Below are positions 1 through 64,000 of a stretch of 64,000 nt of DNA, one piece after another. Each line of letters opens with the position of its first letter. Within the stretch, counting starts at the first letter, position 1. The DNA lies in the NCBI RefSeq assembly GCF_006440675.2, contig NZ_CP083951.1, forward strand, positions 6,171,501 through 6,235,500, given 5' to 3'. A program made the translations under genes and the position numbers. Source of the stretch: Mesorhizobium sp. B2-8-5. Its GTDB lineage: Bacteria; Pseudomonadota; Alphaproteobacteria; Rhizobiales; Rhizobiaceae. Below the pieces are notes generated by a model. It did not search any database. It was not told the DNA's origin and saw only the letters and a list, made by a program, of their open reading frames with translations.

Positions 1-2
1 AA

Positions 3-635
3 CCGAATCTCACCACGGTTTCTGGCGAGACGGCCAGCTTCAATGCCGGCGGCGAAGTGCCGGTGCGCAGCGTCAACAGCCAGGGCGAGGTCGAGATCGT
101 CTTCAAGCAGTTCGGCGTCAATTTGAACTTCACACCGGTGGTGCTGGACGACGGCAAGATCCACATCAAGCTGGCGCCGGAAGTCAGCGACCTGACGGGC
201 TTCACCGCTGCCGGCGACCCGATCTTCACCAATCGCAAACTGTCGACGGCGGTCAACCTGCGCGACGGCCAGAGCTTTGCGGTCGGCGGCCTGCTTTCCA
301 GCAAGAACACCATACAGCAAGATCAGGTGCCATGGCTCGGCCAGGTGCCAATCGTCGGCGCACTTTTCAAGAATTCGAGCACGGCGAAGGAAGAGACCGA
401 GCTAGTCGTCATCGTCACGCCGCATCTGGTGCGGCCGGTGCGGCCCGGCGAACAACTGGCGACCCCCTTCGACAAGACAAGACCCGCGAACGACCCGGAG
501 CTCATGCTGCTCGGCCAGCTCGAAGTCAACAAGGACATGATCCGCATGTACGAGCATGGCGAAGGCGTCACCGGGCCCTATGGCCACATGCTGGACGTGA
601 AATCGAAGGACAAGCTGGTCTATGTCAAGAAGTAA
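3..635 (+). CDS. cpaC: Tad/Flp pilus secretin CpaC (RcpA-like), C-terminal part
   Basis: This is the last ~210 residues of an outer-membrane secretin; the reading frame is already open at the window edge, so the 5' end is missing. The segment carries the secretin hallmarks: a beta-rich core ending in a V-P-x-L-G-x-x-P-x-x-G-x-L-F motif, followed by the E-L-V-V-I-V-T-P-H-L-V strand typical of type II/III secretion secretins. The tail (LGQLEVNKDM...HMLDVKSKDK) is typical of alphaproteobacterial CpaC. The protein would form the outer-membrane channel through which the Flp pilus emerges. Its last 14 bases overlap the next lipoprotein gene, so the two are translationally coupled. The family call is secure; which Tad locus copy this is cannot be told because upstream genes are outside the window. 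Confidence 0.93.
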   Translation, partial: PNLTTVSGETASFNAGGEVPVRSVNSQGEVEIVFKQFGVNLNFTPVVLDDGKIHIKLAPEVSDLTGFTAAGDPIFTNRKLSTAVNLRDGQSFAVGGLLSSKNTIQQDQVPWLGQVPIVGALFKNSSTAKEETELVVIVTPHLVRPVRPGEQLATPFDKTRPANDPELMLLGQLEVNKDMIRMYEHGEGVTGPYGHMLDVKSKDKLVYVKK

Positions 636-915
636 GCTCCTGCTCATCCTTCTCGGCACCAGCATGCTCGCAGGCTGCGCGGCCGACTATCTGAACAATT
701 ACGACACGATAACGCTGGCTGCCGGCGACTCGCAGAAGGCCAATCAGTTGCTGCAGACCGTCGATCCGTACAACCCGGCTGCGAACAACACGAAGATCGA
801 GGGCGACGGCGCGCGGTCTGTCGCCGTCGTGCAGAAATACAAATATCCGGCGTCGGCGTCGGCGGCGAGCACGACGGCCAATGCCGGCCCATCGGTTACG
901 ACCGGAGCGAACTGA
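622..915 (+). CDS. Small lipoprotein of the Tad pilus locus
   Basis: A 97-residue protein with a lipoprotein signal peptide: a hydrophobic stretch at residues 6-17 followed by L-A-G-C, which makes Cys19 the lipidated residue. The mature part is short, rich in Ala, Asn and Ser, with no recognisable enzymatic motif. It overlaps the end of the secretin gene by 14 bases and is followed by the TadG-like gene, so it sits where CpaD/TadD-type lipoproteins are found in pilus loci. It is far shorter than CpaD (usually about 200 residues or more), so I do not call it CpaD. A pilotin-like or periplasmic accessory role for the secretin is an inference from position only. Confidence 0.75.
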   Translation: MSRSKLLLILLGTSMLAGCAADYLNNYDTITLAAGDSQKANQLLQTVDPYNPAANNTKIEGDGARSVAVVQKYKYPASASAASTTANAGPSVTTGAN

Positions 916-980
916 GAAGAAGGATGCTGCGCGTCGGGCGCGCGAGGACGCCCGGCACGAATGGAACAGAGAGTAAGATC

Positions 981-2492
981 ATGTTGAGGACCATTCGTGA
1001 ATTCTGGAACGATCAACGCGGCATAGCGATGATCCTCGTCGCCATAATGCTGCCGGTGCTCGTCGGCTTCGCGTTGCTCGCCATCGACATGAGTCGCGCC
1101 AACAGCCTGCATAACGATCTGCAGAAAGGTGCCGATGCTATGGCTCTGGCGGCTGCGGCGGAACTGGACGGCAGATCGGATAGCATCACCAGAGCCAACC
1201 AGGCGGTGACAAATCTCCTCACCAACCAAACGAAATTTTCCACCGCAGGCGACCACACACTCGCCTTGGCTGATGTGACGGTGACCTACCTGACCGGCAT
1301 ACCAGCCAGCGACAACATCGCGTTGGGTGCTGACGGCGTCGACGCCAACGGCGTGAACTGGGCAAGCACTGACCCCAAGGCCGTGGCATTCGCGGAAGTG
1401 ACGGTGAACCCGTCAGGTGTAGCAGACGGCGCGGGCGCGTTCGCGACGATCTTTCCAGCGAGCTTCCTTGGCGGCAACGACACGATGGATATACAGCCAC
1501 AGGCGGTGGCTGGCTTCACCCAAACCATCTGCGAAACCGTGCCGATCTTCATGTGCAACCCGTTCGAGACCGATACGCCGTTAACAAGCAAGACTATTCA
1601 GCAAGCCTTCGCATCGGGGGATACCTACAGCCGCGAATTCCGCGTCCTGAAGACGGACAACAACAGCAGGCCTGGCCCAGGCAATTTCGGCTTGCTCGAC
1701 AACGACCTGCAGTCGCTGCGCGATGCCATCGCGATGGGAACCGCCGGCACCTGCTACAATCGCAATGCCCTCACCACGAAAACAGGCGTTACATTGGGCC
1801 AGGTCAACACGGGCCTCAATGTCCGCTTCGACATCTACAGCGGCAAGATAAAGCAGCATGATAGCGAATGGGCCTATCGACCGGCAAGCAACGTCCGCAA
1901 AGGGGACAAGGGCGGAAACTGCAACAAATACACGCCTGACGATCCGACGAAATCCATGCCGCTGCCGCCTGGCAACAACTACAATAAGGGAATGACTGAC
2001 TCCACCTGGGACAGGAGCACGTACTGGAGTGTCAACCACAAGGCGACTTATCCGTCGATCCCGAGCAAGAGCAACCCGACCGGGAACATGGGTGCTCCTG
2101 CGTCTAGGTATGACGTCTACAAATACGAAATCGAGAATGGCTTGGTTCCAGATAAGTCAAAGGGCAACGAAACCGGGGTTCCGCAATGTTTTAACAAGAA
2201 CAAAAATCCGAGGCCGACTGCTGATCCCGATCGCAGGCTGCTTAACCTGGCCATTGTCGACTGCCTTGCTGACGGGGACAAGGTCATCAATGGTCACACC
2301 AAGATAAAACCTGACGGGTATGCCAGCGTTTTCCTGAACGCTCCGATCCAGAAAGTTGATAATACCAAGAACGACGACGACGACACGGCTAACGAAAAGC
2401 CCATCAGCCTCGAGATCGTCGATGTCGATGGCCCGCTTGGCGACGGCACGCTCGACAAGGCTTTCCGCAACGAGGCGCAGCTTTACCGGTGA
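981..2492 (+). CDS. TadG-like pilus assembly protein
   Basis: About 503 residues when started at the ATG at 981, which is preceded by a GAGAG-type ribosome site; an in-frame ATG at 924 would add 19 residues that look non-coding. The N-terminus shows the TadE/TadG signature: a charged stretch with DQRG, then one long hydrophobic helix (residues ~16-36) followed by a D-M-S-R-A segment and a helix rich in Ala (GADAMALAAAAELDG). The remainder is a large, weakly conserved periplasmic domain with several Cys residues. TadG proteins are inner-membrane anchored and help assemble or anchor Flp pili. The stop overlaps the GTG start of the next TadE-like gene. Confidence 0.85.
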   Translation: MLRTIREFWNDQRGIAMILVAIMLPVLVGFALLAIDMSRANSLHNDLQKGADAMALAAAAELDGRSDSITRANQAVTNLLTNQTKFSTAGDHTLALADVTVTYLTGIPASDNIALGADGVDANGVNWASTDPKAVAFAEVTVNPSGVADGAGAFATIFPASFLGGNDTMDIQPQAVAGFTQTICETVPIFMCNPFETDTPLTSKTIQQAFASGDTYSREFRVLKTDNNSRPGPGNFGLLDNDLQSLRDAIAMGTAGTCYNRNALTTKTGVTLGQVNTGLNVRFDIYSGKIKQHDSEWAYRPASNVRKGDKGGNCNKYTPDDPTKSMPLPPGNNYNKGMTDSTWDRSTYWSVNHKATYPSIPSKSNPTGNMGAPASRYDVYKYEIENGLVPDKSKGNETGVPQCFNKNKNPRPTADPDRRLLNLAIVDCLADGDKVINGHTKIKPDGYASVFLNAPIQKVDNTKNDDDDTANEKPISLEIVDVDGPLGDGTLDKAFRNEAQLYR

Positions 2493-3034
2493 GCCCGATG
2501 ACCAAGCTTCGCCAAATCATTGCACCATTCCGCGACGACGAGAACGGCACGGCGCTGGTCGAGATGGCAATCGTTACGCCCTTCGTTGTCCTGCTATCGG
2601 CCGGCGTGTTCGAGTTCTCCAACATCCTGAACACGCGCCTGCTTCTTGAAGCCGGCGTTGAGGACGCCGCGCGCTATATGGCGCGTTGCAGCAACGATCC
2701 GGGGGATCCTGACGACCCTAACGATCCTGTTAGGATAAAGTGGGCTGCTTGCGGCGATGTAGCGAAAAACATCGCGGTCAATGGCGCTTGGACGGGGGGA
2801 ACCGCAAGAGTTGCGGGATGGACCACGGGTCAAGTTGAGATCGACACGACGTCCACTCCGGCAGTCGATAGCGCTACTCCGCCGAACGAGCTCTACCTAA
2901 GCAGTACCAACAACGTATACGTGGTGAACGTTTCCACATCATATACGTACCCGGATTTGGGCTTTTGGTCCTACCTTGGTTTTGGTGCTCTCACCCTCTC
3001 GGTGTCCCATCAGGAGCGTGTCGTCGGATGGTGA
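2489..3034 (+). CDS. TadE-like minor pseudopilin
   Basis: A 181-residue protein beginning at GTG 2489 inside the previous stop, or at ATG 2498, which removes three residues. The N-terminal DDENGTALVEMAI segment followed by a hydrophobic helix is the classic TadE motif, including the Glu at the +5-like position used by prepilin-type processing in pseudopilins. The C-terminal half is a Ser/Thr/Asn-rich periplasmic domain. It is one of two consecutive TadE-like genes here, both overlapping their neighbours by a few bases, so the locus is a tightly coupled operon. The family call is firm; the individual role (TadE or TadF equivalent) is not resolved. Confidence 0.87.
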   Translation: MSPMTKLRQIIAPFRDDENGTALVEMAIVTPFVVLLSAGVFEFSNILNTRLLLEAGVEDAARYMARCSNDPGDPDDPNDPVRIKWAACGDVAKNIAVNGAWTGGTARVAGWTTGQVEIDTTSTPAVDSATPPNELYLSSTNNVYVVNVSTSYTYPDLGFWSYLGFGALTLSVSHQERVVGW

Positions 3035-3657
3035 CGCGCAAAAGATTCTGGACCAGTCAGTCTGGAGCGACAATGGTCGAAATGGCCATTGCAATGCCGC
3101 TGCTGCTCACCCTCCTGCTCGGTTTTGTCGACTTCGGCTATGCCTTCTACCAGTGGAACGGGGCCAACAAGGCGGTGCAAGCCGGTGCCAGACTGGCGCA
3201 AATTTCCACGCCGATCGCCACCGCCTTGTCATCCGAGACTGGGACCCAGGCGGATTTAACTCTCGTTGGCGCGGCGGTGCCGCCAGGCACTTACGACTAC
3301 GTTTGCACCGCAGATTCCGCAGGAGCGGCATCGTGCACGGGTACCAGCTGTAAATCGGGTGACACATGCGCGGACCAGGCGTCCTTTGACTTCGTTTATG
3401 ACGGCAGCAGCAACCGTGCCGGCATGCACGATTTCCTTCCTACCCTGGAAAAATCCGAGGTCAGGATCGAATATGTCGCATCCGGCCTCGGCTACTGGAC
3501 TCGCCCCGGTGGACCCGTGCCGACCGTCACAGTCAGCATCGTCAATCATCCCTTCCAGTTCTTCTTCCTGGGCGGGCTGCTCGGATTCAACGACATCACC
3601 ATGCCCTCCATGCTGAGCACTGTCACGGGGGAAGACATGAAGAGTACTTGGCCATGA
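3028..3657 (+). CDS. Second TadE-like minor pseudopilin
   Basis: A 209-residue protein. The ATG at 3028 overlaps the previous stop by 7 bases; a longer in-frame upstream extension from 2965 lies inside the preceding gene and is rejected. The N-terminus reads SQSGATMVEMAIAMP followed by a long hydrophobic segment, the TadE signature with its conserved Glu. Four cysteines cluster around residues 95-113 (CTADSAGAASC, CKSGDTC), which may form periplasmic disulfides. The stop codon overlaps the cpaE start as ATGA. Likely a minor pilin working with the adjacent TadE-like protein, perhaps as a heterodimer; that pairing is inferred from arrangement. Confidence 0.87.
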   Translation: MVTRKRFWTSQSGATMVEMAIAMPLLLTLLLGFVDFGYAFYQWNGANKAVQAGARLAQISTPIATALSSETGTQADLTLVGAAVPPGTYDYVCTADSAGAASCTGTSCKSGDTCADQASFDFVYDGSSNRAGMHDFLPTLEKSEVRIEYVASGLGYWTRPGGPVPTVTVSIVNHPFQFFFLGGLLGFNDITMPSMLSTVTGEDMKSTWP

Positions 3658-4817
3658 ACGCCATCGACACCAGAGTCCTGCCCACCAAGCGAAAGCAGGT
3701 CGCGCTGTTTTCTTCGGATCCGAATTTCACCCGCGAGGTGACGACGCGGCTTGACGCGCTGGCGATCTATGACGTCAAGGTCTCGGACGCGGCGGAGTTC
3801 CTCAAAGGGCCGCCTGTCGACAGCCGGCCCGGCATTATCATCCTCGATCTCGCCAATGGCGAGCTGCTCGGTAATCCGGCGATCGTCGAGGCGCGCGCGG
3901 CCTGGGCCTCGGTGCCGCTGATCGCGATCTCGGACGAGCTCACCTCCGAGCAGACGCGCGTCCTGGTGCGCATGAACGCGTCGGACTGGCTGCACAAGCC
4001 GCTCGACGCCAAGGAGCTGCTCAACGCCGTCACCTTCCACGACACCGGCAGCCAGGGCACCAAGAGCCGCATCGTCACCTTCATCGCCGCCAGCGGCGGC
4101 GCCGGCGCCACCACGCTGGCGATCTCGGCGGCCGAGCACCTTGCCTCGAAATCGGCCGAGCGCGCGGCTTCGACCTGCCTCGTCGACCTCGACTTCCAGA
4201 GCGCCAATTGCGGCGCCTACCTCAACCAGTTCAACCAGTTCGATCTCTCCGGCATCATCGGCCAGCCGGACCGGCTGGACGTCGAGCTCATGGACGTCAT
4301 CAAATTGCCGCGGCCATCCGGCCTCACGCTCTACTCTTTCGAGCGGCCGCAGCTGCCGTTCGAGCCGCACGGTTCCGACTTCGTCTTCAGGCTGCTCGAT
4401 CTCGTCGCCTACCGCTTCGACGACATCGTCATCGACCTGCCCAATATCGAGACGCCCTGGCATGATTCGGTGCTGCGCACGAGCGACGAGATCTTCATCG
4501 TCTTCGAGCTCAACGTCGCTTCGCTGCGGCAAGGCAAGCGGCTCTACAAGAAGATCCGCGAATTGCGCGGCAACAAGGTCAACATCACGCTGGTCGCCAA
4601 CAAGCACAAGCGCAAATGGTTCGGCAACCACTTCTCGCGCAGCGAGCTGGAGAAGATCTTCAAGGCGCCGCACATCAAGTCGCTGGCGCTGGACAACGCG
4701 CTTCTGGCCGACGCGCTGAACCGCGCCATCCTGCCTTCCGAGGTGGACGGGCGCGCGCGCTTCAACAAGGATTTGAAACGCATGTTCAAGGAACGGCTGG
4801 ACAATGCCCAGCGCTAG
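3654..4817 (+). CDS. cpaE: Pilus assembly ATPase-like protein CpaE/TadZ
   Basis: A 387-residue protein with two domains. Residues ~15-125 are a receiver-like (REC/AtrR) domain that keeps an Asp at 65 and a Lys at 115. Residues ~138-380 form a MinD/ParA-like domain. The P-loop region at 147-154 reads SGGAGATT, so both lysines of the deviant Walker A motif are absent, a state common in CpaE/TadZ proteins. CpaE localises the Tad machinery to a cell pole and nucleates assembly. I use the ATG at 3654, which overlaps the preceding stop (ATGA); a TTG two codons earlier is possible. The gene overlaps the following L,D-transpeptidase gene by 14 bases. Confidence 0.88.
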   Translation: MNAIDTRVLPTKRKQVALFSSDPNFTREVTTRLDALAIYDVKVSDAAEFLKGPPVDSRPGIIILDLANGELLGNPAIVEARAAWASVPLIAISDELTSEQTRVLVRMNASDWLHKPLDAKELLNAVTFHDTGSQGTKSRIVTFIAASGGAGATTLAISAAEHLASKSAERAASTCLVDLDFQSANCGAYLNQFNQFDLSGIIGQPDRLDVELMDVIKLPRPSGLTLYSFERPQLPFEPHGSDFVFRLLDLVAYRFDDIVIDLPNIETPWHDSVLRTSDEIFIVFELNVASLRQGKRLYKKIRELRGNKVNITLVANKHKRKWFGNHFSRSELEKIFKAPHIKSLALDNALLADALNRAILPSEVDGRARFNKDLKRMFKERLDNAQR

Positions 4818-5379
4818 CTCGACGCGGCGGATGACGGCGCGCCTCGCGGCTGCCTGCCTGATCGGCATCGCGTCGATGTCGGCTTGCGGTTTGGCGGAGG
4901 CCGGATCGCCGCCGCTGCCGGCCATGGGCCCCAGCCTGCGCAAGGCGGTCGCCTTTGAGACCGGCGAGCAGCCGGGCACGATCGTCATCCGCAAAAACGA
5001 GAAGGCGCTCTACCTGGTGACGGGCCAGGGCCAGGCGCTGCGCTACCAGATCAGCGTCGGCCGCGACGGCTTCGGCTGGACCGGAACGGTCAAGGTAGCC
5101 TCCAAGACCGAATGGCCGCAATGGCGTCCGCCCAAGGAAATGCGCGCGCGCCAGCCGGAACTGCCGGCGATGGTGCCGGCCGGTCCCTACAATCCGCTCG
5201 GCGCCCGGGCGCTTTATCTGTCGCGCGACGGACGCGACACGCTCTATCGCATCCATGGCACCAACGATCCCAAGGGCGTCGGTTTCGACGGCACGTCCGG
5301 ATGCTTCCGGCTGACGAACACCGATGTGATTGATCTCTTCAAGCGCGTCGCGGTGGGCGCAAAGGTGGTGGTTGAATGA
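4804..5379 (+). CDS. L,D-transpeptidase (YkuD/ErfK family)
   Basis: A 191-residue exported protein: a hydrophobic signal segment at residues ~13-30 and a YkuD domain at ~58-190. The catalytic signature is visible as His151-Gly (HGTNDP) and Ser-Gly-Cys167-Phe-Arg169-Leu-Thr-Asn, where Cys167 is the nucleophile. Such enzymes make 3-3 peptidoglycan crosslinks or attach proteins to peptidoglycan. The start lies inside cpaE and the stop overlaps the next start, so it is co-translated with the pilus genes. A cell-wall enzyme in this place may open or reinforce peptidoglycan around the pilus channel; that role is inferred from context only. Confidence 0.88.
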   Translation: MPSASSTRRMTARLAAACLIGIASMSACGLAEAGSPPLPAMGPSLRKAVAFETGEQPGTIVIRKNEKALYLVTGQGQALRYQISVGRDGFGWTGTVKVASKTEWPQWRPPKEMRARQPELPAMVPAGPYNPLGARALYLSRDGRDTLYRIHGTNDPKGVGFDGTSGCFRLTNTDVIDLFKRVAVGAKVVVE

Positions 5380-5936
5380 CGATGATCAGCGAGCCGGACG
5401 CTCCGGCAATCGAACTCGGTCACCGGGAAGCGGCTCCGGGAAAGCCCAGCCGGGCCAGACTGATCGGTGTCCTCGCGGTGGGCGCCGCGCTCGTCACCTT
5501 CGTCAACGTGACAGCCGCCGTTTATCTCTGTCGCGGCGTCAACGACCTCAAGACGATGGAGGCGCGGCTGGAACAGCTCGGCCAGTTCGAGCAGCGGATC
5601 AGCGCCCGCATCGACACCGTCAACAACGGTTTCCAGAGCCGGTTCGAGACGCTGGACCGTCAGTTGCAGGCGAATTTCGGCCAGATCAACGGCAATATCG
5701 CCAAGCTGGAGCAAGGCCAGCCCGTCGCCGCCAGAGAGCCAGCACCTGGCGCGCCGGAGCCAGCCCTACTTGACAACACCACGGTGGCGGATGCTTCCGC
5801 GGCCGACGAAAGCGGCGGCGATGCCGCCGACGCGCGGCTCTCGTTCAAGCGGAAGGTCGCGCCTCCGGGGCCCAACCCGGCCTACCAGCGCATCCAGCAG
5901 CCCGACGGCAAGGTCTATTACAAGAAGATCAACTGA
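5376..5936 (+). CDS. Single-pass membrane protein with coiled coil, unknown function
   Basis: A 186-residue protein I do not recognise. A single hydrophobic helix at residues ~29-51 is followed by a heptad-like region (~55-112) rich in Gln, Glu, Leu and Arg that looks like a coiled coil, then a low-complexity Ala/Pro/Asp stretch and a basic C-terminus (RIQQPDGKVYYKKIN). The topology suggests a short cytoplasmic tail and a periplasmic coiled coil. ATGA overlap with the L,D-transpeptidase gene places it last in the pilus operon. A structural or scaffold role with the neighbouring cell-wall enzyme is possible but unsupported by any motif. Confidence 0.7.
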   Translation: MTMISEPDAPAIELGHREAAPGKPSRARLIGVLAVGAALVTFVNVTAAVYLCRGVNDLKTMEARLEQLGQFEQRISARIDTVNNGFQSRFETLDRQLQANFGQINGNIAKLEQGQPVAAREPAPGAPEPALLDNTTVADASAADESGGDAADARLSFKRKVAPPGPNPAYQRIQQPDGKVYYKKIN

Positions 5937-5965
5937 ACGCGCGGGGCTGTCGTTGCTGCTTTGGA

Positions 5966-6499
5966 TTACAGATCGCGCTGCAGGGCCAGCATGCGGACTG
6001 CGCGGGCTTCGGCGCGCTGTCTCGCCTCGCGCAGGAAAGCGACGTGGCAATAGGCGCAGGCCGCGAGACCGAGGCACAGCACCAGGCTATTCTTCAAGCT
6101 GAAGTCGAGCATAAGCGAAAAGCGCCAGCCGTTCGGCACGGTGAAGGCGGCGATCGTGCTTGCCGTCTCGGCATGGCTGCTAAGCGCCATCATCTTGCCC
6201 GCAAAGAGCAGCGCGGCATGATTGGCCAGAAAGAAGCCGGCGGACCTTTTTGCCTGGCAAATCATCCAGCAGGCGCCTGCCGCGAAGACGATAATGGCAG
6301 CATCCAGCGCCAACGACCCGCCGAGATAGACATGCGCCTGCTGCCAGAACATGGTCGAGAACGGGCGCAGCTCCAGCCAGGCATGCCACACAGCGGGGCT
6401 GGCGGGATAGAAGCCGAGAAGCATTGCTGCCGCTCGCTCCGCCGCCAGCAGAAGCAGCACCAGGGCCGGAAAGGCAAAAAGCAGTATCGGCTTGCGCAT
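5966..6499 (-). CDS. Multi-pass inner-membrane protein, unknown function
   Basis: A 177-residue protein with about four hydrophobic helices and a basic C-terminal tail. I chose the ATG at 6499 because a GAGGGG ribosome site lies about 8 bases upstream; a frame extension to 6556 adds residues without coding character. No family motif is recognised. It points toward the pilus operon and ends 29 bases from it, so the two transcripts converge. Function cannot be assigned from sequence. Confidence 0.7.
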   Translation of the reverse strand: MRKPILLFAFPALVLLLLAAERAAAMLLGFYPASPAVWHAWLELRPFSTMFWQQAHVYLGGSLALDAAIIVFAAGACWMICQAKRSAGFFLANHAALLFAGKMMALSSHAETASTIAAFTVPNGWRFSLMLDFSLKNSLVLCLGLAACAYCHVAFLREARQRAEARAVRMLALQRDL

Positions 6500-6704
6500 C
6501 GTGTCATCCCCTCGACATCCGATCACCGATTCTAGGCCGCATTGGTTGCGCGACACTTAACGCAACGCCTTGCTTTTCAAGGATTGTCGCTCATGTCTAA
6601 TGTATGATCCGGTTCAACGGGGGTGACGCCGTGTCGACAGGAGCTAACGGGTTGGGCTCGGGCGGCATCATCGACAGCCGCCGCGACCTCGCGGCGTTCC
6701 GCGC

Positions 6705-7409
6705 GTGAGCCAGGCGAATCCGCCCGGCCGCCCGTTGCTGGCGTCCGCGCTCGGCGGTCTCGGGCTGCTCGCAGGCATGGCGCTGATCGCCGAGGGCGGG
6801 CGCCGGCTGCCGCCCGCTTCGATCGCATCGGCTCAGGGCGCCGGTGACCTGAAGGCGGCCTCCCATGCCCCGATCCATGACGCGCGGCCGGGCCAGCCGG
6901 CGCGCAAGATCGCCGAGGATCTCATTGCGCCGCCGCCGCTCGACCCATCCCGGATCGAGCGCATCGAACCGCGTCCTCCGCTTGGCGAACTCGGGCTTGC
7001 GCCGCGACCGAAGACGCCGATGCCGCAGGATTGGCGCGAGACCCTGCTTTTCGGTCCGGTCGCGACCTCCGCGGCGGTCTTCGAAGCCATGGGACGCACG
7101 GTTGCCATCAGCGGGACGGTCGACATAGATCCGGACAGGACCTGCACGTTCGACGACACCGCCTGGCCCTGCGGCCAGCGGGCGCGGGCCGTCTTCAACG
7201 CCTGGCTGCGCGGCCGGGCGCTGAAATGCCTGCTGCCGCCGGACGCCGACCGTTTCGCCATCGCGGCGCCCTGCGCGCTGGGCAAGCAGGATGTCGGCGC
7301 CTGGCTGGTTTCAAACGGCTGGGCGATGGCCGCTCCGACCGGCATTTACGGCAAGGCGGAGGTGGTGGCGAGAAACGCCCGGATGGGCATTTTCGGCCCA
7401 CCGCAATAA
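6705..7409 (+). CDS. Exported protein with staphylococcal nuclease-like C-terminal domain
   Basis: A 234-residue protein starting at GTG 6705. Residues ~12-27 form a hydrophobic signal or anchor. A Pro/Arg-rich linker follows, then a C-terminal region (~90-230) that resembles the OB-fold of thermonuclease-like proteins: strand VAISGTVDIDPD, a Cys-containing segment (CTFDDTAWPCGQRARAVFNAWLRGR), Cys-bearing strands, and the closing NGWAMAAPTG...ARNARMGIFGPP block typical of the family. The usual catalytic Arg/Glu/Arg triad is not clearly preserved, so it is probably a non-nucleolytic relative. Four cysteines could make periplasmic disulfides. Confidence 0.65.
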   Translation: MSQANPPGRPLLASALGGLGLLAGMALIAEGGRRLPPASIASAQGAGDLKAASHAPIHDARPGQPARKIAEDLIAPPPLDPSRIERIEPRPPLGELGLAPRPKTPMPQDWRETLLFGPVATSAAVFEAMGRTVAISGTVDIDPDRTCTFDDTAWPCGQRARAVFNAWLRGRALKCLLPPDADRFAIAAPCALGKQDVGAWLVSNGWAMAAPTGIYGKAEVVARNARMGIFGPPQ

Positions 7410-7663
7410 CGCGACAGCGGGAAAGTCAGTGGCCAGTTCTCCTCGCGGACTTGCGTGAAAGCAGAATGGTCAGAGCGGTTCAGCAATTCTAAAACCTGGG
7501 CCGACGACCGGGCCGGTCATCAGCCGCGGGCCGCGGCCGCTGGCGCGCCGGATTCAGCGCTTGCCATGGAGAAGATGCCGACTTGCATCAAATTGTACGC
7601 TTTCCTGACACCGAAATCGTAACCGGCCTCCTGTAAACGATGCGTCGAACAGGAGATTGGCCC

Positions 7664-8410
7664 TTGACCACGAAAACACCGACCGCGCCGGTTCAAACGT
7701 GGAAGCACCTCATCTTGCTGGCCGTGCTTGGCACCGCCGCCTGCGTCGCGCTTTCGCTCGGGTTGAACTACCTGCTGCTTTTCAGCGACAGCCTCACACC
7801 ATTCGGCCGCGGGGCCGTTACGGCAATCGTCGTGCCGATCGTCATCGGTCTGCCGTTGTTTGCCCTCACCGGCTGGCAACAGATCGAGATGCGCCGCTAC
7901 CGGCAGGAACTCACCAGGTTCGGCACCTATGACCAACTGACCGGCTGCCTGAACGGCAAGGTGTTCACCTCGATGGTCGACAGGAGGGCGGCGAGACCGG
8001 TCGGCCCGCGCTCGGGGGCCTTTCTGGTGATCCATCCGCAACATCTGACGTCGATCAACCTGCGTTTCGGCCTCGAATGGGGCGACGAGGCCTTGCGGCT
8101 GATCGCGTCGGCCATCCGGTCCGCGGTGCGCAAGGACGATCTGATCGGCCGGATCGGAACCTCGATGTTCGGCGTCTTCCTGCCGGGCGCGAGCGAAGAG
8201 GACGCCAAGGACGTGGGCGAGCGCATTCGCGGCACGGTCGGCGAGATCTATTTCGCGCCGAAAGGCGACAAGGACGTGCTTGCGATCAGTGTCGGCGGCG
8301 TCATTTTCGAGCGTGAGCTGGATTTCGAGGACATGTTCCGCTTCGCGGAGGAAGGCATGGCCGAGGCCTCGGACGAAGCCGGCCTGCGGCTGTCGCACGT
8401 CACCAACTGA
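7664..8410 (+). CDS. Membrane GGDEF-domain protein with degenerate active site
   Basis: About 248 residues, with two hydrophobic helices in the first ~75 residues and a GGDEF-type fold after that (TYDQLTGCLNGKVF, then NLRFGLEWGDEALRLIA, then IGRIGTSMFGVFLPG). The signature position reads GTSMF in place of GGDEF, and the usual metal- and GTP-binding acidic residues are missing, so diguanylate cyclase activity is unlikely. It may bind a nucleotide or act as a scaffold. The TTG at 7664 has AGGAG at 7651-7655 at good spacing and is preferred over the ATG at 7640. Confidence 0.75.
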   Translation: MTTKTPTAPVQTWKHLILLAVLGTAACVALSLGLNYLLLFSDSLTPFGRGAVTAIVVPIVIGLPLFALTGWQQIEMRRYRQELTRFGTYDQLTGCLNGKVFTSMVDRRAARPVGPRSGAFLVIHPQHLTSINLRFGLEWGDEALRLIASAIRSAVRKDDLIGRIGTSMFGVFLPGASEEDAKDVGERIRGTVGEIYFAPKGDKDVLAISVGGVIFERELDFEDMFRFAEEGMAEASDEAGLRLSHVTN

Positions 8411-8455
8411 GCCGGCGCGATCGCCCGACAGGCTCACTTCGATGTTCTGGAAAGC

Positions 8456-8530
<75 letters not shown>

Positions 8531-8755
8531 CTGCGATGGCGGCGCTTCTGCCATATCGAACCGGCAAGCGCAAGGCCAAGAAAAACCCAAAGCGTCGCAT
8601 CTAATTCTTGCCGGCAATTATGCGGGTTTGGGGCGGCATGCGCGGCTGATCCATAGCGTGAAACCGGCTCTCGGCCCGCTTCCATGACATCGGCGCGTTA
8701 AAATGCTAGCCATTGCGGAATCGCGGCCGGCTGACCGCCGGCCAGGGATCGGACG

Positions 8756-8956
8756 ATGAACGACAAGGCAAATCCACCGAAAAAAGGCGATGGCGAGCGC
8801 AAGGACCGGCTGGCCGAGGCGCTGCGCGCCAATCTGCAGAAGCGCAAGGCCCAGACGCGGTCACGGCGCGCCCGCGACGCTGACAAGCAGCGCGCCCGCG
8901 ACGCGGATCTAAGGTCCGAAGGATTGCCGGCTGCTGGAAAAATGCACAAGGACTGA
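8756..8956 (+). CDS. Small, highly charged conserved-type protein upstream of murA
   Basis: A 66-residue protein dominated by Lys, Arg, Asp and Ala (ANLQKRKAQTRSRRARDADKQRARDAD), without membrane segments or a recognised motif. The ATG at 8756 follows a GGA-rich stretch. Short charged ORFs in this place next to murA are common in rhizobia as far as I recall, which argues for a real gene. The charge pattern suggests nucleic-acid or ribosome contact, but nothing in the sequence proves it. Confidence 0.6.
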   Translation: MNDKANPPKKGDGERKDRLAEALRANLQKRKAQTRSRRARDADKQRARDADLRSEGLPAAGKMHKD

Positions 8957-8971
8957 CCAAATCAGCCATAC

Positions 8972-9030
8972 TGGCCGGTCACAGTTGGTCCGGTTTCAAG
9001 AAAATCCTATTTCTTGAACCAAGCCGGCCA
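8972..9030. terminator. Nested inverted repeat between the small ORF and murA
   Basis: Outer arms TGGCCGG (8972-8978) and CCGGCCA (9024-9030) enclose an inner perfect 9-bp stem, TTCAAGAAA (8995-9003) with TTTCTTGAA (9010-9018), and a 6-nt loop. There is no T-run after the outer arm. It may end the upstream transcript or act in the murA leader. Confidence 0.4.
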
Positions 9031-9095
9031 ATGGTCTAAGCCGGGCGCATCAACCGATTGAAACCGGCCTGTTCTGGCCGAGGGGACGTTTTCTC

Positions 9096-10388
<1,293 letters not shown>

Positions 10389-10480
10389 CGCTTACCCGCA
10401 TCTGCCTCGGGCGAGTTGCACCGGCGGGAAAGACCGCATAACAGAGGGCTGAATTATCAACCTTCAGGTGCGCATTCGGC

Positions 10481-10915
10481 ATGGCAGCTCTCAAGCTCAT
10501 CGCGCTCGACGAACAGGATCTGAGCATCGTCTCGGCGCATGTCCAGGACGCCGTGATAAAGGTCTCCGATCTTGAATATCTGCCGGCGGCCAAGCGCTTC
10601 GTGCTGACCATGAACCGCTTCGTCTGGGAAGCGAAATCCGGCCTGTTCCGCCAGCACAATGAACGGCGCCAGAGCGTTCTGCATTTCGATCGCGTACTCG
10701 GCGCCAAGACCAGCGGCATTGCGCGCGACAAGCCGGCCGGGGTGCTGTCGCTGCTGGCGATCAGCTTCATCGCCATCAGCAAGCCGGCCGGCATCGTCGA
10801 ACTGGTGTTTTCGGGCGGCGGCACCATCATGCTCGACGTCGAATGCGTCGAGGCACGGCTTGCCGATGTCGGCGGCTCCTGGGAAGCCACCGCGCGACCC
10901 GTGCACAGAGGCTAA
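10481..10915 (+). CDS. DUF2948 family protein
   Basis: A 144-residue soluble protein (MAALKLIALDEQDLSIVSAHVQDAVIKVSDLEYL...). The pattern and its place between murA and hisD match the DUF2948 family of alphaproteobacteria. Function is unknown. It lies 6 bases before hisD, so the two are probably co-transcribed. No catalytic motif or membrane segment is seen. Confidence 0.88.
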   Translation: MAALKLIALDEQDLSIVSAHVQDAVIKVSDLEYLPAAKRFVLTMNRFVWEAKSGLFRQHNERRQSVLHFDRVLGAKTSGIARDKPAGVLSLLAISFIAISKPAGIVELVFSGGGTIMLDVECVEARLADVGGSWEATARPVHRG

Positions 10916-10921
10916 AGCGCA

Positions 10922-12214
10922 ATGGCGATTACGCTCCGACACCAGGACGCCGATTTCGAGCAACGCTTTTCGGCCTTCCTCACCACCAAGCGCGAGGTGT
11001 CCGCCGACGTTGAGGCCGTGGTGCGCGGCATCATCGAGCGCGTGCGCGCCGAAGGCGACAAGGCGTTGATCGACTACACGCTGAAGTTCGACAAAGCCGA
11101 TCTCAACGCGCTCGGCATCGCCGTCTCGAAGGACGACATCGCCAAGGCCTATGAGGCGGCCGATCCGGCAACCGTCGAGGCGCTCAAATTCGCGCGTGAG
11201 CGTATCCGTTCGCATCACGAGCGGCAGAAGCCCAAGGACGACCGCTATACGGATGCCGCCGGCGTCGAGCTCGGCTCGCGCTGGACGGCTATCGAAGCTG
11301 TCGGCCTTTACGTGCCGGGCGGCACGGCGAGCTATCCGAGCTCGGTGCTGATGAACGCGGTGCCGGCCAAGGTCGCCGGCGTCGAGCGCATCGTCATCGC
11401 CGTGCCGGCCTCGGGCGGCGTCATCAATCCGCTGGTGCTGGTGGCCGCCGACCTTGCCGGCGTTTCCGAGATCTACCGCGTCGGCGGCGCGCAGGCCGTT
11501 GCGGCCCTTGCCTACGGCACCGAAACGATCAGGCCGGTGGCCAAGATCGTCGGTCCGGGCAATGCCTATGTCGCGGCAGCCAAGCGCCAGGTGTTCGGCA
11601 CCGTCGGCATCGACATGATCGCCGGGCCGTCGGAAGTGCTGGTGGTGGCCGACACCGACAACGATCCGGACTGGATCGCGGCCGACCTTCTGGCGCAGGC
11701 CGAGCACGACATATCGGCGCAGTCGATCCTGATCACCGACAACGCCGAATTCGGCAAGGCGGTGGAGCAGGCGGTCGAGCGCCAGCTCAAAGTGCTGCCG
11801 CGCGCCGAGACAGCGGCCGCGAGCTGGCGCGACTTCGGAGCGGTGATCCTGGTGCCGACGCTGGAGGCCTCGCTGCCGCTGGTCGACAGGATCGCGGCCG
11901 AGCATGTCGAGCTCGCTTTCGACCATGCCGAGGGCTTCTTTTCCAGGATGCGCAACGCGGGCGCCGTGTTCATCGGCCGCCATACGCCGGAGGTCATCGG
12001 CGACTATGTCGGCGGCTCCAATCACGTTTTGCCGACGGCACGCTCGGCGCGTTTCTCGTCAGGTCTGTCCGTGCTCGATTTCGTCAAGCGCACCTCGATC
12101 CTGAAACTCGGGCCCGATCAGCTCAAGGCGCTGGCGCCCGCCGCGATCGCGCTTGCCAAGGCGGAAGGCCTCGATGCCCATGCCCGCTCCGTCGCGATCA
12201 GGTTGAACATGTAG
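10922..12214 (+). CDS. hisD: Histidinol dehydrogenase HisD
   Basis: A 430-residue enzyme that oxidises L-histidinol to L-histidine in two NAD-dependent steps, the end of histidine biosynthesis. The family signature is clear: VGLYVPGG near the nucleotide site, the [30 protein letters not shown] block, zinc-ligand regions LLAQAEHD and AAEHVELAF, and the C-terminal [10 protein letters not shown] and H-A-R-S segment. The length is standard. It sits between the DUF2948 gene and the UPF0262 gene, which starts 2 bases after its stop. Confidence 0.98.
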
Positions 12215-12216
12215 CG

Positions 12217-12702
12217 ATGTCCGGCCACGACCAAATCCGCGACAGGCTGATCGACGTCGAGCTCGACGAATCGATCGGACGTTCGACGCCCGACGTCGAG
12301 CACGAGCGGGCCGTGGCGATCTTCGACCTCATCGAGGAGAACAGGTTTCGGCCGATCAATGATGACGGCGCCGGTCCATACAGGCTGAAGCTTTCGCTGG
12401 CCGAGTCACGTCTGGTCTTCGCCGTCAGCCGTGAAAACGGCGCCGAGGTGGTCACCCACATCCTGTCGCTGACGCCGCTGAGGCGCATCGTCAAGGACTA
12501 CTACCTGATCTGCGAAAGCTATTACGAGGCCATCCGCTCCTCGACGCCGAGCCATATCGAGGCGATCGACATGGGCCGGCGTGGCCTGCACAATGAGGGC
12601 TCGCAGACGCTGATGGACCGGCTCGCCGGCAAGATCGAGATCGACTTCGACACGGCGCGCCGGCTGTTCACGCTGGTCTGCGTGCTGCACTGGCGAGGCT
12701 AG
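12217..12702 (+). CDS. UPF0262 family protein
   Basis: A 161-residue soluble protein matching the UPF0262 family of alphaproteobacteria ([34 protein letters not shown]; later [27 protein letters not shown]). It follows hisD by 2 bases and is normally found in the same operon. Function is unknown. The family call rests on memory of the motif and on gene order. Confidence 0.9.
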
Positions 12703-12740
12703 ATCAGGATGACGTTTCGTTGAAACACCGTCCTGATCTA
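12700..12740. repeat. Palindrome overlapping the UPF0262 stop codon
   Basis: Perfect 10-bp arms TAGATCAGGA (12700-12709) and TCCTGATCTA (12731-12740) enclose a second small hairpin (GTTTC-GTT-GAAAC). The first arm contains the TAG stop of the UPF0262 gene. It could act as a terminator or transcript-stabilising hairpin, and it is the first module of a repeat cluster that continues to 12992. Confidence 0.7.
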
Positions 12741-12751
12741 ACTCTTTGTTG

Positions 12752-12992
12752 GAGCATGATCTTTTCCGAAAACCGGTTCCCACTTTTCGGGATCATGCTC
12801 TTTTGTTGGAGCATGATCTTTTCCGAAAACCGGTTCCCACTTTTCGGGATCATGCTCTTTTGTTGGAGCATGATCTTCTCCAAAAACCGGTTCCCACTTT
12901 TTGCGTGCGCTGACCTCCGGTTCGGGATCATGCTCTCTGGTTGGAGCATGATCTTTTCCAAAAACCGGTTCCCACTTTTTGGGACCACGCTC
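12752..12992. repeat. Four tandem copies of a ~49-bp palindromic module (RIME-like)
   Basis: Copies lie at 12752-12800, 12809-12857, 12866-12935 and 12944-12992, with starts 57, 57 and 78 bases apart. Each begins GAGCATGATC and ends in the inverse GATCATGCTC, with a conserved core around AAAACCGGTTCCCAC. The third copy carries an extra ~21 bases and the fourth has a decayed right arm (GACCACGCTC). They resemble the intergenic mosaic elements of rhizobia. The cluster ends 2 bases before the start of the next gene. Confidence 0.85.
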
Positions 12993-12994
12993 TA

Positions 12995-13444
12995 GTGGCC
13001 GCCCTGCCGCATTCGATCCTGTTCCTGTGCGGCATGAACGCCGTGCGCTCGCCGATCGCGGAGCAGTTGACGCGCCGCATGCTTCCCGCCACCACCTTCG
13101 TCGCTTCCGCCGGCGTGCGCGCCGGCGAGCGCGATCCATTCGTCGATGCGGTGCTCGCCGAAGAAGGCCTCTCGCTCGGCGAGCGCCAGCCCAGGACGCT
13201 GGAGGAGCTGGAAGACGACTATTTCGACCTGATCGTCACGCTGGCGCCGGAAGCGCATCATGCGGCCCTCGAGCTCACCCGATCGCTCGCCGTCGAGGTC
13301 GAGTACTGGCCGATGCCCGACCCGACCGACACCGGCGGCACGCGCGAGCACATCATGGCCGCCTATCGCGACGTGCGCGAGCGACTGAAAACCCGCATAA
13401 GTCGACGTTTTGCGGCACCGGGGGCTGAAAGCGCCCCGGATTAA
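12995..13444 (+). CDS. Low-molecular-weight phosphatase/arsenate reductase-like protein
   Basis: About 149 residues from the GTG at 12995. The phosphate-binding loop L-C12-G-M-N-A-V-R18-S fits C-x5-R of LMW protein tyrosine phosphatases and ArsC-like enzymes, and the general-acid region P-D-P-T-D lies at ~107-111. Rhizobial homologues occupy this same place between the UPF0262 gene and infA. The frame can be extended upstream to 12941, but that part lies in the palindromic repeats and is rejected. It may dephosphorylate a protein or reduce arsenate; the gene order favours a housekeeping phosphatase. Confidence 0.85.
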   Translation: MAALPHSILFLCGMNAVRSPIAEQLTRRMLPATTFVASAGVRAGERDPFVDAVLAEEGLSLGERQPRTLEELEDDYFDLIVTLAPEAHHAALELTRSLAVEVEYWPMPDPTDTGGTREHIMAAYRDVRERLKTRISRRFAAPGAESAPD

Positions 13445-13495
13445 GCTTGTTCACAAGCGGATGATTATCATATAGGTTCCGCGCAAATTCCGGTT

Positions 13496-13603
13496 GGAGT
13501 CGGGTGATTTCAGGTCTGTTCGACCTGAAATCACCCGACTCCAGATCAAGAGTAGAGCATGATGTCGTCCGAAAACCGCTTCACACTTTTCGGCATCGTG
13601 CTC
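13496..13603. repeat. Composite palindromic element upstream of infA
   Basis: Two modules in tandem. The first is a hairpin with perfect 21-bp arms (13496-13516 and 13522-13542) around the loop TGTTC. The second, 13555-13603, is a GAGCATGATG...CATCGTGCTC palindrome. The same pair in the same order occurs at 13876-13983. It lies 37 bases before the infA start, so it is transcribed if infA is expressed from the upstream operon. Confidence 0.88.
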
Positions 13604-13639
13604 TAGGCGCCGGAACGCCCATCCAAGCAAAGGTATCGA

Positions 13640-13858
13640 ATGCCGAAGGAAGAAGTCCTCGAGTTTCCAGGTGTGGTCACCGAACTGCTGCCCAATGCGA
13701 TGTTCCGCGTGAAGCTCGAAAACGAACACGAAATCATCGCCCACACGGCCGGCCGCATGCGCAAGAACCGCATCCGCGTGCTGACCGGCGACAAGGTCCT
13801 GGTCGAGATGACGCCTTACGACCTGACCAAGGGCCGCATCACCTACCGTTTCAAGTAA
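13640..13858 (+). CDS. infA: Translation initiation factor IF-1
   Basis: A 72-residue protein of canonical IF-1 length with the S1/OB-fold signature: [46 protein letters not shown], then [19 protein letters not shown]-1 binds the ribosomal A site and helps select the initiator tRNA. The start MPKEEVLEF matches alphaproteobacterial IF-1. Palindromic repeat elements lie on both sides, separating it from the phosphatase gene and from maf. Confidence 0.98.
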
Positions 13859-13875
13859 CAGTCCGCGCGAAGCTA

Positions 13876-13983
13876 GAGCCGGATGATTTCAGGTCTGTTC
13901 GACCTGAAATCATCCGGCTCCAAATCAAAGAGTGGAGCATGATGTCGCCCGAAAACCGCTTCACACTTTTCGGCATCATGCTC
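13876..13983. repeat. Composite palindromic element between infA and maf
   Basis: The first module has perfect 20-bp arms (13876-13895 and 13901-13920) around TGTTC. The second module spans 13935-13983 (GAGCATGATG...CATCATGCTC). The layout copies the element at 13496-13603. The second module ends 2 bases before the maf ATG, so it occupies the maf ribosome-binding region. Confidence 0.88.
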
Positions 13984-13985
13984 AC

Positions 13986-14612
13986 ATGAGCATCCTGCAG
14001 AAGCTCGTGCTTGCCTCGGGTTCGCCGCGCCGCATCGAATTGCTGCAGCAGGCCGGCATCGAGCCGGACCGGGTGCTGCCCGCCGATGTCGACGAGACGC
14101 CGCTGCGCGCCGAGCATCCGCGCTCGCTGGCCAAGCGCCTTTGCAAGGACAAGGCCGAGAAGGCGCTGGCCTCGCTGAAGAGCGAGGAGGACTATGCACC
14201 CGCCTTCATCCTCGCCGCCGACACGGTGGTGGCGGTCGGGCGGCGCATCCTGCCCAAGGCCGAGACGATCGACGACGCCATCAACTGCCTCGGCCTGCTT
14301 TCCGGCCGCTCGCACCGGGTCTATTCCGGCATCTGCCTGATCACGCCCGGCGGCAAGCTGCGCCAGCGGCTGGTGGAGACAAGGGTGCGCTTCAAGCGGC
14401 TGCCGCGCGAGGAGGTCGACGCCTATGTCGCCTCGGGCGAATGGCGCGGCAAGGCCGGCGGCTATGCCGTGCAGGGCCTGGCCGGCTCGTTCGTCGTCAA
14501 GCTGGTCGGCTCCTACACCAATGTGGTCGGCCTGCCGCTCTACGAGAGCGTGGCGCTGCTTGCGGGCGAAGGCTTCAAGGCGCACCAGAACTGGCATGCT
14601 TCGCGCTCATGA
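13986..14612 (+). CDS. maf: Maf-like nucleoside triphosphate pyrophosphatase
   Basis: About 208 residues from the ATG at 13986; an 18-codon upstream extension is repeat sequence and is rejected. Family motifs are clear: [10 protein letters not shown] at the start, the AADTVVAVG active-site segment, [10 protein letters not shown], and [13 protein letters not shown] with the basic residue typical of Maf. These enzymes hydrolyse dTTP/UTP or modified nucleotides to monophosphates and are linked to cell division control. The palindrome directly upstream leaves no normal ribosome site, so translation may depend on the hairpin. The stop overlaps yacG by 4 bases. Confidence 0.94.
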
Positions 14613-14830
14613 GTCTGGACGACAAGGTCACGCCGCTGAGGCCGAAGCGGCCCTGCCCCGAATGCGGCAAACCCTCGGCGCGCGAGCACTACCCGTTCTG
14701 CTCGGCGCGCTGCAAGGACATCGACCTCAATCGCTGGCTGAAGGGCGCCTATGTCATCCCCGTCCGCGACGGCGAAGAGGAAGAAGAGGACAGCCCGAAG
14801 CCGGGCCCGACGCCCAAGGACGAGCCGTGA
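14609..14830 (+). CDS. yacG: DNA gyrase inhibitor YacG (small zinc-binding protein)
   Basis: A 73-residue protein started at the ATG at 14609, which overlaps the maf stop. Zinc ligands are Cys16, Cys19, Cys31 and Cys35 (CPECG, then FCSARC), followed by the family motif KDIDLNRWL. YacG binds GyrB and inhibits gyrase in Escherichia coli. The C-terminus is acidic and Pro-rich, common in alphaproteobacterial members. The frame extends far upstream through maf, but that part is a shadow. Confidence 0.94.
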
Positions 14831-14994
14831 GCGCAGCCGGCGACGGGCTGTTTCCCGGCGTTTTTTCTTTCCTGACGAAATCAACACCTAGGCGCTGGAC
14901 AGGCAGGATTCCCGTGCTATAACCCACGCGCTTTCAAGGGGTGCCGCCGGCGCCTTCGCGAAACCCGGCAGGCGCATTCCGTTAGCCGGCACAG

Positions 14995-15070
<76 letters not shown>

Positions 15071-15175
15071 TTTCACTTTCCCATCGCTTCTCACGACGTC
15101 TCACCGACCAATACAAATCAATAACTTAGCCTAGTTTGGCGGTTTATGGTGACCCACCGCGTACCGTTGCAACGC

Positions 15176-15232
15176 ATCGGTTTGTGGGTAACGATTTAGG
15201 CGTTACCCACAAACCGATAGGTCCGTTACCCA
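15176..15232. promoter_or_regulatory. Inverted and direct repeats at the integrase start
   Basis: Perfect 18-bp arms, 15176-15193 and 15201-15218, with a 7-nt loop, contain the word TGTGGGTAA and its complement. A third half-site, CGTTACCCA, lies at 15224-15232 and its last base is the A of the integrase ATG. The same word, as TTACCCACA, recurs at 34949-34957 near the right end. It could be an operator or an arm-type integrase binding site. Confidence 0.55.
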
Positions 15233-16419
15233 TGTCTCTCTCCGACTTCGCCTGCAAGAACGCTAAGCCCAAAGACAAGCCGTATCGTCTTGCCGATGGC
15301 GACGGGCTCTATCTCCTCGTCCGGAACAACGGGTCCAAACTCTGGCAACTGCGGTACCGCTACCTGGAGAAGGAAAATATCCTCTCCTTTGGAAAATACC
15401 CGCTGGTGTCACTTCTCGATGCGAGAGGACGGCGCGACGACGCCAAGAGGCTGTTGAGCGCCGGCATCAACCCGTCCACCAAACGCAAAGAGGAGAAGGC
15501 TGCCGCCATCACGGAAGCACGCACCACCTTCGCCTTGGTCGCCGAGGAATATGTCACGCGGATGGAGGAACGGGACGCTGCGGCGGCTACCATCACCAAA
15601 ACCAAATGGCTCCTGGAAGATCTGGCCGGCCCACTCGCCAAGCGCCCCATTAACGAGATCACTCCAGCCGAAATTTTCCTACTCCTCCAGAAGATCGAAA
15701 AGAGTGGTCGAAGAGAGACAGCGCGGCGTTTACGCGGCGTGATAGGCAGCGTCTTCCGCTTGGCCATTGTCACGTTACGGGCAGAGTCTGACCCAACCCT
15801 ACACCTCCGGGGCGCTCTCCAGCCGCCGAAAGTCAACGGTCGTGCCGCTATCACCGATGAAAAGAAGTTCGGCAAGCTCCTGATGACGGTCGACGAATAC
15901 GACGGCTGGCCAACCATCAAAGCCGCCCTCCAGTTTCTTGCCCTCACCTGTGTCCGTCCCGGCGAAGTACGGGGCGCTACGCGCGACGAGTTCGACCGAA
16001 AGAAGGCCGTCTGGCATATTCCGGCCGAGCGCATGAAGATGCGTGCTCCACACGACGTGCCACTGTCCAAACAGGCGCTTTCGGTCTTGGAAGAGGTCTG
16101 GCAGCTCTCAGAGGACGGCGGCCTGCTCTTTCCTTCGATCCGCTCCACAAAACGGCCGCTTTCCGAGAACGCCATGAATGCTGCGCTACGACGTATGGGC
16201 TACGGAAAGGACGAAGTGACCGCACATGGTTTCCGGGTGACCGCCAGCACCATCCTCAACGCCCGCGACTACGATCCAGACGTGATTGAAGCTGTCCTGG
16301 CGCACCAGGACAAGAACGCCATCCGGCGGACCTACAACCGAGCGACCTATTGGGAGCAGCGGGTCACACTAATGCAGGAGTGGGGAGATCTGCTAGACGC
16401 GTTGAAGGCGAAGCATTAG
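15232..16419 (+). CDS. Tyrosine-type site-specific integrase (P4 family)
   Basis: A 395-residue recombinase from the ATG at 15232; the frame extends to 15136 through the repeat region, which is rejected. It has the N-terminal DUF4102-like domain of P4-type integrases (LSDFACKNAKPKDKPYRLADGDGLYLLV), a central SAM-like domain, and the C-terminal catalytic domain with Arg242 (TCVRPGEVRGA), His332-x-x-Arg335 (AHGFR), His358 and the nucleophile Tyr368 (RRTYNRA). It would catalyse integration and excision at tRNA-Phe, located 161 bases upstream. All catalytic residues are present, so it looks functional. Confidence 0.95.
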   Translation: MSLSDFACKNAKPKDKPYRLADGDGLYLLVRNNGSKLWQLRYRYLEKENILSFGKYPLVSLLDARGRRDDAKRLLSAGINPSTKRKEEKAAAITEARTTFALVAEEYVTRMEERDAAAATITKTKWLLEDLAGPLAKRPINEITPAEIFLLLQKIEKSGRRETARRLRGVIGSVFRLAIVTLRAESDPTLHLRGALQPPKVNGRAAITDEKKFGKLLMTVDEYDGWPTIKAALQFLALTCVRPGEVRGATRDEFDRKKAVWHIPAERMKMRAPHDVPLSKQALSVLEEVWQLSEDGGLLFPSIRSTKRPLSENAMNAALRRMGYGKDEVTAHGFRVTASTILNARDYDPDVIEAVLAHQDKNAIRRTYNRATYWEQRVTLMQEWGDLLDALKAKH

Positions 16420-16497
16420 TCTTAAACGCATTCCACGATCGGATCGCTGTTTTCCGTGTGGGCGTTGATCGCTGCCCGATATGGGTAGTTGAGCCGT

Positions 16498-17061
16498 TCA
16501 CCCGTGCGCCTCCAAGGCCGCGACGAGCTTGGTTGCTTCTTCCCGATGCCGCGCCACATCCGCGCGGGTAGCAGCCCGGTTTAACCCGTGGGCCGGTAGA
16601 TCGCCAGCAATCGCCTTCAGGTCGCGCAGAACGGACGCGATGTGCGGCCATGGAAAATCCGTCGGGTCGCCAATGTCCCGGTCGGCGCCAACAATCATTT
16701 CCAGTTTTGCCACGATACCCACGAGAGACTGGGCCGCGACACTGGGAATCGCATCCTGAAATCGGAGTGCCTCGGTCATCGCAAACACCTCGGCCTCGCG
16801 AACCACCGCATATTCCGATCCCTCCTCCGACGCGGCCGCCGAAGTTCCACGCGTTTGCTGATCTCCATCGGTCAATACCGGAATTCCGGGATTGACCATC
16901 ATCCGCGTCTCCAATCGCTGCTGCACCCGACACAGGACCAGCGACACGTGCCGAGCGCGGTGCCAGTCGGTCCACAGGCTCAAAGCGGGATCATTTGTAT
17001 TCTGAGTGGCAGCCGCCCGGGTGATGGGCTCAGAGAACGTGGGTGTGGTCCTTGGCAGCAT
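16498..17061 (-). CDS. Hypothetical protein divergent from an XRE regulator
   Basis: A 187-residue protein I do not recognise. The ATG at 17061 follows a strong AGGAGG site, so it is preferred over the upstream frame start at 17088. The protein is soluble and rich in Ala and Arg, with a region of predicted helix near the C-terminus (DVARHREEATKLVAALEAHG). It is transcribed away from the XRE gene at 17157; the two share a ~95-base control region. It could be a target or partner of that regulator. Confidence 0.65.
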   Translation of the reverse strand: MLPRTTPTFSEPITRAAATQNTNDPALSLWTDWHRARHVSLVLCRVQQRLETRMMVNPGIPVLTDGDQQTRGTSAAASEEGSEYAVVREAEVFAMTEALRFQDAIPSVAAQSLVGIVAKLEMIVGADRDIGDPTDFPWPHIASVLRDLKAIAGDLPAHGLNRAATRADVARHREEATKLVAALEAHG

Positions 17062-17085
17062 CGAACACCTCCTAACCAATTCCGG

Positions 17086-17152
17086 CACATTCGACTGTTC
17101 CGAAAATACATACTATAGTTGATAAACTTAAAGTGTGTAAACGGCGAATGTG
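17086..17152. promoter_or_regulatory. Possible operator between divergent genes
   Basis: CACATTCG (17086-17093) and its inverse CGAATGTG (17145-17152) flank an AT-rich stretch that contains the perfect palindrome ACTATAGT (17112-17119). The position, between a hypothetical gene and an XRE regulator, suits binding by that regulator. Confidence 0.35.
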
Positions 17153-17156
17153 GCGC

Positions 17157-17375
17157 ATGGATATGCGTCAACTGGTCGGAAGGAACTTTGCCCGACTTCG
17201 GAGGGAGAAAGGCCTGACGCAGGAGCAGGTGGAAGCCCGGTCGGGCTACAGCCAGCAATACCTAAGCAGTCTGGAACGTGGTCGACGCAATCCTACTGTC
17301 ATCACCCTTTTCGAGCTCTCCCAGGCGTTGGGTGTAAGCCACATCGAACTAGTAAAACCGGTAGAAGACGGCTAG
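17157..17375 (+). CDS. XRE-family helix-turn-helix regulator
   Basis: About 72 residues from the ATG at 17157 (MDMRQLVGRNFARLRREKGLTQEQVEARSG...). The whole protein is one HTH_3 domain: the recognition pattern LTQEQVEARSGYSQQYLSSLERGRRNPTVITLFELSQALGV is canonical. An in-frame GTG at 17133 would add eight residues. It probably controls its own promoter and the divergent gene at 16498-17061, and perhaps the integrase. Confidence 0.85.
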   Translation: MDMRQLVGRNFARLRREKGLTQEQVEARSGYSQQYLSSLERGRRNPTVITLFELSQALGVSHIELVKPVEDG

Positions 17376-17927
17376 CGCTGTTTAGCGTGTCGGCCATCAA
17401 TCGCCTGCGCGCAGCCGCTCGCGAGCACACGCCCAAGCAGCACCGTGGCGAGCGGCACAGCATGCGTCGCTTTCGGCTCATCTTGGTTGGCGCAATAGAG
17501 ATGTGCGATCCCGAAACCGGCTTGCTTCCTCATTCCGAACAGCGGCTTCGCGCCTTAATTCAGCCTTTGAATCCGGCCGTGTTCCAACTTGAATGCAGAC
17601 CTGACTACCGTAAATCCAAATACTGATGACCGACCACCGCATCACCTACTCGATGGGCCGGCGTGCAACATCAGCGACAATGCCGTAACCAAGCCTCTTT
17701 TCATCACTCAAGACCGAACGACAGTTCGCGAGGTCTATGGGACGGAGATGGCGGCACGGATGTGTTCGATCACGTCGCGCGGCCATACAATACTCGGCGG
17801 GGGCACTTGGTGTAGAGCTATCTCGGCCCTTGGAAAATGTTTGTGGATTACTGCTCTTTACCACGCCGATCAAGTTGACAAAGCTTTATTGTGGCTTCCA
17901 ATATCCTTCGGGCTGGGCAGAACGGGG
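17376..17927. other. 550-base stretch with no convincing gene
   Basis: Open frames here lack ribosome sites or family motifs. A 54-codon frame at 17462-17626 and the N-terminal extension of the downstream lipoprotein frame cover much of it. Neither has coding character that I can support. The AT content is visibly higher than in the core genome. Confidence 0.5.
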
Positions 17928-18893
17928 ATGGCTGTGGGGCGTCTAACTCTATTTTTTCTCTGCGTGGCGGTTGCTGGCTGCCACACTACACCAGTGATCG
18001 AGAACGTTACGGGTTTTACTGCGACGGATATCCAACGTAAGGCCCGCTGCGAGCTCCGCGATGCTATTGAAGACAAAGTCGCGGCTTGGTTTGCATCGCA
18101 CTCCCTCAAGGATGACGCGTACGCTCAAAGCCAGGCGCCGCTCTTGAAAGACGACCTGATATCGCTCGCGAACGTAGACTTTAAGAAACTTCTACCCACT
18201 ACGAGGAGTTACCTTAACTACGTCATGGGCGCGGCTGTTGCTTACGACTTTGACCTCAATATCACTGAGACGAATGATGTCGACTTGTCGATGGACGTGT
18301 TGGGAGCCGTAACAGGCAACAAGATCAAATTGGGCATCGGAGCTGGCGTCGATCGGATGCGCCGCCATGAGCAGGCATTTTATCTAGTAGAGACTTTCGA
18401 CCATCTGACGCGCCAAGTGGATTTTGCTTACTGCGATCCCGAGCAGAAGAGGAAAAAGAATCCCCATTTCTTCAACGAGAGGCCGGATCCGTTGTATCCG
18501 ATTGCAGGGCTAATAGGCCTAAAGAAGCCACTGGACGAGTTTGTCGACCTGTCGCTATTCAGCCCATTCGGGGCAAACGACAAGACCAAACCGCCGACCC
18601 TTGCTTCAACTTTGGAGTTCACTACAAAAGTATACGGGAACTTGACGCCTGGTATTGTCGCTGAGCCAAACCTAACCGACTCGTCGGTTGCGTCCAAGAA
18701 TAGCCGAGAAGATGTGCATAAGATAACGCTCGGTTTCTCAATTGAAAACCCGCCGTCACTTGATGTGGCAGAGAATACCGGGAAATTCGTTGTCTCTCAA
18801 GGAACGAAGGCGGAAAAGGCTGCTGCTGGTGCTGCTAGCAATTTTATTCTGCGAACAGAATTCAACAGACCGACGGTGATAATCGATCGGTGA
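17928..18893 (+). CDS. Lipoprotein of unknown function, island cargo
   Basis: A 321-residue protein from the ATG at 17928. Its N-terminus (MAVGRLTLFFLCVAVAGC) is a clear lipoprotein signal with Cys18 lipidated; a frame start at 17589 would bury this signal and is rejected. The mature protein is soluble and acidic, has a helical first half (DIQRKARCELRDAIEDKVAAWFASHSLKDDAY) and later regions that look beta-rich, ending in LRTEFNRPTVIID. I do not recognise the family. It is followed 19 bases on by a small Lys-rich protein gene and is probably co-transcribed with it. Confidence 0.72.
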   Translation: MAVGRLTLFFLCVAVAGCHTTPVIENVTGFTATDIQRKARCELRDAIEDKVAAWFASHSLKDDAYAQSQAPLLKDDLISLANVDFKKLLPTTRSYLNYVMGAAVAYDFDLNITETNDVDLSMDVLGAVTGNKIKLGIGAGVDRMRRHEQAFYLVETFDHLTRQVDFAYCDPEQKRKKNPHFFNERPDPLYPIAGLIGLKKPLDEFVDLSLFSPFGANDKTKPPTLASTLEFTTKVYGNLTPGIVAEPNLTDSSVASKNSREDVHKITLGFSIENPPSLDVAENTGKFVVSQGTKAEKAAAGAASNFILRTEFNRPTVIIDR

Positions 18894-18912
18894 CGCGGAG
18901 AGGAAATTTATC

Positions 18913-19251
18913 ATGCCGCAAACAAAAACTGGAAGTGGCAAGGGCAAAATCGCCAAGGCGAAGACAACAAAGGCCGCAACGGCTAAGTCTGCCGAACCGA
19001 AGAGGTCGCCGCCAAAAGATTTCGTAGTACCGGTTAGCGGGTTCATTGATGCGGTTTTGGACTCCGCGTATCGCCGCAACGTCGACGAAATCAAGCGCCT
19101 GTATCAGGGGGTTAACATAACCGTCAGCGAGCAAATAGGCATCGAGACGCTTGTCCTACTTGGCAAGCTGCCACGTGCGCCTAAGACGATAGCGTTCAGA
19201 ACCTCGCTCGCTGCGACGCCTTGCGATGACTACGGGTGCACAAGAGCATAG
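18913..19251 (+). CDS. Lys/Ala-rich small protein, unknown function
   Basis: A 112-residue protein. The first ~37 residues are low complexity and basic (TKTGSGKGKIAKAKTTKAATAKSAEPKRSPPK), resembling histone H1-like tails. The second part (DFVVPVSGFIDAVLDSAYRRNVDEIKRLYQGVNITVSEQIGIETLVLLGKLP) looks like a folded helical domain. It lies 19 bases after the lipoprotein gene and is preceded by GAGAGGAAA as ribosome site. The basic tail could bind nucleic acid or another protein; no function can be given. Confidence 0.65.
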   Translation: MPQTKTGSGKGKIAKAKTTKAATAKSAEPKRSPPKDFVVPVSGFIDAVLDSAYRRNVDEIKRLYQGVNITVSEQIGIETLVLLGKLPRAPKTIAFRTSLAATPCDDYGCTRA

Positions 19252-19468
19252 GAGGGTTTGCCTTAACTGAGGGAACGTTAAGGCTAGTTCGTTCTGAACT
19301 CAGCTCTACCCCTGATAGGAGACATTGGGCGGCAAGTTCGTATGCCACGTTCGCGCCCACCTAACCCTCTGCCGGCCTCCATGGCTGTTGTCAGCTTTCG
19401 CCACGCTTCGGAGGGCTGCAGCCGCTAGCGTCGCGACGGCGGCGAGAAATTCATCACCGTCGGTGCGA

Positions 19469-20995
19469 CTACACTGATTTGTATCTTGCCCGATATGCAT
19501 CCAGATAATCCGCATCCTGGCAGATACAGCGCTCCAGACGATCCTTTGCTCTGCGCTCCGTAATCACGTCAGAGGGCATTTTGCGGAGCAAGTTAAGCTT
19601 CGCGGTTGTCCAGCTGGGAGCATCCCTGAGGGCGGCGCGTTTGACGATTTCTGCGGCGAGCATGATGCCTGCCATCGCCGACTGGAAGGCCATCGGGACC
19701 TCTACACGTACCGGTTTACCGCCCCCGGTTAGCTCGAAAACCACCCCTCCACAAATTGCAGCCTGATAGAGGCCTCGCAGCGGCTGGCCAACAAACGGCA
19801 GTAGCGGCTCAAGAGGCACCATCAGGCGGCTTGCGATCTCCCGCATCAATTCCACGCTGACGGGGGCGCCACTGTGTAGCATGGGCCGCACGACGTCCAT
19901 TTTCCGGTCCTCGAGGCTAAGTGCCTGAGCAATGACCTGGTCTTCATCCGGAACGGATCCAGTAGGTAAATAGAGGCACGCGAGGCAGGCCAGTTCGCCA
20001 TCTAGGTTATGATGCGACACGCCAAGATCCCCCCGTTGCGTCCAGCTGTTGATGGTCCATCGAGGCAGGGCAGCCTGTACCGCGATGCGGTCAGCCGCCG
20101 TATCCAGCGCGATCGCGACGTGCTGCAGCGAGTGTGACCCCGCTAGGGACTGCCATTTGTAAGGGTGATCCTGGAGCGACAACCCACGTTGAGACGTCAG
20201 GTGACGACGGGCAAGCTTTACCTTGCTGCCGCCGATGTCCTTCTCCAATGCCAACACGTAGCGCTGCAGATTGCTTTGGTCGACCTCCTCGTCGTCGACA
20301 AGCCCCAACTGCCCCTGGAGGCCGGATACCCGCGCAAGGGCCCATACAGCGCCATTGCCGATTGCTCCTAATCCCAGCAGGAAGATGGTTTCGAGGACCG
20401 TGTTCGTCTCAAGCGGCGGGTTAGCATCGGATCCGGGGGCGTAGTCAAACAATGAGAACGAGACTGCGCTGTCCACCGTCGCCCCGCTGATCTGCTCGTT
20501 AAATATCAAGCGGAATAAATTTGATGCTGCGATACACGACGCAGCACCTGCGCCGAAACTGTTGCTACTACAGCCGGAGCCAACCGGCTGTACGGTGGAG
20601 AATTTCGCTAGCCAGCCGTCAGACCCCAAGAACATCCGAGAGCAAGCTACATCCGGAGCCGTCGAGCCGACAATGAGGCACTGCGAGAGCGCCGCCAGGC
20701 GCGGCCGGACTATATCGATCTGTCCGTTTATGGAGCGCGCCAACGAGCTGAGGCTACGCGCCAACTTCGTCGCCTCGTCGCCCTCCGGCAGAAAGCAGAT
20801 ATTGGGGTAAAGCCGGGCTACCAGCCGGACCAGAAGATCAAGCGACGCCCTGCCCTCGCTGGAGCAGGCCGTTTCGTCAAAGGCAATTCCGATCACCAGC
20901 CCGTTGAGTAGCTGCTCGAAATTCTTTGTCTGGAACCCCTGTAGCACTTGCGAGGCCGCGGTTGCGGCACGGCCGAAATAGGTTGCGAGCGCCAT
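19469..20995 (-). CDS. E1-like ubiquitin-activating protein (ThiF/MoeB fold)
   Basis: A 508-residue protein in the ubiquitin-like operon. The C-terminal ~300 residues are an E1/ThiF adenylating domain: nucleotide motif LGLGAIGNGA (207-216), acidic pair VDDEEVD (233-239) with SNLQR (241-245), which binds ATP and the Ubl C-terminus in the family, and CxxC at 337/340 followed by Cys residues near the C-terminus that may bind zinc. The N-terminal ~200 residues are a separate domain, unlike ThiF itself, as in E1 proteins of bacterial Ub-like operons. It should adenylate the C-terminal Gly of the Ubl encoded at 22104-22409. It is the last gene of the operon, starting 6 bases after the JAB stop. Confidence 0.85.
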   Translation of the reverse strand: MALATYFGRAATAASQVLQGFQTKNFEQLLNGLVIGIAFDETACSSEGRASLDLLVRLVARLYPNICFLPEGDEATKLARSLSSLARSINGQIDIVRPRLAALSQCLIVGSTAPDVACSRMFLGSDGWLAKFSTVQPVGSGCSSNSFGAGAASCIAASNLFRLIFNEQISGATVDSAVSFSLFDYAPGSDANPPLETNTVLETIFLLGLGAIGNGAVWALARVSGLQGQLGLVDDEEVDQSNLQRYVLALEKDIGGSKVKLARRHLTSQRGLSLQDHPYKWQSLAGSHSLQHVAIALDTAADRIAVQAALPRWTINSWTQRGDLGVSHHNLDGELACLACLYLPTGSVPDEDQVIAQALSLEDRKMDVVRPMLHSGAPVSVELMREIASRLMVPLEPLLPFVGQPLRGLYQAAICGGVVFELTGGGKPVRVEVPMAFQSAMAGIMLAAEIVKRAALRDAPSWTTAKLNLLRKMPSDVITERRAKDRLERCICQDADYLDAYRARYKSV

Positions 20996-21001
20996 GGTAG
21001 C

Positions 21002-21643
21002 TCAATCCACGATTTCAATGAGACGACTAACATCCTCGGCAGGAACGGGGAGCCAGTTCCCGGCGCCGTTAAGCCGATAGACCACAGTCTGGGACAAATC
21101 TGCCGGCCCTCTCGCGAAGTCCGGAACGACCAGGGAAAGTGAGCCGGCCGTCGTTGCTAACGCATTATCGTCGTCGGTGTCCGAGTGGTATGCATCCGTG
21201 GGGTGGCTGTGAATCTGCGCAAGTATGCGTAGACCATTATCGAAGAGCCAAACGTTGATACGGTGCAACTCAGCCCCGTCGACAAGCACGCCGACACCAG
21301 CAGGGCCACGAATGAGCCTCTGCTCGGGAATGAGTGCTCGTTCCACTGTGGCTGTGCCCGCTCGTATGCGACCGACCCAAAGGCCCAGTCCCTCGTATCC
21401 GGACCGCCCTACCTCGACTAGATGCGCGTGCACATCATCGAATACAGCCCGGGGGACAATGAATTTCTCGGCAGTGGCAAGGCTGCTCCTTACCTTGGAA
21501 AGGCTGCCGGGTTGTGCTGGAACCCCGCGAAGGCGATCTGAATCTGGTAATTGGCCGCTTGGATCGGGTTGATTCCGCTGGCCCAGATTTGCTCGAGAAT
21601 AAAGTGTAAGGAGCCTTCTCCAGAGCGACGATGCAAAAGCCAT
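21002..21643 (-). CDS. JAB/MPN metallopeptidase (deubiquitinase-like)
   Basis: A 213-residue frame with a complete JAMM motif: Glu84 (GYEGLGLW), His145-Ser-His147-Pro, Ser154 and Asp157 (HSHPTDAYHSDTDDD), which bind the catalytic zinc. The domain starts near residue 60 (EKFIVPRAVFDDVHAHL). The start is unresolved: the only ATG is at 21643, 154 bases inside the preceding gene in another frame, and no ATG, GTG or TTG occurs in frame until inside the domain. Prokaryotic JAB proteins cut Ubl proteins from targets or trim Ubl precursors. Here the Ubl already ends in Gly, so a de-conjugating role is more likely. Confidence 0.87.
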   Translation of the reverse strand: MAFASSLWRRLLTLYSRANLGQRNQPDPSGQLPDSDRLRGVPAQPGSLSKVRSSLATAEKFIVPRAVFDDVHAHLVEVGRSGYEGLGLWVGRIRAGTATVERALIPEQRLIRGPAGVGVLVDGAELHRINVWLFDNGLRILAQIHSHPTDAYHSDTDDDNALATTAGSLSLVVPDFARGPADLSQTVVYRLNGAGNWLPVPAEDVSRLIEIVD

Positions 21644-22107
21644 GAGTCACCTGTATGGGCCGGGTGGTCGTGATATTCGCGTACCCCGGGCAAGCAAAGG
21701 AAAGGGACATCGTCAGGGTCGTGTGCCTGAAGCAAAGATTGAGCCGGCAGGCGTTGTTGCTGCGCTAGAGCGGTTATCGTTTCAGGCGAGGCATTTTCGA
21801 CGCCGTTCAAACGGAGCATCTGGAAGCCCAAGCTCTTGAATGGCAGTTCCGCGCCGGTACCAGGATCTACGAATTTCACCGACGGGGGGACAAGGTCGTA
21901 GTTGGTAAAATCCAATCGCACTGCGCAAACCAGTGCCGGGGGCTTAACTTTAAGGGCGGCGAACAATACGACTACCGTCGGAAAGTCGGCCTCAACAAGG
22001 AACCAGCCTCGCCGACGATATATATGGTCAAGCTTTCGGTACTGCGCGACTTCGCGGTCAAACTTACGTCTAGAAACCGACTCGTCAACGAACTGACCTT
22101 CGATCAA
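21490..22107 (-). CDS. E2-like/Metal_CEHH domain protein of Ub-like operon
   Basis: A 205-residue protein encoded between the Ubl and the JAB peptidase, with ATGA overlap to the Ubl gene. The C-terminal part holds Cys138, Glu144, His146, His148 and His151 (FLCLPGVREYHDHPAHTGDSW), which fits the predicted metal-binding CEHH pattern described for proteins in bacterial Ub-like operons and often treated as an E2 equivalent. The N-terminal half has beta strands and the hydrophobic segment TVVVLFAALKVKPPALVCAVRLDF, compatible with an RWD/E2-like fold. Its role as acceptor of activated Ubl is inferred. The single Cys138 near the His cluster is the residue to test. Confidence 0.72.
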   Translation of the reverse strand: MIEGQFVDESVSRRKFDREVAQYRKLDHIYRRRGWFLVEADFPTVVVLFAALKVKPPALVCAVRLDFTNYDLVPPSVKFVDPGTGAELPFKSLGFQMLRLNGVENASPETITALAQQQRLPAQSLLQAHDPDDVPFLCLPGVREYHDHPAHTGDSWLLHRRSGEGSLHFILEQIWASGINPIQAANYQIQIAFAGFQHNPAAFPR

Positions 22108-22409
22108 CCTGCTGCCCCGGCCTTGAGGCTCAGAAACAACTTCTGACCCTCAATGATCCCAAGGTCCTCGATTTTCTTGCTTGCATCTAGGACAACTCCT
22201 GCCTCGTCCTTCAGCTCCCAGTTCTCCGGCGGCTGGCCGACGTTCCCGGAATCAGCTAGCGCCTTAGCGATAACTGTATGCAACGGCGAATTGACATTGG
22301 CTTCCACAGCCACTGGCTCACCATTGACAACGATAGTCAGAGTTATTTTTTGTTTGGGGCCGGCCGTCGGCGCCGCTGTTTCAGGTGAACTTTTCGGAGA
22401 CTTTGCCAT
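22104..22409 (-). CDS. Ubiquitin-like protein (DUF2604-type beta-grasp)
   Basis: A 101-residue protein. Residues ~21-97 look like one ubiquitin fold: strand KITLTIVVNGEPVAVEAN, helix PLHTVIAKALADSG, then WELKDEAGVVLDASKKIEDLGI and the closing strand EGQKLFLSLKAG. The pattern is that of the DUF2604 bacterial Ubl family. The protein ends in A-G-A-A-G, a single C-terminal Gly with no extension, so it seems ready for activation without processing. The first 20 residues are a flexible, Lys/Ser/Pro-rich tail. It is first in an operon with E2-like, JAB and E1 genes. Confidence 0.82.
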   Translation of the reverse strand: MAKSPKSSPETAAPTAGPKQKITLTIVVNGEPVAVEANVNSPLHTVIAKALADSGNVGQPPENWELKDEAGVVLDASKKIEDLGIIEGQKLFLSLKAGAAG

Positions 22410-22465
22410 ATTCTAACCGTCCATGTTAAGTTTCCTCTACTACTATCACGGTGCCTACTCTGGGC

Positions 22466-23044
22466 CTACGGTAAACTTTCGTTTCCTCCGTCAATCCACG
22501 CTTTGCGTATGTCCGCTTGGGCCAGAAGCTGCTCCGGCGTGAATAGGGTCTGAACGGCCGGGGTCGGACGCTGAACGGCAGCTTTTTGCGGAACAAAGCC
22601 GATACCTGACGGTCCGCTGACGGCCCTATTCCTGCCAGTCAGCAAGGCGCCCAATTGCCGCCATTCAGCCCAGTGGCCAGCGACCCCGAAAGCTGTCGCT
22701 TGTTCCAATTCAACATTCGGAGACGGTGAGGCGGGATCCCAGTCCGGCCAGAAGACAGAATCAAACTTGCCGTCGACCGCTGAAAAGCCATCGCAATACT
22801 CCTCCAAGAAAACTTTTGACCCGAGCTGTTCCATGAGGATCATCCGCAGGTGCGCGTGATGGATGAGCTTGCCGAGCCACGCGCATTCGGCCTCTTGATG
22901 GCTTTTGCTGCCGCCAAGGCGGCGGCTGGCATCGTCACACCGCCGCTGCTGCCGCCCCGGCAGGCGTCGATCTGGTTGCGCTTGACCTGCTAGGCTTGGG
23001 ACGCGCCACGAGCCTGGGCGGCTGCAGGGTGATCGGCGGATCAC
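22466..23044 (-). CDS. Hypothetical protein bridging the two modules
   Basis: A 192-residue frame from GTG 23044. The C-terminal ~140 residues look coding (EAECAWLGKLIHHAHLRMILMEQLG... through a Pro-rich stretch to FTPEQLLAQADIRKAWIDGG); no family is recognised. The first ~50 residues are Arg/Pro-rich and look like a wrong frame. The neighbouring frame from 23056 gives a more natural start (MEAGDPPITLQPPRLVARPKP) but stops, so a frameshift near 22940 or a later internal start is possible. It lies 18 bases after the preceding gene and 56 bases before the Ubl gene, so it links the defence-like module to the Ub-like operon. Confidence 0.55.
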   Translation of the reverse strand: MIRRSPCSRPGSWRVPSLAGQAQPDRRLPGRQQRRCDDASRRLGGSKSHQEAECAWLGKLIHHAHLRMILMEQLGSKVFLEEYCDGFSAVDGKFDSVFWPDWDPASPSPNVELEQATAFGVAGHWAEWRQLGALLTGRNRAVSGPSGIGFVPQKAAVQRPTPAVQTLFTPEQLLAQADIRKAWIDGGNESLP

Positions 23045-23062
23045 CGGCCTCCATCCTCATCG

Positions 23063-23908
23063 TTAGAGATGCTCGCCGATATGCCCGATAAGCGTCCTGC
23101 CTTTGAACTCGGCATGCTCCGCACTCGAGAAATAGATACGATGGAAATAATATTCGGTGTCACCGGCACGGGCTGAACAATGAAGTTTGATATGGGGCTC
23201 GCACAGGATCCGGATTGTGCCGTCCTTGCCCGCAAACTGAAAGGTCAGCGCTTCCTTGCGGTCCGCGTCCCCCTCCATCGAGGTCTCGTAGCCCGACATC
23301 GCGGTGAACGCCTTCATGCACGCCTGCGTGGTCGGCTGCTCCATGCACTTCGGCATGTCGTCGGCAAGCGATACTAGCGCGGACACGATCACCGCGACGA
23401 AGTCGTTCAGATCTCCCTTAAAGGTGCCGAGACAGTCGGGGAAACGCTTGCTGAAAATGAAATTCGGGAACGCCAGGCGGCATTCCAGCAAAAAGCCGTC
23501 GCGATCGCCTTGATACGCCTTGAGCTGCTCGCGCATCACCGCGATCCATCGGTCGAGGTCGTTGACGCTCCGCGCCCCCTCTTCCGCCCAGGGTCCAAGC
23601 TCGCCGACGGCGCCCCGCGCCTCAAGCTCGGCCAATGTTGTCGACACGGTCCTGTCGATTGCGAGCTGGAGGAGCCGCTGCATGTCCCGGCCGATACCTT
23701 CGGGGCTTTCGAAGAGGATCTGGTAAAGAGCGATGCCCGGAAGGACCTCTGCATAGTAGAGGCCTTCGTCCTTGTGGATCGCATACCCGGCTTCGCGCAG
23801 CTCATCGTCGAGCACGAGCAGCGCCTCGAAACGCCCGATCAACGACTCAAGCGTCGCACCCGATGGCGGCTCATATCGTCCGAGGCTGTGGATGAGGCTC
23901 GCCGGCAT
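23063..23908 (-). CDS. Hypothetical protein, third gene of DUF262/ATPase module
   Basis: A 281-residue soluble, acidic protein without a motif I know. It has a helical N-terminal half (LESLIGRFEALLVLDDELREAGYAIHKDEG; GIGRDMQRLLQLAIDRTVSTTLAELEARG) and a beta-rich C-terminus that ends in strands with several His and Arg residues (IRILCEPHIKLHCSARAGDTEYYFHRIYFSS). It starts 9 bases after the ATPase stop, so the three genes are one transcript. By position it could be an effector or adaptor of the ATPase; nothing in the sequence proves either. Confidence 0.7.
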   Translation of the reverse strand: MPASLIHSLGRYEPPSGATLESLIGRFEALLVLDDELREAGYAIHKDEGLYYAEVLPGIALYQILFESPEGIGRDMQRLLQLAIDRTVSTTLAELEARGAVGELGPWAEEGARSVNDLDRWIAVMREQLKAYQGDRDGFLLECRLAFPNFIFSKRFPDCLGTFKGDLNDFVAVIVSALVSLADDMPKCMEQPTTQACMKAFTAMSGYETSMEGDADRKEALTFQFAGKDGTIRILCEPHIKLHCSARAGDTEYYFHRIYFSSAEHAEFKGRTLIGHIGEHL

Positions 23909-23917
23909 GCCGATCAG

Positions 23918-25090
23918 TCACACCTTGGCCTGTGCGGCCAGGGCTCGGCGTGCCTTCATCATCTCGGCCAGGTCGGCACCCTGCTGATCGAAGAAGCCGG
24001 GCGGCCAGCTCGTGAGCTCGGCCGCCTTGTCCATCGTGATCGGGTGGAGGATGGGCTGTCCCGGGCCCTCGCCGAGCGACAGGAACAGGAAACTCGCATC
24101 ATCATGTGGGATGATGTCCCGCAGCACGGCCAGGCGGACACCGTTCAGGACATTCTCGCTATGGGTCTCGACGAGGACCTGTACGCCTGCCGAGGCCACC
24201 GAGGCGAGGAAAATCCCGATTGCGGTCTGAGCGCCGGGATGGAGATGGGCCTCCGGGTTTTCGACGATGAGCATCGATCCTGGAGCCGCGAGCAGCCCAC
24301 TCACCACCACCGGCAAGGCATAGCTGATTCCGAAGCCCGTATTGGCCGGGGGAAGCGCTTTCGCCGTCGCGCCCCGCCGGCCGATCGCCATTTGCACGCG
24401 ATTGAGATCGGGATGAGGCGTTGTGAAAATCTGTGCTCCCGGCACCAGCCGCCCCATCCAAGCCTCAAGCTGGACTCGGAAGAGCTTGGAATCAGCCTCG
24501 ATGCACAAGGCTTGCGCCACCATGCGGCTCTCTGCCTCCGCCTGTGAGATCGCGAAGGCCGTGAACTCGCCCGCATAGCCGGTGGAGATGAAGAGCTGGT
24601 CGGCCATCGGCTGCAGGTCACGCGGACCGACCCGCTCGGCGACGAGGTAATGGAATTCCTGCTGGAAGATGGGAAACGCGCCCACACGCTCGAGTAGGTC
24701 CTCCGGCGCCTCGACGCAGGCGATGCTCGTCGTCGGCTTTTTGGTGCTCGCCTCGAAGCTGCACATGACGCGGTCGGTACCATCGCCGGACACCCCCAGA
24801 ACAACCATGTCGGATTCGATATCCGCGTTCGTGAGCGTGGCGCTGTTGCCCAGACTTAGCCGATAGTTGTCATTGAGCTTGATGCTAAAAAGCGGATGCC
24901 CCCCATCGGTGCGGCTGACCGCCCCCGCCAGTAGACGGGCCTGGTCGCCGGTCTGACGGAGGAGCAGGAGCGCCTGAATCACGCTCGACTTGCCGACACC
25001 GTTTCCGCCGCTCAGCACGGTAAGCCGCTTGAGTGGGATTTGCTCTTGCTGGAAGCATTTGAAATTGGTCAGGTGGACGTCGCAGATCAT
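23918..25090 (-). CDS. AAA-family ATPase with DUF3696-type C-terminus (OLD/RecF-like)
   Basis: A 390-residue ABC/SMC-class ATPase. Walker A is GGNGVGKS (28-35) after the RecF-like start MICDVHLTNFKCFQQEQIPLKRLTVLSG. The Walker B-like LIVENPEAHLHPGAQ lies near residue 275, followed by ETHSENVLNG, and the C-terminal W-x-x-G-F-F-D-Q-Q motif is that of DUF3696 proteins. No TOPRIM nuclease domain is visible, unlike OLD or GajA. Such ATPases pair with nucleases in several phage-defence systems. Its start overlaps the DUF262 stop (ATGA), which means strict stoichiometric coupling with that protein. Confidence 0.88.
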   Translation of the reverse strand: MICDVHLTNFKCFQQEQIPLKRLTVLSGGNGVGKSSVIQALLLLRQTGDQARLLAGAVSRTDGGHPLFSIKLNDNYRLSLGNSATLTNADIESDMVVLGVSGDGTDRVMCSFEASTKKPTTSIACVEAPEDLLERVGAFPIFQQEFHYLVAERVGPRDLQPMADQLFISTGYAGEFTAFAISQAEAESRMVAQALCIEADSKLFRVQLEAWMGRLVPGAQIFTTPHPDLNRVQMAIGRRGATAKALPPANTGFGISYALPVVVSGLLAAPGSMLIVENPEAHLHPGAQTAIGIFLASVASAGVQVLVETHSENVLNGVRLAVLRDIIPHDDASFLFLSLGEGPGQPILHPITMDKAAELTSWPPGFFDQQGADLAEMMKARRALAAQAKV

Positions 25091-26460
25091 CCCATATGCT
25101 CCGCGCAGAGGGTTCGTGCCTTTTCGAATGCGTAGAGCAACCGACGCCGATCGTTGGTGCCGAACGAGACACTGTCATAATAATTGGCGTCCCTGTCGAG
25201 TTCGTGAGCAACGATCTCGGCAAAACTCCCGGGCTTGACCGCCTGAACCTCCTTCTCGTCCCGTTCCGCTAGGACCACCGACCAAGTCGTGAACAGCGAG
25301 TTGTTCATCAGCCTGCGCCTGGCGCCCGGGAGAAGGTCGTGCGGACCGCATTTCCGGAAGGCGAAGGCGCCGAAGAGGTGTGCGCTGTTGCGCATGCCGC
25401 GCTCAAAGGCGGGGACCAGTTGGTCGAACGAACCCGGATTCCGGTTGAGCGTCTCGATCGTCTGGTCAAGGAAGCGCTCCATATTGCCCGCATATGGCGA
25501 CTGATACTCAAGGTTCGCCAGCCGGAACGCCGCGAAGCGAAGCGCGATCTCCTGGTCCTGCATGCGAACGGTGCCCACGCTCGAGCATGTTGCCTCCAGA
25601 AACTCGGGTGACCGGGACAGGCTGTGCAGGAGATGCCGTGTCTCCGGCGACGACATGCAGTTGCGGATTTCCTGGGCGTTGAGCGGCCGGCCGCCCTGGT
25701 TGATGCGTTTGAAGATGTCGAACTTCACGTCCACCGGCGTCTGAGCGTCGATGATGTTCATCATGATCTGCGTCTGCATGATCCGCTTGCGGTAACGCTG
25801 GTCGATGCAGCGGTTCGGATCGTCATGTCGGAAGACCTTACCCTCCTCGTCCTTAAGATATTCCAGGTCGCGCAAGCGCAGTTTGTTGTCGAGGAATTGC
25901 TCGATGACGGTAAGGCGCTGCAGCCCATCGACCACCTGCAGGCGTCCGTCGTAATCCTGGGCGAGGTAGAAGACTGGCAGCGGAATGCGCAGCATTATCG
26001 ATTCGATGAGCCGCGACCGCGCGCCGACATCAGTCCACACAAATTGGCGCTGGAAATCGGGCGACAGGTTGATGTCGCCGTCCTTGATCATGTCGTAGAC
26101 TAGGCTGATGTTGAAAGGCTTCGTGTCGACCCGGATGAACTCCGGATCGTAGGGGAAGGGCTCGGGCGAGCCGTCTGCCGATTCCTCAGTGACCTCTATG
26201 CCCGCAGCCTCTTGGATCGAACGCTCCGCGAGCGCCTGTATGAAGGCTTCGCTGATCTCGTCCGGGGTCGATCCGATATCTCCGGACATTTCGACGCCCA
26301 CGATCTGGCCGGCTTCCGTTGTGGTGATTGTAAGTTCATGCGAAACGTCTTCTGCGGTCCAACGGCACAGCCCGTCGGGCTGCGACTGGTCCAGCCGCAG
26401 AGCGACAGATGCTCGCTCTCCCGACGCGAGGCGGATGGGGATTTGCAAGGTGCGCTCCAA
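25087..26460 (-). CDS. DUF262 (ParB/Srx-like) protein, putative nuclease
   Basis: A 457-residue protein. Residues 1-110 are a separate beta-rich N-terminal domain. The DUF262 signature follows: PDFQRQFVW (134-142), ESIMLRIPLPVFYL, and VDGLQRL (177-183), where the family norm is DGQQR, so the first Gln is Leu. FKRINQGGRPLNAQEIRN comes next. No DUF1524/HNH motif is seen in the C-terminal region, so it is not a complete GmrSD-type enzyme. DUF262 proteins use nucleotide hydrolysis to drive DNA cleavage in modification-dependent and phosphorothioate-sensing systems. It is the first gene of the module; a mobile element lies 50 bases upstream. Confidence 0.87.
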   Translation of the reverse strand: MERTLQIPIRLASGERASVALRLDQSQPDGLCRWTAEDVSHELTITTTEAGQIVGVEMSGDIGSTPDEISEAFIQALAERSIQEAAGIEVTEESADGSPEPFPYDPEFIRVDTKPFNISLVYDMIKDGDINLSPDFQRQFVWTDVGARSRLIESIMLRIPLPVFYLAQDYDGRLQVVDGLQRLTVIEQFLDNKLRLRDLEYLKDEEGKVFRHDDPNRCIDQRYRKRIMQTQIMMNIIDAQTPVDVKFDIFKRINQGGRPLNAQEIRNCMSSPETRHLLHSLSRSPEFLEATCSSVGTVRMQDQEIALRFAAFRLANLEYQSPYAGNMERFLDQTIETLNRNPGSFDQLVPAFERGMRNSAHLFGAFAFRKCGPHDLLPGARRRLMNNSLFTTWSVVLAERDEKEVQAVKPGSFAEIVAHELDRDANYYDSVSFGTNDRRRLLYAFEKARTLCAEHMG

Positions 26461-26515
26461 TAATGGTTCCGACAGACATATATCGGCAGCTTCCGAAACA
26501 ATCTACCGCCCTCCT

Positions 26516-26534
26516 GGGTAGTGTCTCAGTTTGA
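26516..26534 (+). repeat. Left terminal inverted repeat of the 3.6 kb element
   Basis: GGGTAGTGTCTCAGTTTGA, identical to the complement of 30101-30119. It is preceded by CCTCCT. Confidence 0.82.
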
Positions 26535-26560
26535 AACTTGACGCGCTCTCGGTTTCCCCT

Positions 26561-26848
26561 TCAATTCAAGATGGAACGCAGCGTTAGATAAATTCCATAG
26601 GCGCTTGCGCCAAAGCACGTGGCGGCAAGGATGAGAAAAAGGCTCGTGTCGCGCCGCGAGGTGGATGGCTCCTTACGCGCCAGCAACACCATCTTAGCCG
26701 ACAAGGCCATAAGTAATACGGCCATAACAAACATCGCGATATAGATGCTCTTCGGATAAATGGGCCGCAGGAGAATGCCTGTTATGGCAACCGACAGGTT
26801 GGCCGCAATGAGCGCTTTATAGCGCCCCGGCAGCCGATGATCATTCAT
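26561..26848 (-). CDS. Small membrane protein, passenger gene
   Basis: A 95-residue protein from the ATG at 26848 with three hydrophobic helices (ALIAANLSVAITGILL; IYIAMFVMAVLLMALSAKMVLLA; LFLILAATCFGASAYGIYL). No family is recognised. The frame extends upstream into the transposase remnant, which is why the internal ATG is chosen. It lies between the left end of the element and the transposase remnant on the same strand. Confidence 0.6.
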   Translation of the reverse strand: MNDHRLPGRYKALIAANLSVAITGILLRPIYPKSIYIAMFVMAVLLMALSAKMVLLARKEPSTSRRDTSLFLILAATCFGASAYGIYLTLRSILN

Positions 26849-26864
26849 TCCGATACCTGCTTTT

Positions 26865-27716
26865 CTAAGGACCGCGCTTTCCCGGCTTTGGCGCAACGGC
26901 GTCCATCTTCTCGCAAAGATGGTCCATCGCTGCGACATGCCAGCGGCCATTGCCGGCGTCATTTTCAGCGTCTTGTGCATTTTGATGAAGTTGTACCAGA
27001 CAGTGTAGATCGCGACCATGTGGACATGGCTTTCGAACTTCTTTGAGAAAGCATTGGTAAGACGCGTGAAGGCGTCGGTTCGCCATGCGCATCGTGAGAT
27101 TGGCGCGCTCGATATGCGACGTGCTCGTGCATAGGATCGGGATTGCCTTCAATCCGCGTCTTGGTCGCACCAGTGCAAACGGACGGGCTGAAGCGGCGCT
27201 CTGGCGACTTGTTGATCTCCGGCTCGCCATACTGATGAGCATCGCGTAATCGATATCCGCTCCGAAGGCTTCCTCAACCGCATTGAGATAGGCGCGGTGG
27301 CAGTCTGTCGTAAGCTGGACGCGGTTTGCAAGCCGATCCTTCACATCGTCCATGAAGGCTAGCGCATATTCGCCATCGCGGCCGCCGACCAGCCAGGAAA
27401 TGATAAGCTTGCTGTCGCTGTCCAAAGCGGTCCACGTCCACACGTCGCCAGCGCCTTCAACCGGCTGCTTCATGGCCGACACGTTCTTCCCCTTCGCGCC
27501 CGACGAATGACCAGATTTCATCGCATTGAACGCGCTTGGAAGCTACATTGCGAACTTCGCGGTCATGCAGATCGGCGCAGAACTTGCCGGCATCGACAAG
27601 CAGCTTCGAAACCGTGTTGATCGACACGTCGGCAACGCGCGAGCTCGAGCGCATCGAAGAACCCTCGCAAAGCATGGCGAGGATTTGGACGCGGGTCTGA
27701 AGAGGCAGCTGTTCAT
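26865..27716 (-). pseudogene. IS1-family-type transposase, multiply frameshifted
   Basis: Pieces of one DDE transposase of about 280 residues appear in order in different frames: LPLQTRVQILAMLCEGSSM, VADVSINTVSKLLVDAG, VQCDEIWSFVG, then the DVWTWTALDSDSKLIISWLVGGRDGEYA region, CTGATKTR, STSHIERANLTMRMANRRF, VHMVAIYTVWYNFIKMHKTL and TPAMAAG. At least four frame changes are needed, including one next to the ATG at 27716. The gene is inactive. The product resembles the rhizobial proteins usually labelled IS1 family transposase. Confidence 0.87.
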
Positions 27717-27761
27717 GCCCCTAATAGGTGAACTTTTATGCTTAGTGCCAAGGATAAAGGT

Positions 27762-28829
27762 TCAGCTAACGATTCGGAATCGCGGTGTGCTTACGAGGCC
27801 GAAAAAGTCTTGGAATGTTTCAGTGGGGAGGCCGGTAAGCGTGGAAAGGTCGTCAAGAGTGTAATTCAGGTGTCCCATATGCGCGCGGACCAGTTGGTAG
27901 ATCAGTTTCGGACTTTCACGCGCTTCAATGTCGACAGGTTCCTTAGTTCGCCAGCCACGCTTGGACATATTGATCATGTAGTATCGGTGAGCGCTCTCGC
28001 TCAGCCGGCCAATGTCCCGCGCCTTCAACATGAGGGCAGCCATTGAGGTCTTCCAGTATTTTTTGAGCGCCATAAATTTCTCAAGAGAGAGGCTGTAGAA
28101 GTCCTTGGCGATGTCGGCTGTTGGCATGAGGAATTCACCAGCAAATAGATTAGCCTGCCTCTCCATTTCCGGATTTGGGATTTTATGCATCACCAGATGT
28201 CCAAGTTCATGAGCCAGGGAATATCTCAGCCTGTCCTTTGGCTGCCGTGTGTTGATGAACACGACAGGGGGCATTCCTTCAGAAGCACTTTGACAGAAGC
28301 CGTCACAGAGTTCCGTCCCGAAGTCGAAGGGGACGACGACAATGCCGGCACTCTCCATGAGTGTTGTTACGTCTTCGACTGGGCCGCGCGGCATCGACCA
28401 TGCCTGGCGCACGGCGCGGGCAATGTCGTCAACTCTGCCGCCAACTTCATCGGGGTCGATATAAGGAGGGTTCGCTCTGCTCGGCGCCAATTCTACAGAG
28501 CGAAGGAAGATGGAAGTGGTAATTCGATAGATTTCAGCTTTGGCATAAATTTTCGCCCAATCGGCCTTGGTGAGCTTCTGCCGTTTTCGATGGTAGGTCG
28601 CCGGTTCTGCTCGCCTTAAATGCGGATGGAAAAAGAACTCGCGCTTATAACCGAGCGCCAACGCCAGCGCGTCGATATCCTCGTTGGTCGGCTGGATGAG
28701 ACCGTTCTCAATCTTCGACAATTTGCCTTGCGACATCGGCTCCGCAAGGCGATCGATCAAATCGCCTTGCGTGAATCCCTTCGACTCTCGCGCCAGTGCG
28801 AGCATTTCTGGGTTGAATGTCTTCGCCAT
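27762..28829 (-). CDS. XRE regulator fused to ImmA/IrrE metallopeptidase
   Basis: A 355-residue protein from the ATG at 28829. Residues 1-65 form an HTH (FNPEMLALARESKGFTQGDLIDRLAEPMSQGKLSKIENG...), and the second part is an ImmA/IrrE peptidase with the zinc motif His207-Glu-Leu-Gly-His211. These fusions sense a signal and cleave or regulate a partner repressor; related proteins control mobile elements and toxin-antitoxin pairs. It begins one base after the stop of the gene at 28831-29427, so that protein is the likely partner. A frame extension upstream to 28925 lies inside that gene and is rejected. Confidence 0.9.
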   Translation of the reverse strand: MAKTFNPEMLALARESKGFTQGDLIDRLAEPMSQGKLSKIENGLIQPTNEDIDALALALGYKREFFFHPHLRRAEPATYHRKRQKLTKADWAKIYAKAEIYRITTSIFLRSVELAPSRANPPYIDPDEVGGRVDDIARAVRQAWSMPRGPVEDVTTLMESAGIVVVPFDFGTELCDGFCQSASEGMPPVVFINTRQPKDRLRYSLAHELGHLVMHKIPNPEMERQANLFAGEFLMPTADIAKDFYSLSLEKFMALKKYWKTSMAALMLKARDIGRLSESAHRYYMINMSKRGWRTKEPVDIEARESPKLIYQLVRAHMGHLNYTLDDLSTLTGLPTETFQDFFGLVSTPRFRIVS

Positions 28830-28830
28830 T

Positions 28831-29427
28831 TCAAGTCTCGGAGGTGTCCGGCTTTGCGTCCGGTATAACCCGAATAAGATCGTCGCCATGATCATTTGGC
28901 GCAGGACCGCGACCGATTTCGGCATCGGCGGCGGCTGCCGGCGGTTCCAATTCCATCCGCCAATGATAGCCGTCTGCCTTCGGGCAGATCACATAAACGA
29001 AAGGTTCGTCGGGAGTGATGGAATTGGGGACGTAGCTCAAATAGAGATTCGTAGTCTCATCCAGCTCCTCGGGGGAAAAAAGCGTCGAAACCCCATTTTC
29101 CTGAAAACCCAAAGAAATCTGATTGCGGTTCAACCCCACCGCACCATCCTGATTGGCCATTTTGGCAAGTAAGCGAAATTCACCGATATTGAAATAAGTG
29201 GTCTGGTTTCTATCCTTGATAGACACTTCTGGATCGAGCATGAGGTTGGCGCGCAGGTTGTCAACGATGTGATCCCGCACAATACTGCGCCTCGTTGTCT
29301 TCCGATGAATGTGGCCAGTCGTCCGATAATCGTTCAGGCCGGCACGGACGCCGTCGCGAGCGGCACTATACAAAACCGGCAAAAACCGTTCCAGCTTTTG
29401 GCGACTGTAGGCTTCATCACGCGGCAT
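28831..29427 (-). CDS. Hypothetical partner of the XRE-ImmA protein
   Basis: A 198-residue protein, not recognised. It starts with a charged helical region (AYSRQKLERFLPVLYSAARDGVRAGLNDY), continues with basic residues (HIHRKTTRRSIVRDHIVDNLRANLMLD) and ends in an acidic, Pro-rich tail. Its stop is one base from the XRE-ImmA start, a spacing typical of regulator-substrate or toxin-antitoxin pairs. A regulatory partnership is inferred from this coupling alone. Confidence 0.68.
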   Translation of the reverse strand: MPRDEAYSRQKLERFLPVLYSAARDGVRAGLNDYRTTGHIHRKTTRRSIVRDHIVDNLRANLMLDPEVSIKDRNQTTYFNIGEFRLLAKMANQDGAVGLNRNQISLGFQENGVSTLFSPEELDETTNLYLSYVPNSITPDEPFVYVICPKADGYHWRMELEPPAAAADAEIGRGPAPNDHGDDLIRVIPDAKPDTSET

Positions 29428-29500
29428 CGCGGTGTCCCTTGATTCGATGCATGGGACCGTACAGAAAATCCTATCAAAAGAGAAGCAAAATATTCCGAGT

Positions 29501-29739
29501 TTATTTTTCCTTGGTATTCCAACGGCTTGCAGCCGCCTTCCGCGCGATCTCGGCGCGCCGCTCTGGCGTCATGTTAGCGGCGCGCTTCTGCCACCCTTCG
29601 AACCAAGCTCTTTGGCGGCGGCGCTCTTGCCATCGTCGTGCACGTCCTCGGCTTCGTCGCCGGTGGCAATGCGCATGACGCGTACGGAGTTGCCGATCGC
29701 GTCGGCGGGGCGCTTCTGGCCTTTAGGTCCGGGAGGCAT
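29501..29739 (-). pseudogene. Small conserved-type protein broken by one frameshift
   Basis: From the ATG at 29739 the frame reads MPPGPKGQKRPADAIGNSV... and continues to KELGSKGGRSAPLT before a stop at about position 56. A shift by one base near 29585 restores NMTPERRAEIARKAAASRWNTKEK, the usual end of this small rhizobial family. It begins directly after the stop of the gene at 29740. A sequencing error or a real single-base indel both fit. Confidence 0.6.
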
Positions 29740-30030
29740 TCAGACCTCCTGCCATGAATATCCAGTGGTGACGCCAAGGTGGAAGACGCGTCCACTACGA
29801 AGGTTTACGTATGCCGCGTTCCCATCACGTGGGTGTAGATATCGCCGGAGAAACTTCCTCATTCGCCTCCAGCCTATCTTTTTGGTGGGCGCAAAGACTA
29901 TCGTTGTCCGGGGCGTCATCTCTCGATAAACCCCAAGCCTTTGTAGCCGCTTGAGAAGCTTGGTGGAGTCTCGATTGGGAACCGCATTGTCCCATGTGAT
30001 TAACCATCGCCATTCTCGATCGGCCGACAT
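29740..30030 (-). CDS. Small basic protein with a Cas2/ferredoxin-like secondary structure pattern
   Basis: A 96-residue protein from the second of two adjacent ATG codons, at 30030, which has AGGAG at 5-base spacing. A GTG at 30114 is inside the terminal inverted repeat and is rejected. The pattern is strand WRWLITWD, helix STKLLKRLQRLGV, strand TTIVFAPT, helix GWRRMRKFLRRYL, strand AAYVNLRSGRVFHLG. That is the beta-alpha-beta-beta-alpha-beta order of the ferredoxin-like fold seen in Cas2 and VapD. No cas genes are nearby. This likeness is structural inference by eye only. Confidence 0.55.
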   Translation of the reverse strand: MSADREWRWLITWDNAVPNRDSTKLLKRLQRLGVYREMTPRTTIVFAPTKKIGWRRMRKFLRRYLHPRDGNAAYVNLRSGRVFHLGVTTGYSWQEV

Positions 30031-30100
30031 CATCGCTCCTATGCTTTCCGCTAAGCATATAGGCGTTTTCGCCCATGCGGGTAAACCGAGATAGGCGCTC

Positions 30101-30119
30101 TCAAACTGAGACACTACCC
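30101..30119 (-). repeat. Right terminal inverted repeat of the 3.6 kb element
   Basis: Exact complement of 26516-26534; followed by CCTCCT, which also precedes the left copy. Confidence 0.82.
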
Positions 30120-30677
30120 CCTCCTGCTACCTGTCGTTCGACAGCGGCCTAGCCCGCCTCAAGCGTCTGCTTGGTCAGGCGAAAAGCTCCGTGCGAAAGG
30201 CAAGCGCCTGCGCAGACTGCCAATTCAGCGCGCAAGATCGCCCAACGTGCAGAGCGTCGCCCACACCCGACTCGACGAATGGTCGGAATTGATATCTCGC
30301 GGCCCAAAGCAGCCGCGCACCAGATCGAACAGTTTGAGCCGGTGTTACATGCGAGAATCGAACATTAATCGGATTTACAGCGTCCGAGAACGGCAAAACG
30401 AGCAGGCTACGTCAGAAATTGGGATTTGTCGTCCGGCGGATTTGCTTGAGACAATTTGTAGGTTCAAGCGTCCACCGCCGGTCAAGCCCCGCCTGCTGCG
30501 GGTCCTGAGTTCGTTGACCGTCGATCGGCAGCTATTCGGCGTTCGTCGCTGTCAACCGGAGCGTCTTCGGCCGGGAGGCCTTCGAGATGCTGCGACCCAA
30601 AATCGACGGTCGGAGGGAAGTGGGCGGCGCACGATATTTGAAGTCTCCGCACTGCCCGCCGCTCGCGGCAAACATCG
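30120..30677. other. 560-base stretch without a supported gene
   Basis: Frames here (for example 30247-30765 on the plus strand) show no family motifs or ribosome sites. Before the 3.6 kb element inserted, this sequence would have been directly upstream of the DUF262 operon, so it may hold that operon's original promoter. It is also where traG would stand in a complete tra locus. Confidence 0.5.
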
Positions 30678-30926
30678 CTACGCTTGCTGTCCCTTTGGTT
30701 CTTCATTCCGCTCAGCCATAAACGCCTCCTTCCCCATTTCGGCCCACAACTCTCGCATCCGTTGATCGTCTTCGCTTCGGAGTTTGTCCGCTATCCAGAT
30801 GAGCGCGCCGTAGATCGTAGCGCGATCGTCATTGGTGAGCTCGACAATGCCTGCCTTGACGACGAGACCGCCAAGTTCGATCAGATGTCGGGTGCGCTTA
30901 CGGCGCTCGACCTGCCAGGTGCGCAT
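30678..30926 (-). CDS. traD: Conjugal transfer protein TraD (Ti-type)
   Basis: An 82-residue basic protein from the ATG at 30926 (MRTWQVERRKRTRHLIELGGLVVKAGIVELTNDDRATIYGALIW...). The RKRTRHLIELGGLVVKAG motif is the signature of TraD from Ti/Sym plasmids. TraD is an accessory DNA-transfer protein working with TraC at oriT. It begins one base after the traC stop. traG, the coupling protein gene that normally follows, is absent. Confidence 0.9.
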   Translation of the reverse strand: MRTWQVERRKRTRHLIELGGLVVKAGIVELTNDDRATIYGALIWIADKLRSEDDQRMRELWAEMGKEAFMAERNEEPKGQQA

Positions 30927-30927
30927 G

Positions 30928-31254
30928 TCATTGCGAGCCAGAGCCGCTTGCCGGCGATTGTGAGCTGCCCGGTTGCGCTGGAGTGCCCCGCAGGTTGCGC
31001 TGAGATGCCGGAGCAACTCGCCGGGACCCGCTCTCGAAAAACATCACTCCACGCTTGGCCCATGCCTCACGCTTTGCGGTGTCTATCGTCTCAGTGACGG
31101 CGACCAATGCGCCGGCCAGTTCGTCGGTGCTCAGTTGATCAGCGCCCGTGGCGATCACCAGCTCGCCAAGCTGCTGCACTTTTCGGGTTTTGAGTTCTCG
31201 CGCCTTGTCTTCCAGTGCTTTCAGTTCGGCGTCGAAGTCACGAGGTTTACGCAT
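30928..31254 (-). CDS. traC: Conjugal transfer protein TraC (Ti-type)
   Basis: A 108-residue protein from the ATG at 31254; the frame extends to 31413 through the oriT region, which is rejected. It starts MRKPRDFDAELKALEDKARELKTRKVQQLGELVIATGAD, a pattern typical of TraC in rhizobial plasmids and related to MobC-type relaxosome proteins. The C-terminus is Ser/Gly/Gln-rich. TraC is thought to bind oriT and assist relaxase nicking. It is divergent from traA, with oriT between the two. Confidence 0.9.
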   Translation of the reverse strand: MRKPRDFDAELKALEDKARELKTRKVQQLGELVIATGADQLSTDELAGALVAVTETIDTAKREAWAKRGVMFFESGSRRVAPASQRNLRGTPAQPGSSQSPASGSGSQ

Positions 31255-31327
31255 GTGCTGTCTCCATCGATTGTCGATGTGGCGATGATAGGGGAGCGTC
31301 TCTCGGAAGGCTTCAGGGTTGCCGAGA

Positions 31328-31397
31328 CAGCCCGGGACGGGCTGGTCCATCCCGAGATTTTTTCGAGGGAGGGCGCGCTTATACGTCGTGCCGACGT
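31328..31397 (-). other. Origin of transfer (oriT), MOBQ/RSF1010-Ti type
   Basis: Read on the minus strand, an inverted repeat ACGTCG-GCA-CGACGT (31397-31383) is followed directly by TAAGCGCGCCCT (31381-31370), which matches the nic-region core TAAGTGCGCCCT of RSF1010/Ti-type origins at all but one base. A second inverted repeat, CAGCCC/GGGCTG, lies at 31328-31344. The site is between divergent traC and traA, the normal place. Confidence 0.82.
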
Positions 31398-31427
31398 ACG
31401 CTTTGACGTGCAAATGATCTGGTCGCG

Positions 31428-34400
31428 ATGGCTATCTATCATCTTCACGTCAAGGTCATTGGCCGCAAGGCTGGAAGCAGCGCTGTGGCGTCAGCCGCCT
31501 ACCGCTCGGCTTCGCGGTTGCGCGACGAGCGGATCGAATGCAGCCATGATTTCTCGGCCAAGCGCGGTGTCGTCCATTCCGAAGTGATGCTGCCGGAGGA
31601 CGCGCCGGAGGCCTGGAGCGACCGCGAACGGCTGTGGAACGATGTCGAGGCGTTCGAGGTGCGCAGGGATGCGCAGCTGGCCCGTGAGGTGGAGTTTGCC
31701 CTGCCGCGCGAACTGAGCCAGGCGCAGGGGATCGAACTGGCGCGCGACTTCGTGCAGGCCGAGTTTGTCAGCCGGGGCATGGTCGCCGATCTCAATGTGC
31801 ATTGGGACAGGGCAGAGGATGGCAGTCCCAAACCGCATGCCCATGTCATGCTCACCATGCGCTCCGTGGACGAGAACGGTTTTGGTCCGAAGGTGCGCGA
31901 CTGGAACAGCACCGAGCTGGTCGAGCGCTGGCGCGAGCGATGGGCCGAGCTTGCCAATGAGCGCCTTGCAGAACTCGACATCGACGCCCGCATCGATCAT
32001 CGCAGTCTGGAAGCGCAGGGCATTGCGCTTGAGCCGCAAACCCAGGTTGGTGCACCGGCGCAACGCATCGAGGGCGGTGGCCTTGACGCTGCCGGCATTG
32101 AAGCGGATCGCGCCGAATTGCACCGCGAGATCGCGCGCGACAATGGCGCGCGCATCATTGCGGATCCATCCGTGGCGCTTGATGCCATCACGCATCAGCA
32201 ATCGACCTTTACCCGAAAAGACATTGCGAAGTTCGCGCATCGGCACAGTGATGGAATGGAGCAGTTCAACGAAGTCATGGGCGCGATCGCCAACGCGCCC
32301 GATCTGATCGAACTCGGCAAGGACGGACGCGGCGAAGATCGCTTCACCACGCGGCAGATGATCGAAACCGAACAGCGCCTGCATCGCGCGGCGGAGCGCA
32401 TGGCCGGGGCGGAGCGTCATGCGGTGAGTGACGTTGTGCGAGAGACGGCTTTGGCGCGGGCTGCGCAACGCGGTCTTGTCCTGTCAGACGAGCAGACCGA
32501 TGCACTGGATCACATCACCGATGGCCGCGGTCTTGGTGTCGTCGTCGGCTTTGCCGGAACCGGCAAGAGCGCCATGATGGGCGTTGCGCGCCAGGCATTG
32601 GCAGCCGCAGGCTATGAAGTTCGAGGCGCGGCACTTTCCGGCATTGCGGCGGAGAATCTGGAAAGCGGATCAGGCATTTCTTCGCGCACCATCGCCAGCA
32701 TGGAACATAGCTGGGGCCAGGGCCGCGATCTGCTTACCGCACACGATGTCCTGGTGATCGATGAGGCCGGCATGGTCGGCACGCGCCAGTTGGAGCGCGT
32801 GCTCTCCCATGCGGCGGAGGTCGGCGCAAAGGTCGTGCTGGTTGGTGACCCGCAGCAGCTGCAGGCGATCGAGGCCGGCGCCGCGTTCCGTTCGATTCAC
32901 GAGCGCCACGGCGGCGTCGAAATCGGTCAGGTGCGCCGGCAGCGCGAGGACTGGCAGCGTGACGCCACGCGCGACCTGGCAAGCGGCAAGATCGGCGCTG
33001 CGATCGGCGCCTACGACGCGCAAGGCATGGTGCATCAGGCTGCAACGCGCGACGAGGCGCGAGCTGAACTCGTCGAACGCTGGGATCGCGACAGGCAGGC
33101 GCATCCAGAGGCGAGCCGGATCATTCTCACCCATACAAACGACGAGGTGCGCGCGCTCAACAAGGCGGCGCGCGAGCGGATGCGCGCCGCCGGAGATCTT
33201 GGCGACGAGGTTCAGGTGGAAGTGGAACGCGGTGCAAGAAACCTTGCAAGCGGCGACCGCGTCATGTTCCTGCGCAACGAGCGCGGGCTCGGCGTCAAGA
33301 ACGGCACGCTCGGTGTGATCGAAGAGGTCAGCACACAGAGAATGGCCGTCCGCACCGACGACGGCAGGTCGGTGCGCTTTGACCTCAAAGACTATGCCCA
33401 CATCGACCACGGCTATGCCGCGACTATTCATAAGGCCCAGGGCATGACCGTCGACCGCACCCACGTGCTGGCAACGCCGGGCATGGATGCACACGGCAGC
33501 TACGTCGGCCTGTCCCGGCATCGAGACGGGATGGACTTGCACTACGGCAGCGACGACTTCTCGACACGAGACCGGCTCGTCCGCACGCTGTCACGCGACC
33601 GCGCAAAGGATATGGCGTCGGATTACGAGCAGGTCGACCCGGCGCAGGTCTATGCTGAGCGACGCGGCATCACCTTCCGCCAGCGTGTGGTCGAGATCGT
33701 TTGCCGGCTTGTTCCGGAGAAGCTGCGCGACAGGATCGGCGGGCTGCTGGACGGGTTCCGCTCGCCCGGAGATGCCGAGCCCGGCCAGGACCGTGGGCTC
33801 AGGCCGGGAAGGGAAGATGTTGGCGCGCAAATCGCGGATGCCGGCCACGCGCCTGAAAGAGGGGCTTCCGTCACGGGAACGCAGCGCGAAACGGATGCGC
33901 CGGCGGACGCGGAAGCGGCGCTGCGCCGCGCTCGCACGAACGCGCTTGTGCGTCACGCGCGCGCGATAGATGCGATCCTGCGCACCGAAAATGTGGACGG
34001 GCAGGTCAGTCCTGAACAGACGCGCGAATTGAGGGACGCTCGCGACGCTTTCGAGAAGGTTCGTCCCTACGGCTGGCGCGATGCCGAAGCGGCCTATGTG
34101 AAAAGCCCCGAGCTTGTCCATGAGGCGGGCGCCGGCCGGGTCAACCGTGTCGTGCTTGCTCTCCAGCTTGAAACGGAAATCCGCACCGGACCGGACATCG
34201 ATCCGGGCCGCCGGGCTGACCGGTTCGTGGAACGTTGGCAAAAGCTCGATCGCACGAGCCAGGGACAATACCAGGCCGGCGACATTTCCGGCTACAGGTC
34301 AACGCGCTCGGCCATGTCCGATATGGCCAAGAGCCTCGAACGCGATCCGCAGCTGGAATCCCTCCTTGCCAATCATAAGAAGGCACTTGGCATCCAGGTT

Positions 34401-34481
34401 GAATCCGGCCGGCGTCTGGGTGTGGAACTCGCGTTCAACCACGGCATCGGTCTGGGACGGGGGCGCGGCATCGGACTCTGA
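31428..34481 (+). CDS. traA: Ti-type conjugative relaxase/helicase TraA
   Basis: A 1017-residue protein with two enzyme domains. The N-terminal MobA/MobL (MOBQ) relaxase starts MAIYHLHVKVIGRKAGSSAVASAAYRS, with candidate nucleophile Tyr25, and the metal-binding His cluster includes His125, His137 and His139 (KPHAHVMLT). The helicase domain has Walker A GFAGTGKS near residue 374 and VIDEAGM near 443, then the RecD-like VGDPQQLQAIEAG and the AATIHKAQGMTVDRTHVL motif. The C-terminal third is charged and helical. It would nick oriT (31370-31381) and unwind the transferred strand. Length is near the ~1100 of Agrobacterium TraA. Confidence 0.95.
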   Translation: MAIYHLHVKVIGRKAGSSAVASAAYRSASRLRDERIECSHDFSAKRGVVHSEVMLPEDAPEAWSDRERLWNDVEAFEVRRDAQLAREVEFALPRELSQAQGIELARDFVQAEFVSRGMVADLNVHWDRAEDGSPKPHAHVMLTMRSVDENGFGPKVRDWNSTELVERWRERWAELANERLAELDIDARIDHRSLEAQGIALEPQTQVGAPAQRIEGGGLDAAGIEADRAELHREIARDNGARIIADPSVALDAITHQQSTFTRKDIAKFAHRHSDGMEQFNEVMGAIANAPDLIELGKDGRGEDRFTTRQMIETEQRLHRAAERMAGAERHAVSDVVRETALARAAQRGLVLSDEQTDALDHITDGRGLGVVVGFAGTGKSAMMGVARQALAAAGYEVRGAALSGIAAENLESGSGISSRTIASMEHSWGQGRDLLTAHDVLVIDEAGMVGTRQLERVLSHAAEVGAKVVLVGDPQQLQAIEAGAAFRSIHERHGGVEIGQVRRQREDWQRDATRDLASGKIGAAIGAYDAQGMVHQAATRDEARAELVERWDRDRQAHPEASRIILTHTNDEVRALNKAARERMRAAGDLGDEVQVEVERGARNLASGDRVMFLRNERGLGVKNGTLGVIEEVSTQRMAVRTDDGRSVRFDLKDYAHIDHGYAATIHKAQGMTVDRTHVLATPGMDAHGSYVGLSRHRDGMDLHYGSDDFSTRDRLVRTLSRDRAKDMASDYEQVDPAQVYAERRGITFRQRVVEIVCRLVPEKLRDRIGGLLDGFRSPGDAEPGQDRGLRPGREDVGAQIADAGHAPERGASVTGTQRETDAPADAEAALRRARTNALVRHARAIDAILRTENVDGQVSPEQTRELRDARDAFEKVRPYGWRDAEAAYVKSPELVHEAGAGRVNRVVLALQLETEIRTGPDIDPGRRADRFVERWQKLDRTSQGQYQAGDISGYRSTRSAMSDMAKSLERDPQLESLLANHKKALGIQVESGRRLGVELAFNHGIGLGRGRGIGL

Positions 34482-34609
34482 CCCATCCGATTTGCCGCCG
34501 TTTCCACGTCACGTTACGACGCCGCGAGGATCCCTCTTGCACGCCCGTAGCTGCCTGTTCTGTTGGGCTCATCAGGTATCAGAAGCACCCAGCGGAAAGC
34601 AGGCCAGCC

Positions 34610-34825
34610 ATGCCGGAACCCGACCGCATCATCCGCCTCAGAACCGTCCTTACCCGGACCGGGCTCTCCCGCTCAACCATGTATCGCAAGATTGCCGAAG
34701 GCACCTTTCCACCCCAAATCAAAATCAGCGTAAACGGTGCAGGATGGCGAGAGTCGGAAATCAATCGATGGGTAGAGAATCCCGCATCTTGGAGTCCGAG
34801 GCGAGAAAGTGATGAAATCCGATAA
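34610..34825 (+). CDS. AlpA-like DNA-binding protein, probable excision factor
   Basis: A 71-residue protein with the MerR-like winged helix of the AlpA/excisionase group: RIIRLRTVLTRTGLSRSTMYRKIAEGTFPPQIKIS...GWRESEINRWVEN. It stands 128 bases after traA and 170 bases from the right attachment site. AlpA in P4-like elements activates the integrase and excision. The ATG at 34610 is preceded by a weak AGGCCAGCC ribosome site. A role as recombination directionality factor for the integrase at the other end is likely but inferred. Confidence 0.83.
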   Translation: MPEPDRIIRLRTVLTRTGLSRSTMYRKIAEGTFPPQIKISVNGAGWRESEINRWVENPASWSPRRESDEIR

Positions 34826-34995
34826 GTCCGGTTGCGAGAGGTGGCGAAATGAGAGTATCTATCGCATCATGAAATGCAATTTTCTGTGGAAAACGGAACC
34901 GAACCACCGGTATGATTTTGGATTGGGTAATTTTGCGGGTATCGACCATTACCCACACTGAAGATCTAATAATAAATTCAAATAGATAGTCGGAA

Positions 34996-35018
34996 GTTCG
35001 ATTCCGCCTCTGGCACCA
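34996..35018 (+). repeat. Right attachment site (attR), degenerate tRNA-Phe 3' end
   Basis: GTTCGATTCCGCCTCTGGCACCA is the counterpart of tRNA-Phe 15047-15070, with A to T in the T loop and one G missing from CTGGGC. The preceding bases GTCGG also match the tRNA T-arm region. The word TTACCCACA, found at the integrase start, lies 39 bases upstream. Confidence 0.72.
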
Positions 35019-35033
35019 TCCCCCCTTGGTCCG

Positions 35034-36315
35034 TTCCGGACACATGGGTTACGGTTTATACCGGAGACATGGGTAACACTTTTGGCCCGAAGGGGTTTTG
35101 GAGTGGTTCGAGCCTGCATGTCTCATCATCGAAGTATCCCAAATCATAGTCCATGAAGCTGGTCAGCCAGATATGGTCCTCGACCTGTTTGATGCCGACG
35201 GTCTGGCCGGCAAAGACGAGGCTGAGGTTGATCTTCCTGTGATTGTAACAGATGCGGCCGCAGGTGGTGACGGTGACGGCCTTGTCGTGAACCGGATAGT
35301 CGAGATCTGGCAGGCCGGCATAGGGCCGCGTTGAAGGTTGATAGCGCTCGGCTGGACAGTCCATGTCGAGCGCCTGATGCGGGCGTTCTGAATTGAACTC
35401 ATCGATGAAGTCATCGAATCTGGCCTGCTGCTGAAGAAAGTTGGCGCCAGCCGGTTTGGTGGTTTCCTTCTTCAGGGTGAGGTGCATCCGCTCATGGCGC
35501 CCGTTCTGCTGCGGGCAGCCCGGTTTGATGCGCTCGATGTCGATGCCCAGGCGTAGCCACCAGACCGACAGCTTGCTGAGGTTGAACAGCGCATTGGGGC
35601 TGGCAAAGGGAACGCCATTGTCAGTCCTGATCGCACTGGGCAGGCCGAACTCCTTGAAAACGCTTTCGAACACGGTGAAGGCATAGGCCTCCTTGGTGGT
35701 CGACAGCGCCTCGCAGGCGATGAGATAACGGCTGGCGAAGTCGGTGATCGTCAGCGGATAGCAATAGCGCCGATCGGCGAGCATGAACTCGCCCTTGTAG
35801 TCGGCACACCAAAGATCGTTGGGGCGATAGCCGTTTGAAAGCGGTGTCCCCGTCGCCCTGTTGCGCCTTCGCTTGCGATGCTCGACCATGCCGTGCCGGT
35901 CCAGAACCGCATGCACCGTCGAGATCGCGGGGCGGTGCACATCCGGGTACAGCCTGGCCAACCGCTCGCGTATCTTCGGCGCACCCCATGTCGGCTTGTC
36001 CTGCTTCAGACGCACAATCAGCTTCTCGATTTGAAACGGAAGCTGATTGGCATGGCGGTAGGGCCGACGCGACCGATCCGTCAGCCCTTCAAGGCCGCTG
36101 TCGTTGTAGCGCGTGAGGATCTTGTAGCCGGTCTTGCGCGAGATATCGAACTCACGGCAAAGCACGGCCATCTTCTCGCCGTCCAGCAGCCGGGCGATGA
36201 ACTTCAGCCGCTCTTCCATGACGTTACAGTCCTTCCAAGGCACCTTGCTCTCCTCGCAAAGGGCCGAAAGTGTAACCCATCTATCCGGAATGAACTGTCA
36301 CCCATCTCTCGGGAA
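35034..36315 (-). mobile_element. IS481-family insertion sequence
   Basis: Imperfect inverted repeats of about 54 bases lie at 35034-35087 and 36262-36315; each contains two copies of a sub-repeat around ATGGGTTAC/ATGGGTAAC. They flank one full-length transposase gene. A target duplication could not be seen. The left end is 15 bases from attR, so the insertion is just outside the island. Confidence 0.87.
35056..36243 (-). CDS. IS481-family DDE transposase
   Basis: A 395-residue protein from GTG 36243 (MPWKDC...), intact. An N-terminal HTH region (ERLKFIARLLDGEKMAVLCREFDISRKTGYKILTRYNDSG) is followed by a second HTH and the rve integrase core with the DDE residues in DLWCADYKGEF, IRTDNGVPFASP and the Glu-containing NGRHERMHLTLKKE segment. 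The C-terminal beta domain follows. The start lies inside the IS close to the right repeat. No frame breaks are visible, so the element could still be active. Confidence 0.94.
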   Translation of the reverse strand: MPWKDCNVMEERLKFIARLLDGEKMAVLCREFDISRKTGYKILTRYNDSGLEGLTDRSRRPYRHANQLPFQIEKLIVRLKQDKPTWGAPKIRERLARLYPDVHRPAISTVHAVLDRHGMVEHRKRRRNRATGTPLSNGYRPNDLWCADYKGEFMLADRRYCYPLTITDFASRYLIACEALSTTKEAYAFTVFESVFKEFGLPSAIRTDNGVPFASPNALFNLSKLSVWWLRLGIDIERIKPGCPQQNGRHERMHLTLKKETTKPAGANFLQQQARFDDFIDEFNSERPHQALDMDCPAERYQPSTRPYAGLPDLDYPVHDKAVTVTTCGRICYNHRKINLSLVFAGQTVGIKQVEDHIWLTSFMDYDLGYFDDETCRLEPLQNPFGPKVLPMSPV

Positions 36316-37196
36316 GGGCACTTCTCTCGACATTCCCTTTCGCCGAAGCTCCTACGCTTGGGTTTCTGCAACGCACTGAAATTGCTCATCTTTTCGGACG
36401 AGAGGGCGCGGGCAGGCGCGTTTCTCGGAATTTCGGCGTATTTGGTCCAACGGAGCACAGGGGTGGTATTTCCGTTGGTATTGGACATCCTGTTGGTATC
36501 GAAACAGCCAGAGGGAGGTCTCACGAATGGCCCGTTCTGAGGTTGTGTGCGTCAAGTTCTGCAAAAAGGGACGGCCATGGATACTGGTATTTCGGAGCGT
36601 CGGAATTCCTGCCTGGAATCTTCTGCGACGGTGCTGTAGGCCTGCTAATGATAGCGGTTGGCATCGTTCTAATGTTGTCGGGCGCAGTACCTTAGGCGCG
36701 GGTGCTAGACTAGGCGGACTTTGTGTACGGTTAGAACCAGCTTTGACGCGACCTTGCGGTTCACACCCTGCGGAAGCACTATCCCAACCGCAATGGTCCC
36801 TCAAATAGTGTATGGTCCGGCCTGCGATCCTGTGTCACCATCGGAAAGCAGGCTGGGCTTTCCGAGGTGCGCGAGATGTCAGATATAAGCGCCGAGGCCA
36901 TTCTTTCCCGTATCGAGGCGGTTCACATGATGCGTAAACGACGCGCGAATTTGCCTTCAATCCAAGCCTATCAATCACTGAGCAATTCGAACATCCTCGC
37001 CGCTTGAGCGGGGCGTACAAAGCTCCCATGTGACCCTAGCCTCGAGTTGCGACAGAACCCATTCCGGCACATGAAATCCGGGCGACTAATTCCGTGACCC
37101 GATTCGTTGTGGACTGGCCCTCCAGCGACGCCGCCACTTTCGCCGATAGCCTGAAGGATCTGTGATCCTAGCGCCTCTGGTTGAGATTCGTTCCCT
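36316..37196. other. 880-base stretch with no convincing gene
   Basis: Overlapping frames on both strands (such as 36204-36524 minus and 36527-36808 plus) lack ribosome sites, motifs and consistent codon use. The region lies between the IS481 element and the end of the LysR operon, and may be decayed sequence left by insertions. Confidence 0.5.
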
Positions 37197-38120
37197 TCAG
37201 AGGACGGCGGCAACCATTTGGTTGAACTTCAGATTTGAAACTTCCGTCACAAGCTTCATGAAGGCCCCGATTGGACGAAGTTCTTGACGTGCCTTCAGGC
37301 ACGTTGCGAATGACTCGGTGAATGGCTTGTGATCTGCGATCGACAATGGCGTCAACCGGTCGTCGAGCTGGAACTCGGTCTTTGACACAATGCCGGCACC
37401 CAAGCCTGCCGCGACCGCTTCCCGAACACCATCGCGCGGGATCTCCATGACCACGTTTGGTCGGATCCGATGCAATTCCAGCATCTCCTCCAACGCCCGA
37501 CGGGTCATCGAACCGGGTTCGCGAAAAATCATCCGTTGCCCATCGAGTTCCTCGAGATCGATCTGCTGCCGGCCTGCCCACGGATGATTGCGGTGGACGA
37601 AGATGATGACCTCATGGCGGCCAAGCTGAACGAGATCAAGACGCGGGTCGTCGTAGTCCCGGCCGATGATGGCGACATCCACCTCGTAATTCATGAGCTT
37701 GTTATAGACGACGTCGGAATTGCCGCTTTCGAGCGAGACCTGCACTAAGGGGTATTGAGCATGGAACGCGGAGAGAAGTTCCATGACGAAGAACGGGCCC
37801 ACCGTGCCGACGCGCAACTTGCCCGAAATCTGATTGCCTTCGGCACGCAAGATGCCGACGGCCTGCTCCTCCAGCGAGAATATCTGGCGCGCCACTGTCA
37901 GAAGAGCTTCTCCCGCGTCCGTCAGTTTCAAGCCGCGCGGCGAGCGCAAGAAGAGCTGAACATCATAAGTCTCTTCAAGCGCTTTGACCTGGGTGGTCAC
38001 GGTCGGTTGGCCGATGCAGAGCAGATCGGCTGCCTTTGTGAAGCTAAGCTCGCGACCCACCGCGTAGAAGGAACGCAGCTGGCTGAAATTGACGAAATGA
38101 AGCTTGTTAGTGCCGCCCAC
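37197..38120 (-). CDS. LysR-family transcriptional regulator
   Basis: A 307-residue regulator from GTG 38120, which has GGGAG upstream; the frame extends much further upstream through the hydrolase gene, but that part is a shadow. The N-terminal HTH (NFSQLRSFYAVGRELSFTKAADLLCIGQPTVTTQVKALE) is typical, followed by the substrate-binding domain (GKLRVGTVGPFFVMELLSAFHAQYP...). It is the last gene of an eleven-gene minus-strand run and overlaps the hydrolase stop. It resembles CysB/CbbR-like members that control catabolic genes; its effector is unknown. Confidence 0.88.
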   Translation of the reverse strand: MGGTNKLHFVNFSQLRSFYAVGRELSFTKAADLLCIGQPTVTTQVKALEETYDVQLFLRSPRGLKLTDAGEALLTVARQIFSLEEQAVGILRAEGNQISGKLRVGTVGPFFVMELLSAFHAQYPLVQVSLESGNSDVVYNKLMNYEVDVAIIGRDYDDPRLDLVQLGRHEVIIFVHRNHPWAGRQQIDLEELDGQRMIFREPGSMTRRALEEMLELHRIRPNVVMEIPRDGVREAVAAGLGAGIVSKTEFQLDDRLTPLSIADHKPFTESFATCLKARQELRPIGAFMKLVTEVSNLKFNQMVAAVL

Positions 38121-38952
38121 GGCCTGTCTCCCTGCGAAAGGCTTCAGCCATCCGCACGATTTGTTCAGCGATTTCCGAGCGTTCCTCCAACAGATCGCAC
38201 AATATCGTATAGTGGTTTTTTCCGCGCATCGGAACCAGTTCGGCGTGCTGGCCCGAGCCGCTCCAATAGGAAGAGAACTGCCGCGACTGCTCGCGGAACT
38301 CCTGGGTCTCGTCTGTGCCGACGATGGCCGCGAGCCGACAACGCGGCACCGGCCAGCGGATCGGGCTGATCCTTGCGGCCCGCTCGCGATCGAGCCCAAG
38401 CGCCGCGTTGAGTGACGTCTCTGCCAGCGGCTCGACATCGAAGATGCCGCTGATCGGAACGCAGCCCGCCAGCGGCGCGCCTGCCGTGAGGCTTCTCATC
38501 GCGAGTGTGGCAGCAAGATGACCGCCGGCGGAATGGCCGCTCGCGATCCAGAAAGCCGGGGGCGCTGCAAGGGTTCGCAAAATCGCCTGCACGCAGGCCC
38601 CGACGCGTGCAACGATCGCGTCGATACGGGTCTCAGGCGCCAGCGGATAGTTTGGCAGCGCCACGGAGAAGCCGCGGCGAACGAGCGCCGAGGCGACAAA
38701 GGAATAACGGTCCTTGTCGAGGCTCTGCCAGTAGCCGCCATGTACGAAAACCACCAGCGGCGCACCCGCGCCAGCCGCAAACAGGTCGAACACTTCACGC
38801 GGATGCGCGCCATAGGCGACGTTGCGCCGGCATGTCAGTGAGCTGCGGGCAGCGGCGCTCGTCTCGTCGAAACGTCTATAGACGTCCGTTCTTTCCGGAT
38901 GACGGTCGCGGAAGACATAGCCATGTTCCTTGTTGGAATTCGCGCCATTCAT
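38107..38952 (-). CDS. Alpha/beta hydrolase (formamidase/esterase-like)
   Basis: A 281-residue hydrolase. The oxyanion motif HGGYWQ (residues ~70-75) and the nucleophile elbow GHSAGGH are clear, with a C-terminal His in GKNHYTIL and an Asp in VGTDETQEF. The HGGYWQ pattern is common in kynurenine formamidases and related esterases. Its start overlaps the dehydrogenase stop by 4 bases. It may open an ester or lactone formed by the upstream oxidation enzymes; the substrate is unknown. Confidence 0.85.
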   Translation of the reverse strand: MNGANSNKEHGYVFRDRHPERTDVYRRFDETSAAARSSLTCRRNVAYGAHPREVFDLFAAGAGAPLVVFVHGGYWQSLDKDRYSFVASALVRRGFSVALPNYPLAPETRIDAIVARVGACVQAILRTLAAPPAFWIASGHSAGGHLAATLAMRSLTAGAPLAGCVPISGIFDVEPLAETSLNAALGLDRERAARISPIRWPVPRCRLAAIVGTDETQEFREQSRQFSSYWSGSGQHAELVPMRGKNHYTILCDLLEERSEIAEQIVRMAEAFRRETGRGRH

Positions 38953-40058
38953 TCGAAGAGAACGATGCTGCGCACCGACTCTCCCGCTCGCATCAGGTCG
39001 AAGCCGCGATTGACCTCACTGAGCGCCAGGTTGTGTGTGATCTGCCGATCCAGATCGAGCCGGCCGTCCATGTAACAATCAATCAGCTTGCTCAGCCCGC
39101 TGCGTCCTTTGACGCCACCGAAATAACTGCCGCGGATCGTGCGGCCATAGCGGACGCCAACCGGCGGGAATCCCATTTCGGCGCCGGGCGGCTCGACACC
39201 GAGCAACACAGCGGCGCCCCAGGCCGGCTGGGAGCAGTCGAAGGCCTGCCGCATGACCGGCACGATGCCCGTACATTCGAATGCGACATCGACGCCGCCG
39301 TCAGTGAGATCGCGAACCGCCTGCACGACTTTGGCGTCCTCGCGTGACGCATCGACAAAGTCGGTCATGCCGTAGGAGCGCGCGAGTTCGGACTTGCTGT
39401 GCGTCAGGTCGATGCCGATGATCCTTGCGGCGCCGGCAAGCCGCGCCCCCTGCACAACATTGATGCCAATGCCGCCCAGCCCAAAGACGGCAACAGCGTC
39501 GCCCTCGCGGACCTCGGCCAGCGCCGCGCCGACGCCCGTGGTGACGCCGCAGCCGAACAGGCAGACCTTGTCCAGCGGCGCATCCTTGCGGATCTTCGCC
39601 AGCGCAATTTCAGGGACGACCGTATAGCGGGAAAGCGTCGAGGTGCCCATGAAATGGTGCACCGGTCGCGATTCGATCGAGAAGCGCGAAGTTCCATCCG
39701 GCATGACGCCCTTGTCGCGCGTCGGCTTGATGGTCCAGCAAAGATTGGTCCGCCCGCTCCTGCACATGCGGCAATGCCTGCATTCCGGGCCATAGAGCGG
39801 AATGACATGGTCGCCCGGCTTGAGATCGTAGACTCCATCGCCCACCTCGACCACTCGCCCTGCGCCCTCATGTCCGGGAATGAGAGGATAGACGCTGGTC
39901 GCGTTGACGCCATCGAGCGCGGTGAGGTCCGTGTGACAAAGGCCCGAGGCGACGATCTCTACGAGCGCTTCGCCGTGACCGGGCGGCGCAACCTGCACTT
40001 CTGCTATCGCTAGCGGCTTGTGGATCTCGAAGCAGATCGCGGCGCGTGAACGGATCAT
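38949..40058 (-). CDS. Zinc-dependent alcohol dehydrogenase (class III-like)
   Basis: A 369-residue medium-chain dehydrogenase. Catalytic zinc ligands are Cys41 (GLCHTDL) and His63-Glu64 (GHEGAG); a structural zinc site is formed by Cys93, Cys96, Cys99 and Cys107. The Rossmann motif GLGGIG lies near residue 194. It is similar to class III and MDR enzymes that oxidise primary alcohols with NAD. In this operon it probably oxidises the alcohol produced by the desaturase-like hydroxylase. ATGA-type overlaps connect it to both neighbours. Confidence 0.92.
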   Translation of the reverse strand: MIRSRAAICFEIHKPLAIAEVQVAPPGHGEALVEIVASGLCHTDLTALDGVNATSVYPLIPGHEGAGRVVEVGDGVYDLKPGDHVIPLYGPECRHCRMCRSGRTNLCWTIKPTRDKGVMPDGTSRFSIESRPVHHFMGTSTLSRYTVVPEIALAKIRKDAPLDKVCLFGCGVTTGVGAALAEVREGDAVAVFGLGGIGINVVQGARLAGAARIIGIDLTHSKSELARSYGMTDFVDASREDAKVVQAVRDLTDGGVDVAFECTGIVPVMRQAFDCSQPAWGAAVLLGVEPPGAEMGFPPVGVRYGRTIRGSYFGGVKGRSGLSKLIDCYMDGRLDLDRQITHNLALSEVNRGFDLMRAGESVRSIVLFE

Positions 40059-41302
40059 GACGCCTGCCTGCCGAGTTCATCGCCGAAGCGCGCAAAGCCC
40101 TTGCGAATGAGTTCGGCGTCGTCTGGCCTTGCGCCGGCCTTGATCATCTCGCGCGCGATGCGGATGTCGCGGCCGCATCCGACCCCGACCGCGCCGACCA
40201 GCCGGTCGCCCGCCGTAAAATATGCGAGATAGGCACGATCGCCCGGTTTGCCACGTTCATACGCCGGCTCTCCGATGCCTGGCATCCCTGCCACTTGTAA
40301 GTTGAGGTCGTATTGATCCGTCCAAAACCAGGGCACCTCGCTGTAAGGGGATGGACTGCCGCACAGATATGACGCAACGACGGCCGCTTGGTCTTCCGCA
40401 TTCTTCCACGACTCCAACCGCCAGCGCTGACCGAAGAAATGGTTCTCATGAGCCGCGACATCGCCCGCTGCGAATATGTCGGGATCGCTGGTCTGCCCAA
40501 ATTCATTGACGACAATGCCGTTGTCGACATGCAGGTCTGCTTCGCCGGCAATCCGGTCGTTCGGCGTGCCGCCGATGCCCACAACGACAAGGTCGGCCTC
40601 CAGCATCGATCCGTCATCGAGATGGAGGTGCCCTGCGGCGTCCAGCGTCTCGGACGAAACGACTTGCCGATCACAGAGAATGCGTACGCCTGCCCGTTCA
40701 TGGAGATCGGCGAGCCATTGTGAAAGATAAGGCGGAAGCAGTCGGCTCAACGGGCGCCCGGCGGCTTCCAGAACCGTCACCGCCGCGCCGAGTTTGACCG
40801 CGCTTGCGGCGACCTCCAGGCCGATCAGCCCCGCCCCGACAAGCACCAACCGAGCGCCAGCCACGATGCGGCCGCGTAGCGCGAGCGCATCCGAGAACGA
40901 GCGAAGATAGAAGGTGCGTGCCGCGACAGGCTCAAGCGATCGGATCCTGCGGGGCGACAATCCCGTGGCCAAAACCAGTTTCCGGTAGGAGAGGCTGCGG
41001 CCGTTAGAGAGAGCCACGATCTTCTCTCGCCGGTCGATGCCCATCGCTTCAGCGCCCAGATGGAACCGGACGCCGATCTCGTTCCACCGTGCCGGCGATA
41101 GCAGATAGGCATTTGCCGGGACGCCGGCTGACGTCAGCACGCCCTTGGACAAAGGCGGCCGCTCGTAGGGCAGCTCCGTTTCGACCCCGGCCACGTCGAT
41201 CGGCCCGACAAAGCCGCCGTGCCGCAACCTTTCCGCGACGCGACCGCCGGCGTGTCCTGCGCCGACGATCACAACCCCGGTCGTTCTCCCTGGGCCTGCC
41301 AC
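40055..41302 (-). CDS. FAD-dependent ferredoxin reductase
   Basis: A 415-residue flavoprotein from GTG 41302; the longer upstream frame lies inside the desaturase gene. It has the FAD-binding GAGHAGG (14-20), ETELPYERPPLSKG, a second dinucleotide motif LVGAGLIGLEVAA for NAD(P)H, and FAAGDVAAHEN near the FAD site, followed by the reductase C-terminal domain (VPWFWTDQYDLNLQVAG). These are traits of the rubredoxin/putidaredoxin-reductase type used with Rieske or 2Fe-2S ferredoxins. It begins 5 bases after the desaturase stop and should feed electrons to the Rieske ferredoxin at 48901-49245. Confidence 0.92.
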   Translation of the reverse strand: MAGPGRTTGVVIVGAGHAGGRVAERLRHGGFVGPIDVAGVETELPYERPPLSKGVLTSAGVPANAYLLSPARWNEIGVRFHLGAEAMGIDRREKIVALSNGRSLSYRKLVLATGLSPRRIRSLEPVAARTFYLRSFSDALALRGRIVAGARLVLVGAGLIGLEVAASAVKLGAAVTVLEAAGRPLSRLLPPYLSQWLADLHERAGVRILCDRQVVSSETLDAAGHLHLDDGSMLEADLVVVGIGGTPNDRIAGEADLHVDNGIVVNEFGQTSDPDIFAAGDVAAHENHFFGQRWRLESWKNAEDQAAVVASYLCGSPSPYSEVPWFWTDQYDLNLQVAGMPGIGEPAYERGKPGDRAYLAYFTAGDRLVGAVGVGCGRDIRIAREMIKAGARPDDAELIRKGFARFGDELGRQAS

Positions 41303-41307
41303 GCCGT

Positions 41308-42303
41308 TCAGGCCCCCTGCCCGGCAGGCGTGGCGCGGCCACTGCGCAGCACCTCGCGGATGATCTCGCGATGCACCTGGAAGTAGCTCTTGCTGACACA
41401 TTGAAGATGCGGCGAGACCTCGTCATGAAGCCGGCCCAGCGCATGAAACGGCACAGAGGAAGCGAGGTGGTGCTCCGCATGGAACGGCATGTTCCAGTAG
41501 AGCATCCTGAGCAACGGGTTCGCGAGCGTGGTCCTGGTATTGGCAAGCAGGTTCGGACTTTCCTCGGCGCCGGTGTGCTCGGCCATGCGGATGGCGCGCA
41601 GCACCGGCTCGCCCATCACCCGGGGCAGCAGCCAATAGGCCAGCGCGATCGTGCTGCCGAAATAGATCGAGACGGCGGCGACGGCGACATAGAAGAGGAC
41701 GAGCAGCCGAATCTCCAGCATCACCTGCTTCCAGACCGATTCCGGCAGGAACTCACGCTCTTCCTCGGTGAAGCGCCCGGTCGTGCCGCGCCACAGCGTA
41801 CCGACCAGCTTCGGCCAGAAGGAGAGGCCGACTATCTGCCCGAAATAGTCGCGAAGCGATGTCGGGAACGGCACGATATCCGGATCATGGTCCTCGTGCT
41901 GGGTGAACGTATGGTGGGCGGCATGCCTGTATTTGAAGTAGAGAAAGGGACGGAAGGTGAAGGCTGCGACCGCAAAACCGACGGCGTGGTTGATCCATCG
42001 CGAATGGAAAGCGGTGCCGTGCGAGCATTCATGCAAGGGCGCGAACAGCAGCACGACGACGATGCCGTAAGCGAGCATCGAAGGTATCAGCAGCCACGGT
42101 GTTCCACCCGAGAGGTAGACGGCGAGCACGCCGAGGGCCAGGGCCGTAAGATGGACTGCCAATCTGATCAGCCCCGGTCCATTGGACCGCGTGCGAAGCG
42201 TCTTCAGCTTGTCGCGTGAAATGATCTCCGGTCCCGTCAGCGGCCATATCTTGCTGCCGATGCCACCGATCCCAGCATAGCTCGCGGAATTATCGCCTTG
42301 CAT
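41308..42303 (-). CDS. Membrane fatty acid desaturase/hydroxylase family protein
   Basis: A 331-residue membrane protein with all three His boxes: His91-ECS-His95, His127-AAHH131 and His275-AEHH279, which bind the di-iron centre. Hydrophobic helices at ~47-66, 70-90, 108-120 and 195-235 match the family topology. With a Rieske ferredoxin and an FAD reductase in the same gene run, a hydroxylase role on a small substrate is as likely as lipid desaturation. The reductase gene follows by 5 bases; the ABC ATPase gene ends 97 bases upstream. Confidence 0.92.
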   Translation of the reverse strand: MQGDNSASYAGIGGIGSKIWPLTGPEIISRDKLKTLRTRSNGPGLIRLAVHLTALALGVLAVYLSGGTPWLLIPSMLAYGIVVVLLFAPLHECSHGTAFHSRWINHAVGFAVAAFTFRPFLYFKYRHAAHHTFTQHEDHDPDIVPFPTSLRDYFGQIVGLSFWPKLVGTLWRGTTGRFTEEEREFLPESVWKQVMLEIRLLVLFYVAVAAVSIYFGSTIALAYWLLPRVMGEPVLRAIRMAEHTGAEESPNLLANTRTTLANPLLRMLYWNMPFHAEHHLASSVPFHALGRLHDEVSPHLQCVSKSYFQVHREIIREVLRSGRATPAGQGA

Positions 42304-42400
42304 GCCGATCCTCCTTCAGATTGCGCATTGTCGCGACAGGTCTAACGGGTCGCGACATCGAAGAAAAATTCATTGTTCCTATGGCGTTATCGCTTCGGCG

Positions 42401-43885
42401 CTAGGCCACGAAGCAATGCGCGATTGCTTCCGCGGAGAAGTCCTTGCGGTGAAAATGTCCGGTCACTCGACCGCGGCTCATGACGAGGATGCGGTCGCAG
42501 GCATCCATCATCTCCTGCAGCTCAGTGGTCAGCAGCAGGATTGCCTTGCCCTGTTCTGCCAGGTCCTGGATTGCGCGCCATATCTCGAACTTGGCGCCCA
42601 CATCGACGCCGCGGGTCGGGTCCTCGGCGATCACGATGTCGCCGCCGCGTGCGATCCATTTGCCGATGACGATCTTCTGCTGGTTCCCGCCAGAGAGTTG
42701 CGACGCCAGTTGCGCCAGGCCGTTGGTCTTGATTGCCAATGTGCGCACCAGGCCGTTGGCCGTCGCGTTTCTTTGCCGGCGTTTCATGAAGCCGAGGCGG
42801 CCGAGTCGGCGCAGGATCGTCATTGCGATATTGTCGCCGACGCTCATCGGCAGGACGAGGCCCTCACCTTTGCGATCGGCGGGCATGAAGCCGATGCCGA
42901 AGGCGATGGCGTCACGCGGAGAGCGCAGTTGCACCTTGCGTCCCTGAACGCGGATCTCGCCGCGATCGATAGACTGGTCGCCGAAGATCGCGCGCACGAC
43001 GGCCTCGCGCTGGCAGCCCAGCAATCCGGCGATGCCGACGATCTCGCCGGCCCGCACCTGCAGGCAAATATCCTCGAAGACCCCGGCCTTGCCGATCCCC
43101 TTCGCCTCCAGCGCGACGTCGCCACAGCGCCTCTCCTTGTAGGCGGACTGACCCGGCTTGTGTTCACGCCCGACCATCAACGTGACAAGAGCAGCCTCGT
43201 TCAAGCCGGCTATATCCCGGGTGGCGACGACATGGCCGTCGCGGAGCACGGTGACGCGATCCGAAATCTGCACCACCTCGCTCAACCGGTGCGAGACGTA
43301 GACGATGCCGAGACCGTTGGCCTTCAGCTTGCGAATGATGGCAAGCAGATGCACGACCTGGTCATCGTTCAGCGAGGCGGTCGGCTCGTCGAAGACGAGG
43401 ACGCGCGGACGGCTCGCCAAGGCGCGGCATATCTCGACGATCTGCTGCTCGTTGAGGCTGAGTTCGCCGACCGCCCGCGAAGGATCAAGGTTGACATGAA
43501 TTTCATCGAGCAGGTCCTTCGCCATGCGGTTGAGCATAGCGCGTGTCTTGCCGAGACGACCGGCCGGTTCACGGCCGAGAAAGATGTTCTCGGCGACGCT
43601 CAGGTTCGGACATAGCACCAGTTCCTGGTGGACCAGCGCCAGCCGGTTGGCGAGCGCCACCGTGGGATCGTTGAGGACCACGGGCTGGCCGCCGATCCTG
43701 ATTTCGCCGCTGTCGGGCGCGACGAGGCCATTCATGACCGACAGCAGCGTCGACTTGCCGGCGCCGTTCTCGCCGACCAGGGCATGAACTTCGCCGGCCT
43801 TCAGATCGAAGGTCACGTCGGAGAGTGCAATGACGCCGGGATATGTCTTGCGGATCGATTGGACCTCGAGCAGTGGGGCGCTCAT
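42401..43885 (-). CDS. Sugar-type ABC transporter ATPase (duplicated domain)
   Basis: A 494-residue protein from the ATG at 43885 with two ABC domains, as in RbsA/XylG/LsrA. The first has Walker A GENGAGKST, the Q-loop, signature LSLNEQQ and Walker B VLVFDEPT; the second has the altered P-loop region GLLGCQRE and signature LSGGNQQK, with Walker B DIVIAEDPTRGVD. It powers import by the two permeases at 45463-47468 using the binding protein at 47546-48844. The start is 5 bases after the kinase stop. Confidence 0.93.
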   Translation of the reverse strand: MSAPLLEVQSIRKTYPGVIALSDVTFDLKAGEVHALVGENGAGKSTLLSVMNGLVAPDSGEIRIGGQPVVLNDPTVALANRLALVHQELVLCPNLSVAENIFLGREPAGRLGKTRAMLNRMAKDLLDEIHVNLDPSRAVGELSLNEQQIVEICRALASRPRVLVFDEPTASLNDDQVVHLLAIIRKLKANGLGIVYVSHRLSEVVQISDRVTVLRDGHVVATRDIAGLNEAALVTLMVGREHKPGQSAYKERRCGDVALEAKGIGKAGVFEDICLQVRAGEIVGIAGLLGCQREAVVRAIFGDQSIDRGEIRVQGRKVQLRSPRDAIAFGIGFMPADRKGEGLVLPMSVGDNIAMTILRRLGRLGFMKRRQRNATANGLVRTLAIKTNGLAQLASQLSGGNQQKIVIGKWIARGGDIVIAEDPTRGVDVGAKFEIWRAIQDLAEQGKAILLLTTELQEMMDACDRILVMSRGRVTGHFHRKDFSAEAIAHCFVA

Positions 43886-43890
43886 TGCGA

Positions 43891-45441
43891 TCAAGCCGAA
43901 TGATACTTGTTGAGAAGCGCGCGATGGCGATCCATGTCTCCGCGCAGGTTCTGATAGACCGACGACCATACTTCGAAGAAATCCTGGTAACGCTCGTGCA
44001 GTTTCGGATCAGGATCGATCGTCTCCTTGATGCGGACGATGCTTTCAAGAGGCTCGGTTGGCGATTTGTAGATCCCGGCTGCGACGCCGGCCAGGACAGC
44101 ATCACCGATCGGAGCGGCCTCGCCGATGTCTGGCGTCTTCAACGGCAGGTTCACCACGCTGGCGGTGATCTGGTTCCAGAACCGGCTCTTCGTCGGACCT
44201 CCGTTCAGGATCAAACCATCGACCTTGACGCCGGCCGCGTTGGCGGTGCGGACGTTGGAATAAAGGTCGAAGGCGACGCCCTCGATCAGCGCCCGGATGA
44301 AATGCGCCCGTGTCGTCGTTGGACGCACGCCGAAGAAGTTGCCGCAGGCATTGCTGTTCCAATTGGGCGACAGCGTGTTGCCGAGGTATGGCAGATAAAG
44401 CAGGCCGTCGGAACAAGCCGGCACGCGCTTCGCCTGCTCGGTGAAAAGGTCGAAGACATTGTGGCCCATGCGCTCGGCCAGACGGAATTCGGCATCGCCG
44501 AACTGATCGCGGAACCATTTCAACGACGCGCCGGTAAAGGCCATCGGGCCATCGAACATGGTCAGGCCGGGCAGCACGTGCGGCCATTTCAGGATGCGGT
44601 ATTCCTCGACGTTCTGCCCGGTCGGGATCATGATGCCGAGGTTGGAACCCGTGCCCATGGAGTAGTAGGCCTCACCGGCTTTGGTGACGCCAACGCCAAG
44701 GGCTGCCGAACTGATGTCAGTGCCGCCTGCCGCGACTATGGTGCCGGGACGCAGTCCCGTCTCCTCGGCCGCCTGCCTGGTCACCTCGCCCACCACTTCA
44801 TGGGATTGGTAGAGCCGCGGCAGCTTCTCGAGCGGAATGCCGATCGCCCTTGCGACAGACTCGTTCCAGCGCTCCTCACGATATTCGTAGGCATAGGCGA
44901 GCCCGGCGTCACCGGTGTTCATCGTGAAGTTGCCGCACATCCGGTAGGTGCAATAGCCGGAAGGCGACAGGAACTTGTGCGTGGCGTTGAAGATGTGCGG
45001 CTCGTGCTTTTTGATCCACAGCGCCTTGGGATCGATGAACCAGGGCGCGATACGGTTGCCGTTGTTCTTGTTGATGGTCGCCTCGCCGACGCTGCGGCGG
45101 ATGTCTTCGCACTCTTCCTCGGAGCGGGAGTCCATCCAGATCATGGCCTGACGCAACGGCTTACCCTGATCGCTGACGGGCAGCGTTACGCCGACAAGGC
45201 CCGAAAGCGCCACGGCCGCGATATCGTCGGCGAAGCGGCCCTGCTCCAGACATTGCCTTACGGACGAGACCACGGCGCCCCAGTAATTCGACGCATCCTG
45301 TTCGGCCCAGCCGGGAAACGGGTGAAACAGAGGATGTTCCTGCGAGCCTGATGCCACCACCTTGCCGGTATTGGTGTCCAGAACCGCGGCCTTCACGTTG
45401 GTCGTGCCGATATCGATGCCGAGCGTGAGATGTCCGCCCAT
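43891..45441 (-). CDS. FGGY-family carbohydrate kinase
   Basis: A 516-residue kinase of the ASKHA superfamily. The phosphate-1 motif is GIDIGTTNVKA (residues ~8-18), followed by AVALSGLVGVTLPV, IWMDSRSEEE and the phosphate-2 and adenosine regions (AAGGTDISSAALGVG, ALIEGVAFDLYSNV, LNGGPTKSRFWNQITASV). It resembles xylulokinase and related ketose/polyol kinases. Encoded between the permeases and ATPase of a sugar-type importer, it should phosphorylate the imported compound in the cytoplasm. The precise substrate cannot be read from sequence. Confidence 0.93.
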   Translation of the reverse strand: MGGHLTLGIDIGTTNVKAAVLDTNTGKVVASGSQEHPLFHPFPGWAEQDASNYWGAVVSSVRQCLEQGRFADDIAAVALSGLVGVTLPVSDQGKPLRQAMIWMDSRSEEECEDIRRSVGEATINKNNGNRIAPWFIDPKALWIKKHEPHIFNATHKFLSPSGYCTYRMCGNFTMNTGDAGLAYAYEYREERWNESVARAIGIPLEKLPRLYQSHEVVGEVTRQAAEETGLRPGTIVAAGGTDISSAALGVGVTKAGEAYYSMGTGSNLGIMIPTGQNVEEYRILKWPHVLPGLTMFDGPMAFTGASLKWFRDQFGDAEFRLAERMGHNVFDLFTEQAKRVPACSDGLLYLPYLGNTLSPNWNSNACGNFFGVRPTTTRAHFIRALIEGVAFDLYSNVRTANAAGVKVDGLILNGGPTKSRFWNQITASVVNLPLKTPDIGEAAPIGDAVLAGVAAGIYKSPTEPLESIVRIKETIDPDPKLHERYQDFFEVWSSVYQNLRGDMDRHRALLNKYHSA

Positions 45442-45462
45442 AAATCGCTCCTCCCAGAGTGC

Positions 45463-46482
45463 CTATGCTTGTGTTTTCTTGCGGCTCATCTTCGACAAGC
45501 CGACCGATAGGATGAGAACAACGCCAATGGCGAGGTTCTGGTACCAGGTCCCGACGCCCCAGATGGCGAGCAGGTTGAGGCCGGCGGCAAACGCAATGCT
45601 GCCCAGCAGCGTACGCCAAGGCGATCCGATGCCTCCAGCCAGCGCCGTGCCGCCGATGACAGCAATGGCAATGGCAGTCAATTCATAACCGGCAGCGAGC
45701 GGCGCATCGACCGACTTCAGCCGTGCGGTGAAGATGATGCCGGCAAGGGCGGCGCACAATCCGCTGATGGCATAGGCCAGGACCACGTAGCGCTGCGTCT
45801 TGACGCCGGCATAGAGCGCGGCTTTTTCGTTGCCGCCTATAGCGTAGAAGCGGCCGCCCCGCATGCTGCCATTTACGAAGCCCATGAGAGCAAGAAGAAC
45901 GAGAAGGAAGATAACGAAACTGACCGGGATGCCGACTATCTTGCTATCGCCGATCCAGCTGTAGAGCGGTGCCTTGAGATAATAGGGGTGGCCATTGGTG
46001 AGTACGTAATTGAAGCCGCGCAAGGCCGTCAGCGACACCAGCGTCATGATGAAGGACGCGACCTTGAAATACGCCACGCCAATGCCGTTGAGCGCGCCGA
46101 CCGCGATGCCCGTCGTCAGCGCGATCAAAATGACCGGGACGATCGGGCCGGCATAGGTGTTGCCGCGCACCAGCCAACGGCTTCCCAGCATTGGGCCGAT
46201 CTCGGCCATGACGACCACGCCGACAATGACCGAAAAGATCATCAGCGCCGCGACCGACAGATCGATGCGGCCGGTGAGCAGCACCACCGTCATGCCGAGT
46301 GACAACAGGCCGATGACAGCGATGCTGCGCATGAGGTTCTCGATGTTGAGCGCGGTGAGGTAATACTCGGAGGTTAGCGCGCCGACAGCGAAGATCAGCA
46401 GGATCAGCCAGATGATGGGATCACGCAGCGCCCCCTGCAGCAAGGGCGCGACGCGCGGGGTGGAGAGTTCCAGGACGCTCAT
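45463..46482 (-). CDS. Sugar-type ABC transporter permease
   Basis: A 339-residue inner-membrane permease of the RbsC/XylH family with about nine to ten hydrophobic helices. The loop VNGSMRGGRFYAIGGNEKAALYAGV is the EAA-like coupling segment to the ATPase. I use the ATG at 46482, which overlaps the preceding permease stop (ATGA); an ATG at 46503 is less likely. It works as a heterodimer with the permease at 46479-47468. Confidence 0.92.
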   Translation of the reverse strand: MSVLELSTPRVAPLLQGALRDPIIWLILLIFAVGALTSEYYLTALNIENLMRSIAVIGLLSLGMTVVLLTGRIDLSVAALMIFSVIVGVVVMAEIGPMLGSRWLVRGNTYAGPIVPVILIALTTGIAVGALNGIGVAYFKVASFIMTLVSLTALRGFNYVLTNGHPYYLKAPLYSWIGDSKIVGIPVSFVIFLLVLLALMGFVNGSMRGGRFYAIGGNEKAALYAGVKTQRYVVLAYAISGLCAALAGIIFTARLKSVDAPLAAGYELTAIAIAVIGGTALAGGIGSPWRTLLGSIAFAAGLNLLAIWGVGTWYQNLAIGVVLILSVGLSKMSRKKTQA

Positions 46483-47468
46483 TTCGCGATCCCCCGCTGC
46501 CACATGCCAGGTATCACGACGGCGAGGATGACTGCCGCGGTCACGACCTGCTGCAGATAGATGCTGACACCGAGCTGATTGAGAAGATTGTTGACGATGC
46601 CGATGATCAGGGCGGCCACAACCGTACCGGTTATCGAGCCCGAGCCGCCGGACAGCGCCGCGCCTCCCAGCACGGTGACCGCCAAAACCGAAAGCTCCAT
46701 GCCTTCGAAGCCGGCCGGATTGATGTAGGACAGCCTGGCGCTTTCAAGCATGCCGGCAAGCGCAGCACAGATGCCGGAAATCGCGAACACGGCGGTGCGC
46801 ACGCCGACAACATTGATGCCGGACAAAGCGGCTGCTTTGACGTTGCCGCCGGTCGCGTAAAGTGCGCGTCCGAAGATCGAATATTTGGTGAGCGCGATCG
46901 CAGCTGCGCAAAGCACTACGAGCAGCACGATCGGCAGCGGAACGCCGACAAGGTCGCCGCGGCCGAGCCAGAGATAGGCGGCGATCGGTTCGGGATAGAG
47001 CGCCTGACCGCCTGAGAAGATGTTGGCGAGCGCGCGGGTGATGCCGAGCATGCCGAGCGTGGTTATCAGCGAAGGAATGCCCAATGCTGCGACGAGAATG
47101 CCGTTGACCAGGCCGATGGCCAGCCCCGTCAACAAAGTGGTGCCGATGACGAGCACTGCGGAGCCGGTCGGGATCAGTAGCCCGCCGGCGACGCAGGATA
47201 GTATTGCGACCCCGGCGATAGACAAGTCGATCTCTCCGGTGATCACCACTAGTGTCATTCCGTAGGCCATGATGCCGATCGCGGCCACGGCGAGAAGTAT
47301 GACATGGATGTTGGCGAGGGACAGAAAGGACGGTGTGATCGCCTGCCCCGCAATAAGCAGGGCGATCAACACCGCGACGCGGCTCATCTCGCCAACGCCT
47401 AGGTGCCGCAAGGCGTCGGAAGGCCGCGCCTGTGAGGCAACCTCGGTTTCAAGAGTACTCATGGTCAT
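46479..47468 (-). CDS. Sugar-type ABC transporter permease
   Basis: A 329-residue permease of the same family, from the ATG at 47468 (a second ATG lies two codons later). About nine hydrophobic helices are visible, with the coupling loop YSIFGRALYATGGNVKAAALSGINV. The frame extends further upstream through the end of the binding-protein gene and is trimmed. It partners the permease at 45463-46482. Confidence 0.92.
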   Translation of the reverse strand: MTMSTLETEVASQARPSDALRHLGVGEMSRVAVLIALLIAGQAITPSFLSLANIHVILLAVAAIGIMAYGMTLVVITGEIDLSIAGVAILSCVAGGLLIPTGSAVLVIGTTLLTGLAIGLVNGILVAALGIPSLITTLGMLGITRALANIFSGGQALYPEPIAAYLWLGRGDLVGVPLPIVLLVVLCAAAIALTKYSIFGRALYATGGNVKAAALSGINVVGVRTAVFAISGICAALAGMLESARLSYINPAGFEGMELSVLAVTVLGGAALSGGSGSITGTVVAALIIGIVNNLLNQLGVSIYLQQVVTAAVILAVVIPGMWQRGIAK

Positions 47469-47545
47469 GACGTGCTCGCCTGCCTGTTCGGTCAACGCCT
47501 GCCGGTCCTCACCAGAGAATCCGGCAGGCGCATGGGGGCTGGCGA

Positions 47546-48844
47546 TCAGCCCGCGACTGCCGGACCGTAGGCATAAGGCCACTCGTCCGGTGTCAGCGTC
47601 TCGATGCCCTCAATGTTCATCTTCTCCTTAGTGATCATCGGCAGGTTGGGCGTCATGATGAGCTTCGGCAGCGCTTCGTTGAGGCCTGCCTTGGCGCCGA
47701 TATGCATGACAACGGCGCGGATGCCGATGTCGCCGATCAGCGGTGTGTAGGGCGACACCATCTCGATGTTGCCGGCCTTGATTTCCTTCAGCACCTCACG
47801 GGCATCGTCATTGGCGAGGATCATCATCTTCTTCCCGCCCGGGGCGCTGTTCAGCCGGTTTGCCTCGCGGATTGCGTCGAGCGCGCCCATGGCTTCCTCG
47901 CCGCCGGTGTTGAACGACACCGAGATGTCTTGGAAGGCCTGCAGCGCATCCGCCGTCGACTTGAAGGCCAGCGTGCGCTGGCTGTTGGTGTGATAGTTGG
48001 CGAGCACCTTGTAGCCAGGTGTGTTGCCGATCGCCTCCAGGAAGGCGCCGGTGCGGATGGAGTCCGCCGTGCTGCCGAGATCCTTTCGATTGAAGATGAT
48101 GTTGCCCTCGGGTGCAGCATGCTTGAGATAGAGACCTTGCTGCAGACCGTTGGCATAGAAGTTGCCAAGCACCTCCGAGCTGATCTGCTCGGACGAAGTG
48201 CGGCGATCGAGGCTCACCACCGGGATGCCAGCCGCGATGGCGCGATCGACCGGTGGCCCCATCGGTGCTTCGCGGTTAGGCCAAAGCACGATGCCGTCAT
48301 ACTGCTTGGCGATCCAGGTATCGATGACCTGGCCCATCTTGTTGTCGTCGAACTCGGCGTCAATCACCTCGAGCTCGATGTTGGGATGGCGTTTGGCCTC
48401 CCAAGCGGCGGTGTCGGCGAGGCTGATCAGCCAAGGGTGGTTGAAGCCGTGAAAGACCAGCCCTATGCGGTACTTCTTGTTGTGATCCAGCACCGGACCT
48501 TCCGCAAGCGGCAGATAGTCGGTGAAAGGCGACTTGATTTGAAGCTTGCTGTAGGGGCCGACAAAACTCGCACCCATGCCCGGCTTCCATACGAACCCGC
48601 CGGCGAGCTCGCCCACAGGGTAGACGTCGAGGTAGTCGCGAAAGCCATCTTTCTCGAACAGCGCTCTCACGTCACCATTCGACATTCCGGCCTTCGCCTC
48701 GCCGGAATACTTTTTGATGAGCGCGTTGATGATGGAATGGACCGACTCCTCAGCGGCCGCCGGAGCGATTGCCAGCGGGGCGGCAGCAAGCACGGTCAGT
48801 GTCGCAGCCGTCTTCAAGAGATAACGGCGTGATAGTTTCAGCAT
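47546..48844 (-). CDS. Periplasmic sugar-binding protein of ABC importer
   Basis: A 432-residue protein from the ATG at 48844, preceded by GGAGGAAA. A signal peptide (MLKLSRRYLLKTAATLTVLAAAPLAIAPAAA) with two Arg residues, which may allow Tat or Sec export, is followed by the periplasmic-binding protein type 1 fold (KYRIGLVFHGFNHPWLISLADTAAWEAK...; YDGIVLWPNREAPMGPPVDRAIAAGIPVVSLDRR). An extra ~90-residue region precedes the first domain, making it longer than RbsB-like proteins. It defines the specificity of the importer; the ligand is unknown. Confidence 0.9.
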   Translation of the reverse strand: MLKLSRRYLLKTAATLTVLAAAPLAIAPAAAEESVHSIINALIKKYSGEAKAGMSNGDVRALFEKDGFRDYLDVYPVGELAGGFVWKPGMGASFVGPYSKLQIKSPFTDYLPLAEGPVLDHNKKYRIGLVFHGFNHPWLISLADTAAWEAKRHPNIELEVIDAEFDDNKMGQVIDTWIAKQYDGIVLWPNREAPMGPPVDRAIAAGIPVVSLDRRTSSEQISSEVLGNFYANGLQQGLYLKHAAPEGNIIFNRKDLGSTADSIRTGAFLEAIGNTPGYKVLANYHTNSQRTLAFKSTADALQAFQDISVSFNTGGEEAMGALDAIREANRLNSAPGGKKMMILANDDAREVLKEIKAGNIEMVSPYTPLIGDIGIRAVVMHIGAKAGLNEALPKLIMTPNLPMITKEKMNIEGIETLTPDEWPYAYGPAVAG

Positions 48845-48900
48845 TAGGTTTCCTCCCATATTTTGGTTTCAGCTCGGGATATGTCCCGAAGAAGTCAGTG

Positions 48901-49245
48901 CTAGTCTCCTCCTCCCACCAGGATGTGGACGTAGCCGTCCGCCACCTTGGTTTCGTAAGTTTTCAGTCGCTCGGTGACGGGCGGCGAAAGCGGCATGCCG
49001 GTCGGGATATGGAACAGTCCCTGATGCAGCGGGCACTCAATCGTCTGGCCATCGATGTAGCCCTCGGAAAGAAATGCGTGTGCATGAGTGCAGACGCCGG
49101 CTGTCGCGTAAAATCTGCCGCCGAGATTGAAGATTGCGATGCACGCCCCGGCGTGCTCTATGCGCGTGGCGTCGCCGACGGGCAGGCTGTCAACGCGGAT
49201 CGCCTGTATCCATTGCATGTCCTTTGCTGTCGTTTCCGCTGCCAT
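48901..49245 (-). CDS. Rieske-type [2Fe-2S] ferredoxin
   Basis: A 114-residue single-domain Rieske protein. Ligands are Cys52-x-His54 (CTHAH) and Cys71-x-x-His74 (CPLHQGLF), spaced as in the ferredoxins of aromatic dioxygenases (NahAb-like). It is the first gene of the minus-strand run, 56 bases before the binding-protein gene, while its probable partners (reductase 40055-41302, desaturase-like oxygenase 41308-42303) are at the other end. It should carry electrons from the reductase to the oxygenase. Confidence 0.93.
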   Translation of the reverse strand: MAAETTAKDMQWIQAIRVDSLPVGDATRIEHAGACIAIFNLGGRFYATAGVCTHAHAFLSEGYIDGQTIECPLHQGLFHIPTGMPLSPPVTERLKTYETKVADGYVHILVGGGD

Positions 49246-50073
49246 TCATTTCCTCGCAGTCGTCATTCTGTTTCGTTTATTTTCGTTGTCTTTCCATATG
49301 CGGCCAATTCATTATAAGAATGCCGGTATTGATGACTCCGATAAGAGTTGCCGGGCGGACCCGCTCGTCGCAGCGACGGCCGGAAGAAGCCCGTAGGTGA
49401 TCGGCGACTGGATTGCAGCTTCAGCGGATCGCGGCACACGGAGCCGGCGCGAGCCAGACGTTGAAAAAGCCTGCCATCATCGCGTGACGCGAGTCGGCGC
49501 TAGCAGCACAGTCGCAGCCAGCTGCGAAATCGACCCCGTTCACAGAGGCGAGCGGCGCATTGGGGGCCGAAAGCCTGACCGCCGCGTCAGGAGGCCGGCT
49601 GTTTTGGCGCTGCCACGACACGTAGTAATTGCCGGCAAGAATTGCTTTCAGAAACCTACGAAGTCGATCTCTACGACTGACATTGAGGCGCAAACCGGTC
49701 GTCCACGCGTCGGCAGACGTCAGTCGCCGTTGCGTCATGAGTTGACCTTTCCGGCCCGCGATCAGAGCGCGTCTGGTCTACCTACGGCGAAGGAATAGAA
49801 GATAAAAAGCGGCAAACACACGAACTATCCCAATATTTACCGCTAGCCGCTCCCAGAATCGACCTCGGAGGACCAGAAAGTCGACACCGACGGTCGCAAA
49901 GCAGTCATTCAGAACTTTGTGGTCGACCTGTGCCATGGCATTGGCGACTCGGACTGCTGCAACGACGTATCCCGACCGGCGGCAGTCAAGCTGCGCCGGG
50001 CCGGAGTTGCGAGTAATATTCGGGAACCGAACCATCCACTTTGGCGGCGTCCTCTACGTTGCCGATGGAAACC
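49246..50073. other. 830-base stretch with no convincing gene
   Basis: Short frames on both strands, such as 49778-50035 minus, have no motif or ribosome site. The first part should contain the promoter of the Rieske-ABC gene run. The second part adjoins the rsmB-like remnant and may be decayed sequence. Confidence 0.45.
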
Positions 50074-50637
50074 CTAGCCAGCGCCCAAAAAGAAATCGTT
50101 CCGCCACCGGCCACCGGCCTCATGCCGAACGGGCGCGCCGTTCCTGTCGATGAACCGCGCCGAGATGACGGCGCTCGGTTGGAACGAATGCGCTTCCTTG
50201 AAACGGCGCCGTAGGGGATCGGCCGCCCAGGACGGGCACTCGAGGCGCACCTCTTCCGGCATGCCGGGATGGTCGATTGTGCATCCCTGCAATTTGACCA
50301 GCAGCGCGTGCTCATGATCCATCAGGATGGCAGGCGCGAATTTCACCCCATTGAACAAGCGTTTGATCTGATCGGGCGTCCTGCCTTCCTTCGGCGTGAG
50401 CCATGCCAGCAGCCGGGTGCGGGGCATATCCTCGCGCCCATGCTTGACCAGCCACCAGCCAAGCCGTCCTTGATGCCGGAGCGCATAGAGCGACTCTAAA
50501 ATCTGACCACGGTCCTTGTCGCCGATATAGCGTCGGGCGCCAAACCAGGCCGAGACGGCTGCATCCGCGGGACGCGCGACGCTATCGACTTCGTGCATAA
50601 GATCGAGGGTGGCCTGCAGACGTGCGGCAGGGATCAC
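50074..50637 (-). pseudogene. N-terminal remnant of an RsmB-like 16S rRNA methyltransferase
   Basis: The first ~140 residues match the NusB-like N-terminal domain and linker of rhizobial RsmB/Sun proteins: MIPAARLQATLDLMHEVDSVARPADAAVSAWFGARRYIGDKDRGQILESLYAL... through CPSWAADPLRRRFKE. After that the sequence loses the family pattern, and the SAM-binding methyltransferase domain (roughly 280 further residues) is missing. It is probably a broken duplicate. The true rsmB would be elsewhere in the genome. Confidence 0.65.
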
Positions 50638-50771
50638 GGAACGACGATCAGGCTGAAAACGCCTATAAAGGCGACAGGGCTGCTCCTGACCATTGTTCGC
50701 GCGTGTCGGCCTGCCGCCAGCGAGCGACTATCGCGGGGCGACAACCCACATTTGGATCGCGGTCACAACAT

Positions 50772-52124
50772 CTAGGATGTGGCCTGGCCATTTTTTTGCG
50801 CCCTGCAGGCTGCTTGCGGCGAGGCATAGAGCTGTGACGGCGCAGCCCAAGCCTCGTCCCCTTCCCTACGTTCGCCGGTGACCAGGGTGCGCATCTGCGA
50901 TAGATAGGTCTCTATGAAAAAGGCGGTCTGCGACTCCAGCGGCGTATAAGGCCCGGGGCGATAGGCGCGCGAGGCAATCCCTTCGGCGTTGTCTTCCGTG
51001 ATCTTCTTGTCCTGGACGGTCGTCACGTCCCACATCCAAGAAATCTTGCCGGCGTCCACGGCCGGATCGGCATCCTTGTCGACGAGCCAGGTCAGGATCA
51101 CGTCGGTTTCGTTGGCGTTGCGCGGAACCATCTGGAACATCGTCAGATAGTCGTTGGGCGCGCTCAGGAACGAAAGCCGGCCGATCCGGAACCCGTTCTC
51201 GCCGCCGTCATACTTGCCGCGCCCGCCCATCAGGCACGAGACCGGCTGGCCATCGTCGGAAAGCGTGAGGCGGCCCGAGCCGATCGGCTTGCGATGCATG
51301 GCGTAGGGCATCGTGTCCAGGTCGCCTGGCTCCCACACGCCCTTGTGGAACTCGGCGTCGCCGATGACGCTGTGCCAGGCGTCGATCTCCTGCCTCCATT
51401 CGGCGGCGTTGTAGTCGTCGCGCATGGCGGTCACCTTCACATGGCCGTTGACGCGGAAATATTCGGGGTGGGCCGGGCGGCAGTGGTAACATTCGAGGAA
51501 ATTCTCCAGCACCAGCTTCCAGTTCGCCTTGGTCAGGTAATTCTTGCGCGCGACGATGCGCGCGTTGGCGACCCCGTTCTCGCGCAGAAGATCCGTCAGC
51601 CCGGCCGCCGCCGGTTCGATGTCAGGCAGGCTGGAGGCATCGAGGCCACATATCACCAGACCACCCATCACCTTCGTCGGCACCTTGTGCAGTCCGAGGC
51701 TGTCGCCATCGACGCCTTCGGGCAGGTCGCGCCGGGTCTGCAACTCACCGGTCAGCCGGAAGGACCAGGCATGATAGGGGCAGACCAGCAGCTTGCCGCG
51801 GCCATCCTTGACGCACAGGCGCGAGCCGCGATGGGTGCAGACGTTGTAGTAGGCGGCAATATCATCCTCGCCATCGCCATGACGGGCGACGATGATCTCC
51901 TCGTCGAACAATTGACGGATGACGTAACTGCCCTTCTCCGGCACTTCGCTCAAATGGGCGACGATGACCCATTGGCGAGGGAACCACAATTCGCGCTCGA
52001 GCGCGAAAATGTCCGGGTCGAGGTAGAAGGCCTGCTGCAGCGACCAGTCCTTGCGATGCTCGTCAATCAGCCTGACCACGCGCGCGCGATCGAGGCCGGA
52101 CAACATCTTGTCGTTTGCATACAT
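50772..52124 (-). CDS. Rieske non-heme iron oxygenase, alpha subunit (betaine demethylase-like)
   Basis: A 450-residue protein from the ATG at 52124. The Rieske ligands are Cys96-x-His98 and Cys115-x-x-His118; the catalytic iron ligands include His214 and His219 (ENFLECYHCRPAHPEYF). The pattern is close to glycine betaine/stachydrine demethylases (GbcA, Stc2) rather than aromatic dioxygenases. The divergent LysR gene starts 118 bases upstream, and a DAO-family oxidase lies next to that regulator. Together they suggest oxidative N-demethylation of a quaternary or N-methyl amino acid. No dedicated reductase gene is nearby. Confidence 0.9.
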   Translation of the reverse strand: MYANDKMLSGLDRARVVRLIDEHRKDWSLQQAFYLDPDIFALERELWFPRQWVIVAHLSEVPEKGSYVIRQLFDEEIIVARHGDGEDDIAAYYNVCTHRGSRLCVKDGRGKLLVCPYHAWSFRLTGELQTRRDLPEGVDGDSLGLHKVPTKVMGGLVICGLDASSLPDIEPAAAGLTDLLRENGVANARIVARKNYLTKANWKLVLENFLECYHCRPAHPEYFRVNGHVKVTAMRDDYNAAEWRQEIDAWHSVIGDAEFHKGVWEPGDLDTMPYAMHRKPIGSGRLTLSDDGQPVSCLMGGRGKYDGGENGFRIGRLSFLSAPNDYLTMFQMVPRNANETDVILTWLVDKDADPAVDAGKISWMWDVTTVQDKKITEDNAEGIASRAYRPGPYTPLESQTAFFIETYLSQMRTLVTGERREGDEAWAAPSQLYASPQAACRAQKNGQATS

Positions 52125-52242
52125 GGCAGGCTCCGGGGCTGGCAAATGCCTTTTGATCAGGGTTGCAGCGAATTGCGGCACTCATCAACCATGGATTTGG
52201 CAGGCTTCCATCTCGAAAAGTCATGGAATACCCTTATCCTCG

Positions 52243-53136
52243 ATGAAGACGCTCAAAGCCTCGCTTCCCTTGCTCAACGCGATGGTCGCATTCGAAGCGA
52301 CCGCGCGACGCGGCAACCTGACGGCCGCCGCCGAGGAGCTTGCCATCGCGCAATCGGCCGTGTCGCGCCACATCGCCAATCTGGAAAAGCGGCTCGCGCT
52401 GGACCTTTTGGCCCGCAAGGGCAATCGCGTCTCGCTGACCGAAAACGGCGCCGCGCTGGCCGAGGCGATACGAGACGGGCTGGGCACGATCCGCGACGCC
52501 GTCGCGCGCCTGCAGGAGGCCGATCGCGATTCCCTCGTCATCGCCAGCGGCTACGACCTCGTCCAGGCTTGGCTGATGCCGCGCTTCGACCTTGTGACCT
52601 CGCTCGTCACGCATGGCCGTGTCACGCTGCTGACCTCAAGCAATCCCGACGATTTCGGCCGGCCGGAAGTCGGGATTTCGATACGCTTCGGTCGCCCCGA
52701 GCTTTGGCCTGGCCTCGCCGCCCGCAAGCTGTTCGACGGGGAGTGGTTTCCCGTCTGCTCGCCGGGCTTCCTCGAACGGCACCCTGCTCTGGCCTCGGAG
52801 GATCCGGCATCCTTCCTCGACGTGCCGCTGCTGCATCTCGCAGCTCCCGAAGATGCGATCGACAATTGGAGATCCTGGATCGGCACTACGCGGAGCCTGC
52901 CCGGTCCGACATTCTCCAGCTATCTGTCGATGATGCATGAGGCGATAGCCGGCCGGGGCGCGGCGCTCGCCTGGGCCGGCTTCGTCGAAGAGCAGCTCAG
53001 GCTCGGGCAATTGGTGCGGTTGACCAGGACTCCGCGCCGCCATGCCGATGCGTTCTACATCGTCACCCGCAGGAAGACGACGCCGACCGAACAGATGGTG
53101 GCGCAAGCCCTGCTCGACAGCGCGACGACCCGCTGA
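52243..53136 (+). CDS. LysR-family regulator (GcvA-like)
   Basis: A 297-residue regulator from the ATG at 52243, divergent from the Rieske oxygenase. HTH: LNAMVAFEATARRGNLTAAAEELAIAQSAVSRHIANLEKRLALDLLARKGNRVSLTENG. The effector domain has the GcvA-like features ISIRFGRPELWPGLAARKLFDGEWFPVCSPGFLERHP. A longer frame from 52051 runs through the promoter region of the divergent gene and is rejected. It likely controls both the oxygenase gene and itself. Confidence 0.92.
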   Translation: MKTLKASLPLLNAMVAFEATARRGNLTAAAEELAIAQSAVSRHIANLEKRLALDLLARKGNRVSLTENGAALAEAIRDGLGTIRDAVARLQEADRDSLVIASGYDLVQAWLMPRFDLVTSLVTHGRVTLLTSSNPDDFGRPEVGISIRFGRPELWPGLAARKLFDGEWFPVCSPGFLERHPALASEDPASFLDVPLLHLAAPEDAIDNWRSWIGTTRSLPGPTFSSYLSMMHEAIAGRGAALAWAGFVEEQLRLGQLVRLTRTPRRHADAFYIVTRRKTTPTEQMVAQALLDSATTR

Positions 53137-53149
53137 CCTGCCGCTGGTC

Positions 53150-54409
53150 TCATTCGGCGGCGGTGGCGAAACGCCTGGCGCCGTGGCGCGCGCTCCATGC
53201 GGGCATCGAGGCCTCGACATCTTCCTCGCTCGGGAAGGCATCGCGCGCGTAGCGGTCGACCCTGAAGCGCGCCGGATCGACCAAGCGAGGCGTGTCCAGC
53301 AGGATCTCGGTGGCCAGCCTGCCGAGGCCCGGTCCATGGCTGACGCCGGTCTCGTTGTCGCCACCCGCGACGACGATGTTCGCGTGGCCCGGCACATGCC
53401 CGACCATCAAGCCAACGTCCGGCGTGTAGCAGGGGATGCCCTGCGACCAGTTCGCGACCTGCGAGCCGCGGAGCGGCGGGAAGACTTCCTGCAGCTTGCC
53501 CATCTGGTGATCGACCATGGACTGCATCAGCTCGCGGTTGTGCGGCTGGCCGGGTTCGAGGTCGTTCTCCTCCAGGCGATGCATCGGCGTGTAGTGGCTG
53601 CCCGTGCCCCACATGATCGCGCCAAAGGTTTCGCGCAGCCAAAGCCGCAACTCGCGGCACTGGATGGTCGGCAGCGTCGAGGGCAGGCCTCGATCGTCGG
53701 TGACCACGCGCGTGGCCAGCACCCGCAGCAGCGGCAGGTGCCAGTCGAGGCTGGCGAGGACCTCGTTGTTCCAAGCGCCGGCCGCCACGACCACGCCATC
53801 GGCCTCGATGCTATCGCGGTCGGTTTCCAGCGTGACCTTGCCGCCGGCGTCCTCGATCTTCAGGACCCTGGTCCTGTCGCGCACGACGCCGCCGAGCTTC
53901 TTGATCTCGTTGACCAGCACGCCGAGCGCGAGCTTGGTATCGAGCTGGATGCCATGCGGGTTGTAGGCGCCGGAATGAACCTTCGCCGGATCGACCAGCC
54001 CGCCCATCTTCTCGCCGATCTGCGCGGCGTTCAGATCCTGCATCTCCTTCGGCGCATAGGGTGAGCGGAGCACCGGCATGACGAAATCCTCGCGCCCCTG
54101 CGGCGTGAGCGCCATGATCAGCGTGCCGTTCGGCCGGTAGCCGATCTCGGTACCCAGTTCATGCAGCATGCGGTAGAAGTCGAGACCGTATTGTTGCAGG
54201 CGAAGGCCTTCCTCGCCGGCCGGAATCATGCCGGCGGACCAATGCGAGACGAAGCCGGCGCCGGCGCTGGTCGTTGCCGCGCCCGGCTCGGTTGCCTCCA
54301 CGAGCGTCACGTTCTTCACACCCGACTTCAGCAGATGGTAGGCGGTGGAGCAGCCGATGATGCCGCCGCCCACGACCACGATATGCTTGCTGTTGCTTGC
54401 TGCCGGCAT
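53150..54409 (-). CDS. FAD-dependent amine oxidase (DAO/sarcosine oxidase-like)
   Basis: A 419-residue flavoenzyme of the D-amino acid oxidase family. The N-terminal FAD motif VVVGGGIIGCSTAYHLLKSG is clear, followed by LVEATEPGAATTSAGAGFVSHW. The C-terminal FAD motif TPDVGLMVGHVPGHANIVVAGGDNETGVSHGPGLGRLATEIL is typical of sarcosine oxidase beta subunit and glycine/D-amino acid oxidases. It lies tail-to-tail with the LysR gene and 12 bases after the S9 peptidase stop. It could oxidise the N-methyl amino acid formed by the Rieske oxygenase. Confidence 0.92.
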   Translation of the reverse strand: MPAASNSKHIVVVGGGIIGCSTAYHLLKSGVKNVTLVEATEPGAATTSAGAGFVSHWSAGMIPAGEEGLRLQQYGLDFYRMLHELGTEIGYRPNGTLIMALTPQGREDFVMPVLRSPYAPKEMQDLNAAQIGEKMGGLVDPAKVHSGAYNPHGIQLDTKLALGVLVNEIKKLGGVVRDRTRVLKIEDAGGKVTLETDRDSIEADGVVVAAGAWNNEVLASLDWHLPLLRVLATRVVTDDRGLPSTLPTIQCRELRLWLRETFGAIMWGTGSHYTPMHRLEENDLEPGQPHNRELMQSMVDHQMGKLQEVFPPLRGSQVANWSQGIPCYTPDVGLMVGHVPGHANIVVAGGDNETGVSHGPGLGRLATEILLDTPRLVDPARFRVDRYARDAFPSEEDVEASMPAWSARHGARRFATAAE

Positions 54410-54421
54410 TTTTCTTCCTCC

Positions 54422-56452
54422 TTACATCTTCGCGGTCGAAGAACCGCCAACATAGGTGTCAAGCCACCAGACGATGCGGGCGGCGGTGTCGATATATTCC
54501 GGATAGCCGCGCAGGCTATGGCCGGCGCTCGGATAGGTCGCGAGCGCGCTTGGCGAACCCGAGCGCAAGGCCGCGAAATGGCACTCCAGCGCCTGGCCGG
54601 GGGGCGTACTCTTGTCGATGCCGCCGGCCATGACCAGTGTCGGGACCTTGCTGAGCTGCCGGTAAAAGGCGGGGCTGCGGGTAAAATAAGCGCCGCCTTC
54701 TTCCCATGGCGAGGATTCCAGCATCAGCGCGTCGAATTCCGGTATCTGCGTCGTGCGATGCTGGCTGTACCAGTCGCCGACGGGCGAGATCGGAATGGCG
54801 GCGGCGAAGCGGCCGCTGCGCGTCGGCAGCCATGCGGACATGAAGCCGCCATAGCTGGTGCCGGTGACGGCGACGCGATCCGGGTCGACCAGGCCTTTCT
54901 CCACCAGGGCATCGATGCCGCTCAAAATGTCGTCGGCATCGGCGCCGCCCATGTCGCCCTGCACGGCGCGGGCGAAGGCGTCCCCGCGTCCCGTGCTGCC
55001 CCTAGGGTTGGGAAAGAAAATCGTCCAGCCGCGCGAGACGAGCAGTGGAGCGGAACGCGTTCGCGCCATCCAGCGGTTGCGATGGGACGAGATCGGCCCG
55101 CCATGGATATCGACCAGCAGCGGCGTCGGCCCGGCCGCCGCCAGCGGGCGGACAAGCCAGCCCTGGATTTCGAGTCCGTCGCGGGCACGCCAGGAAAACG
55201 GCTCGGCCTTGCCGCGGCCGGCCATCGCGGATTGCGCATCGGACGCCATGAGCGACGCGATCTCGCGCAGTCCGCCATCGGCGACCTCGGCCAGGAATGG
55301 AGCCCGGTCATAAGCCTCCGCGATGAAGAGCGAGCCCGCGGCCCCGACCGGCACACTGGAGGGCGCCCACTCGCCGCAGGTCAATTCGGTCGACGACCAG
55401 CGTTCGGTCACCCCTGCGGCGGAGACATCGCAATCGGCCAGCACCGTCTCGTGGCCGCGGATGCCCGCCATATGCAAGCTGGCGGCGGAGCGCCATTCGA
55501 TCGAGGTGACGTCGATCGGATTGGTCGGCACGACTGCAACCTCGCCGCCGAACGGATCTAGGATCGACAGCTGCCCGGCAACAAGGCCGCGATCGCTGCA
55601 GAAGGCCTGGATGAAGGCGATACGGGCGCCGTCGGGCGAGCCGCGAGGAACGCCGATCTGGTCGCGCGGCGTGTGAAGAAGGGTGGCCGATCCCGACTTC
55701 GCGTCGATCAGCGAAAGCTTCGCCGCATACCAGCTGCCCTCGCCATGGTCATCGCTGGTCACGGCGGCGATCTTGTCGGCGCCGCACCAGCTCGCTTCCC
55801 ATACATTGACCGGCGCCGATGTGAGCGGCGCGGGTTTGGCCTTCATATCCCAGATCCAAACCCGGCGCCAAAGGTCCTCGCCTTCGCCCCAACCCACTTC
55901 GGGCAGCCATGCGGGCGCATCCGTCTTCTGCTTCTGCGCGTAGCCGCCGTGAATTCCAGCCAGATCCGCGCCGACGCCGGCAACGACGAGCAGCAACCTT
56001 TGGCCATCGGGCGCCCAGTCCATCAGCTCGATCCGGCCGGGCACATCCGCCACCGCGGTGCCTTCGCCGCCAGACCAGATCTCGATGCGGTCGATGCCCG
56101 CCTCTCCACCGGCGTAGGCGACCGCCAAGCTCTCTCCGTCTGGCGCAAGACTGATTTGCCTGGTCTCCGCATCATTGAGCCGTTGAGGCGATTCACCGCC
56201 GCGCCGCATTTGGTAGAGACGGCTGACCGGCGCGCCATCGAGGCCGCCCTCGAAGCTCTGGCCGATGAAAAACATCGCATCGCTGGAGGCGTGACCGCAA
56301 AGAGAGCGAGCCGCGAAGACGTGCCCGTCCAGCCCGAAGAGAGCGGCATACAAACCCGCTGCCTCGGCGAATTCCGCGGCGGAGCGGAAATCCCCCGACA
56401 TCCGGCCGGCAATCGGCGCGATCATCGATCCGGAGTTCCGCACGCTGCTCAT
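54422..56452 (-). CDS. S9-family prolyl oligopeptidase/acylaminoacyl peptidase
   Basis: A 676-residue serine peptidase. The N-terminal ~410 residues form a beta-propeller; the C-terminal alpha/beta hydrolase domain has GTSYGGF with nucleophile Ser near residue 533, Asp in GGIDKSTPPGQ and His in SAGHSLRGYPE. No signal peptide is seen, so it is cytoplasmic. It stands divergent from an M19 dipeptidase and a peptide ABC transporter, so it probably degrades imported peptides. The ATG at 56452 is used; ATGs at 56425 and 56401 are also possible. Confidence 0.92.
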   Translation of the reverse strand: MSSVRNSGSMIAPIAGRMSGDFRSAAEFAEAAGLYAALFGLDGHVFAARSLCGHASSDAMFFIGQSFEGGLDGAPVSRLYQMRRGGESPQRLNDAETRQISLAPDGESLAVAYAGGEAGIDRIEIWSGGEGTAVADVPGRIELMDWAPDGQRLLLVVAGVGADLAGIHGGYAQKQKTDAPAWLPEVGWGEGEDLWRRVWIWDMKAKPAPLTSAPVNVWEASWCGADKIAAVTSDDHGEGSWYAAKLSLIDAKSGSATLLHTPRDQIGVPRGSPDGARIAFIQAFCSDRGLVAGQLSILDPFGGEVAVVPTNPIDVTSIEWRSAASLHMAGIRGHETVLADCDVSAAGVTERWSSTELTCGEWAPSSVPVGAAGSLFIAEAYDRAPFLAEVADGGLREIASLMASDAQSAMAGRGKAEPFSWRARDGLEIQGWLVRPLAAAGPTPLLVDIHGGPISSHRNRWMARTRSAPLLVSRGWTIFFPNPRGSTGRGDAFARAVQGDMGGADADDILSGIDALVEKGLVDPDRVAVTGTSYGGFMSAWLPTRSGRFAAAIPISPVGDWYSQHRTTQIPEFDALMLESSPWEEGGAYFTRSPAFYRQLSKVPTLVMAGGIDKSTPPGQALECHFAALRSGSPSALATYPSAGHSLRGYPEYIDTAARIVWWLDTYVGGSSTAKM

Positions 56453-56654
56453 CTCGACTTCCCAACACCGCGCTCAACCTGGCGCTATCGCCACGGCAAG
56501 CTCACGCACCCAACCATAACGACAGTCGGAGCATTGTCTAGACACCGGTGTACATTAGATTGGGCCAGCGGCCTTGACGGCACGATGGGCGGTTGACCCG
56601 CCATGATTGGAACGCGCAGATTTCGAAGCGACGTAACAACCGGACAAAGACGCG

Positions 56655-57432
56655 ATGAACCTTGACGACAAAGTCCAGTCGATCCTGAAGAGCGAAGTCA
56701 TCTGGGATGCGCATTCCGGCTTCATGCCCGACCCAGCCGCGGACCTGAACAATCTGCGGATCTGGCGCGACGCAGGCGTCGACTATCTTTCCATCGATGT
56801 CGGCTTCGATCTCCTGCCCTGGGAAAAGACAGTCGCCACACTCTACCATCGCCTCGGCGTGCGACAGATGCTGTTCGCCTACAACCGCAACAATCTCGCC
56901 GGCGGCGGGTGCCACGACGAGGACACAGGTCTGACCGCATTCGGCCGGCAGGTGATCGACGAAATGAACCGCCTCGGCATGTTCGTGGACGTGACCCATA
57001 CGGGCTATCGCACCACGATGGACGTGATGGAATATACGGACCGGCCGGTGATCTTCTCGCACTCCAACCCGAAGGCGCTCTGCGCTCACGGGCGCAACAT
57101 CACCGATGACCAGATCAAGGCTTGCGCCCGTACCGGCGGCATCATCGGCGTCGTGGGCCTCAACCGCTTCCTCGGCGAGGGCCGCACCGATTCCGAGCGG
57201 CTGGCCGACCACGTCGAATATCTGATCGACCTTGCCGGCCCGCGCCATGTCGGCATCGGGCTCGACTATGCTTTCCCGGTCGAGGTCGAAGGCATCGAGG
57301 ACATCATCTCCAGCAATCCGCATTTCTGGCCGAAGAACGAATATCCCGAAGGCAAGACGACCTATTCGAGCCCGGGCCAGACGAAGGAGCTTATCGAGGT
57401 GCTGCTGCGCCGCGGCCATCTGGGGCTGGAAG
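56655..57432 (+). pseudogene. M19-family dipeptidase, C-terminus lost at a deletion junction
   Basis: About 259 residues match the renal dipeptidase (M19) family: IWDAHSGFMPDPAADLNNL, GVRQMLFAYNRNNLAGGGCHDEDTGLTAFG, MFVDVTHTGYRTTMDVME, VIFSHSNPKALCAHGRNITDDQI, and VGIGLDYAF. The usual H-x-D metal motif reads HSG, so Asp is missing. After LLRRGH (57400-57420) the family pattern stops and the frame continues out of register through the next gene to 57920. The last ~30 residues of a normal M19 protein are absent. It points the same way as the peptide transporter genes and likely belonged to their operon. Confidence 0.85.
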
Positions 57433-57435
57433 CCG

Positions 57436-58740
57436 ATGGCTGTGGAGAAGATCGACCAGCTCGACCCACTCACGATCGCCTTCAAGCTGCGCGACAATAT
57501 CGGCTTCACCGACGGTTTCGGTCAGCTGACCGCAGAGGACGTGAAGTTCTCGATCGAGCGCATCGCCGATCCCGCCAACAAGTCCCCTTATGCGGGCGAC
57601 TGGGCGACGCTCAAGGAAGTCGAGGTCAAGGACAAGCTTTCGGGCATCATCCATCTGAACAAGGCGTTCGCGCCGTTGTGGACCTCGACCTTGCCGACGC
57701 CGTCGAGCACGATCCTGTCCAAGCGCGCCGTGACCGAGGCTGGCGGCAAGCTCGGCGTGAAACCCGTGGCGCAGTCAGGCCCCTATCTGCTCAAGGAATG
57801 GACGCCCAAGCAGCGCACCGTGCTCGTGCGCAACCCGGACTGGAAATACGAGCAGGGCGGCTACGACGAGATCCACGTCCATCCGATCGAGGACGAAAAG
57901 ACCGCCGAGCTTGGCTATGAGGCAGGCGACCTCGACTACACCTGGACGGCCGTGTCCTCGATCAAGCGGCTGAAGGAAACGCCGCCGGCGGACACCGTCG
58001 TGGTCGAGAAGCCATCGCTGGCCTTCGTCTGGCTCGGCATGAACCAGATCGCGGCGCCCTTCGACAATCCGGACCTGCGCCGCGCCGTGCAGTATGGCGT
58101 CGACCGCAAGGCCGTGGTGGACGCGGCCTATTTCGGCGCCGCCGCCACCTCCACCGGCATCATCGCGCCCGGCCTGGTCGGCCATCGCGAGAAGAACCTC
58201 TACGAATACGATCCCGACAAGGCTCGCGAGCTGGTCAACAAGGCCGGCGCCAGCGGCGTCACCGTCACGCTCGACATCCTCAACAAGGCGGAACGCCTGT
58301 CGGCGGCGCAGGTCGTGCAGGCGAACCTGCAGGACATCGGCATCAATGTCGAAATCAAGCAGAATGACAGCGGCACGTTCTGGACGCTGGGGTCGAAGCA
58401 AAACCCTTATTACAAGAAGCTCCAGATGGTGCTGTCGCGCTTCTCGATGCAGCCTGATCCGAGCTGGGCGACGGAGTGGTACACGACCAGCCAGATCGGT
58501 GAGTGGAATTGGGAGCAGTTCAGCAACGCTGAATTCGACAAGCTGGTCACCGAAGGCAAGATCGAGCTCGACCCGGCCAAGCGCGACGTCATGTACAAGA
58601 AGATGCAGGACCTGATGGAGGAGAGCGGCTGCTACGTCTTCCTCACCCATGAAGTCACCGGCGTGATGTACCGCAAGAGCGTTGCCGCCGGGCTCAAGCC
58701 GAATGGCGAGCCTTGCTTCGCGGACTTCAAACCTGCCTGA
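57436..58740 (+). pseudogene. Peptide-binding protein (SBP family 5), N-terminus lost
   Basis: About 434 residues from ATG 57436 match DppA/OppA-type binding proteins: KLRDNIGFTDGFGQLTAEDVKFSIERI, NPDWKYEQGGYDEIHVHPI, NPDLRRAVQYGVDRKAVVDAAYFG, and a conserved C-terminus. The signal peptide and roughly the first 80-100 residues are missing, so it could not be exported. The sequence directly upstream is the M19 gene in another frame, which marks a deletion at about 57430-57445. The other transporter genes downstream are intact. Confidence 0.88.
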
Positions 58741-58787
58741 CGTGATGGACAACGGCACGGCATGGGGCGGATCGGCCGGCTCCTGAG

Positions 58788-59735
58788 ATGCTCCGCTATG
58801 CGCTGAAACGGCTGGGCCTGGGCATCATCATCGTGAGCGTCGCGATGGTGATGCTGTTCGCCATGATCTATGTGATCCCGGGCGACCCGGCATCCGTGGC
58901 GCTCGGACCGCGCGCCACGCCCGAGATGGTTCAGGCGTTGCGCAGCCGCATGGGGCTGGACCAGCCGATCTGGATCCAGTTCCTCCGGTTCTATTTGTCC
59001 GCGTTGCGCGGCGACCTCGGCACCGAGGTGCTGTCCGGGCGGCCGGTGCTGGACGTCGTGTTCGAGCAGTTGCCGTACACACTGGCGCTGATCGCGGGCG
59101 CGATCTCATGGTCGGTGCTGCTCGGCATTCCGCTGGGCTGCATCGCGGCGGTGCGGCGCGGCGGCTTCGTCGACCGCGTCATCGGCATCCTGTCGGTCGC
59201 GGTCATCGCGGTGCCATCCTTCGTCATCGCGATCTATTCCCTGCTGATCTTTGCCGTCGCCCTGCAGTGGCTGCCGGCCATCGGCGCCGGCGAGCCCGGC
59301 AATCTCGCCAGCCAGCTGAAGCATCTTGCCCTGCCCTCGCTCGCAATCGGCGTCGGCTGGGTCGGCTACATCGCGCGCATGGTGCGCGCTTCCATGCTAG
59401 AAACGCTGGAAGCCAGCCACATCCGCACCGCGCGCGCTTTCGGCCTGACGGATCGGCGCATCACCTATTCCTATGCCTTGCGTATCGCCATCCTGCCCAC
59501 CGTCACGCTGCTCGGCGTCGGCATCGGCAATATGGTGTCTTCGGCCGTCTTCGCCGAGATCGTCTTCGCCCGCCCCGGCATCGGCAAGCTGGTCTACGAG
59601 GCGATCTCGGTGCGCAACTATCCGGTTGTCACCGGCGCCGTTTTGGTGACGACCGTTTTCTTCGTCGTCGTGAACGCTCTCGCCGACATCCTCATTGGTG
59701 CGTTGGACCCTCGTGTCAGAACAAGTCTTAATTGA
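58788..59735 (+). CDS. Peptide ABC transporter permease, DppB-like
   Basis: A 315-residue permease of the BPD type with six hydrophobic helices. The start (MLRYALKRLGLGIIIVSVAMVMLFAMIYVIPGDPA) is typical of DppB/OppB, and the EAA-like loop reads SHIRTARAFGLTDRRITYSYALR. It comes 47 bases after the truncated binding-protein gene and overlaps the next permease gene. It forms a heterodimeric channel with the DppC-like protein. Confidence 0.95.
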   Translation: MLRYALKRLGLGIIIVSVAMVMLFAMIYVIPGDPASVALGPRATPEMVQALRSRMGLDQPIWIQFLRFYLSALRGDLGTEVLSGRPVLDVVFEQLPYTLALIAGAISWSVLLGIPLGCIAAVRRGGFVDRVIGILSVAVIAVPSFVIAIYSLLIFAVALQWLPAIGAGEPGNLASQLKHLALPSLAIGVGWVGYIARMVRASMLETLEASHIRTARAFGLTDRRITYSYALRIAILPTVTLLGVGIGNMVSSAVFAEIVFARPGIGKLVYEAISVRNYPVVTGAVLVTTVFFVVVNALADILIGALDPRVRTSLN

Positions 59736-60600
59736 CCGGCCATCACGGCAGCGCGTCGCCAAGATCGGCCGCGTGCTTCGGCGCATCGTTCGCGAGCCGC
59801 TCGGCGCGTTCGGTCTCACCCTGGTCGTGATCGTCGTTCTCTCGGCTCTCTTCGCCGACGTGCTCAGCAGCTACCCACCGACGAAACTCGCCCCGGCCGA
59901 GCGCTTCGCGCCCGCAAGCCTGCATCACCTGCTCGGCACGGACCATCTGGGGCGCGATCTGTTCTCGCGTGTGCTCCATGGCGGCCGCATCGCGCTGGCC
60001 ATTGCGCTTGGCGCGACCGGACTGTCGCTCATCGGCGGCATCGCGCTTGGGCTCATCGCAGGCTACGGGCCGCGCTGGCTCGACAATCTGATGCTCCTGC
60101 TCTTCGATGCCATCAAGAGCTTCCCGACCGTGATGCTGGCGCTTACGCTGGTCACGCTGACCGGACCTTCGCTGCTTGCGGTGCTGATCGTGGTCGTGCT
60201 GGTCAACGTGCCCGGCTATGCCCGCATCATCAGGACACAGACGCTCGTGCTGAAGTCCGCCGAACATGTGATGGCGGCGCGCTCGATGGGCGCAAGCACC
60301 GCGCGCATTCTCACCGTCCACATATTGCCCAACGTTATCGGCCCCATCCTCATCCTCGCGTCGATGGACATCCCGGTCGTCGTGGCGATCGAGGCCGGTC
60401 TGAGCTTCCTCGGCCTCGGCGTCAGACCGCCTCTGCCAAGCTGGGGCGCGATCCTGAACGACGGCTTCGTCAACATCCGCGATTCATACTGGATCGTGGT
60501 CGCGGGCGGCCTGCCGATCATCCTCACAACGCTCGGCTTCACCTTCCTCGGCGAGACCCTGCGCGACGTTTTCGACCCCCGGCTGAAGAGGCGCGGATGA
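59713..60600 (+). CDS. Peptide ABC transporter permease, DppC-like
   Basis: A 295-residue permease from GTG 59713, overlapping dppB by 23 bases; a GTG at 59695 is also in frame. The order TM1, periplasmic loop with LLGTDHLGRDLFSRVLHGGRIAL, then further helices and the EAA loop EHVMAARSMGASTARILTVHILPN, is characteristic of DppC/OppC. Its stop overlaps the ATPase gene (ATGA). Confidence 0.95.
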   Translation: MSEQVLIDRPSRQRVAKIGRVLRRIVREPLGAFGLTLVVIVVLSALFADVLSSYPPTKLAPAERFAPASLHHLLGTDHLGRDLFSRVLHGGRIALAIALGATGLSLIGGIALGLIAGYGPRWLDNLMLLLFDAIKSFPTVMLALTLVTLTGPSLLAVLIVVVLVNVPGYARIIRTQTLVLKSAEHVMAARSMGASTARILTVHILPNVIGPILILASMDIPVVVAIEAGLSFLGLGVRPPLPSWGAILNDGFVNIRDSYWIVVAGGLPIILTTLGFTFLGETLRDVFDPRLKRRG

Positions 60601-61577
60601 CCGTCCTTGACGTCAAGGACCTCAGCGTCGACTTCGCCACCGAAGCCGGCACGTTGCAGGCGCTGCGCAAGGTGAGCCTGGAGGTGCCGACGAACCGGAT
60701 CGTCGGCGTCGTCGGCGAGTCGGGTTGCGGAAAATCGACATTGATCAATGCCATTCTCGGCCTGCTCGCAGACAACGGCAGGGTCACGTCGGGCCAGATT
60801 CTGTTCGAGGGCAAAAGCGATCTCGTCCGTCTCGACGGCACAGGCATGCGGGCGTTGCGCGGCCAGAAGATCGCAACCGTCTTCCAGGACCCGATGGGGG
60901 CGCTGAACCCGGTGCTTTCCGTGGGCAAGCAGATGCGCGACATCCAGTACCGCTCCGGACTGTCGCGCAAGGCGAAGGACGCGCTCTCCATCGCGATGCT
61001 GCGCAAGGTCCGGATTCCCGATCCTGGGCGCCGGCTGGCGCAGTTTCCGCACGAATTCTCGGGCGGCATGAAGCAGCGCATCGCGATCGCCATGGCGCTG
61101 CTGATGCAGCCTTCGCTGCTGATCGCCGATGAGCCGACAACGGCTCTCGACGCCACGCTCGAAGTCGCCATCATCGAGTTGCTCAAGGACTTGCAGAAGC
61201 AGATCGGCTGCTCCGTGCTGTTCATCTCGCATCATCTCGGCGTCATCGCGGAACTGTGCGACGAGATGATCGTCATGTATGCCGGCGAAGTGGTCGAACG
61301 CGGCTCGACCCGCGACATCTTCCACAACCCGCGACATCCCTACACGAAGAAGCTGCTCGCCTGCGATCCGGCAAGGCTCTCGCGGCGCGAGCCGCGGCTG
61401 CCCACCATTCCCGGCACGCTGCCGGACCTGCGTAACCGCCCCAAGGGTTGCGTTTTCCAGGCACGCTGCGAGCTCGCGGACGATGCCTGCTCCGCGATGC
61501 CGCCCGATACCGCGCTGAGCGCGTCGCACGTCGCGCGATGCTGGCACACCGATGAAACGGCCGGAACGGCCGCATGA
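60597..61577 (+). CDS. Peptide ABC transporter ATPase, DppD-like
   Basis: A 326-residue ABC ATPase. Walker A is GESGCGKST, signature SGGMKQR, Walker B LLIADEPTTALD, H-loop ISHHLGV, and the oligopeptide-transporter C-terminal domain has the Cys cluster (RPKGCVFQARCELADDAC) seen in DppD/OppD, which in some members holds an iron-sulfur cluster. It overlaps both neighbours by four bases. Confidence 0.95.
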   Translation: MTVLDVKDLSVDFATEAGTLQALRKVSLEVPTNRIVGVVGESGCGKSTLINAILGLLADNGRVTSGQILFEGKSDLVRLDGTGMRALRGQKIATVFQDPMGALNPVLSVGKQMRDIQYRSGLSRKAKDALSIAMLRKVRIPDPGRRLAQFPHEFSGGMKQRIAIAMALLMQPSLLIADEPTTALDATLEVAIIELLKDLQKQIGCSVLFISHHLGVIAELCDEMIVMYAGEVVERGSTRDIFHNPRHPYTKKLLACDPARLSRREPRLPTIPGTLPDLRNRPKGCVFQARCELADDACSAMPPDTALSASHVARCWHTDETAGTAA

Positions 61578-62584
61578 CGACAGAACCTCTGCTTTCCGTT
61601 TCCGATCTTCGCGTGCGCTTCCGCGTCGGCGGCATGATGAGCGCGTTGGCCGGCCGGCGGACGGAGATCGAGGCCGTCGCCGGTGTCGGCTTCACGCTGG
61701 AGCGCGGCCAGACGCTTGCGCTGGTCGGCGAGTCCGGATCGGGCAAGACCACGCTCGCGCGCGCCGTGAACGGCCTGCAGGCGGTGGCTGGCGGTTCGGT
61801 CCGCTTCGAGGGCCGAGAGCTGAACGAGCTGACCAAGGCGGAATGGAAGCCGCTGCGCCGCAAGATGTCGATGATGTTCCAGGACCCGGTCGGCTCGCTG
61901 TCGCCGCGCCTCAGCGTCCGTTCGCTGCTGACGGAGCCGTTCGCCATCCACGGCCTGTCCGGCCGCAGCCTCGAAGCCGAGGTGGAGCGCCTGCTCGCCC
62001 TGGTCGGGCTTCCGCGCGATTTCGCCGAGCGCTATCCGCACCAGCTCTCCGGCGGCCAGGCGCGCCGGGTCGGCGTCGCAAGGGCCGTCGCGCTCGACCC
62101 GGTGCTGATCATCGCCGACGAACCGACAGCCGGGCTCGACGTATCGATCCAGGGCGAGGTGCTCAACCTGCTCAACGACCTGCGCGACCGCATGGGCCTG
62201 TCGATGCTCATCATCACGCACAATCTGCATGTCGTGCGCCAGATCGCCGACCGGATGGCGGTGATGTATCTCGGGCGCTTTGTCGAGGAAGGCGAGACCG
62301 AGGCGATTTTCCGGGCGCCGCATCATCCCTACACGGCCGCGCTGCTGTCCGCGAACCCCGAGCCCGATCCCGACAAGGTGCACAACCGAATCGCGCTGCC
62401 GGCCGAAGTACCGTCACTGCTCGACAGGCCTTCGGGCTGTGAGTTCCACACACGCTGCCCGTTCGCGCAAGACATCTGCACAACGCAGGCGCCGACCTCG
62501 TCCGCAGTCGGCTCGAGCCGGCTCACCTGTCACTTCCCGCTCAATGCCGGCCCAAGCGCCGTCGAGGCAATCGCCGCAAGTTAA
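61574..62584 (+). CDS. Peptide ABC transporter ATPase, DppF-like
   Basis: A 336-residue ABC ATPase with Walker A GESGSGKTT, signature SGGQARR, Walker B LIIADEPTAGLD, and the C-terminal oligopeptide domain with RPSGCEFHTRCPFAQDIC. It has a slightly longer N-terminus (residues ~18-32) before the first strand. With the DppD-like protein it drives peptide uptake. The next gene begins 15 bases downstream. Confidence 0.95.
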   Translation: MTTEPLLSVSDLRVRFRVGGMMSALAGRRTEIEAVAGVGFTLERGQTLALVGESGSGKTTLARAVNGLQAVAGGSVRFEGRELNELTKAEWKPLRRKMSMMFQDPVGSLSPRLSVRSLLTEPFAIHGLSGRSLEAEVERLLALVGLPRDFAERYPHQLSGGQARRVGVARAVALDPVLIIADEPTAGLDVSIQGEVLNLLNDLRDRMGLSMLIITHNLHVVRQIADRMAVMYLGRFVEEGETEAIFRAPHHPYTAALLSANPEPDPDKVHNRIALPAEVPSLLDRPSGCEFHTRCPFAQDICTTQAPTSSAVGSSRLTCHFPLNAGPSAVEAIAAS

Positions 62585-62599
62585 GAGAAGGTCCGTCCG

Positions 62600-64000
62600 A
62601 TGAAAGACATCCGCGTGGTCACCGATTTCCCGCGCAAGGTCCGCGAGATCGAAAACCTGTGGATCCCGATGCCGGACGGCGTGAAGCTCGCCGCACGCAT
62701 CTGGCTCCCGCAGGACGCCGAAGCCGATCCGGTGCCGACCATCCTCGAATACCTGCCCTATCGAAAGCGCGACGGAACGGTGGAGCGCGACGCGCTCACC
62801 CATCCCTATTTCGCCGGCCACGGCTATGCCGGCGTGCGTGTCGACATGCGCGGCACCGGCGACAGCGAAGGCGTCTGCAAGGGCGAATATCTGAAGCAGG
62901 AACAGGACGATTGTCTCGTCGTCATCGAATGGCTGGCGAAGCAGCCCTGGTGCTCGGGCGCGGTCGGCATGATCGGCATCAGCTGGGGCGGCTTCAACGG
63001 ACTCCAGGTCGCCGCCCGCCGCCCGCCGGCGCTGAAGGCGGTCATCTCGCTCTGCTCCACCGACGACCGTTACAACGATGACGTCCATTATCTCGGCGGC
63101 GCGCAGATGTGCGACAATCTGATATGGGGCACCACGGCCTGGGCGATCGCCATGACGCCTCCCGATCCGCTGATCGTCGGCGACCGCTGGCGTGAGATGT
63201 GGGAGGGTCGCCTCGACGGCAACGGCATCTGGATGCAGGACTGGTTCGAGCACCAGCGCCGCGACGACTTCTACAAGCACGGCTCGATCTGCGAGGATTA
63301 TTCCGACGTCGAAATCCCGGTCTACGCCGTCGGCGGTTGGGCGGACGGCTATCCGAACCCGATCTTCCGCATGCTTGAAAACTTGCCGGGTGTGCGCAAG
63401 GGACTGATCGGCCCGTGGGGCCACAAATACCCGCACTTCGCCATGCCGGGCCCGCGCATGGGCTTCCTCCAGGAATGCCTGCGCTGGTGGGACCAGTATC
63501 TCAAGGGCATCGACACCGGCATCGCCGACGAACCCATGCTGCGCGCCTGGATGCAGGAGCCGGCGCCGCCGGCCGCTATCTATGAGGAGCGCCCAGGCCG
63601 CTGGGTTGCCGAGCCGTCATGGCCGGGACCCGGCATCGGCGAGCGCGCGCTCGCCTTGTCACCCGGCCGTCTTGCCGAGGGCGCGGGCAGCGACGACGTG
63701 CTGACGATCCGCTCGCCCTCAACGGCGGGGCTCTCGTCCGGCGCGTGGTGCGGCTACGGCGTCCTGCCGACCTTGCCGGTCGACCAGCGCATGGAAGCCG
63801 GCAACGCGCTCGTCTTCGAAACCGATCCTCTTGAGGAAGCCGTGGAGATCCTCGGCTTCCCGGAATTCGAGGTGAAGCTCGCCTCGGACAAGCCGGTCGC
63901 GCTGATCTCGGCCACGCTGTCGCTCGTGCTTGAAGACGGCGCGGCCTCGCGCGTCAGCTACGGCATCCTCAACCTCACGCATCGGCATGGCGATCTCGAA
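62600..64000 (+). CDS. CocE/NonD-family hydrolase (X-Pro dipeptidyl-peptidase-like), 3' end outside window
   Basis: The frame from ATG 62600 is open through the window end (467 codons). It has the alpha/beta-hydrolase core of the CocE/NonD family: nucleophile Ser128 in GISWGGF, an Asp in GGWADGYPNP and a His in GPWGHKYPH, followed by the jelly-roll domain whose start is seen (LALSPGRLAEGAGSD...). These enzymes cleave X-Pro peptides or acyl esters. The gene follows the peptide transporter by 15 bases, so a role in breaking down imported peptides or acyl amino acids is likely. Confidence 0.92.
   Translation, partial: MKDIRVVTDFPRKVREIENLWIPMPDGVKLAARIWLPQDAEADPVPTILEYLPYRKRDGTVERDALTHPYFAGHGYAGVRVDMRGTGDSEGVCKGEYLKQEQDDCLVVIEWLAKQPWCSGAVGMIGISWGGFNGLQVAARRPPALKAVISLCSTDDRYNDDVHYLGGAQMCDNLIWGTTAWAIAMTPPDPLIVGDRWREMWEGRLDGNGIWMQDWFEHQRRDDFYKHGSICEDYSDVEIPVYAVGGWADGYPNPIFRMLENLPGVRKGLIGPWGHKYPHFAMPGPRMGFLQECLRWWDQYLKGIDTGIADEPMLRAWMQEPAPPAAIYEERPGRWVAEPSWPGPGIGERALALSPGRLAEGAGSDDVLTIRSPSTAGLSSGAWCGYGVLPTLPVDQRMEAGNALVFETDPLEEAVEILGFPEFEVKLASDKPVALISATLSLVLEDGAASRVSYGILNLTHRHGDLE

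Follow-up and report, generated by a model that had tools for sequence, protein, structure and literature searches.

A Bil operon of Mesorhizobium whose deconjugase gene very probably starts at a conserved ATG nested in bilB

The operon described here, located on a genomic island of the soil bacterium Mesorhizobium sp. B2-8-5, is by its sequence a Bil (bacterial ISG15-like) system, and thus belongs to an already known type; its unusual part is the 154-base overlap of bilB and bilC with a nested start. Very probably, it is an antiphage operon whose deconjugase BilC starts at an ATG nested in bilB, which would add about 50 residues to the protein. Comparison with relatives points to this codon, which is conserved and lies out of frame within bilB, as the start of the deconjugase. 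Below, "the window" means the whole analyzed stretch of 64,000 nucleotides.

Results

Operon structure

Four minus-strand ORFs were verified by ORF reading and profile search at the positions given in Table 1, far above chance expectation. The sequence-only reading of this DNA had described four co-directional genes, an E2/JAB overlap of 154 bases and a JAB/E1 gap of 6 bases, all of which are correct. The coupling of the Ubl and E2 genes, assigned there to ATGA, is in fact a TTGA overlap, with the E2 gene starting from TTG at 22107. The 154-base overlap had been noted as well, but was treated as ordinary evidence of operon structure, while it is the most informative feature of the locus.

Table 1. 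Features of the Bil operon and of the island carrying it (window positions)
Feature	Position	Strand	Description
bilA	22104..22409	-	101 aa; single-domain ubiquitin-like modifier; Gly end, no C-terminal extension; tail AGAAG-stop (...KAGAAG-stop)
bilB	21490..22107	-	205 aa; E2-like conjugating enzyme; TTG start overlaps bilA stop (TTGA); C138, E144, H146, H151
bilC	21002..21643	-	213 aa; JAMM/JAB deconjugase; E84, H145, H147, S154, D157; putative start ATG 21643 within bilB, other frame
bilD	19469..20995	-	508 aa; E1; N-terminal adenylation domain inactive, C-terminal one active; catalytic Cys415
Two-frame overlap, 154 bases	21490..21643	-	bilB C-terminus and first 51 codons of bilC (MAFASSLWRRLLTLYSRANL...)
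Nested bilC start element	21641..21652	-	SD-like AGGTGA, spacer CTC, ATG; bases conserved
Island (approximate)	15071..36327		in tRNA-Phe 14995-15070; right edge from empty site, 1/6 relatives read
Tyrosine integrase of island	15136..16419	+	Phage_integrase 5.4e-22, Arm-DNA-bind_3 2.1e-24
nsnC, Menshen-like	23063-23908	-	PADLOC NsnC 8.7e-82
nsnB, Menshen-like	23918-25090	-	PADLOC NsnB 8.3e-97
nsnA, Menshen-like	25087-26460	-	PADLOC NsnA 4.5e-112; Menshen-like genes together 23063..26460
RmrA-like protein	27762..28925	-	XRE helix-turn-helix and IrrE/M78 metallopeptidase (RosmerTA antitoxin family); PADLOC RmrA 1.2e-57, Peptidase_M78 1.1e-18
MobA/TraA-type relaxase-helicase	31428..34481	+	MobA_MobL 1e-72, AAA_30 2.9e-57

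Identification as a Bil system

As anticipated in the sequence-only reading, profile searches match each protein to the expected family: the Ubl to DUF2604 (E 2.9e-31), the E2-like protein to Metal_CEHH (E 7e-73), the JAB protein to Prok-JAB (E 1.1e-5, 25.8 bits vs the cut-off of 25), and the E1 to ThiF (1.2e-12), along with Prok-E2_C (8.1e-35). The best solved relatives are BilD 8tyz_A for bilD (E 3.5e-143, full length, C415 aligned with C417), BilB 8tyz_C for bilB (E 1.3e-55, full length, with the CEHH-motif residues C138, E144, H146 and H151 aligned), BilA 8tyz_B for bilA (E 3e-26, over residues 16-101, C-terminal AG), and BilC 8tyx_B for bilC (E 6.3e-43, JAB domain). The roles of the CEHH residues in BilB are described in PMC11354881.

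The operon thus combines a BilA homologue that ends in Gly, as claimed earlier, an E2 with the CEHH motif, a JAMM protein with all zinc ligands, and a two-domain E1 with a catalytic Cys. The ligand set, too, had been predicted from the sequence, and the JAMM residues E84, H145, H147, S154 and D157 are invariant in 52 aligned sequences. Tandem (ISG15-like) Ubl domains are absent, BilA having one domain in 101 aa; they were not taken as defining Bil, since the solved 8tyz_B, named BilA, is itself of 100 aa.

The previous assignment, "Bub- or Bil-like", holds in its Bil part. Bub (bacterial ubiquitination-like) is a genuine separate family with its own regulators, according to PMC13373217, but it is extremely improbable that the operon belongs there, as the best solved relatives of all four proteins are Bil chains, in a comparison made without Bub sequences, and PADLOC identifies BilC (8.5e-17) and BilD (1e-17). 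Type II CBASS, dismissed already in the sequence-only reading, was set aside here as well: Pfam or PADLOC scans of island ORFs, which passed over many short ones, revealed no CD-NTase.

Comparison with known systems

The structures 8tyz/8tz0 and the BilC-BilA structures 8tyx/8tyy in PDB presumably represent the Bil system of Ensifer aridi, the species fitting one of the loci collected here (L005, contig of E. aridi LMR001). The four proteins and the catalytic residues are common to the E. aridi and window operons, the E1 proteins being about 49% identical, and the E. aridi contig shares the nested ATG within bilB. It differs in keeping an ATGA start, in one residue following Gly in BilA, and in a short BilC whose Glu33 coincides with the number of the PDB mutant.

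The Collimonas-type Bil, reportedly the subject of the work of Hor (2024) and Millman (2022), is said to have a tandem-domain BilA. It performs the same four functions as the window operon, as far as described in PMC11364771, PMC11354881 and PMC13373217. In contrast, BilA from the window has a single Ubl domain, and the PADLOC profile search of the window proteins yielded a weak match for BilB (21 bits) and none for BilA.

An operon of the same layout in alphaproteobacteria was tabulated in 2006 by Iyer et al. as type 6c (PMC1779556), comprising in Mlot, Retl and RhNGR234 an E2+E1 fusion, JAB, and a predicted metal-binding protein; the table passage describes no two-frame overlap, and the word "overlap" occurs 0 times in the main text of the paper. 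The loci of pNGR234a and R. etli p42a were re-read here.

Conservation of the nested start

In total, 110 bilB genes were collected, some genomes being represented twice under different handles, and 39 genes remained at <95% identity; two rows were dropped from the set, L070, with neither bilB nor bilC in reach, and L141, whose bilB was read in two frames. The codon before the invariant bilB Trp ends in A in 101 of all 110 genes, creating an out-of-frame ATG, and the start with a 4-base overlap is present in at least 99, this count having missed L061 and L094, both with ATG there.

Thirty of the 39 genes have A before Trp, and excluding L078 and L079 from them yields a 28-gene branch, which forms one side of one branch on the E1 tree (one change, support 85/69), the label itself being the trait. 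As the branch was chosen by this A, its presence in 28/28 genes and the zero changes there hold by construction. Therefore the start test was repeated on sets chosen by taxonomy, whose figures constitute the evidence: Hyphomicrobiales (n=27), Alphaproteobacteria (n=31) and others (n=8, including L072, whose record name gives no class and which was counted as non-alphaproteobacterial). The trees were a maximum likelihood tree for E1 and UPGMA for the BilB protein.

The out-of-frame ATG is found in 27/27 Hyphomicrobiales and 30/31 alphaproteobacterial genes, usually preceded by SD-like GGTGA. The base making this ATG changes 0 times on the tree of Hyphomicrobiales, vs a median of 7 and a minimum of 3 for 62 upstream columns, and once in Alphaproteobacteria (median 8, minimum 4; 61 upstream columns); among all 39 genes, it is the four-fold column with the fewest changes (5 vs the upstream minimum of 7). 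The bilC frame is open across the overlap to BilC in 30 of the 31 alphaproteobacterial genes, with 7.5 expected from synonymous shuffling, vs 1/8 in the other genes (1.5 expected), and among relatives it mostly encodes the [FL]WRR start. The exceptions are L078 and L079, having A but neither GGT nor WRR, and L076, lacking A.

The nested ATG and the open frame could be by-products of the BilB constraint, codon usage and shared ancestry, with BilC starting near the JAB domain. Indeed, BilB is strongly conserved at the overlap (GD[S/P]W, SGEG), BilC residues from approximately 20 to 50 vary among relatives, and many genes of the branch keep a short start (see below). Still, such an origin is unlikely, as rare codons are retained where BilB would permit others. 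In the 28-gene branch, the codon before Trp is TCA in 20 genes, CCA in 7 and TTA in 1, while TCA accounts for 7.6% of Ser codons and CCA for 14% of Pro codons; the Gly codon at the SD-like site is GGT in 24 genes and GGC in 0, GGC constituting 48% of Gly codons. Moreover, amino acid changes in BilB preserve Met and Trp of the overlapping frame: the Ser before Trp is replaced by Leu in R. etli with the ATG kept, and another Ser is encoded by TCT in 25/26 cases and replaced by Cys (TGT) in 2, the overlapping Trp being kept in 27/28 genes. At other Trp columns, the preceding A occurs in 1/12 and 3/17, and in the taxonomy-based sets no four-fold column changes less often than that of the ATG. Over the initial 22 codons of the overlap, synonymous differences in the branch are reduced (0.402 vs 0.514, p 0.0074); no such reduction was seen in 11 comparison genes.

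Among four-fold columns, those of the ATG and of the SD-like GGTGA rank with the most conserved, as would also be the case if these bases formed an RNA or translation-coupling element regulating the short bilC start rather than coding for an extension. We consider this quite improbable: no conserved RNA fold was found at the nested start (-1.77 kcal, equally low in 103/200 codon-column shuffles), the alphaproteobacterial frame is open as described above, and the window clade has lost the short start.

Long and short forms of BilC

The short start (ATGA, 4-base overlap) is absent from 4/4 window-clade loci, which also argues against a start near the JAB domain, and present in the other 24/28 genes of the branch; in L061, a stop codon within the extension directly precedes the gene's own short start. 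According to the start scan, ATG 21643 is the only ATG/GTG/TTG upstream of the JAB domain in bilC of the window, where no other in-frame candidates than CTG20 and ATT62 precede residue 71, while L002 and L140 have an additional TTG at about residue 20, still within bilB. Some database proteins of the window clade are annotated from about residue 58-63 (156 or 151 aa), corresponding to a nearer start in some relatives.

Residue numbering in the solved BilC counts from the short start, the number of the E33A mutant being that of the short-form Glu33. Since the published structure is of the short form, the extension is dispensable for the solved BilA-BilC complex. When compared with shuffled sequences, the extension does not stand out convincingly in helix amphipathicity. 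Annotations of all six examined plasmids miss the long start.

Taken together, these observations make it likely that the end of alphaproteobacterial bilB is dual-coding. The ATG with its own ribosome-binding site would start the long BilC, whose conserved [FL]WRR N-terminus would be under selection and may steer or restrain the deconjugase. Most operons would then produce both forms and the window clade the long one only, a form missed by the solved BilC and the examined annotations.

Genomic context

The tRNA-Phe island of about 21 kb on which the Bil operon resides also carries a relaxase, an RmrA-like gene and Menshen-like genes. The presence of both an integrase and a relaxase agrees with the initial description of a complete Ubl conjugation operon on a mobilizable island. 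As the direct search for the att repeat found no second copy (5 matches at <=3 mismatches vs 3.6 expected), the right edge was taken from an empty site in L146, where 12 bases past the tRNA match the sequence corresponds to window positions 36328-36533 at 80.8%. The search for Bil loci in viral contigs yielded 26 stretches matching the pattern, with 0 relatives.

This context bears on a possible role of the conjugation system other than phage defence. The sister clade in the genus of the window travels with nitrogen-fixation genes (nifB in 56/58 Bil-bearing vs 44/88 Bil-less genomes), but the nifB match is absent from the window genome, the operon adjoins the Menshen-like and RmrA-like genes, and the R. 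etli relative is flanked by TIR and caspase-family genes, all of which makes a non-defence role unlikely.

Discussion

Few bacterial systems come as close to eukaryotic ubiquitination as Bil does. BilD would spend ATP on activating BilA at its C-terminal Gly and load it on Cys415; BilA would then be transferred to Cys138 of BilB and further to lysines of target proteins. The targets of such operons had been called mostly undefined, which no longer holds for Bil in general: according to PMC11364771, the Collimonas Bil system conjugates Ubl to the central tail fibre of the phage. In this best-studied relative the modification leads to the release of defective virions, and the operon studied here may likewise act on a phage protein. 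BilC would strip off or recycle BilA, and should not be needed for its maturation, because BilA here ends at Gly.

BilC itself would be translated from the ATG nested in bilB in the other frame, gaining about 50 residues with the [FL]WRR start conserved among relatives. Two forms of BilC could be made by most members of the branch, which have both the nested and the short start; the window clade lacks the short one. If so, the balance between attachment and removal of BilA may hinge on two BilC isoforms. If the N-terminal region of BilC has been hidden in this way, short-form constructs would be missing a portion of the deconjugase. Rhizobial plasmids can also carry truncated BilC annotations, which in 3/6 examined records begin past the catalytic Glu.

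Identity and layout of the operon

The four genes of the Bil operon lie on the minus strand in the order Ubl, E2, JAB, E1 (bilA, bilB, bilC, bilD), at the positions assigned to them by the sequence-only reading. That reading was right about the 154-base E2/JAB overlap and the 6 bases between JAB and E1, while the Ubl/E2 junction, given there as ATGA, reads TTGA. In Pfam, the proteins matched DUF2604, Metal_CEHH, Prok-JAB, and Prok-E2_C with ThiF, the Prok-JAB match being only slightly over its cut-off. Among all solved structures, the best match of each protein is a Bil chain: 8tyz_A for BilD (3.5e-143), 8tyz_C for BilB (1.3e-55), 8tyz_B for BilA (3e-26) and 8tyx_B for BilC (6.3e-43). Alignments show that C415 of the E1, C138/E144/H146/H151 of the E2 and the JAMM ligands of the JAB protein are kept; the functional roles of the E1 and E2 catalytic residues are those given in PMC11354881. 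The window genome has one copy of the Bil E1. An operon of the same make-up appears for Mlot, Retl and RhNGR234 in row 6c of a 2006 table (PMC1779556).

Coordinates of the operon, its island and neighbouring genes
Feature	Sequence	Position	Remark
tRNA-Phe	window	14995-15070	island start, integrase there
Island	window	about 15071-36327	extent from the G048 junction
ORF of 434 aa	window	17589-18893	no Pfam or PADLOC match at E 0.01
Bil operon	window	19469-22409	minus strand
Nested bilC ATG	window	21643	inside bilB
ORF of 192 aa	window	22466-23044	no Pfam or PADLOC match at E 0.01
NsnABC and XRE-IrrE genes	window	23063-28925	Menshen-like, RmrA-like
Segment matched in G048	window	36328-36533	12 bases past tRNA-Phe in G048
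TIR-domain and caspase-family genes	R. etli p42a (L140)	12673-14031	after Bil operon
Multiubiquitin-domain and ThiF-family genes	Mesorhizobium plasmid (L150)	3625-5691	~8 kb from Bil operon

A conserved putative bilC start nested in bilB

The conserved BilC domain begins near residue 60, and in the window the sole ATG, GTG or TTG preceding it is the nested ATG, formed out of frame from the codon before an invariant Trp of BilB. The compared loci came from named genomes (80), from 146 genomes of the same genus (29 more) and from plasmid records. bilB was read in 110 of them, some genomes being represented twice, and 39 genes remained below 95% identity, 31 of them alphaproteobacterial, including 27 from Hyphomicrobiales. 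The ATG is present in 30/31 alphaproteobacterial and 27/27 Hyphomicrobiales genes, the codon before Trp being TCA in 20 of the 30, CCA in nine and TTA in one; the latter, from R. etli, combines a Ser-to-Leu change with a kept ATG. The sole exception, L076, has GCC.

Downstream features are common to 28 of the 30 genes; L078 and L079 have the A before Trp, lack these features and fall outside the branch formed by the others on the E1 tree. The Gly codon of the SD-like GGTGA (n=31) is GGT in 24 genes, GGC in three, GGG in three and GGA in one, with GGC in none of the 28 branch genes. In this branch, the Ser located seven codons downstream of the ATG codon is encoded by TCT in 25/26, two genes with Ser-to-Cys changes use TGT, so that Trp persists in the other frame, and the Glu codon is GAA in 27/27.

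Codon preference, chance and kinship were considered as explanations. In the rest of bilB, TCA accounts for 29/194 TCN codons and CCA for 91/531 CCN codons, and A precedes Trp at other Trp columns in 1/12 and 3/17 cases. Third-base changes at four-fold columns, counted in gene sets selected by taxonomy, are fewest in the ATG column: 0 in Hyphomicrobiales (range of 91 columns; median 7 and minimum 3 over 62 upstream columns), 1 in alphaproteobacteria (median 8 and minimum 4 over 61 upstream columns) and 5 in all 39 genes (median 11 and minimum 7 over 52 upstream columns). The Ser column ranks second in Hyphomicrobiales (1 change) and in all 39 genes (6), and third in alphaproteobacteria (3). 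The bilC frame is open in 30/31 alphaproteobacterial genes (the exception being L061) vs 7.5 expected from synonymous shuffling based on the E1 codon usage of each locus, and in 1/8 others vs 1.5 expected; the genes are related and the per-gene probabilities are not independent. In the 28-gene branch, synonymous differences amount to 0.402 over the first 22 codons of the overlap against 0.514 upstream (p 0.0074), and 11 comparison genes show no such drop. A conserved RNA fold explaining the conservation of the nested start was tested for and not found.

Predicted long and short forms of BilC

The 28 branch genes lie on one side of one branch of the E1 tree (support 85/69). The short start, with a 4-base overlap with the bilB stop, is kept in 24 of them (ATG 21, TTG 2, GTG 1) and is absent in exactly the four window-clade loci (clade support 100/100), namely L001, L140, L002 and L068, where bilB ends in TAA or TAG. 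The JAB domain of L001 and L068 is preceded by no ATG, GTG or TTG other than the nested ATG, while L002 and L140 have an extra TTG about 20 codons further, still within bilB.

The predicted extension is missing from the BilC annotation in all six plasmid records examined, three of which (R. etli, K102, NGR234) place the start beyond the catalytic Glu. Among the 20 listed database proteins at least 60% identical to the window BilC, two have 213 residues, one has 194 and 17 have at most 156. The catalytic Glu of E. aridi BilC (L005) is residue 33 in the short and 83 in the long form, and the PDB name 'E33A' carries the number of the short form. No mention of a two-frame bilB/bilC was found in the literature searched, which excluded the main Bil papers and is thus weak evidence of novelty.

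Irregular loci were also observed. The stop codon of L061 is confined to the BilC extension, and possibly disrupted loci are L141 (Rhizobium K102; bilB read in two frames), L094 (bilC matched in part only) and L008 (bilC end unlike others).

The island and Bil loci elsewhere

In G048 (L146), one of six relatives read past tRNA-Phe, the sequence soon after the tRNA gene matches a distant window segment, and this junction therefore sets the island extent; another, L145, shares the initial bases of the integrase region with the window. Bil shares the island with genes for Menshen-like NsnABC, for an RmrA-like regulator-peptidase and for a MobA/TraA relaxase; the island ORFs scanned included no transfer apparatus. 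Nsn and Rmr we take to be Menshen and RosmerTA, respectively. The RmrA-like XRE-IrrE protein also matches models of CapP (2e-16) and CapH (0.0009), regulators of immune operons.

The Bil E1 was found at E 1e-60 or better in 58/146 genomes of the genus (a few partial), and nifB over its cut-off in 100/146. nifB is present in 56/58 Bil-bearing genomes vs 44/88 others (Fisher p 3e-10, overstated since the genomes are related), and the two Bil-bearing genomes without it, the window genome and G111, both have a window-clade E1. The sister clade of the window operon travels with symbiosis genes: in plasmid records it is near nifB/nifZ/nifT in S. numidicum and near nolL/nodB in Mesorhizobium 131-3-5, and in 18 of 19 same-contig pairs, hand-picked from lists, the Bil-nifB distance is 53-429 kb (922 kb in the other).

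Other neighbours were noted on plasmids. The TIR/caspase-family pair of R. etli p42a is possibly another defence module, and the multiubiquitin and ThiF genes of L150 are a second Ubl system near Bil.

Predicted conjugation and BilA maturation

By analogy with Bil biology, as described in PMC11354881 and PMC11364771, BilD would activate BilA, and BilB would then conjugate it. The conjugation target of Collimonas Bil is the central tail fibre, according to PMC11364771. The C-terminus of window-clade BilA is exactly Gly, while most sister-clade genes encode one residue beyond; therefore, maturation of BilA by BilC should be unnecessary in the window clade.
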